Positions 1-30,565 of a stretch of DNA of 30,565 bases are shown here, in pieces. Source of the DNA: a virus; the IMG/VR virus record IMGVR_UViG_3300032325_000886, positions 1 through 30,565 of that record. One strand, given 5' to 3'. The number at the start of each line of letters is the position of its first letter. The first letter of the stretch is position 1. The notes beneath the pieces are model-generated. The model was not told where the DNA came from. It was given only the letters and a program-made list of their open reading frames with translations, and made no database searches. The position numbers were made by a program, and so were the translations under genes.

Positions 1-3000
1 AAATCAGATGATTCCGATCTACAGGTTAATCGCACTGAAAAGCTTTTAATCAACTCTGCAGCTATCCTTGCACAGAGAAGAACAAGTTTTTACGCAGATA
101 CCGAAAATGTTGATCGCGTCATTGATGAAGAAATAGGCCATGTCGCACAAATGAAAGTGCTGGCAGAAATCCGACGCGAACGCACCGGCGAGACGGGGGA
201 AGAGGATTTAGATTTGGCTATCCGCGAAAGTGAGGAGATTTTCTTACAACTTCCGCAACAGCTTCAAGAAGCTTCGCGTAAAATTTACGGGGATGAAAAT
301 GCCAAGCCTGGACAAAGCGGAATGGAATTTTTCCGCCAAATGCTTCAAGGCGATATTGCCATTTCTGAAGGGCGTGTGCTGGATCGCAATGGGAAAATTT
401 TAAGCGAACTTGCTGTCAACGACCGCCCATGGATCGAGAAAATGAAGTCCATGTTTGAACGGTTGTTCAAAGTCTTCACCGATCTACGCGGAAATTTAGG
501 CACAATGCTCCGCGACGAAGGCCGTTCAGATGCGGAAATTGAAGAACTCACTTCCCGTGTTGAACGAATTCGTAAAGACAGCTTGAGTTTTTTTCAAAAC
601 CTCAAAAAAGAAGGTGACCGCATACGAGGTGAAGCGTATGGCAAAGAATATGCGAGGAAAACGAATCAACTTACCGGAACTCAGCAAGGAGGAACAGCTG
701 GATCAGGAACAGATCTTTCGGGAAGTGGGTCTCCGTCAAGACCAGACGGACGCGCTACGGCGACGCCGAGCGGAACCGATGGCCAGCTATCTCCTGCGGG
801 AAATGCTCTTGGACAAGATCAAGCCGCCAGGCTTGCAGAGTTAGAATCCAAAGAGCAAGAGCGGCAATCTCGTGAAGAGCGCGCCAAGGAGCGTCGCGCT
901 GAGTATGTCGCCGCCAAGGCTGGAAATCTTAAAGATTATGACAAGGTGGTGGAATCCACGCCCGAAGACGCTCGCGAGCCGGTTAAACAGCTTCTAACGC
1001 AAGCGCCTTCAGGCAACACCGGCTATGTGCTTGCCGTCAACCAGCGCCGCCTTCCCTCCACTTGGATCGCATTGCCCCCTGGAGTGGTTCAGACAAGCCA
1101 CATTGGCCCGAATTTCCAAAAAAACCCTGAGTATGCAGGACAGAATACCCGCGCCTACGATAGCGACCCTGCCGAACAAAATAAAGTGCGAGCCGGAGCA
1201 CTGCCAGGTGCGCTCAACGAGGATATTCTGACATCCACCGACCCAAGCAGCGCAAACAGCGCCCCGCAGGTCGCCATAGTCATCGATGCCGGCCCCGACG
1301 GCCAGCCACGCGCCCGCTGGCAAGCAGCCGGAGGCAACGCTCGCGAGATGATGAGCAACCTTGCTCCGCAGGAGGATCAAGACCGATTAAGCCAGACATG
1401 GAACGAAAAAGGACAGCAGTTTGGATTTGAGGCCATGCCTGAAGGGTTCCGTGGTTACCGGTTCCTTGGAACATTTGATATCCGCACTGAAGCGGGAGCG
1501 CGCGAATACCAAAAACTCGTAGATGATTTGAACCCCTCCACCGGCGTTGTTCAGGATGTTTCCGACCGCGCCGACTTGGATGCAAAAAACATTCCACTCG
1601 ATTTGGTCGCGGATCTTCCGGTGATGATGAGCGGCAAGCAGGCCACAGAGGCGCTTTCCCGCCTTCTTACGGCTCCAGGAAACATCGTCGAGCGCAACCG
1701 CATTGAACCGATGGTAAAAAATCCCGCGCAAGCGCAAGCCTATATGCAGCGGGTAATGTTTACTGCCGGTCTCGGGCAACCAACGCTTACCAACAAGATT
1801 GCCGATTACCAGTTGCAAAATCGTAACGCCGCTTTTGTCGAGCTATCTGCCGACGCGGCCAAGTCCGCTATCGCCCTGCGGCAAAGCGGCAGCCCCGGCA
1901 TTGCCGATGCGTTTGGCGGGTTGCTTTCCAATGTCGCCGATTATTTGGATCAGGATAGGTCGCTAAAAAGCGCGCTCGAATTAGCCAGCAGCCAGATCGA
2001 GATGGACGCCCTGGTCGGCGATACCGGTGTGGCCGTTGGCATCACACAGCGATTGGCAGAATTGATCGTGCTCGACAAGCGCGGCCGCATAAATACCGAC
2101 GCGACGAGCGAGGCGATGAAAGATTACATGGTTGCGTTGTCCAGCGGTATTGCACGGGCAACCGAAGACGAGGCCATGGGAAATTTGTTTGGCCAGCCAA
2201 TGACTATGGCCGAGCGCGTAGCCGCGATCAACGCAGCGCATCGCCGCAATGCCCAGCCTGCCAGCGAAACAACGCTTTCGACTCCCAAGAATACGGAAGC
2301 TAAAAGAATGCGCGAATTGGAGCAAAAACGCAGGCAGGAAGGGCTCACAATGCGAGAGGCCAAGGAACTCACAGACCTTGAAACCGCCGCCGGGCAGCAA
2401 TTCATGGATTTCTTTCAGGAGGCGCAGGCCATGCGTTTTGAGTTGGAGCAGGAGGTTGAGCGCCGAGGCATCGAACGCGCGCCCCTGGAACAAATGAATT
2501 TGGTCCTCTCCGCGCCGCGAACCCAAGCCCGCGCCGAGGCGGTAGAAAGTTTACAAAAATTTCAACCGCAATTTCGAGAATACAAACCCAGCGGTTATTT
2601 GTCCGATCAGCAAAAAAAAATCGAAAAAGATTTTGTAGAGGCAATTACAGCTGAATACGAACAGGCTGAAAAAGCATACGCGGAACTTTCCGGAACAGAG
2701 GGCGGAAGGATTCTCGACATGGACGAAGCGCGAGAGCTCAGCGGGATTTACGCCCAATCGAAGCAATCAAGAACGGTTCACGCAAGCAGTGTTCAGCAAG
2801 GCGTTCGTGAATTTATAGCAAATTACCTTTTAAAAAAGAAACTTGCATCCGATCCTCCAACGGAAACTTCATTTATCGGACTTACGTCGGGAGGCCCTGG
2901 AAGCGGAAAAAGTCGAATCAAAAACATTGATCCCGACGGTTGGAACAACGCCGAGTTTATTTACGACGGCACCCTGCAAAACTTAGACGATGCCGTTGAT

Positions 3001-6000
3001 ATCATAGAACAAGCCAAAGCATCAAAAAGGACGGTAAAAATTTGGCATATCTATATACCGATAGAAACTGCTTTAAAGCAGGCTTTAAACCGAACAAACA
3101 AAAGCGGGCGAGCGCTTCCGATTTCCGTGTTTTTCGATGCGCATTTCAATTCCCAACACGTTGCACGCAGGCTTTTAGAAAGATATGCTGGAGATATTGA
3201 TGTTCAAATTGTAGTAATCAATAATTCGGGGATTGGAGAAAGCATACCAAAAAATCCGTTGATTTTTCTTGAGAGCGAAAGTATTAGATATCGTGATACC
3301 AATGAAACCAAAACCAGAAGCCTCCGAGAGTTCGGAGCAAACCTTCAAACGATTGTTCCCGCAGCGCGCCGCGCGTGGATGGGACAAAAACTTGAAGAAG
3401 CCGACTTCGCAGGAGTTAACGGAAGCTTGCCGCCGGTTTGGAGACAGCGAGGACCTTCTGGGGAATTACTTTCGCAAGAACGGGACGCTCAAGTAGACAC
3501 CCTCTCAGCTCCCCGCCGGCAAAAGACAGACTCGAACCAACTCGGATTCGACTTCTCCGCCCCGGAGGTTCAGACCTACAAATCCACCCTTGAAGCCGAG
3601 GGCATCACGGCCCCGCAGGCCCAAGCGGCCGCTGCCATGCAAGACCTTGGCCTGCCTGCCACCGAGGCGCTTGACCTTTTTTCCTATCAACCCAATGCGC
3701 CAGCAGCAAACTCGTTGACTGCGCCCGACCGCGCGAGTAATGAAACCCCAACAAATGGACAACAAACCACCATCCCTGAAAAACCCAGAGCGACTCCGCT
3801 ACCTGAACAACCAACTTCGGCCCGAGGAGCGCAGGAATATTCGCAAGACGGAGGAATGGGAGACTTGTTTTCGCTCATGGCTCGCATCCGAGCAGACGAG
3901 CGAGATAGCGCGGACATTGATAATGCGTCCCGTAACGGACCCGAACGCGGAAGAGGAGTTTCTGAAATCGATGGACGGCAAGGCGCTGAGACTGATGGAA
4001 TACAGGATGACGGGGACAGACGAAGTGACGGCGATGGAAATGCTCTTCCCATATCCGGAGGATTGGGAGGACAGCGAGGACGAGCCGTTCCTGCAATCAA
4101 TCCAAGACTTCGCCGAAGAATTCTTCAACCGGGTCACGGAACCCGAGTCGAACGACCCCCAGTAGGAAGCCCTGAGCGCAACATTTCCCTTACCCGCGAT
4201 CAAGCCCTCGCCCCGCGCGGTATTGTGGGCAAGCTGCGAGCCAACTTGGACGCAATCCGCGTCATTCAATCGATCGACAACGAAAAACGGCTTGCAAACC
4301 CTCAAGAAAAACAACAACTGGTCAAGTTTTCGGGATGGGGCGCGTTGTCGCAGGTATTCGACGACGAAAAAGCAGGAATAGTAGAGCGCGGCGAGATCGA
4401 TCGTCTGCGCCGCGATGCAGACCGCTATCGCGGATACATTGCGTCCAATGCTTATTATGCAGGGATTGTAAAAGACTTAGAGGATGAAGCGCAAAGCCTC
4501 GAAAATTGGAAATCCAAATGGTATGATGCGCATAAAGAAGTGCGCGCGCTTTTGAGCGACCAAGAATACCGCGATGCTCGACGCAGCACAATCAACGCTC
4601 ATTACACCAGCCCTGAAATTGTCGGAGGAATGTGGGACATCATCAAGTGGATGGGCTTCAAAGGAGGTAATATTTTGGAGCCTGGTGCCGGTATCGGGCA
4701 TTTCTTTGGCCTCATGCCAGAAGAAATCGCCGACCGCAGCAAGCTTTTTGGCGTGGAACTCGATGCCTACACTTCAAAAATCCTCAAGGCGCTTTACCCT
4801 GAAGCAGACATCCAAAATACAGGATTCCAAACTGCCGATATTGCCGACAATTCAATCGATCTTGCCATTTCCAATGTGCCTTTTGCCAACATTCCCGTGC
4901 GTGATCCCGCGCTGGAGGCGATGGGCGGCCCAACTGGAAACTTGCATGATTATTTTTTCGGCAAAACCATTACAAAGCTTAAGCCTGGCGGAATCCAAGT
5001 ATTCATCACTAGCGCGTTTACGATGGACAAGGGCAATCCAGAAATTCGTAAATGGCTTGCCGAGCGCGCCGACCTTATTGCTGCCTACCGGCTACCCAAT
5101 GACGCTTTCCGCGAAAATGCGGGGACAGATGTTGTAACGGACATCATTATTTTGAGAAAGAAAGATGGGAAACCATTCCCTCACGCTCAGTCTTGGGTAA
5201 ACTTGGACAACGCGAAAACCCGTAAAGGCGAAGACATACGGATAAACGAGTATTTTGCCACGCATCCGCAAAACATCCTCGGGCAACTCGACAACGACGG
5301 CAGTATGTATGGCGACGAAAAAGAAATGACCGTCCACGGCGATCCGTCTCGCCCGCCAGCCATTTCCATGCAGCAGGATTTGGCGCGACTTCCTCAAGGA
5401 ATTCTTGGAGAGATCGAGGCCACCGGCCCCGTGCGCACCGGAGCTACAAGCGTGGTGAAGGTGGGCAACATCATCGAGCGCGATGGCAAATTTTATCGCC
5501 AAGGGCAGGAAGAGCCGGACGCCGAACTCAACGAGCCTAAAACAGCCAAGCGGACGCGTAGCTTTCTTTCGGTGCGCGACGCGCTCAATAGCCAATACGA
5601 TCTTGAGCTATCCGAGACCGCCACTGACGAAGAGATCGAGGCAAACCGTCGCGTGCTCAACACAGCATATACTCGGTTCCTTGCCGAAAACGGCTATTTC
5701 CACGATACAAAAAACAAAAAACTTTTTATCGACGATCCGGATTATTTCCGAATTCTCGGCGCAGAAATAGAACCCAAGGCAAACCAAGGCACAGAGGGGA
5801 TTAGTGCCGAGGAATTTGCAAAGAGAGTCAATCGTCCACAAAAGAAAACCTACACAAGGGCTGATATTTTTAACCGCCGCGTCATGGCGCCACGCAGCGA
5901 GCCAACAAGCGCCGAAACGATTGAAGACGCATATGGCATAAGTCTCGGTTGGCGGGGCCGCGTAGATACCCAATTTATTGGGCAGTTGGTTGGCAAGACC

Positions 6001-9000
6001 CCGGAGCAAGTGGAAACGCAACTTCTCACTCAGGAAATAGCCGTGCGCGACCCTGATACCGGCAACATTGTTTCCCGCGAGCAATATCTGGCCGGCAATG
6101 TCCGCAAGAAACTTTCCATCGCCCGTGCAGCTGGGGCTGACTATGCCCGCAATGTTCGTCTCCTTGAACCTGTGCAACCCCAGCGCGTCGGGATTGATGA
6201 CATACGGTTTAGTATTGGAGCCACTTGGATTCCAGCCGACATCTACAACCGTTTCCTGCAAAGCTTGGGAGTCAACAGCGCCAAGTTTGTCTATGTGCCG
6301 ACCCGCGAGCGTAGCGGCTGGGAACGCGATAAAAATCAAGAAGGCCGGTATGGACTCAAGACCGGAGTTGAATACAAGCAATACGAAACTATAATGATCG
6401 ACGTCGAATCGATCATGGATTCGTTGCTTAATTTGCGCGCAATCACGATTAGGTTGCCGGAAAAAGAAGGCGGGGGCATCAATATGGGCGCTACCACAGC
6501 GGCGCGTGAACGGGCAAAACTGCTAAACCAAAGCTTTCAAAATTGGGTGAGATCAACGCCCGATGTTACGGCGGAGTTGGAAGAGCAATTTAACAACGAG
6601 GTGAATGCTTTCGTGCAGCGCACCTACGACGGGCAGTTTCTCCAATTCCCGTGGGCGAACAAAGATTTCGACATTTATCCCGACAAGAAAAATACAATCT
6701 GGCGCGCGCTTCAGGAAGGATTCGGCCTGATCGCCCACGGCGTTGGTGGAGGAAAAACGATCATTGGCAGCGCGGTTGCGCTTGAAATGCGACGGCTGGG
6801 AATGGCTCGCAAACCTATGATTGTGGTTCACAACGCCACACTTGAAGGATTTGCCCAAGAAATTTCTAAAATGGCACCCACCGCCCGCGTGCTGGTTGGC
6901 CGCAAAGATGAACTCCAAGGCGACAAGCGAAAAGAATTTCTTATGCGCATCGCGGCAGGAGATTGGGATGCTGTTGTCATTGCCCATTCGACATTTGGAA
7001 TGATCGAGGACGATCCGCAGGTAGAAATCAACACCTCAAACGCAATCCTTGACGAATTTGTAGCTACACTTCGCGATAAGGGCTACAAATCGATCAACGC
7101 AGCAAAAGAAGACCGTAAAAAACCTCCATCCGTAAAGGCGCTGATCAAACAAATGGAGCGTTTGGAGACAAGCATCAAACAGGCCAGCGAGCGCCGCAAG
7201 GATACCGGACTCCTCAATTTCCAACAACTCGGCGTGGATGCCCTCATTGTGGACGAGGTCCACAAATTCAAGAAAATGCCTTTCTCCACACAGTTGGAGG
7301 CCAAGGGCATCGACGGGGCGACCAGCAAGCGCGCCTACAATCTTCTCATGCGTGCCCGGTATATTCAAGAGCGCATGGGTGGGAAAAATGTTTTCAGCAT
7401 GACTGGAACCCCCGTTACAAACACGCTGGGTGAAATCTGGAACATGGCTCGATTGGTCGCGCCAAATGTGCTCAAGGAATGGAATATCGAACTCTTCGAC
7501 CAGTTTGTGAGCAAATTTGCCCAAGTGACCACCGAGGCGGAAATGGGGCCCACCGGCGAGTTCAAAAATGTGGATCGACTTGCCAAGTTTGTGAACCTGC
7601 CGGAGTGGAACACGTTTTTGCGGCAAGCCGCCGATGTCAAACTTGGTGACGATCTTGTGGTAAAGAATCGACCAGGCATCAAGGGTGGCAAGCCCGAGCT
7701 TGTAGCAGTAGCCCGCACAAAGGGCGTTTCCTCTTGGGTGGCCTACATACGCCAAGTTTTGGAGGATTTTGCCGACCTCTCGGGAGAGAAATTGGCGGAA
7801 AATCCCAGCCTCACAGCCGTGCCCGTCCAAGCATTTATGGCCAGCCGCGCTGCGGCCATCGATATTCGCCTTATCAATCCCCGTGCCAAAGACGAGCCGG
7901 ATAGCAAGGTGAACCGCATGGTGGAACGCCTCATGGGGCTTTACCGCCAGTCCGCCAATTATAGTGGGACACAGGTTATTTTCGCCGATTCTTTCAACAA
8001 TGTGCGCACGACGCTTTTCGAGGGAGTCACCAGAGCCACGCTGGATTTGGATATCGACCCGACAAAACCTGCCGGCACAACTTTTAACCTCTACGAAGAC
8101 ATCCGGCAAAAACTGATCGCCCAAGGCATACCAACCGGAGAAATCGCCGTTATCACCGATTCTGCATGGAATTCTGACAAGAAAAAGCAGGCCCTCTTCG
8201 ATTTGGTAAACGAAGGCAAAATTCGCGTAATTATTGGCAGCACCGAGCGTTTGGGAACCGGCGTGAATATGCAAAGGCTCATGCTTGCCGCGCATCACCT
8301 CGATGTCCCTTGGACTCCGGCAGAGCTTGAGCAGCGCGACGGACGCGTGTTCCGCCAAGGCAATGTGCATGGCGAACACGGGAAAGACATCGAACTCATC
8401 CGCTACGGCATGAGCGACACGCTCGACGCCGCCTTGTGGCAAAAGCTCGAAACCAAGCAGCGCTTCTCCAATGCCGCGCTCTCGGGCAAAGTCACCGGAC
8501 GCGAATTGGCCGAGGACAAGGCCACCATGAATCTTGAAGAGCAGCGCGCCGTGCTTTCCGGCAAATACGGGCGGCGACTCTGGGAAATCACCTCTCGGCT
8601 TCAAGAACTCGACTTGAGCCGTAGAGCCAACGAGCGCGAAGCCGAAATACGATCCTACGAAATCCGCATTTCCAAGCGTTCACTTGAGGCCGTCCAGGCC
8701 ATTAACGAGCGTTCTCAACCCTCGATTACAAAAATGCGGGCACTTTCCGAAAGCATTGCCGCAAATGGCACCGCTATTTCAGTAAGCGGGCAAACTTTCC
8801 CAACAAAAGTAGAAACTATTGAGGCCATCAAAAATGCCATGGAGACAGCCAGGCGTAGTCTCAAGCTGACTTTTGAAGGGCAGCAGACCGCCGATCCGGT
8901 GACTTCTATCACGGTCAATGATATCCCTATCCATCTGCGCCCTGTTGTTCGCGTAGATCAACAATGGAACGACGATGCGCAACGCATGGAGCAACGCGGC

Positions 9001-12000
9001 ACTGTTTCGTTTGAGCTTCTGGCCTTTCCCGTCGATGCGGAAAATGATATTTCGTTTGGGGCCGTAACCAGCCCCGCCACATTGTTGTCTCGACTGGAGG
9101 AGTTAGGGGACACGACTACCGGTATCGAGTCGAGCAAGCAAAACAATGTCGCCAGGTTGCGCGAGCTTGCCAACATGGATGAAGCTGCTGCGTGGCCCTA
9201 CCAAGCCGAATACGATGCTCTCACCGCCGAGCGCGTGGAAGTGGAAAAACTCTACAACGCCGACCTAAAAGGCAAAACAGACGCAGTATCAAATGATACT
9301 ACTCTCTCCGCCGCGCGCCGTCAAGTTTATGACCCTAACCAGTTAGAACTCGATTTCGACGCCGCCCCGCGCGACCAAGCCGCCGCGAAGGAGGATGCCG
9401 AAAAATCCGCTGCCGCCCGCTTCCAGTCCGGACTCGATGGCATAATGGCTATGGCTTCCACCTACTCAAACATTCCTGGGGTGGACATGGACGAGGTGCG
9501 TCAGACCGCCCGGATTGCGCTGGCCGATGCTGCTCGCACATTTAATCCGCAGAGAGGCGTTCCATTTGGCCCTTACTCTTCCATTGTTGTGCGTAACAGG
9601 CTCAACGCGCTCTACCGGCGTGAAAATCTCCGCCGCAAGCGTATCCCTCAAAGCCTCGATGAGCCTTTGCCTGGTGATTTTGACGAAACACGCCAAGATT
9701 ACACTCCTGATACAAAAACGCCCGATGCTCCAGCGATGGCATCGCGCAATGAGGCTAAGTTGCTCATCGACGGTCTCATGGCGACTCTTCCCGAAAGGAT
9801 GCGCGTTGCCGTGGAGGGCTACCTGCAACAACGACAGCAGGAAGAAATCGGAGCAGCGTTTGGAATCAGCAAACAGGCCGTCAGTAAACTCCAACAAGAG
9901 GGGTTCAAGCGTCTTCGGCAAAAACTCAACGAGCGAGGCATCGGCAGCATGACAGAAATTCTTTCTGCGGCTCGAAAAAATCCGATGACTGGCACCCTTG
10001 CCGAAAGTATAGGCGAGTATGGAATATCCGGAACCCTACCACTCGACGCCCAAGACGGAATGGGAGAATTTGGAGCACAACTTGGAACGCAACCCGCACA
10101 AGATACCGCTCCCGTTCGACCCCTTGATGGACAAACCCGATTTGGCATCCCAGCCGAAAATGCCTTTTCCGAAATCTCCTACGCACCAGCGAGGGTTTGG
10201 GGTCTTCGTCGTCTCGCCGACCGATTTGAAGCCGAGCGCAACAGCGTAGGTGGGCAGGCAATCCAGTCGCCCATTTACCGCAGCGACTACGATGCCCACC
10301 AATCCGCATTTGCCAAAGCGGCGCAAGCTGCCGAGAGGCTTTACCGCGATACGCTAACCGTCGTGGATAACGCAAACAGCAGCCGCCGTGGCACGGCAGA
10401 TTATCTCCTGCCGCGCCTTCCCGAAGTGCGGGCTCTTTTTACGGATACTAATGGCCAAGTGCAATTTATTGGTGGCCGACCTATTGAGTTGGAATCTGGC
10501 GAACCTCTTTTCGCCGCCTCCGGCACACCTCAAGACGACGGAGATTTTATTGCTCCTGGCGAATCTTTTGAAAGCGACTTAAAAAATCTACTCAACGACC
10601 TCAATGGCGTTCCTGCCGATCTTGACAATGCTGTAGCAAAACAGGAACAAGCCGCTCTCGAAGAAGGTGGCGGGCAACGCTATCAAGTCGGTCGCCCAGA
10701 CTTGGCTTTCGGAGCAAACAACCCCGATGTGCGCGGGCTGGATCAATTTTACACCGATCGATTCCTTCCTGAAACCGAAGCCCAATGGGAAACCGCCGCT
10801 CGCGACATGGTGACAAAGGATTTTGAGGGAACCCGTCGTTCTATCGAGCAGGCTGGACTATCGGGGCAGACGATTTCTCCGGAACTCACCAAGGCCGCCG
10901 ACCAGATCGCCAACACGCTTCGCCAGAAAATGCTCCAGACTGGCAAGGATGCAGACCGGAAGGCGTTCAATGTTTTTTGGTATTCCTATCGCGCCACCGG
11001 CACCGAGGCTGGCCGCGCGCTGGCCGCACGCCGCGACCCCTTCAAGACGCCGGCCATGCGCCACCGCGAATTTCTCCTCGATCTCATGCTTACGCCAGGC
11101 AAGAAGGACAAACAAAAAATCGACGCGGAAAAAGACCCTGCCAAAAAAACAGCTATCATCGACAGCGTGACCGCTGCGCTTCTTAAAAAGCTCAAAGATG
11201 CCGGAATTTCTCCCGAAGACATTTTAGGCAACCGCGTGGTGGTGGGCTTGAACAATGCGGAGATTCAGCGCCAGTTCCGCAGCGGCCTCACGCCCAAGCA
11301 GGCCGAGGTCTTTGATCTCCTTTTGCGTAAAAACCAGACGCCCGCTCAAATTGCACAGCGCACCGGCATGAAGCCAGACGCAGTGGAGGCCGTATTCACC
11401 GCATTCAAAAACCGGATGCGCCAGCAACACCTCGCCAAATTCAAAGCCGGTATCCACAAGCAGAGCGAAGTCACATTGAAGGCCGCGCCCACACAAACCG
11501 GATTATTTGGCGGGCAGGTTTCGGACGCAGAAGCCGATGCGGCATTCGATCAATGGTTCAGCGGCATGGTGGGCACAAGCGACACCAAGAAAATCGGCCG
11601 GCCAAAATTCCGCATCGATGATCCCGCTCATGTGATGCGGCTTGCCCGCGCTATACAAAGCGCGCGGAGTGAAGCTGGCTTGGGGAACATGGCCTACGAG
11701 TGGTGGATCATGAACATTCTCTCGGGTCCACAAACACAAGTAACAAACATCGCGGGCAACGCGGGATTTCTTGCGCTCGACAGCACGCTGCAACGCGGCA
11801 TGGAGGCGTTGGTGAATGTATTTGTGCGCGACAAAAAAGCGGCGCAGCTTGGAGAATTCAAGTCGCTTGCCCGTGGCATCATGCCAGGCATTACCAAAGG
11901 CCTCGCCATGGCTGCCAAGGCTTGGAGCGCAGAACACGATTTCTACGAGCACACCGTTCTCGGAACACCTCTCGAACTCGGCCAATGGGATAAACTCGGC

Positions 12001-13629
12001 AACACCCGCGCTGCCATCCCTGGACAAACTGGGCGCGTCGTGCGCATACCAGGCAGGGCACTGCTTTTTGCAGATTCTTTCTTTAAACAACTCTCTGGGC
12101 AAATGAATGTCGCCGCATTTGCGTATCGTATTGCCAAAGCCGAAGGACTGCGCGGACAAGCCCTCACAGATCGAGTGGCGCAACTCTCGAAAACCCGTGG
12201 CGAAATTGTAAGCGAAAACCTGTCTTCAGCCGCCCCATCGCAGGAGATGGTCGAATACTTTGCCCGCCAGTTGGCTCGCCGAGACGCCTCGCTCGACCCT
12301 GCCGCGCTCATTGCCAACCGCAGTAGCGAGGCGTGGGAACTCGCCCGCGAGCAAGCCGCCTACGATACCGCTAAAAATGCGGGATGGACGGAAGACGCTT
12401 GGATTCGCGCCGTGGAAAAATCAAAGGAGATGACATTTCAACAAGACCTCAAGCGCAGCAACGAGGGAGGCAGTTTGTTTGAGGACGCCGCAGCAAAACT
12501 CCAAGACGCGCGGTTCAATAATCAACTCATCGGGTTTTTCTTCCCATTCGTCAAAACGCCTTACAACATTTTCCGCACCGGCATACGCAAATCTCCAATC
12601 GGCGCTGCAAACCTCGCATGGCAAGCCGGGAAAGGTTTTCTCGCTATGAAAGACGGCAAAGCCTTTCTTGACGGAGATCCCACACTCGTGCGCGATTTGA
12701 GCGAGCAGCTTATTGCCTGGACAGCCATGGCTCTCATTTTCGGAGCCGTGCAGGGAGATGATGATGACGATGACAAGATGCTCCTCATCACCGGCAGCCA
12801 GCCACGCAGCGAAGCCACGGCAGGCCTGCGCGACCTCAACACTCGCGCTACGGGAGGCGAGTATATGATACGCATCGGCGGGCGCAACGGCATTACAATC
12901 CCCTACGGGCGGTTTGATCCCATTGCCACCGTATTAGGAACAACGACGGATTTGATTCGCTCGATCAAACGCAACGGATCAACCACCGAAAACCTCGCCA
13001 GTTTGTGGAACTACATGGTCGCGCAGACCAACTCGAAGACCTTCCTGCAAGGCATCGCTAACATTTCCACAATCCTTGAAGGGAAATCCGACCCCGTAGG
13101 CGCAACCAAGCGCACGGTATTGCAGGCTCTCGTGCCAAACATAATCCGCCAACCGCTTCGCAACCTGGACGATTATGTGCGCGATACCAAGACCGCTCCG
13201 GCCACCTACACTTTATTGCCAACCGGCAACTTGGCCGAACCCAAGGTGGATGTTTACGGAAACGAAATCCGAAAAGGCAGCAGCCCTGTGATGCGTTTGT
13301 TCTTCAACAGCGCCTTGGCCACAGAACCCGTGCTGGAGGCCACGGACAACCTTCTTATGAATTGGAACCGATCCAATCCCTCAATGGCCTACGCCCCCGA
13401 GCAAGCCAAGGCCGTCTACAAAGACCGCAACGGGAAAGAAGTGGAAATGACAGCCGAAGAAACCCGCCGATTCCGCCTCGCCTCCGGTCGCCTTGCCAGC
13501 GTGAAACTCCGCGCCATAGCCACACCGGCGCGCGTTGCCAACCCTACGGAAGACGACATTGAAGCAGTCCGTAAGGCCTTCTCTGAAGCCCGCCGCGAAA
13601 CGCGCGAAAGAATGTTCGCAGGTCGGTGA
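1..13629 (+). CDS. Giant polyvalent (DarB/DdrB-type) phage protein, 5' partial
   Basis: The frame is open from base 1 with no stop until TGA at 13627-13629, so at least 4542 residues are encoded and the true start lies left of the window. Residues here are numbered from the ATG at 151, which is probably internal. Order: DdrB/ParB-like domain (~305-480), coiled helices, P-loop domain (~905-1075), low-complexity linker, adenine methyltransferase (~1341-1677), SNF2-like helicase (~2162-2804), sigma-70-like region (~3085-3275), extra HTH (~3708-3765), and a C-terminal region of the kind found in large polyvalent proteins (~3824-4492). Proteins of this architecture (P1 DarB/DdrB relatives) are packaged in the virion, enter with the DNA and protect it from restriction. 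Packaging is inferred here. The gene ends 7 bp before the convergent gene at 13637. Hydrophobic segments near residues 4129-4137 and 4185-4201 precede a run of six Asp (4203-4208). The product could be proteolytically processed; I see no proof of that. Confidence 0.93.
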   Translation, partial: KSDDSDLQVNRTEKLLINSAAILAQRRTSFYADTENVDRVIDEEIGHVAQMKVLAEIRRERTGETGEEDLDLAIRESEEIFLQLPQQLQEASRKIYGDENAKPGQSGMEFFRQMLQGDIAISEGRVLDRNGKILSELAVNDRPWIEKMKSMFERLFKVFTDLRGNLGTMLRDEGRSDAEIEELTSRVERIRKDSLSFFQNLKKEGDRIRGEAYGKEYARKTNQLTGTQQGGTAGSGTDLSGSGSPSRPDGRATATPSGTDGQLSPAGNALGQDQAARLAELESKEQERQSREERAKERRAEYVAAKAGNLKDYDKVVESTPEDAREPVKQLLTQAPSGNTGYVLAVNQRRLPSTWIALPPGVVQTSHIGPNFQKNPEYAGQNTRAYDSDPAEQNKVRAGALPGALNEDILTSTDPSSANSAPQVAIVIDAGPDGQPRARWQAAGGNAREMMSNLAPQEDQDRLSQTWNEKGQQFGFEAMPEGFRGYRFLGTFDIRTEAGAREYQKLVDDLNPSTGVVQDVSDRADLDAKNIPLDLVADLPVMMSGKQATEALSRLLTAPGNIVERNRIEPMVKNPAQAQAYMQRVMFTAGLGQPTLTNKIADYQLQNRNAAFVELSADAAKSAIALRQSGSPGIADAFGGLLSNVADYLDQDRSLKSALELASSQIEMDALVGDTGVAVGITQRLAELIVLDKRGRINTDATSEAMKDYMVALSSGIARATEDEAMGNLFGQPMTMAERVAAINAAHRRNAQPASETTLSTPKNTEAKRMRELEQKRRQEGLTMREAKELTDLETAAGQQFMDFFQEAQAMRFELEQEVERRGIERAPLEQMNLVLSAPRTQARAEAVESLQKFQPQFREYKPSGYLSDQQKKIEKDFVEAITAEYEQAEKAYAELSGTEGGRILDMDEARELSGIYAQSKQSRTVHASSVQQGVREFIANYLLKKKLASDPPTETSFIGLTSGGPGSGKSRIKNIDPDGWNNAEFIYDGTLQNLDDAVDIIEQAKASKRTVKIWHIYIPIETALKQALNRTNKSGRALPISVFFDAHFNSQHVARRLLERYAGDIDVQIVVINNSGIGESIPKNPLIFLESESIRYRDTNETKTRSLREFGANLQTIVPAARRAWMGQKLEEADFAGVNGSLPPVWRQRGPSGELLSQERDAQVDTLSAPRRQKTDSNQLGFDFSAPEVQTYKSTLEAEGITAPQAQAAAAMQDLGLPATEALDLFSYQPNAPAANSLTAPDRASNETPTNGQQTTIPEKPRATPLPEQPTSARGAQEYSQDGGMGDLFSLMARIRADERDSADIDNASRNGPERGRGVSEIDGRQGAETDGIQDDGDRRSDGDGNALPISGGLGGQRGRAVPAINPRLRRRILQPGHGTRVERPPVGSPERNISLTRDQALAPRGIVGKLRANLDAIRVIQSIDNEKRLANPQEKQQLVKFSGWGALSQVFDDEKAGIVERGEIDRLRRDADRYRGYIASNAYYAGIVKDLEDEAQSLENWKSKWYDAHKEVRALLSDQEYRDARRSTINAHYTSPEIVGGMWDIIKWMGFKGGNILEPGAGIGHFFGLMPEEIADRSKLFGVELDAYTSKILKALYPEADIQNTGFQTADIADNSIDLAISNVPFANIPVRDPALEAMGGPTGNLHDYFFGKTITKLKPGGIQVFITSAFTMDKGNPEIRKWLAERADLIAAYRLPNDAFRENAGTDVVTDIIILRKKDGKPFPHAQSWVNLDNAKTRKGEDIRINEYFATHPQNILGQLDNDGSMYGDEKEMTVHGDPSRPPAISMQQDLARLPQGILGEIEATGPVRTGATSVVKVGNIIERDGKFYRQGQEEPDAELNEPKTAKRTRSFLSVRDALNSQYDLELSETATDEEIEANRRVLNTAYTRFLAENGYFHDTKNKKLFIDDPDYFRILGAEIEPKANQGTEGISAEEFAKRVNRPQKKTYTRADIFNRRVMAPRSEPTSAETIEDAYGISLGWRGRVDTQFIGQLVGKTPEQVETQLLTQEIAVRDPDTGNIVSREQYLAGNVRKKLSIARAAGADYARNVRLLEPVQPQRVGIDDIRFSIGATWIPADIYNRFLQSLGVNSAKFVYVPTRERSGWERDKNQEGRYGLKTGVEYKQYETIMIDVESIMDSLLNLRAITIRLPEKEGGGINMGATTAARERAKLLNQSFQNWVRSTPDVTAELEEQFNNEVNAFVQRTYDGQFLQFPWANKDFDIYPDKKNTIWRALQEGFGLIAHGVGGGKTIIGSAVALEMRRLGMARKPMIVVHNATLEGFAQEISKMAPTARVLVGRKDELQGDKRKEFLMRIAAGDWDAVVIAHSTFGMIEDDPQVEINTSNAILDEFVATLRDKGYKSINAAKEDRKKPPSVKALIKQMERLETSIKQASERRKDTGLLNFQQLGVDALIVDEVHKFKKMPFSTQLEAKGIDGATSKRAYNLLMRARYIQERMGGKNVFSMTGTPVTNTLGEIWNMARLVAPNVLKEWNIELFDQFVSKFAQVTTEAEMGPTGEFKNVDRLAKFVNLPEWNTFLRQAADVKLGDDLVVKNRPGIKGGKPELVAVARTKGVSSWVAYIRQVLEDFADLSGEKLAENPSLTAVPVQAFMASRAAAIDIRLINPRAKDEPDSKVNRMVERLMGLYRQSANYSGTQVIFADSFNNVRTTLFEGVTRATLDLDIDPTKPAGTTFNLYEDIRQKLIAQGIPTGEIAVITDSAWNSDKKKQALFDLVNEGKIRVIIGSTERLGTGVNMQRLMLAAHHLDVPWTPAELEQRDGRVFRQGNVHGEHGKDIELIRYGMSDTLDAALWQKLETKQRFSNAALSGKVTGRELAEDKATMNLEEQRAVLSGKYGRRLWEITSRLQELDLSRRANEREAEIRSYEIRISKRSLEAVQAINERSQPSITKMRALSESIAANGTAISVSGQTFPTKVETIEAIKNAMETARRSLKLTFEGQQTADPVTSITVNDIPIHLRPVVRVDQQWNDDAQRMEQRGTVSFELLAFPVDAENDISFGAVTSPATLLSRLEELGDTTTGIESSKQNNVARLRELANMDEAAAWPYQAEYDALTAERVEVEKLYNADLKGKTDAVSNDTTLSAARRQVYDPNQLELDFDAAPRDQAAAKEDAEKSAAARFQSGLDGIMAMASTYSNIPGVDMDEVRQTARIALADAARTFNPQRGVPFGPYSSIVVRNRLNALYRRENLRRKRIPQSLDEPLPGDFDETRQDYTPDTKTPDAPAMASRNEAKLLIDGLMATLPERMRVAVEGYLQQRQQEEIGAAFGISKQAVSKLQQEGFKRLRQKLNERGIGSMTEILSAARKNPMTGTLAESIGEYGISGTLPLDAQDGMGEFGAQLGTQPAQDTAPVRPLDGQTRFGIPAENAFSEISYAPARVWGLRRLADRFEAERNSVGGQAIQSPIYRSDYDAHQSAFAKAAQAAERLYRDTLTVVDNANSSRRGTADYLLPRLPEVRALFTDTNGQVQFIGGRPIELESGEPLFAASGTPQDDGDFIAPGESFESDLKNLLNDLNGVPADLDNAVAKQEQAALEEGGGQRYQVGRPDLAFGANNPDVRGLDQFYTDRFLPETEAQWETAARDMVTKDFEGTRRSIEQAGLSGQTISPELTKAADQIANTLRQKMLQTGKDADRKAFNVFWYSYRATGTEAGRALAARRDPFKTPAMRHREFLLDLMLTPGKKDKQKIDAEKDPAKKTAIIDSVTAALLKKLKDAGISPEDILGNRVVVGLNNAEIQRQFRSGLTPKQAEVFDLLLRKNQTPAQIAQRTGMKPDAVEAVFTAFKNRMRQQHLAKFKAGIHKQSEVTLKAAPTQTGLFGGQVSDAEADAAFDQWFSGMVGTSDTKKIGRPKFRIDDPAHVMRLARAIQSARSEAGLGNMAYEWWIMNILSGPQTQVTNIAGNAGFLALDSTLQRGMEALVNVFVRDKKAAQLGEFKSLARGIMPGITKGLAMAAKAWSAEHDFYEHTVLGTPLELGQWDKLGNTRAAIPGQTGRVVRIPGRALLFADSFFKQLSGQMNVAAFAYRIAKAEGLRGQALTDRVAQLSKTRGEIVSENLSSAAPSQEMVEYFARQLARRDASLDPAALIANRSSEAWELAREQAAYDTAKNAGWTEDAWIRAVEKSKEMTFQQDLKRSNEGGSLFEDAAAKLQDARFNNQLIGFFFPFVKTPYNIFRTGIRKSPIGAANLAWQAGKGFLAMKDGKAFLDGDPTLVRDLSEQLIAWTAMALIFGAVQGDDDDDDKMLLITGSQPRSEATAGLRDLNTRATGGEYMIRIGGRNGITIPYGRFDPIATVLGTTTDLIRSIKRNGSTTENLASLWNYMVAQTNSKTFLQGIANISTILEGKSDPVGATKRTVLQALVPNIIRQPLRNLDDYVRDTKTAPATYTLLPTGNLAEPKVDVYGNEIRKGSSPVMRLFFNSALATEPVLEATDNLLMNWNRSNPSMAYAPEQAKAVYKDRNGKEVEMTAEETRRFRLASGRLASVKLRAIATPARVANPTEDDIEAVRKAFSEARRETRERMFAGR
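626..632 (+). promoter_or_regulatory. Internal Shine-Dalgarno GAGGTGA inside the giant gene
   Basis: GAGGTGA is a 7-of-7 match to the anti-SD complement (AAGGAGGTGATC). It lies 5 nt before the ATG at 638, which opens an alternative-frame ORF. Most gene starts in this window have no recognisable SD, so the match is notable. Confidence 0.5.
638..844 (+). CDS. Candidate nested gene (68 aa) in frame +2 of the giant gene
   Basis: From ATG 638 to TAG 842-844 this frame encodes a 68-residue, charged, helix-rich peptide starting MAKNMRGKRINLPELSKEEQ. The host frame in the same bases is a Gly/Ser/Thr/Pro-rich linker with no obvious fold. The start is preceded by a strong SD (626-632). The product resembles no family I know. 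Protein-like composition, a strong RBS and the linker position argue that it is translated. The alternative is that it is an accidental open frame in a linker under weak constraint. Confidence 0.45.
   Translation: MAKNMRGKRINLPELSKEEQLDQEQIFREVGLRQDQTDALRRRRAEPMASYLLREMLLDKIKPPGLQS
1063..1590 (+). other. DdrB-like ParB-superfamily domain of the giant protein
   Basis: Residues ~305-480 show the layout of DdrB/ParB-like domains in phage polyvalent proteins. There is a TSHIG motif at 315-319, then an NPEYAGQNTRAYDSD-type segment (an N-x-R-x-Y signature), and a GGNAR motif at 394-398 corresponding to the GGNGR nucleotide/phosphate-binding loop. A YRFLGTFD strand follows. In P1-like systems DdrB-family proteins travel with the DarB methylase-helicase. 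Nuclease or CTPase activity cannot be judged from sequence alone. The match is by motif, not by search. Confidence 0.6.
2863..3375 (+). other. P-loop kinase-like (zeta-toxin-like) domain of the giant protein
   Basis: A clear Walker A motif GGPGSGKS lies at residues 914-921, directly after a hydrophobic strand (FIGLTS). It is followed by helices and a WHIYIP strand (~958-963) and a DVQIVVINNSG strand, consistent with a small P-loop kinase fold such as the zeta-toxin/AAA-like kinases often embedded in polyvalent proteins. The substrate is unknown. It lies between the helical N-terminal part and the long linker that carries the alternative-frame ORFs. Confidence 0.6.
3302..3496 (+). CDS. Candidate nested gene (64 aa) in frame +2 of the giant gene
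   Basis: ATG 3302 opens a 64-codon frame ending at 3496. Its product is basic and mixed in composition (for example FKRLFPQRAARGWDKNLKKP, then TSQELTEACRRFGDSEDLLG). The host frame here is the start of the linker after the P-loop domain. No SD is visible before the ATG. The composition looks more like a folded small protein than a shadow frame, but there is no independent support. Confidence 0.28.
   Translation: MKPKPEASESSEQTFKRLFPQRAARGWDKNLKKPTSQELTEACRRFGDSEDLLGNYFRKNGTLK
3499..3564 (+). repeat. Linker repeat copy 1 with QLGFDF clamp-like motif
   Basis: The encoded peptide (giant-protein residues 1117-1138) reads TLSA-P-RRQ then DSNQLGFDF-SAP. It matches the peptide at 9301-9369 at about 14 of 22 positions. 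The core Q1130-L-G-F-D-F resembles the bacterial beta-clamp-binding hexapeptide QLxLxF. It lies before the methyltransferase-helicase block. Confidence 0.6.
3740..4165 (+). CDS. Candidate nested gene (141 aa) in frame +2 of the giant gene
   Basis: This 142-codon frame (ATG 3740 or ATG 3755, stop TAG 4163-4165) encodes an acidic protein with well-mixed residues, for example LRPEERRNIRKTEEWETCF, MEMLFPYPEDWEDSEDEPF and SIQDFAEEFFNRVTEP. Its codons are rich in G/C third positions, as expected of a read frame in this genome. Over the same bases the giant protein reads as a Gly/Arg/Asp-rich low-complexity linker between the P-loop domain and the methyltransferase. Both frames staying open for this length is unlikely by chance. 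No SD stands out. The function is unknown. Confidence 0.42.
   Translation: MKPQQMDNKPPSLKNPERLRYLNNQLRPEERRNIRKTEEWETCFRSWLASEQTSEIARTLIMRPVTDPNAEEEFLKSMDGKALRLMEYRMTGTDEVTAMEMLFPYPEDWEDSEDEPFLQSIQDFAEEFFNRVTEPESNDPQ
4171..5181 (+). other. DarB-type N6-adenine DNA methyltransferase domain
   Basis: Residues ~1341-1677 contain the AdoMet-binding motif I as EPGAGIGHFFG (1510-1519) and the catalytic motif IV as SNVPFA (1574-1579). This is the N-V-P-F variant seen in phage/plasmid helicase-methylases in place of NPPY. The preceding HYTSPEIVGGMW segment is the usual entry to this fold. Its expected role is to methylate adenines of incoming phage DNA so that host restriction enzymes do not cut it. 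It is fused to the downstream helicase, as in P1 DarB. Confidence 0.88.
6634..8562 (+). other. SNF2-like superfamily 2 helicase domain
   Basis: Residues ~2162-2804 carry an almost complete SF2 motif set: Walker A as HGVGGGKT (2196-2203), DEVH at 2368-2371, motif III-like SMTGTP (2416-2421), and motif VI as QRDGRVFRQGN (2728-2738). This is the ATPase/translocase half of DarB-type antirestriction proteins. Long helical stretches follow (~2810-2900), as usual for these proteins. All key residues are intact, so an active ATPase is likely. Confidence 0.9.
9301..9369 (+). repeat. Linker repeat copy 2 with QLELDF clamp-like motif
   Basis: The second copy (residues 3051-3073) reads TLSA-A-RRQ then DPNQLELDF-DAAP, lying after the helicase and just before the sigma-like domain. 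Q3064-L-E-L-D-F fits the hexameric beta-clamp motif QLxLxF exactly. The two copies bracket the methyltransferase-helicase module. Confidence 0.6.
9403..9975 (+). other. Sigma-70-family domain (regions 2 and 4) inside the giant protein
   Basis: Residues ~3111-3173 match sigma region 2: an acidic DEVRQ helix start, then FNPQRGVPFGPYSS (compare the FDP-rG-xF-tYA signature of region 2), then VRNRLNALYRRE. After a short acidic linker, residues ~3213-3259 form region 4: LPERMR (the usual 'LP-x-R-x-R' entry), then QQEEIGAAFGISKQAVSKL, a typical helix-turn-helix, and a basic QEGFKRLRQKL recognition/tail helix. There is no region 3 or 1.1, so it is compact and ECF-like. Expected role: binding host core RNA polymerase and choosing promoters. 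Confidence 0.78.
10019..10249 (+). CDS. Weak candidate nested ORF (76 aa) after the sigma domain
   Basis: ATG 10019 follows a partial SD-like AGGCGAG and opens a Pro/Glu/His-rich frame (MEYPEPYHSTPKTEWENLEH start) over the linker that follows the sigma-like domain. The last third overlaps a structured part of the giant protein and reads like a shadow. It is listed because it is in the same relative frame and linker context as the other nested candidates. Confidence 0.2.
   Translation: MEYPEPYHSTPKTEWENLEHNLERNPHKIPLPFDPLMDKPDLASQPKMPFPKSPTHQRGFGVFVVSPTDLKPSATA
11272..11445 (+). other. Second sigma-4/LuxR-like HTH in the giant protein
   Basis: Residues ~3708-3765 read LTPKQAEVFDLLLRK, then TPAQIAQRTGMKPDAVEAV, then FKNRMRQQ. 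This is the helix pattern of a sigma region 4 or LuxR-type tetrahelical HTH (LT-x-x-Q-x-E-V-F-x-L-L entry and a glycine in the turn). There is no partnering region 2 here, so it may be DNA-binding on its own or a second promoter-contacting module of the sigma-like domain about 450 residues upstream. Confidence 0.55.
11620..13626 (+). other. C-terminal large-polyvalent-protein-associated region (LPD38-like)
   Basis: Residues ~3824-4492 have the look of the conserved C-terminal region of phage polyvalent proteins. Features are a WWIMNILSGPQTQVTNIAGN segment near 3850-3869, a hydrophobic FFFPFVKTPYNIF segment (4129-4141, the 'FPF-x-x-TP-x-N' signature), a hydrophobic helix ending near 4201, DDDDDD (4203-4208), and a GGRNGITIPYGRFDPIA strand region. 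Such regions are thought to mediate packaging or membrane passage. That role is an inference from family context. Confidence 0.6.
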
Positions 13630-13636
13630 GAGGCGC

Positions 13637-14203
13637 TTACGGCTTCCCCGTTGGCTTGATACCCAGCCGATTTGCGGCCATCTCGTAAACCTTGAAAGGC
13701 GCGTCGGGGTCGTTAAGTAGCGCGTGACCGGATTGCTCAATGTTTTTCCAAATCCTTTCCGCTTCTTCGTGGATCGGGTGGGTGGGGTCCAATGCTTCAG
13801 GATACACGCGATCCTTCTTTGCTTGGCTTCCCGCAACTCGTTGTTGGAATTTTGCCTCTAATTCAGCCTCGGAAAAAACAGGCTGTGTGACAGATTCCAT
13901 TCCCGCTTCTTGCTGTTCTTTTTCGTTTTCCCATTTTGTTGCAATTTTTACCCATTGATCAACGAGCCAAATATCATGCTGCCAATCTCTTGGGTCTCGA
14001 CTTAAAATTGGCTTTGGAGGGCATTCGTCAGGGTAATTTTTCGCGTAATACTCAACCTGTGATAGGAAATTTTGATACCGTTTTTCTTGGTTGGCTTGAC
14101 GCAATAGAAAATTAGTTTCTTTGATCTGTCGGGTTATTTCCCAATCAGCCGCTTCTGCGGCGCAAACCATAAACATAACGATTGCCAAAAGTCTTCTGGT
14201 CAT
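13637..14203 (-). CDS. Secreted small protein with a scaffold-like C-terminal domain
   Basis: 188 residues. The N-terminus is a good type I signal peptide: MTRR, then a hydrophobic LLAIVMFMVCAA core, then AEA before AD (cleavage expected after ~18). The Cys at 14 lacks a proper lipobox. The middle is charged and helical. The C-terminal ~66 residues match the C-terminal domain of the scaffold-like protein at 23881-24990 at about 37 of 66 positions by hand alignment, including DPxHPIHxExERIW and DAPFKxYxMAANxLGI. The gene is convergent with the giant gene (7 bp gap) and divergent from the gene at 14309. A weak AAGGT lies just before the ATG. I do not know its function. A scaffold domain on an exported protein is odd. 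Confidence 0.75.
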   Translation of the reverse strand: MTRRLLAIVMFMVCAAEAADWEITRQIKETNFLLRQANQEKRYQNFLSQVEYYAKNYPDECPPKPILSRDPRDWQHDIWLVDQWVKIATKWENEKEQQEAGMESVTQPVFSEAELEAKFQQRVAGSQAKKDRVYPEALDPTHPIHEEAERIWKNIEQSGHALLNDPDAPFKVYEMAANRLGIKPTGKP

Positions 14204-14269
14204 ACCTTAGCCTGCGCCCATCATTAAAGACGGTAAAGCAATTTTACCCGGGGCTCCAAGATATTTTAC

Positions 14270-14298
14270 TTGACAGCGAAAAACAGCTAAGTTATGTG
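14270..14298 (+). promoter_or_regulatory. Putative promoter TTGACA-17-TATGTG before the decoration cassette
   Basis: A perfect -35 (TTGACA, 14270-14275) is followed after 17 nt by a poor -10 (TATGTG, 14293-14298). The 11-mer ACTTGACAGCG is identical to the one upstream of the scaffold-like gene (23843-23853). The predicted start, near 14305, would leave only a few bases before ATG 14309. The A/T-rich stretch before it could act as an UP element. Confidence 0.45.
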
Positions 14299-14308
14299 CA
14301 GGTAAGCT

Positions 14309-14977
14309 ATGGAAACACCTAAAGTCGAATCTGGAGATACCAAATTAAATAGGGCAAAAAACGCCGAGGCCGTCAAAAGCCAACCAACTGTTCGCCTTGT
14401 AGTTGCCCATTACAACGAGTCCCTAAATTGGCTTGTTGCTGTTCCGAAGGATTATTCCATCACAGTCTCTTTTGCAGGCGACGAGCCTCAAATCCCTGCC
14501 CGCGTAACTAACCCCGTAAAAATTGAAAAAACCGAGAATGGTGGAAAGGATTGCGGACAATGGATTCGCTGGATTGCAAAACATTACGATGAGCTGGACG
14601 ACATAATTTTGTTTTTACAGGGGAATCCTTACACTGGCCACACACCTGAAATTCTTTTAAAAATTTCCAGGGACGGCCTTAAAAATAAATTTGATTATTT
14701 TGGGAGTGGTCGCCCGTTTCACAAGAGCGTTGGGAAAGGGTGGCAGTTTGGTGAAATAACTTGGATTGTCCCTGCCGAGTTTCATGTGGAGCCTTTTAGC
14801 TGCGGTGTTTGGGGGTCGCAACATTATGTGACAAAGGATGTAATTCACCGTAGGCCCAAATCGTTTTACGAAAATTTGGCAGAAATATCTCTCGAACTTG
14901 GCGGGTCAAGGTTTGGTGATATTTGTGAATACTATTTCAATGTTATTTATGGCGTAACCATGGAAGAAATAACTTAA
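14309..14977 (+). CDS. DUF3431-like protein, possible glycosyltransferase-like enzyme
   Basis: 222 residues. The core reads RLVVAHYNESLNWLV near residue 29, then CGQWIRWIAKHYDEL, DDIILFLQGNPYTGHTPEIL (~90-120) and FHVEPFSCGVWGSQHYVTKD. This pattern (V-A-x-Y-N-E-x-L-x-W-L, then HYDxL-x-D-x-x-x-F-x-Q-G-x-P-x-x-H) is that of the DUF3431 family, whose members often sit among glycan genes. Catalysis is not established here. The gene opens the (+) cassette that contains two further glycosyltransferases. The start is ATG 14309, with a weak AGG 5' of it and a putative promoter just upstream. The call rests on motif recall, not a search. Confidence 0.6.
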   Translation: METPKVESGDTKLNRAKNAEAVKSQPTVRLVVAHYNESLNWLVAVPKDYSITVSFAGDEPQIPARVTNPVKIEKTENGGKDCGQWIRWIAKHYDELDDIILFLQGNPYTGHTPEILLKISRDGLKNKFDYFGSGRPFHKSVGKGWQFGEITWIVPAEFHVEPFSCGVWGSQHYVTKDVIHRRPKSFYENLAEISLELGGSRFGDICEYYFNVIYGVTMEEIT

Positions 14978-15001
14978 TGCCAAAATTTTAGATTTTTACA
15001 A

Positions 15002-15934
15002 ATGGCTAAAATTCTTCTTTCAAACCTCAATACAGCCATTGCAAGCATCATTGGAAAAATCAATGAAGGCGTAGTGGCGGCACGAGATACCGGCATTGCC
15101 TGGGCGCGAGTGCCAGAAAAGGTAGATTTCCAAGCAGAAGTTGTCACAGCCACCGAGCGGTTTACCCGCGCTCAGACCGTAAGCGGCGGCGGCGTGACGC
15201 GCGAAAGCGTCGAAGGGCAGCAGCTTACGGTGCAAGAACAAGACCCTGTTGAAACGGTTGTGGTGGAATCAAACGCAGAGGCCACTGCTCGCGTTGAAAT
15301 TTCTGCTGAATCAACCACCGATAAAAGCACCGAAACGGGAACCGAGACACAGACTTCGACTCAGACGAACACCGAAACGGGAACCGAGACACAGACTTCG
15401 ACTCAGACAAATACCGAGACTGCAACAGAAACACAGACTTCGACTCAGACGAACACCGAAACGGGAACCGAGACACAGACTTCGACTCAGACGAACACCG
15501 AGACCGGAACCGAGACGCAAACCTCGACTCAGACAAATACCGAGACTGCAACAGAAACACAGACCTCGACTCAGACAAATACCGAGACTGCAACAGAAAC
15601 ACAGACCTCGACTCAGACGAACACCGAAACGGGAACCGAGACACAGACCTCGACTCAGACAAATACCGAGACTGCAACAGAAACACAGACTTCGACTCAG
15701 ACGAACACCGAAACGGGAACGGAAACACAGACCTCGACTCAGACGGAAACGGAAACCAATACACAAACCGGAACTGAAACGGGAACTGAAACGGGAACTG
15801 AAACGGCTACTACTACGGAGACTCAAACGCAAACACAGACTTCGCAAACAAGGACATGCGATTTGTATTCTTATTACAGCCTTAGTAGTGGGGGATCTTT
15901 CAGTATTCAGAGCGGAGGGCAAAACTTTAGCTAA
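15002..15934 (+). CDS. Thr-rich 14-residue-repeat virion surface protein (putative)
   Basis: 310 residues. A non-repetitive N-terminal region (~1-108) with amphipathic helix and beta-like segments is followed by ten copies of a 14-residue unit E-T-G/A-T-E-T-Q-T-S-T-Q-T-N-T (residues 111-250), a degenerate Thr tail, and a distinct C-terminus (RTCDLYSYYSLSSGGSFSIQ). Every second residue of the unit is Thr. There is no signal peptide and no SD. The gene lies 24 bp after the DUF3431-like gene and 5 bp before a second repeat protein with the same period. It is likely a virion fibre or decoration protein and a candidate O-glycosylation acceptor. That role is inferred from composition and neighbours. 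Confidence 0.7.
   Translation: MAKILLSNLNTAIASIIGKINEGVVAARDTGIAWARVPEKVDFQAEVVTATERFTRAQTVSGGGVTRESVEGQQLTVQEQDPVETVVVESNAEATARVEISAESTTDKSTETGTETQTSTQTNTETGTETQTSTQTNTETATETQTSTQTNTETGTETQTSTQTNTETGTETQTSTQTNTETATETQTSTQTNTETATETQTSTQTNTETGTETQTSTQTNTETATETQTSTQTNTETGTETQTSTQTETETNTQTGTETGTETGTETATTTETQTQTQTSQTRTCDLYSYYSLSSGGSFSIQSGGQNFS
15332..15751 (+). repeat. Ten 42-bp tandem repeats (Thr-rich unit)
   Basis: Ten 42-bp units encode E-T-[G/A]-T-E-T-Q-T-S-T-Q-T-N-T. Two DNA subtypes are present. The Gly type uses GGA ACC GAG and the Ala type uses GCA ACA GAA. Their order is G G A G G A A G A G, with silent differences, which points to duplication and shuffling of older units rather than one recent burst. 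Confidence 0.95.
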
Positions 15935-15939
15935 CAACT

Positions 15940-16725
15940 ATGGCACTTGAAGATATAAATGGAATGCAAGCAAATGTCAGGGGGTCGCATAGCACCTCTG
16001 GGAGTTCGTCGCAAAGTTCCAGCCGGTCACAAAGTTCCAGCCGGTCGCAAAGCCGTTCATCCAGCACTTCGCAAAGTTCTTCACGAAGCCAAAGCTCTTC
16101 CAACAGCCAATCCTCGTCTCGTAGTCAGTCTGGCAGCCAGTCGAACAGCCAGTCATCGTCCCGCAGCCAGTCAGGTAGCCAGTCCAATAGCCAATCTTCT
16201 TCTCGCAGTCAGTCAGGTAGCCAGTCGAACAGCCAGTCATCGTCCCGCAGCCAGTCAGGTAGCCAGTCCAATAGCCAATCTTCTTCTCGCAGTCAGTCAG
16301 GTAGCCAGTCCAATAGCCAATCCTCGTCTCGTAGTCAGTCCGGCAGTCAGTCGAACAGCCAGTCCTCTTCCCGTAGCCAGTCCGGCAGTCAGTCGAACAG
16401 CCAGTCTTCTTCCCGCAGCCAGTCCGGTAGCCAGTCGAACAGCCAGTCTTCTTCACGCAGCCAGTCCGGCAGTCAATCCAGCAGCCAATCCTCTTCGCGT
16501 TCTGCAAGCACCTCCCGCAGCGGCAACACAAGTAGATCGAGCAGCGCGGCGGATAACCGCAGTGCTTCCCGCCGACAAGCAACTACGGAACCGCTGCGCA
16601 CCAGTCGCACTACAAATGGTGCAAAAACTACGATGACTACGGAAACTCCAAACCAACAAGAAACCGTCACTTTTGAGGATGAAAGCGTAATTGTTTCGTT
16701 TTCTATCCCAATCAAAGCCGCATGA
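15940..16725 (+). CDS. Ser-rich 14-residue-repeat virion surface protein (putative)
   Basis: 261 residues. A short N-terminus (MALEDINGMQANVRGSHS) is followed by a Ser/Arg/Gln-rich lead-in, nine 14-residue units S-Q-S-S-S-R-S-Q-S-G-S-Q-S-N (residues 56-181), a Ser/Arg/Thr-rich spacer, and a C-terminal beta-like segment (TVTFEDESVIVSFSIPIK). Ser occupies every odd position of the unit. There is no signal peptide. The stop overlaps the next gene's start (ATGA, 16722-16725), so it is translationally coupled to the GT-B glycosyltransferase. It resembles the dipeptide-repeat regions of serine-rich adhesins that are O-glycosylated by linked enzymes. The family itself is unknown to me. Confidence 0.7.
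   Translation: MALEDINGMQANVRGSHSTSGSSSQSSSRSQSSSRSQSRSSSTSQSSSRSQSSSNSQSSSRSQSGSQSNSQSSSRSQSGSQSNSQSSSRSQSGSQSNSQSSSRSQSGSQSNSQSSSRSQSGSQSNSQSSSRSQSGSQSNSQSSSRSQSGSQSNSQSSSRSQSGSQSNSQSSSRSQSGSQSSSQSSSRSASTSRSGNTSRSSSAADNRSASRRQATTEPLRTSRTTNGAKTTMTTETPNQQETVTFEDESVIVSFSIPIKAA
16105..16482 (+). repeat. Nine 42-bp tandem repeats (Ser-rich unit)
   Basis: Nine 42-bp units encode S-Q-S-S-S-R-S-Q-S-G-S-Q-S-[N/S]. Synonymous Ser codons (AGC/AGT/TCN) alternate between neighbouring units in the middle of the array, giving an 84-bp higher-order period. The period equals that of the unrelated Thr array 350 bp upstream. Confidence 0.95.
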
Positions 16726-17813
16726 TCTCATTTTTTGGCATTATTCATCAATCTGGCGGCTGTGGAGCCGAACTTCTTGGAGCGATTCATTTACTTCGCA
16801 AGAAAGGCGTGAAGGTGCGCTGCATCGTGCCAATGGATGATCCCGTGGCGCACGGCTCTCGCGCAAAGTGGCTCCGCTCGCTGGGCGTAACGGTTGTAAA
16901 CTATCGCCCAGGTATGTTTGAGCGCTGTCCGGCGCTTGTGAGCTTTGGCGAGGATACATGCTTTGACTACATGCGTGAATACGCCGACCGACCTAAGCAC
17001 ATGGTTTGGACGAGCGGCATGTCTTTTGGAGTCGATGTGGAATACAATGCGTTACGAGACGGGCTTATTGACGAATTTTTCTTTCAGACCCCAGAAAACG
17101 CTCAAAGAGTGGCCCCGCAAATTCTAAAAGGCTGCGGGATAGACCCGATTCAAATCAAAGCCCGCCAGAATTACATCCCGTTCATCGACCCCGATTGCGA
17201 ATTGATGCCGCTGGCTATCGAAGAGCGTTCTGAGAACGAGTTTGTGGTAGGTCGGGCTACTCGTGACGACCCAGAAAAATGGCACGACGAAAGTTGGCGT
17301 ATGTATGGGAACATACTTGTTCCTCAACATAAATCTTTACTTGTGAGAGTTGCGGGGTGGGGGCAGAACGCCTTGGAAAAAGTGGGGAGCCCGTGTGATC
17401 CCACCAGTAAGTGGGCGGGGTATTTTAATTTGCAGTTGAACGGGCATATTTACGGCTCCCAAGAAATGGCGGCGTTTTACAAAAATATCCATGTGCTTCT
17501 GCACTACTACCCATGCGTAGAATCGTTTGGGTATTCTACGGTTCAGGCCATGCTCGCCGGGGCGATCCCTATCGGAGCAAATGAAGGGGGCTTCAAGGCA
17601 TTGATTCAACATGGGGAAACTGGGTTCTTGGCCCACAGCCCAGATGAGGCAACCTACTACGCTTCCTCTCTTGCATTTGATGAAAGCCGTCGTCAACGCA
17701 TGAGCGAAGCCGCTCGAAGCTGGGTCATTAACGAGGGCCCCGGAAGTGTGGAAAAAGCATGGCCGTGGTGGCGTGACTTATTGAATGTTTTAGGAATCCC
17801 CATCCCGAATTGA
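16722..17813 (+). CDS. GT-B glycosyltransferase (GT4-like)
   Basis: 363 residues with a two-domain GT-B layout. The N-terminal part starts GIIHQSGGCGAELLGAIHLL and contains VRCIVPMDDPVAHGSRAKWL and CPALVSFGE. The C-terminal donor-binding part has HYYPCVESFGYSTVQAMLAG (259-278), then AIPIGANEGGFKALI and GETGFLA. The E-x7-E motif of GT4-like enzymes appears as E267-x7-Q275, a conservative change at the second acid. It overlaps the Ser-repeat gene by 4 nt (ATGA) and is followed directly by the next ORF. Expected role: transfer of a sugar from a nucleotide donor, with the adjacent repeat proteins as plausible acceptors (inferred). Confidence 0.82.
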   Translation: MISFFGIIHQSGGCGAELLGAIHLLRKKGVKVRCIVPMDDPVAHGSRAKWLRSLGVTVVNYRPGMFERCPALVSFGEDTCFDYMREYADRPKHMVWTSGMSFGVDVEYNALRDGLIDEFFFQTPENAQRVAPQILKGCGIDPIQIKARQNYIPFIDPDCELMPLAIEERSENEFVVGRATRDDPEKWHDESWRMYGNILVPQHKSLLVRVAGWGQNALEKVGSPCDPTSKWAGYFNLQLNGHIYGSQEMAAFYKNIHVLLHYYPCVESFGYSTVQAMLAGAIPIGANEGGFKALIQHGETGFLAHSPDEATYYASSLAFDESRRQRMSEAARSWVINEGPGSVEKAWPWWRDLLNVLGIPIPN

Positions 17814-17815
17814 TT

Positions 17816-18421
17816 ATGGAGATAGAGCCTTTCCGCCATATAAACAACTTGCCGGACATAGCTTCAGGGGCCAAGCCTTCCAACGTTGTGCAACCTCGTA
17901 TGTATCGGCAGGCGATGATTAAGGACAAGGACAACAATATCTATGCGGTGTATGGGGATAGGTTAAAGAAGGGAGCGATAACCGATGGTGTGCCTTGGCA
18001 GGCTATGGAACTCGGACAGGACGGGTCGGGTTACTCTTTCAGGGTCTACCCCGGCACGATAAACAACATATTGCCATCTAACACTTTTTTAAGTGACGGC
18101 GGGCTTGTTAAGTTTTCTATATCGGCTGGTCAAAAACACTATTTGTTCCTTGATGTTGCTACGGACGGAACCAAAGTGACATTGGCTACCTTGAAAGTCG
18201 AAAGCAATCTGCCAACCAATGCCGCTCCCGTGAGCGAGGGGATTGCGCCTGCAAAAATTGTCATTCCGTTGGGGGTAATTCAAGACAAATCAGCGCTGGC
18301 TTTGCGTAGCTCGTCTTTAACTGCATCGCCTGTCGTTGCTGGCAGTCGCTCAATAGCTCCAGCGAGTCCCAACGACGAGCCGTTCATCCGCCTCTGGATG
18401 TGGAAGGTAGAGGGCAAATGA
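17816..18421 (+). CDS. Hypothetical virion-associated protein
   Basis: 201 residues from ATG 17816, which lies 2 bp after the GT-B stop. A TTG at 17810 overlapping that stop is a possible alternative start. The sequence is beta-rich: NNIYAVYGDRLKKGAI, GSGYSFRVYPGTINNILPS, GQKHYLFLDVATDGTKVTLA, APAKIVIPLGVI, and a C-terminus WMWKVEGK. No known family is recognised. The mix of short beta strands and the context of repeat and fibre-like genes suggest a virion appendage protein. The 3' end overlaps the next start (ATGA, 18418-18421). Confidence 0.65.
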   Translation: MEIEPFRHINNLPDIASGAKPSNVVQPRMYRQAMIKDKDNNIYAVYGDRLKKGAITDGVPWQAMELGQDGSGYSFRVYPGTINNILPSNTFLSDGGLVKFSISAGQKHYLFLDVATDGTKVTLATLKVESNLPTNAAPVSEGIAPAKIVIPLGVIQDKSALALRSSSLTASPVVAGSRSIAPASPNDEPFIRLWMWKVEGK

Positions 18422-20094
18422 CCACCCGACAGGTTCCATACTACGATTTTATCCCATTAGAGACGTTTCGTTATGCCGATGAATTTACTACACGCACCCA
18501 CGATGATTTTGGCGAGAACACTTTCAATTCTATTTATGTTGTAAGCTACACTCCTTCAAACAGGCCAATTACAGCTTACGAAGACTATGTTTCTTTTTAT
18601 TCAACCACGACGAGTATCCCGTCTGCCAAAGTGGTTTCTGTCGGAACAGAAACATCCTTGAGCCTAACAACTGGCGCAACAACAACAAGCCGTTTTCGAT
18701 TCTCGGGGGGTGCGCGAAAAACTATCGGGTCTACCCCGGTGCAGGGTAGCGCAGTGACGTCACAGAGAGTCGCAAAGCAATCTGAAACATCTCCTTATGG
18801 CGGAATCAGATTTGAAGTCTTCGACAATTCTGACGACAACTCTGTGTTTAGCGTGGTCGCGGGGGCGGGCGGGTTGCCTTCGTATCAGGAATTACAAGCT
18901 GGGCAAGTTATTGGGGGGAAAGCGGGATGGTCGTTTCAAGTGACTCCAGTGCAGGTTGTAATGCTCGACTCGGATGGTAATGGCGATTACCCTGTTGTGG
19001 ACATTGTAACATCAGAAGGCACTTCGACTTGGACGGAGTATCTTTATGATGACCCGCAAATAACGGTTTATTCGGTTAGCAAAACGGCCAACCGTGTATC
19101 GGTAGGCACAACTCCCCAAATACAAACGCTGGCAATAGAATCTTATTCATATAATACAACTTTAAGCTCATCAACTTATGAATACTTGAAAGCAAACACA
19201 ACGGATTTTACCGCAGAGGTATTTGAGCCTTACACAAAAACCGGGTTTACTTCAACAGAGTATGATAATCTGGGAGCATTTATAGCTCAAAAAACTTTTT
19301 TATACGGGAAAACAAAAAGCGTTTCTTTTCAGCGGCACTCCAAATCAACATATAACGGCACTGCGTTTTCTGACCCTCCGTATGTCGCGCTGACTAAAGG
19401 TGAAGAATTTGACGGGATCAGGGTCCGCGTATTCAGAACATTTTCTGGACGACTTCCTTGGCACAACTATGGTATGCAGCCCATTATAGCGGGGGCCCCG
19501 GGCGAAAACTTTTTTTTAGAGCCAGTCGGCCCTCCCTGCATTGGTGGAATTCATCGAAGCGGAAATAACTTTGGGCTGGCCGACAACTGCCCTTACACTT
19601 TTCCTGCCAGCTTGCTTTGGCCGGGGCAACACAAGTCAGAACAGGTCGCCCCCTTTGCGTCTTTTTTCTATGAAGGCGGGGTCCCTTTAATTTCGCACAG
19701 CATCACTTGGGAACATGATGCTCGCACTTACAACTGGGTAACTGCCGATGGGGTAAGAGGAGAAATACAAGTGCAAGGTAAGGTTAATGATACAAGCGTA
19801 AGTAGCGCTAAATTCAGTATAAGTGTGACAGGAGACTGTAATTATACGGGGGTAAATGTAACTACACAGGCAGGTGGAGAATACTTTTCCGATAAGAAAG
19901 CCACTTTAGTAGCCAACTCTCCTCTTATTGTTTCGATCCAAGGCGGAACCAAAACTTTTGGTCAGGGAACTTTTGAAATAACAGAACCCATGCGCTTTAA
20001 AACACAGTTAGCTGCTGGTTCTGTCATTGATCCCGGCGTAATCATTATTGGGAAAACTTACGTAGCAAGTAGAAATGTGTTTATTGCTCGATGA
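18418..20094 (+). CDS. Large beta-rich putative virion/tail protein
   Basis: 558 residues from ATG 18418, chosen because it overlaps the upstream stop as ATGA and has a GAGGG-like purine run upstream. An in-frame ATG at 18400 would add six residues. Composition is rich in Ser, Thr, Tyr and Gly with many short strands (YAAS-type loops, VVDIVTSEGTSTWTEYLY, GGVPLISHSITWEHDARTY, KFSISVTGDCNYTGVNVTT). No signal peptide or membrane segment is seen. It is probably a structural appendage or baseplate-like protein. The coding stretch looks more A/T-rich than the capsid genes. It overlaps the GT-A-like gene by 4 nt. No family is recognised. Confidence 0.65.
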   Translation: MTTRQVPYYDFIPLETFRYADEFTTRTHDDFGENTFNSIYVVSYTPSNRPITAYEDYVSFYSTTTSIPSAKVVSVGTETSLSLTTGATTTSRFRFSGGARKTIGSTPVQGSAVTSQRVAKQSETSPYGGIRFEVFDNSDDNSVFSVVAGAGGLPSYQELQAGQVIGGKAGWSFQVTPVQVVMLDSDGNGDYPVVDIVTSEGTSTWTEYLYDDPQITVYSVSKTANRVSVGTTPQIQTLAIESYSYNTTLSSSTYEYLKANTTDFTAEVFEPYTKTGFTSTEYDNLGAFIAQKTFLYGKTKSVSFQRHSKSTYNGTAFSDPPYVALTKGEEFDGIRVRVFRTFSGRLPWHNYGMQPIIAGAPGENFFLEPVGPPCIGGIHRSGNNFGLADNCPYTFPASLLWPGQHKSEQVAPFASFFYEGGVPLISHSITWEHDARTYNWVTADGVRGEIQVQGKVNDTSVSSAKFSISVTGDCNYTGVNVTTQAGGEYFSDKKATLVANSPLIVSIQGGTKTFGQGTFEITEPMRFKTQLAAGSVIDPGVIIIGKTYVASRNVFIAR

Positions 20095-21155
20095 TCGCCA
20101 TCACCGTCGCCGCAACTAAGTCTTACCTACACGCATGGCCCCAGTGCGTCCGTGCCATTGCAGCCGCTGCGTCCCACCATGACGAGGCGCACTTTATTTT
20201 AGCAACCGACGAAAGCAAGGAAGCCAAATCTGCGTCAGAACTTGCCAAGCAGGACTTACCAGAGGGCTGGAAGGTGAGCGTTCTTGCACTGCCAATGAAA
20301 GATGACTCCAGCACACGCTACAAGGAGGAAGCGCAAATGCGGATTGCCGCCCTCCAAGGAGCTTGCTTTTCATTTGCCAGAAAGATACGCGCCTCTCGTT
20401 GCCTTGTTGTAGAAAGCGACACAATTCTTCCGGCTGACGCCCTGCGTGTGCTGGAATGGGCGCTTGATATGCCAACGGCGGATGGGTCGCCACACTACGA
20501 CATCGCCGCAGCAACCTACCCTAACGGGCTTTTCCTTGGCGGGTTCGGTTCTCCACAGCACCAGATTGCCGAGGATTTCCTGCCTCACGAAAGGAAATTA
20601 CGCCCACGGCTCAAATTGGCTTTTGATGAGTGCGAAAAACGGCTAAAAGCTATCAAGCCTCCGACCAATCAAGAGGAAGCACAGGCCGCGCAAAAAATCG
20701 GCGAGAAAGAGAGCAAGCGCATGGGAAGGCTTCGCGAGCGGGTGAAAAACGCGCCACCGGACGGCAACATCTGGGAAGTGACTGCCAAACACGGATGGAG
20801 AAGGCGCGGATGGATGGACTTTGCGTATCCTGGCATTGGATACGGGGCAATTGTCCCGTCCGATTGGTGCGGGCTGGGCTGCACGCTGCTTTCCAAACGA
20901 GCCTTGGCGCACGCAGACTTTACCGGCTACGAAGGCAAAGGCACTCAAGACCTTTTCTTGTGCTGGTCGCGCTGGCACCCCGCTGGATTGAAAATCGCCT
21001 GTGTCCCACACATTGCCTGCGACCACATCAAGCGTAAATCGTCCGATGCTCCGAAAGACGCTCCCAACATCATTCACTACCGCGCATACCATGAGACAGA
21101 GGGGGAATGCCGAGGCCATCTGCGGGTGCGCCAACAACCGTTTATTTCCGTATGA
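20091..21155 (+). CDS. GT-A-like glycosyltransferase with helical insert
   Basis: 354 residues. The N-terminal Rossmann-like start (MIAITVAATKSYLHAWPQCV, then HFILATDES) and a LVVESDTILP segment with a D-x-D-like E108-S-D110 fit a GT-A nucleotide-sugar-binding fold. The C-terminal third has GLGCTLLSKRALAHADFTG, then GTQDLFLCWSRWHPAGLKI and CVPHIACDHIK, the usual acceptor-side 'G-x-G, QD, G-K, H' pattern of GT2-type enzymes. A charged helical insert (~180-225) separates the halves. It is the last gene of the (+) cassette and is coupled to its neighbour by ATGA. It likely acts with the GT-B enzyme on phage structural proteins (inferred). Confidence 0.72.
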   Translation: MIAITVAATKSYLHAWPQCVRAIAAAASHHDEAHFILATDESKEAKSASELAKQDLPEGWKVSVLALPMKDDSSTRYKEEAQMRIAALQGACFSFARKIRASRCLVVESDTILPADALRVLEWALDMPTADGSPHYDIAAATYPNGLFLGGFGSPQHQIAEDFLPHERKLRPRLKLAFDECEKRLKAIKPPTNQEEAQAAQKIGEKESKRMGRLRERVKNAPPDGNIWEVTAKHGWRRRGWMDFAYPGIGYGAIVPSDWCGLGCTLLSKRALAHADFTGYEGKGTQDLFLCWSRWHPAGLKIACVPHIACDHIKRKSSDAPKDAPNIIHYRAYHETEGECRGHLRVRQQPFISV

Positions 21156-21334
21156 AGGACACAATGTATTGCAATGACGCATTGCTTCCAGAAAACGGAG
21201 ATTGGTTTGATTTGAGCGCGTTGCTGGAATCAAATTTCCGACCGATTCAAATCAGGGAGATCGCATCCTTTTCCAGCCCCAGCAGTGAGCGACAACCGGC
21301 GGCGTCGGACTCAAGTAACCCGCGCACGGCATAA
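21152..21334 (+). CDS. Possible small ORF (60 aa) coupled to the GT-A-like gene
   Basis: ATG 21152 overlaps the upstream stop as ATGA, the junction style used throughout this cassette, and gives a 60-residue peptide starting MKDTMYCNDALLPENGDWFD. The last 88 bp run antisense to the opposite-strand gene ending at 21247 and read like a shadow, so the real protein may be only the first ~30 residues or may not exist. No family is recognised. Confidence 0.28.
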   Translation: MKDTMYCNDALLPENGDWFDLSALLESNFRPIQIREIASFSSPSSERQPAASDSSNPRTA

Positions 21335-21525
21335 AGCTCAGCAAGCGCGGTTTTGGCTTTTGGGAATTCGGACTCTGGAAAACTTGAACTGAGGATATGC
21401 GTCTCGCGGGAAACGATTGTTTCGTTTAACCGCCGCAAGAAATAGCCGGTAAAATCTGTATTCCGCATGAGGCGGTCGATTGATTCCAGGTCGCGCTGGG
21501 CGCGGTATTTTTCGTCGTGCGTCAT
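21247..21525 (-). CDS. Small protein following portal and tRNA
   Basis: 92 residues, helical and charged: MTHDEKYRAQRDLESIDRLM, NTDFTGYFLRRLNETIVS, FPKAKTALAELYAVRGLLES. Small helical proteins of this type with an 'x-D-F-x-G-YFLRRLNE' segment commonly sit beside phage portal genes. Their role is unclear to me (perhaps a head-assembly accessory). The start ATG lies 2 nt after the CCA end of the tRNA gene, so there is no room for an SD outside the tRNA. It is transcribed with the portal and convergent with the GT-A-like gene. Confidence 0.7.
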   Translation of the reverse strand: MTHDEKYRAQRDLESIDRLMRNTDFTGYFLRRLNETIVSRETHILSSSFPESEFPKAKTALAELYAVRGLLESDAAGCRSLLGLEKDAISLI

Positions 21526-21527
21526 AG

Positions 21528-21601
21528 TGGTAGCAGGACATGGAATCGAACCATGAACTTCTCGTTATGAGCGAGACGAGATACCATTTCTCTATCCTGC
21601 A
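21528..21601 (-). tRNA. tRNA with CAT anticodon (Met or Ile2), CCA encoded
   Basis: On the minus strand the 74-nt sequence folds as a full cloverleaf. Acceptor TGCAGGA pairs with TCCTGCT (six pairs plus a U1-U72 mismatch). U8 and A9 are present. The D arm is GAG/CTC with a GG-containing loop. The anticodon stem is TCTCG/CGAGA with loop CTCATAA. The variable region is 4 nt. The T arm is CATGG/CCATG with loop TTCGATT. The discriminator is A, followed by CCA. The anticodon stem lacks the three G-C pairs of initiator tRNA, so elongator Met or lysidine-modified Ile2 (AUA) is likelier. It lies 18 nt after the portal stop. Confidence 0.9.
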
Positions 21602-21619
21602 GTTTGGAGGTTGCAAAAA

Positions 21620-23785
21620 TCATTGGAGGGGTGGGGAACCAGGCGCGGGTTGAGGAGCCAATAACGCGGGATCAAGCGGCTCGATGAGTGAATCGGGCTG
21701 CGGCACCTTGAGGCTCTTGAGGCGGGCGCGCGCATACGGCGCGGTGCGTTCCTGAAGCGGAAGCGGGCGGGCGTAGAAATTGTTAATCACGCCATCGGCA
21801 ATGTTGCCGGCTTCCAAAATCTGCCGGTCGCGGGCTTGGGTGATCGAGAGGCGGATATTGAGCGAGAGGTCGCGCACATCGTCGGGCGTGAGTTCCAAGA
21901 TTTCCTGCGCGCTGCCGTTGAAATAAGTAAAAACCTGGCGCTCGTTGAGATTCGTGAATGCGACATCAACAACGGACTGCAACGACTCGTGGAGCGACGG
22001 GTAAAGCCGCAAAAGAAACATATCAAACATCTCCGCGCCGCTGTCGCGCACTTCATTGATGCCGGTAGCGGTATCCGCCGTGGGAAGGCCAGAGATTTGC
22101 TGATCCGCTCCGTTGACCACGCCGCTCTTGATTTGCATGAATTGCATGAAGAGTTCCATGAGCGCGCGCAACCCTTGGCCCTTGGGTTCCGGCAATGACA
22201 CATAGGACAGAGCTGCTTCGGCTTTCATTCCTTCCCGTAGCGTGTAGGTGCGCCCGTGGTTGAGCTTGAGCGCCGGATCGCGCTGACCCTCAAGCGTGGC
22301 CCACGGCGACCAGAAGGTAACTCTGCCCGATGCTCCTTCCAAAAAATTCTGCCTATTGAGTTGCAAGTCGATGAAATCCTGCTCTGGCTCGAAATACTCC
22401 ATCGCCCCAATGCCATACCACCGGCCATCAACTTCCATAGGGCGAATCACCGTAAATGGACGCAGGCCGCGCAGCGTGACATTGGCCGTGTAGTCGTAAA
22501 AAATGGGAGCCTTGTTGCGCCGGTCGAGAACCATCATGATTTCCTCTTGGATGCCGTCGCCATCAGCATCGTAGGTCAACCAGCATTCGGCCAACTGCAC
22601 CTTTGGATTGTTCACGCTGCCTTCGGTATCGCGCTCGCCAAAATCCGGACGAGGCTGATCCGCCGCGCTCTTGGGCATATTGGAATCGCTCACCATATTC
22701 CGCAGCAATTCCACAGCGCCTTCGATTTCCTGCCTCCGCGCATCGCCCTCGGCAAATTGCCCGCCGAACATTTGGGCGAGATCCATAACGCTTTTATCGT
22801 AGAGGTGCGCCACCATATCGGCCTCGCCAGCTTGGATGCCAGGAGCGTCGAGAGGGCAGATGAAATCCTTGTAATAGCAAATACGCGAATCCGGCCCGCT
22901 CCAAGTCACCAGGCGGCGCACGATTTCTCCGGTGGTGTAGAGAGGCTGTTGCGGGAAAATTGTCACGCCGTCGCGCTTGAGAACCATGTTTCCGGTTTCG
23001 ACCACTTGCACATCCTGAATCGGCATTCCTGCTTCGTCCTGCATGGTGACAGGCTGCTCCGCTGTTTCTGGAACAAACAAATCGGAGTCGAGAATGTAGT
23101 CGCCGTATGCGTCAAGCAATGGCTCGCCAGCTTCGTCAATCAAATAGGTAGCCGTGCGCTTGTAGATTTGGAACCGTTCTTGGTGCGTAGTCTTCAGCAC
23201 GGATTCTCCGCGCACCCACGCAAATTCCAGCGCCTGCACATGCCGTTCCTTGACCTTGCATTTTTTGGCAATATGGCGGGCATATTTTTTCACCTTGTCG
23301 GCAAGCGCGTCATCCTCCAATCCCACTCCCTCGGCGGTGAACCACTCGTCATCGTCCGGACGCCCATAGAAGAAAGTGCTGCTCTTGGCGATCATTTGCC
23401 CGCAAATCCGCTGGGAGAGCGAAGCCGTAAGGTTGGAATGCTCGAAAATCGTATCCTTCTCCACGCGGTCAGATACATGGTTGTAATACCGCGCTGTAAA
23501 TTTTTCACGCTTCCCTAAAAAACTGCCTGGCTCGCATTGAATACTGAAATCGTCGCCTGGTATCGTGCCGTGGCTGTTTACAGCCTGCCGCTTGCCCATT
23601 TGCTTTTCAATCTGGTCGAGCCGCAAAAGCGCGTGCGCCACCAAAGCCTCCTCCTGATCGCGCGTGAGCTTGTAGCCGCTTTTAAAAGGCATTCGCGGAC
23701 TGGAGTCACTGAGCCGCTTGGGAGCAGGCAAACTCTCTTCCAGCTTCTGAACTTGGAAACTATCTGCGGCGTTTGTGGTGGTCAT
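21620..23785 (-). CDS. Portal protein
   Basis: 721 residues. The central part carries the P22/podovirus-type portal signature: LTYDADGDGIQEEIMMVLDR (~405-424), then RPFTVIRPMEVDGRWYGIGA and EYFEPEQDFIDLQLNRQNFL (~448-487). An acidic ADTATGINE loop and helical C-terminal stretches follow, then a Pro-rich tail. Portals form the dodecameric ring at the DNA-packaging vertex. The gene is on the opposite strand to all other morphogenesis genes and starts from a strong promoter only ~10 nt before its ATG, with no SD. The N-terminal ~30 residues are probably disordered. A nested + strand frame across it is a shadow. Confidence 0.88.
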   Translation of the reverse strand: MTTTNAADSFQVQKLEESLPAPKRLSDSSPRMPFKSGYKLTRDQEEALVAHALLRLDQIEKQMGKRQAVNSHGTIPGDDFSIQCEPGSFLGKREKFTARYYNHVSDRVEKDTIFEHSNLTASLSQRICGQMIAKSSTFFYGRPDDDEWFTAEGVGLEDDALADKVKKYARHIAKKCKVKERHVQALEFAWVRGESVLKTTHQERFQIYKRTATYLIDEAGEPLLDAYGDYILDSDLFVPETAEQPVTMQDEAGMPIQDVQVVETGNMVLKRDGVTIFPQQPLYTTGEIVRRLVTWSGPDSRICYYKDFICPLDAPGIQAGEADMVAHLYDKSVMDLAQMFGGQFAEGDARRQEIEGAVELLRNMVSDSNMPKSAADQPRPDFGERDTEGSVNNPKVQLAECWLTYDADGDGIQEEIMMVLDRRNKAPIFYDYTANVTLRGLRPFTVIRPMEVDGRWYGIGAMEYFEPEQDFIDLQLNRQNFLEGASGRVTFWSPWATLEGQRDPALKLNHGRTYTLREGMKAEAALSYVSLPEPKGQGLRALMELFMQFMQIKSGVVNGADQQISGLPTADTATGINEVRDSGAEMFDMFLLRLYPSLHESLQSVVDVAFTNLNERQVFTYFNGSAQEILELTPDDVRDLSLNIRLSITQARDRQILEAGNIADGVINNFYARPLPLQERTAPYARARLKSLKVPQPDSLIEPLDPALLAPQPAPGSPPLQ

Positions 23786-23802
23786 TGGACAGGGCGCTTC
23801 GC

Positions 23803-23831
23803 TCTATATCCTGACTTTTTTTAGCTGTCAA
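23803..23831 (-). promoter_or_regulatory. Strong sigma-70 promoter for the portal operon
   Basis: On the minus strand TTGACA (complement of 23826-23831) is followed by exactly 17 nt and TATAGA (complement of 23803-23808). Transcription should start near 23796, about 10 nt before the portal ATG. This is the best promoter in the window. An A-tract lies inside the spacer. Confidence 0.75.
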
Positions 23832-23852
23832 CTAAAAAAAATACTTGACAGC
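23824..23852. repeat. Inverted repeat carrying both divergent -35 boxes
   Basis: GCTGTCAA (23824-23831) and TTGACAGC (23845-23852) are perfect 8-bp inverted arms around a 13-nt A-rich centre. Each arm contains the -35 hexamer of one of the two divergent promoters. The element could be a binding site for one dimeric regulator controlling portal and scaffold/capsid together, or simply two back-to-back -35 contexts. Confidence 0.6.
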
Positions 23853-23873
23853 GGTTTGAGGTCGAGCTAATGG
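23845..23873 (+). promoter_or_regulatory. Putative divergent promoter for scaffold/capsid genes
   Basis: TTGACA (23845-23850) is followed after 17 nt by TAATGG, a weak -10. If used, the start would fall at or next to the ATG at 23881, giving an almost leaderless mRNA. The -35 context ACTTGACAGCG is shared with 14268-14278. Confidence 0.42.
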
Positions 23874-23880
23874 CTTCGCC

Positions 23881-24990
23881 ATGCCCACTAACGATCAGGC
23901 GCAAGCCGACAAATTGGACACCGCAACGGCGGACGGGAATGCCAGTGCCACAGAGGCACAGGCCACTGCGTCCGATAATCAACCCGCGACAACCGCCTAC
24001 ACCGCTCCGGCTACGGAGGGAGTGGCGGCCATGGATGATTACATGAAGAGGCTGCAGGAAGCCTTGGAACCGGCCACCGATGGTGACGCCGCAAACGACG
24101 CTGACCAGGTAGGGGATAACCCACCTGCCACCGAAGGGAACGACGCTCCACCAAACGACGCTGACCAAGACACAATCCCAGCCACGGACGAGACGCCGCC
24201 AAGCCCAACCGAGTCGGAAGAAGACAGCGTGAAGCGCCGTCAGCGAGTGACAACACACGATGACACCAACGCTTTTGCTCTCCAAATCTACCGGCAGGCA
24301 GTCAATAACGGCACGCCGATCAATTTTGACACAGCTTTTGCTCGCGCCAAAGAGGCGCTTGGGATTTCTGACGCTCCTGTTGACAGCGAAAAGCAAACAG
24401 AAAATGTCAAGCCCATATTAGCACCTCAAGAGATTGAATCTAAAATTGAGCAGTTAAGAGCCGAACGGAAGGAAGCTGCCGCCAATATAGATACGGTCAA
24501 GCAAAACGAGCTTACCGAGGAAATCGAGGCATTGCGCGACCAATTAAAAGACGCCCGCGAGGCCGTCATTAGTGGTGAGCAGCAATTCCAAAAGCAGGTT
24601 TCTGAAAGCTACGCTAAGACCGATTCAATCTATCCGGCCGCTACTGATCCGAAGCACCCAATCCACGCCGAAGTCGAGCGTATCTGGTCTGCCATGCAGA
24701 GCCAAGAAAACCCGCTTATTTCGGATGCGGACGCTCCGTTCAAGATTTATCAAATGGCCGCAAATGCCCTTGGTATCGCTCCGTCCTCTTCATCCAGCAA
24801 ATCATCTCCGGCCCCCACTCCACGCCCGCAAGCCGTGCAGCAAAGTGCAGCGGTTCGTCGCACAAACCAGCAGTCGCCCGTCGCTTCCGGCGGCGACCGC
24901 ACAATCACACCGACGACCGCCTCATCTCTGCCAAACGGCCTTCCGCGCTCTACTTTTGAATACGATCAAATGATTCACAGTCTTCAATAG
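23881..24990 (+). CDS. Scaffold-like capsid assembly protein
   Basis: 369 residues. The N-terminal ~130 residues are acidic, Ala/Thr/Asp/Pro-rich and low complexity. Then come a folded-looking part (THDDTNAFALQIYRQAVNNG), a coiled coil (~180-238, EIESKIEQLRAERKEA and LTEEIEALRDQLKDAREA), and a conserved C-terminal domain (~240-300) with DPKHPIHAEVERIW and DAPFKIYQMAANALGI. A Ser/Pro-rich basic tail follows. Position directly before the major capsid gene plus an acidic coiled-coil layout fits a phage scaffolding protein. Its C-terminal domain recurs in the secreted protein at 13637-14203. The start ATG has no SD and is close to its putative promoter. Confidence 0.7.
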   Translation: MPTNDQAQADKLDTATADGNASATEAQATASDNQPATTAYTAPATEGVAAMDDYMKRLQEALEPATDGDAANDADQVGDNPPATEGNDAPPNDADQDTIPATDETPPSPTESEEDSVKRRQRVTTHDDTNAFALQIYRQAVNNGTPINFDTAFARAKEALGISDAPVDSEKQTENVKPILAPQEIESKIEQLRAERKEAAANIDTVKQNELTEEIEALRDQLKDAREAVISGEQQFQKQVSESYAKTDSIYPAATDPKHPIHAEVERIWSAMQSQENPLISDADAPFKIYQMAANALGIAPSSSSSKSSPAPTPRPQAVQQSAAVRRTNQQSPVASGGDRTITPTTASSLPNGLPRSTFEYDQMIHSLQ

Positions 24991-25021
24991 ACAGTAGATT
25001 CTCGTTTTCAGAGTTGGAGTT

Positions 25022-25041
25022 CGCCAGCAATGTAGCTGGCG
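25022..25041 (+). promoter_or_regulatory. Stem-loop in the leader of the capsid gene
   Basis: CGCCAGC and GCTGGCG form a perfect 7-bp stem with loop AATGTA, 43 nt before the capsid ATG. There is no T-run after it, so it is not a terminator. It may stabilise the 5' end of a processed capsid mRNA or set translation level. The 93-nt gap around it holds no gene and no clear SD. Confidence 0.45.
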
Positions 25042-25083
25042 GCGTTAAGCAGCCATAAGCGGTCACAACAAAAACCGAAAATT

Positions 25084-26580
25084 ATGGCATACGACATCTC
25101 AGCGCCCGTCACGGGCACAAAACTCGCCACGATGGCTCCGGACGCAGTCCGGCGGCTGTGGCAATCCGGCATCGACTTGTTCGAGCAAAGCGAAGACTTC
25201 TTCGCACCTATGGAGGGAGGCCCCAACTCGATCATTTTCGAGAAGACCGACCTCTCCAAAGGCCGTGGTCAAAAAATCACCTTCACCGTTGGCAGCGGAT
25301 TCTACGACGAACCGCACATCGGCGAGCAGATTTTCGAGACCCAAGACGACTACGAGGAATTCCTCATCAATACTCACGACCTTGTTGTCGATTGGGTGCG
25401 TCACGGCGTTCGCGTCTCAGAGCGCACCGAAGAACTCATGGGAATGCGCAACGAAATCCAGACCGGCTTTAACACCCAGCAGGGTGCATGGGCCGGACGC
25501 TTGAAGAGCGAACAGCTTTTCATGATGTTCCGCGAGTCCCTGCCTTCCGACAACATCCTCTACGCAGGCGGGAAAACAGTCAACACGCTCACCAGCGCTG
25601 ATACGCTGGACTGGGATGAGATCATCGGCTTGGGAGCTATCCTGAAAACCAAAGGTGGCGAACCCGCTCAAGTTGGTGCGCTCAAGAACGGACAACCCGT
25701 GTTCCGTAACACCGTAATCGCCACAAGCGATGCGTTGTTCAGCCTGGACATGGACCCCACCTACAAGCAAATCCTGCGCGACACGAAAGTGGAGCAATAC
25801 GCGAAGATGCTCTTTGAAGGTGGATACTCCGCTCCCAAAGGACACATCATCACGGAATACACTCCTATCGACCACGACGGCGAAGGTGCGATCGGAAGCC
25901 CGCTTAACCCGCAAGCCCGTTTGGGAACAGCCATCGCCCCAGGCACAGCCCCATTTGCTGTGACCGGCGGAGGCAATTCGACCAGCGCGGCGAAGACCAA
26001 AAAGAAATACTTCAAGTATTTCGAGAACTTCCAATACAAGTTCATCGGGAATCTTGATGCGACAGCCGGTGGAGCTACCACAGTGGGTCAAGACGCCAAC
26101 ACGCACTACCTGCTCATCATCAATCCGGCTAACGCCGCGACCGATCCAGGTAAAATCGGAATGTATGCCTACACCACTGGCAACAACGGCAACCAAATCA
26201 CCATTACCAAGCGCCTCGGTGCAGCCGCCTCCGGCGACCGCGTGACCACGCTTGGCAATGTGGTATGGAACACCGGAGCATGGCTGAACAGGCACACCGA
26301 CACGCATCCCGCAGGATCGCTTGTGGTGCAATGCAACGCTAATGGCGTGCCACTTGGCCACAGCTTCATGCTTGGCAAACGCGCCGCTTACCGTGGATAC
26401 GGCAAGCATCGCAACCAGCGTGTGCAGGATGACAAAGAGGGCGGCTTCCTCATGGAGCGATACATCGTCTCCGTGTTCGGCCAATCTCTCCGCAAGGACC
26501 GCCTTGGCCGCGTGCCAAGCGCCGTGCGCCTCACCCACGCCATCTCGATCCCAGGCGTGAGCCTGCCGACGATTAGCTGA
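25084..26580 (+). CDS. Major capsid protein (N4-gp56-like family)
   Basis: 498 residues. The N-terminal third matches the layout of N4-gp56-type major capsid proteins. After PDAVRRLWQSGIDLFEQSED there is an SIIFEKTDLSKGRGQKITFT segment (~50-69; family signature 'I-x-x-K-T-D-L-x-K-x-x-G-x-x-I-T-F'), then HIGEQIFETQDDYEEFLI and THDLVVDWVRHGVRVSERTE. The C-terminal end has YRGYGKHRNQRVQDDKEGG, then RYIVSVFGQSLRK and VRLTHAIS, like the HK97-fold C-terminal domain of this family. An inserted Gly/Thr-rich region (~285-310) may be a surface loop. It follows the scaffold-like gene by 93 nt and is followed by a GC-rich hairpin. No SD before ATG 25084. Confidence 0.85.
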   Translation: MAYDISAPVTGTKLATMAPDAVRRLWQSGIDLFEQSEDFFAPMEGGPNSIIFEKTDLSKGRGQKITFTVGSGFYDEPHIGEQIFETQDDYEEFLINTHDLVVDWVRHGVRVSERTEELMGMRNEIQTGFNTQQGAWAGRLKSEQLFMMFRESLPSDNILYAGGKTVNTLTSADTLDWDEIIGLGAILKTKGGEPAQVGALKNGQPVFRNTVIATSDALFSLDMDPTYKQILRDTKVEQYAKMLFEGGYSAPKGHIITEYTPIDHDGEGAIGSPLNPQARLGTAIAPGTAPFAVTGGGNSTSAAKTKKKYFKYFENFQYKFIGNLDATAGGATTVGQDANTHYLLIINPANAATDPGKIGMYAYTTGNNGNQITITKRLGAAASGDRVTTLGNVVWNTGAWLNRHTDTHPAGSLVVQCNANGVPLGHSFMLGKRAAYRGYGKHRNQRVQDDKEGGFLMERYIVSVFGQSLRKDRLGRVPSAVRLTHAISIPGVSLPTIS

Positions 26581-26596
26581 ACAACTTAGGGACGAT

Positions 26597-26624
26597 CCCC
26601 GGAGGGCCTGCGCCTCCGGGGTTT
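26597..26624 (+). terminator. GC-rich hairpin after the capsid gene (partial terminator)
   Basis: CCCCGGAGG (26597-26605) and CCTCCGGGG (26613-26621) form a perfect 9-bp stem with a 7-nt loop, followed by only TTT. It starts 16 nt after the capsid stop. The stem is strong but the U-tract is short, so partial termination or mRNA 3'-end protection that raises capsid over downstream genes is likely. Confidence 0.65.
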
Positions 26625-26639
26625 CCCCAACACTTAATC

Positions 26640-26948
26640 ATGCCTGCATACATTATTGCCCTAAATATCAAGAGCCGTTACCGGAGGCCCGATGTTGGCG
26701 CGTTCCAATGGATGGATGCCTACAATCGCCATGTCTGGAAACAAATAGTGGCAGAAGATGCCGGCACGCTCGCCCGCATCACCAACGAGGCTTTGGCATT
26801 TATGAGAGCGTGGGATCAAATGGATATGCACATCGAGGTCATCGCCGTGGACGCTCCCTGCCATTTCCCTGAATCTTTGGAATTGGCCAGCGAGGCTGAT
26901 TCGCCCGTTAGAAAAAAACGCAAACTTCTCCCCACCCTGCCCGACTGA
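26640..26948 (+). CDS. Small hypothetical protein between capsid and connector genes
   Basis: 102 residues: MPAYIIALNIKSRYRRPDVG, then AFQWMDAYNRHVWKQIVAED and a charged, partly helical remainder ending RKKRKLLPTLPD. There is no signal peptide or membrane segment. It starts 15 nt after the hairpin and overlaps the next gene by one base (TGATG). No family is recognised. The position suggests a minor head or head-completion role. Confidence 0.6.
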   Translation: MPAYIIALNIKSRYRRPDVGAFQWMDAYNRHVWKQIVAEDAGTLARITNEALAFMRAWDQMDMHIEVIAVDAPCHFPESLELASEADSPVRKKRKLLPTLPD

Positions 26949-27673
26949 TGCTTACTCTCTCCGCACTTTACGCAGACGCCTTGGCTGTTGTGGGACTTTA
27001 CAACCCCGCCGGAGCGCCTGCGTTTATGCGAGACCGCGCGCTGGCCGACATAAACGGCGCACTGCAACTCATGCAACTCGCCGGAGAAGATTTTTACTCC
27101 CGCGAGGAACTTTCGATAACTATTCCCGCCAACACAGCTTCCGTGGCGCTGCCGTCTGCCGTGCAGCGCGTGTTAGAGCCTGTGCGAATGAACAACCGGC
27201 CGCTCATACGGCTGGAAACACGCAGCCAATTCCAGGATTTCGGCGCGCTTTATTTTGGCACTCTCACCACGCTCGATCCCGCCCCGCCGGTGGCCTATTT
27301 TATTGAAGGCACACGCACCGCAGGAAGCGATCCCGTTGCTTTGCGTTTTTATGTAGTGCCAACACCGGATGCCTCCGTTGCGCTTACTGTGCCGGTTGTG
27401 CAAGAGCCTCCATCCTATGTTGTGGCAGACCTTGCAAACACGGCCATTGTCCCGCCTGTGCCGCACAGATACCACGAGAGCATCTTGCGACCGATTGTGC
27501 GATACGGCATGGCAACATCTTCTTTTTACAGCGAGAGCGATGCCGGGCGACTGCCGGACCTACGGGCCGACTACCAACGCGCTCTCTCGCTGCTTGGCAT
27601 GGCCGCGCCCGCCGTGCCCGCTCCGCCCGCAACGGCCATTGCAGGCGGCAACACGCAAGGAGGACAACGATGA
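26948..27673 (+). CDS. Putative head-tail connector/adaptor protein 1
   Basis: 241 residues. It starts with helical LSALYADALAVVGLYN and ALADINGALQLMQLAGEDF, typical of phage connector (gp4/gp11-like) proteins that line the portal. Beta segments follow (ELSITIPANTASVALPSAV), then a HRYHESILRPIVRYGMATSS segment and a closing DLRADYQRALSLLG helix. A low-complexity Ala/Pro tail ends it. The order capsid, small ORF, then this gene is where podoviruses place adaptor genes. It overlaps its neighbours on both sides (TGATG and ATGA). Confidence 0.6.
   Translation: MLTLSALYADALAVVGLYNPAGAPAFMRDRALADINGALQLMQLAGEDFYSREELSITIPANTASVALPSAVQRVLEPVRMNNRPLIRLETRSQFQDFGALYFGTLTTLDPAPPVAYFIEGTRTAGSDPVALRFYVVPTPDASVALTVPVVQEPPSYVVADLANTAIVPPVPHRYHESILRPIVRYGMATSSFYSESDAGRLPDLRADYQRALSLLGMAAPAVPAPPATAIAGGNTQGGQR
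27657..27664 (+). promoter_or_regulatory. Canonical Shine-Dalgarno AAGGAGGA
   Basis: AAGGAGGA lies 5 nt before ATG 27670. It is one of few textbook SDs in the window (another weaker AAGGAGAA precedes ATG 30322). Confidence 0.7.
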
Positions 27674-28554
27674 ACACCCTGCAACTCGCCCGCTCCGCCG
27701 CCAGGCATCTTGGTGTTCCCGATCCCGCCGACTTGGGCGGGGACGCGCTTCTCGATGTGCTTGCCGCCTGCAACAGCGGGCTGCAGCAGTTCTATCGCGA
27801 AGCCCCGCCACTTTTGAAGCGCAGCACGATTTCCATTGTTTTTCGCGCGCCTTTGCCGGTAACGCTGAATTTTTCAGCAAAATACGATAACTATCTTGAA
27901 GATGAGCCATTTGATCTTGCTTGGTTGGGCTGCGGACTTCGGATTGCAGGACAAAGCCCCGACAACGAGATCACTGGAGAAAGCACCGTGCTTGACTCGT
28001 GGCTCGGAGACAGCCTGACCACCACTGGTTTGATTTTATTCGACAGCGTTTCAATCCCAGGCAGCATTGAACGGCTTACCTCTCCCCCTCGACTTTACTA
28101 TGGGAGCAATCGCCCCTTGGAACTCCGCCCTGAACGCGATGGCCTGATTCGCAACCGGCGCGAGCTTACACTTCTCTCTCCAGCCCAGCCTACGCATTAC
28201 GCTGTGGATAGTCTTGGAGTTGTGCTTGGCGGGCAAACCGCAAGTCTTCTGCGTATTCACCCAGCCCCAACGCAAGATTGCACTGTTCGGTTTGAAGTGG
28301 AGCTTGCGGCAATCACATTAAATGCAGGGCACATCGCTGATCCCATCGAAATTCCAATTTTGAATCACTATGCCGATGAGCTTCTTGTCCCGCTTGTAGA
28401 AGCCGCTTTGATAATTAGCCCGCTTTGGCGCAATCCCGAAACGATTCGGCTTATTGCCGACCGTGCAGCCGATGTGCTTGCGAACAAAATTCCGCAATTG
28501 GCCCATACCCATGCGCCTGCTGAATACAATGTAGGAACACCCAACGGTTTTTAA
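27670..28554 (+). CDS. Putative head-tail connector/tail-accessory protein 2
   Basis: 294 residues. The layout parallels the preceding protein: an N-terminal helix pair (LQLARSAARHLGVPDPADLG, LLDVLAACNSGLQQFYREA), a beta-rich middle (STISIVFRAPLPVTLNFSA, LRIHPAPTQDCTVRFEVEL), then NHYADELLVPLVEAALIISP and a terminal helix. This suggests a second adaptor or nozzle-type protein. The order and size fit podovirus tail-tube genes, but the family is not identified with certainty. It has a canonical SD and overlaps the upstream gene by 4 nt (ATGA). Confidence 0.58.
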   Translation: MNTLQLARSAARHLGVPDPADLGGDALLDVLAACNSGLQQFYREAPPLLKRSTISIVFRAPLPVTLNFSAKYDNYLEDEPFDLAWLGCGLRIAGQSPDNEITGESTVLDSWLGDSLTTTGLILFDSVSIPGSIERLTSPPRLYYGSNRPLELRPERDGLIRNRRELTLLSPAQPTHYAVDSLGVVLGGQTASLLRIHPAPTQDCTVRFEVELAAITLNAGHIADPIEIPILNHYADELLVPLVEAALIISPLWRNPETIRLIADRAADVLANKIPQLAHTHAPAEYNVGTPNGF

Positions 28555-28558
28555 TGCC

Positions 28559-30321
<1,763 letters not shown>

Positions 30322-30325
<4 letters not shown>

Positions 30326-30528
30326 AAAATTTGACACTAATAAACAACGAATGGAAACAACCAGCTTTTATCGCGGCTAACCCAGAAGACGCTGCTGCTG
30401 CACAAGCTATCTACGACCAGCACAAGATCGAAGGAGCAGACCTGATTGCGGTCGATATATCGCTTCCGTCAGGCTCAGGAATAATCAACTGCCGAGTCAA
30501 CGGTGAACATCAACAAATTCGCTTTTAA
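30322..30528 (+). CDS. Small fibre-associated protein (putative chaperone/accessory)
   Basis: 68 residues: MKNLTLINNEWKQPAFIAAN, then PEDAAAAQAIYDQHKIEGAD and a beta-like LIAVDISLPSGSGIINCRVN end. It overlaps the fibre stop as ATGA and has AAGGAGAA upstream. Small ORFs right after fibre genes are often fibre assembly helpers. This is only positional. No family is recognised. Confidence 0.6.
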
Positions 30529-30565
30529 TGGATACACGATTTAACGGAACAACAGTAGAAACCAA
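30528..30565 (+). CDS. Start of the next gene, cut by the window edge
   Basis: The upstream stop TAA shares its last base with ATG 30528 (TAATG). Twelve codons are visible (MDTRFNGTTVET) and remain open to the window edge. The coupled junction matches the style of the preceding genes, but nothing can be said about function. Confidence 0.45.
   Translation, partial: MDTRFNGTTVET

Follow-up and report, generated by a model that had tools for sequence, protein, structure and literature searches.

Glycosyltransferase genes and a hypervariable Ser/Thr-rich partner suggest a virion glycosylation cassette in an uncultivated phage

The window, by which we mean the whole 30,565-nt stretch analysed here, is a fragment of the genome of an uncultivated phage (IMGVR_UViG_3300032325_000886). 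All seven cassette genes were found on the + strand within 14309-21155, and the window also encodes a giant polyvalent protein. The features considered are:

14309-14977, + strand: DUF3431 family protein, predicted to be a probable sugar-modifying or sugar-transferring enzyme (PF11913, E = 8e-9; homolog neighbourhoods)
15002-15934, + strand: Trep, a Thr-repeat protein (repeats; N-terminal domain in 10 further records)
15940-16725, + strand: Srep, a Ser-repeat protein (repeats; C-terminal segment kept in divergent homologs)
16722-17813, + strand: GT-B glycosyltransferase of the GT4 type (PF00534; invariant R181, K186 and E267)
17816-18421, + strand: g17816, a small protein ahead of the hypervariable protein (homologs at GT-A loci; gene order in L102 and L154)
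18418-20094, + strand: g18418, a hypervariable Ser/Thr-rich and Tyr-rich protein, proposed main glycan acceptor and probably tail-associated (composition, divergence)
20091-21155, + strand: GT-A-fold glycosyltransferase of a large phage family (homologs and structure model)
21620-23785, - strand: SU10-like portal protein, marking the late or virion region (PF23899, E = 1.5e-15; phrog_1216, E = 1e-14)
25084-26580, + strand: probable major capsid protein (conserved position and wide recovery; identity inferred from gene order)
28559-30325, + strand: collagen-like tail fibre (PF01391, E = 2e-19; PHROG tail-fibre families)

The DUF3431, Thr-repeat, Ser-repeat, GT-B and GT-A genes lie on the + strand exactly where a first-pass annotation of the sequence had placed them, and the ATGA coupling it described between the Ser-repeat and GT-B genes is an exact overlap. 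Its description of 4-nt overlaps at most junctions holds for three of the six, since g17816/g18418 and g18418/GT-A also overlap by ATGA, whereas the remaining junctions are gaps of 24, 5 and 2 nt. The ORFs listed at 17810 and 18400 probably start at the ATG codons at 17816 and 18418, respectively. Relatives were fetched with the probable major capsid protein, independently of the glycosyltransferases. In L002-L006, in which GT-A is 92-95% and the portal 95-99% identical, the order, as far as the contigs extend, is Trep, Srep, GT-B, g17816, hypervariable protein, GT-A and portal; repeat length differs among them, and DUF3431 is missing at the cassette position in L002 and L005.

The family assignments of GT-B and the DUF3431 protein were borne out by Pfam matches above the cut-offs (PF00534, E = 5e-12, 46.1 bits against a cut-off of 26.4; PF11913, 35.9 bits against 25). 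In the GT-B alignment R181, K186 and E267 are invariant, and the second Glu of the EX7E motif is replaced by Gln at position 275 in the window group and in L044; in a Pfam scan at E ≤ 1, the significant matches were all of the Glycos_transf_1 type, and DUF1975 was not among them. For GT-A, Pfam gave only a sub-threshold match (GT2, E = 0.013), and its profile found chance matches only among PDB sequences. An AlphaFold2 model built from 45 homologs, superseding one from 5 sequences with a pLDDT of 43, is confident (pLDDT 80, pTM 0.75) and supports the GT-A-like fold already suggested in the first-pass annotation. The best PDB match of this model is COLGALT1 (Foldseek E = 7e-8; Z 18.0, rmsd 3.3, 236 residues), the collagen galactosyltransferases being matched at a TM of 0.45, and every structure match listed is a glycosyltransferase or contains a glycosyltransferase domain. 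E108 and D110, invariant across the 45 homologs, form a putative acidic metal-binding E-x-D motif. A collagen-like fibre as the acceptor, an idea raised by the COLGALT1 match, was rejected because a collagen-like ORF occurs in just 6 of 78 GT-A loci, and the acceptor is thus not readable from the fold.

A profile search recovered at least 90 relatives of GT-A in IMG/VR. DUF3431 homologs occur directly 5' of GT-B in L044, L045, L175 and L177, and, in a second phage group, directly 3' of GT-A, ahead of an epimerase-like cupin, in L150, L156, L157, L166 and L169 (PF11913, E = 2e-14 in L166). An epimerase/FdtA-like cupin is found near GT-A in 31 loci (PF14667, E = 1.7e-9).

The robust association among the relatives is that of GT-A with the hypervariable, Ser/Thr-rich and probably tail-associated protein, initially listed merely as a probable virion protein and now seen to be the stable partner of GT-A. 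The ORF directly 5' of GT-A encodes a Ser/Thr-rich protein of 337-945 residues in 42 of the 44 loci checked; the median S+T fraction of the proteins in this slot (n = 43) is 0.30, with a maximum of 36%, compared with 0.116 in the other long ORFs at those loci (n = 187), all of the loci having been selected by GT-A. In the GT-A-free contrast, made up of four genomes with the G078 slot protein left out for a wrong reading frame, S+T is 0.12-0.17 for proteins matched by slot position, their homology to the hypervariable protein not being established. A homolog of g17816 is present in 71 of 75 GT-A loci. The triad of g17816, hypervariable protein and GT-A comes after a tape-measure gene in L102 (phrog E = 6e-20) and, judged by gene order, in L154, which indicates that these contigs have siphovirus-like tails.

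The Ser/Thr-rich partner diverges far faster than the enzyme. Among pairs with GT-A at least 93% identical, 11 of 14 lack detectable similarity in the hypervariable protein, and within L002-L006 BLAST fails to detect the 18418-20094 protein in most pairs. Many members are remotely similar to some other member, with local identities of roughly 23-72%, and thus seem to form one rapidly evolving family, not a set of unrelated inserts. Conserved-peptide searches with the hypervariable protein found no viral relatives, and its single, weak PHROG match is to phrog_37152 (E = 6e-4), a family of unknown function.

The repeat proteins have a history of their own. Trep consists of an N-terminal domain of about 55 residues, an acidic (T-x)n linker of about 10 copies of NTETGTETQTSTQT and a short C-terminal tail; Srep has a basic (S-x)n region of about 9 copies of NSQSSSRSQSGSQS and a conserved C-terminal segment ending ED...VSFSIPI. 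Both the Thr array (15328-15756) and the Ser array (16102-16500) have a period of 42 bp (14 residues), with alternation contrasts of 0.82 and 0.80, respectively, against 0.18 for shuffled sequence. The copies vary almost solely at synonymous sites (pN/pS 0.07 for Thr, 0.00 for Ser), so it is the encoded peptide that is conserved and not the DNA, and the repeats of both proteins are under purifying selection. Neither the repeat proteins nor g17816 could be assigned to a family from Pfam, NCBIfam or PHROGs, to the extent that each was run. In a profile search, the N-terminal domain of Trep was found in G001, G002, G003, G005, G007, G010, G030, G035, G036 and G078. The Trep-Srep pair lies 3' of the connector-type gene g27670 in G005 and G078 (in G030, Trep lies 3' of g27670 and the contig stops there) and 3' of g26640, adjoining the capsid gene, in G003, G035 and G036. 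All 10 Trep proteins measured are acidic, and all 8 Srep proteins measured are basic.

Repeats and glycosyltransferases had been expected to occur together across related phages, and the two enzymes differ in this respect. Each of the nine GT-B records of sufficient length has one or more repeat genes (the window, G001, G002, G007-G010, G030 and G078), so that a link between GT-B and the repeats is possible. L044 and L045, considered as cases of GT-B without repeats, were discarded because these contigs do not extend to the head genes, and G030 and G078, which are related and longer, have one or more repeat genes elsewhere. For GT-A the expectation fails: 45 of 50 records, many of them fragments, gave no convincing or only a marginal match to the Trep N-terminal domain. 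Conversely, the searches made found neither GT-B nor GT-A in G003 and G005, where the repeat pair stands beside capsid or connector genes; the pair is therefore not tied to GT-B. Every pair-bearing record examined has some glycosyltransferase, but its family varies (GT4, GT9, GT34 accompanied by a methyltransferase, or GT-A), and in relatives GT4, GT9 and GT34-methyltransferase genes adjoin the portal. Trep and Srep form an older pair of their own, opposite in charge, and are probably part of the particle.

Trep and Srep may be unglycosylated, charge-complementary alternating proteins that act as linkers of extended or beta-forming structure in the neck or tail, the alternation being structural, a reading that we rate slightly below even. 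It accords with the acidic and basic partners in every measured case, with the location of the pair in G003 and G005, where neither GT-B nor GT-A was found, among genes for capsid and connector, and with one lineage (G035/G036) in which the Srep homolog alternates Asn and not Ser; in L106/L107 the Asn contrast is 0.85 and 0.64, which is not what a Ser O-glycan scaffold predicts. On the other side, strong Ser/Thr alternation is typical of the O-glycosylated serine-rich repeat regions of bacteria, which the arrays resemble. Furthermore, the Srep and GT-B genes overlap or abut both in the window group and in the divergent G001, whose GT-B is 44% identical, and contact in two divergent lineages may mean that the adjacency is old or selected. 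The repeat pair may thus be a second, candidate glycosylation substrate, and the structural reading is compatible with the explanation that we prefer for GT-A and its partner.

We judge the chances to be evenly balanced that the locus is a glycosylation cassette of late genes acting mainly on the hypervariable protein, the repeat pair being separate and perhaps supplying extra substrates for GT-B. The original proposal of a virion O-glycosylation system is retained insofar as family or fold identifies the enzymes as glycosyltransferases and they lie among late, virion-type genes; its partners were the wrong ones, as GT-A pairs with the hypervariable protein. We propose the following hypothetical sequence, in which (i) the hypervariable protein would be translated just before GT-A; (ii) GT-A, assisted by the DUF3431 protein and, in the window's lineage, by the GT4-type GT-B, would transfer sugars in the host cytoplasm onto Ser/Thr (or Tyr) residues of the 18418-20094 protein; (iii) the decorated protein would be incorporated into the virion, the tail being its most likely location; and (iv) its glycans would help the phage to bind hosts, protect it or let it evade recognition. 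The hypervariability would reflect selection on an exposed protein while the decorating enzyme stays constant. Trep and Srep would be an ancient low-complexity, oppositely charged pair of the capsid-connector region that lies next to GT-B in the window's lineage, where GT-B may use them as extra substrates. Virion location, transfer reaction, acceptor residues, sugar donor and role or benefit are steps that we infer. Adjacency and Ser/Thr richness are no proof of modification, and Ser/Thr/Tyr-rich, beta-structured tail proteins without glycans exist. A wider proposal, which we hold with more doubt than conviction, is that of a widespread, dedicated phage O-glycosylation in which GT-A would read composition or a simple Ser/Thr/Tyr context, freeing the protein sequence to change; the cassette would be common to podovirus-like and siphovirus-like phages, possibly of Verrucomicrobiota, with DUF3431 and the epimerase-like cupin as further parts.

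A serious rival, albeit one that we consider unlikely, is that the glycosyltransferases alter host surface polysaccharide, blocking superinfection or remodelling the receptor, and lie near the receptor-binding region since both evolve with the host surface. The GT9 family is best known from LPS synthesis, and GT9 heptosyltransferase-like genes fill the portal-side slot in relatives; the epimerase-like cupin would fit the synthesis of LPS sugars equally well. Pelagimyophage islands with glycosyltransferases beside tail fibres have likewise been read as O-chain modification (PMC7029224). However, no membrane partner such as a flippase or Gtr-like protein was noticed within 14309-21155, the neighbouring protein has a high S+T content in the presence of GT-A and a low one in the four genomes without it, and modification of the host surface would not need GT-A to be paired so closely, one to one, with a single gene of structural type that it often overlaps. 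Glycosylation of hypermodified phage DNA, as in T4, is very improbable: phage glycosyltransferases are often DNA glucosyltransferases (PMC12619734), but the cassette genes lie among virion and not replication genes, no thymidylate-synthase/hydroxymethylase homolog (PF00303) was found in the 17 viral records searched, which may be incomplete, and inspection by eye of the replication part of G010 revealed no obvious base-modification genes.

To our knowledge, virion glycosylation in phages is known mainly from mycobacteriophages. In Che8, Corndog and Myrna, phage glycosyltransferases decorate virion proteins and shield the particle (Freeman et al. 2023, as cited in PMC12363180 and PMC11256854). 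The cassette resembles these systems in its phage-encoded glycosyltransferases and a decorated virion protein, the latter proposed here. The acceptors named in those accounts are capsid and tail-tube proteins, whereas the acceptor proposed here is hypervariable and probably tail-associated. Searches of 50,697 phage records with GT-B, GT-A and the DUF3431 protein (tblastn) gave no match at E ≤ 1e-5, and no description of the cassette was found in the openly accessible literature.

Some bacterial GT9-type enzymes glycosylate adhesins. The GT9-like enzymes found portal-side in relatives are comparable to the TibC-type autotransporter heptosyltransferases (PMC3835316), but the phage GT9 genes come without a paired repeat adhesin. 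Ser/Thr repeats adjoining a GT4-type enzyme also recall the serine-rich repeat adhesins with GtfA/GtfB and accessory Sec (PMC6973325), a likeness that extends to the long Ser/Thr repeat regions. In contrast to those clusters, no DUF1975 was found in GT-B, no SecA2/SecY2 was noticed, and the phage repeats occur in relatives without GT-B and can be Asn-based. By inspection, the N-termini MAKILLSNLNTAIASIIGKINEGVV and MALEDINGMQANVRGSHST contain no long signal peptide or accessory-Sec transport domain, and the C-termini, ending in GGSFSIQSGGQNFS and VSFSIPIKAA, lack an LPXTG wall anchor. The pelagimyophage host-recognition clusters also combine hypervariable recognition genes with glycosyltransferases in the structural region, but as many-gene islands of about 45 kb (PMC7029224), whereas a compact one-to-one triad is found here on podovirus-like and siphovirus-like contigs.

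If the preferred reading is true, a compact cassette of glycosyltransferase and hypervariable tail-associated protein would offer a way to recognise virion glycosylation from the sequences of uncultivated phages, a testable function for the DUF3431 family, and a system in which to ask whether a recognition protein can diverge owing to its glycans. The repeat pair, with its opposite charges, is a second, unexplained candidate virion component. As to the hosts, Verrucomicrobiota are possible, although this is only a hint, as binning errors may occur: one relative of GT-A (79% identity) comes from a Chthoniobacter MAG, in which its contig is siphovirus-like, and one (38%) from another Verrucomicrobiota MAG. 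A further relative, at 61%, lies on a short contig of a Burkholderiales MAG.

In the related viral record G001, the portal gene and the glycosyltransferase and repeat-protein genes are inverted as one block relative to the capsid gene (L076 9873-18523 versus window 14309-23785). Other features include a tRNA gene in the window and, in two relatives, Cys-rich proteins that we take to be of a type associated with Planctomycetes:

Window 21528-21601, minus strand: tRNA-Met gene, between the glycosyltransferase/repeat module and the portal gene
L076 13627-14880: Cys-rich protein with GACC...C repeats, near a gene like that of the small protein g17816
L084 11939-12796: Cys-rich protein with GACC...C repeats, likewise near a g17816-like gene

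The portal of relatives G003, G004 and G006 is adjoined by non-homologous glycosyltransferases, among them GT9-like enzymes and, additionally in G003, a protein that combines a GT34-like domain with a methyltransferase:

L080 3786-6043: glycosyltransferase region, G003
L084 13492-14673: glycosyltransferase, G004
G006:C1:28341-28850: glycosyltransferase, G006

In the window GT-B enzyme (16722-17813), Gln stands at residue 275 in place of the second Glu of the GT4 EX7E motif; the window group and loci L044 and L045 share this Gln, and L021 has Glu there. Two Ser-repeat homologs read RNSNSNEN, retaining the alternation with the residue changed to Asn:

L106 44-607: Ser-repeat homolog, alternating Asn
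L107 1118-1657: Ser-repeat homolog, alternating Asn

Two window proteins have a C-terminal segment of ~69 residues in common (identity about 50-57% in close relatives), which may have arisen by duplication of part of a scaffold-like protein:

13637-14203, minus strand: small protein with a signal-peptide-like start
23881-24990, plus strand: product of the gene that precedes the capsid gene

The window begins with a giant polyvalent protein, in which methyltransferase-like, SNF2-helicase-like and sigma-factor-like stretches were recognised by eye:

1-13629: open-ended ORF, >4,500 residues

The corresponding ORF of G010 is longer still (>5,500 residues).
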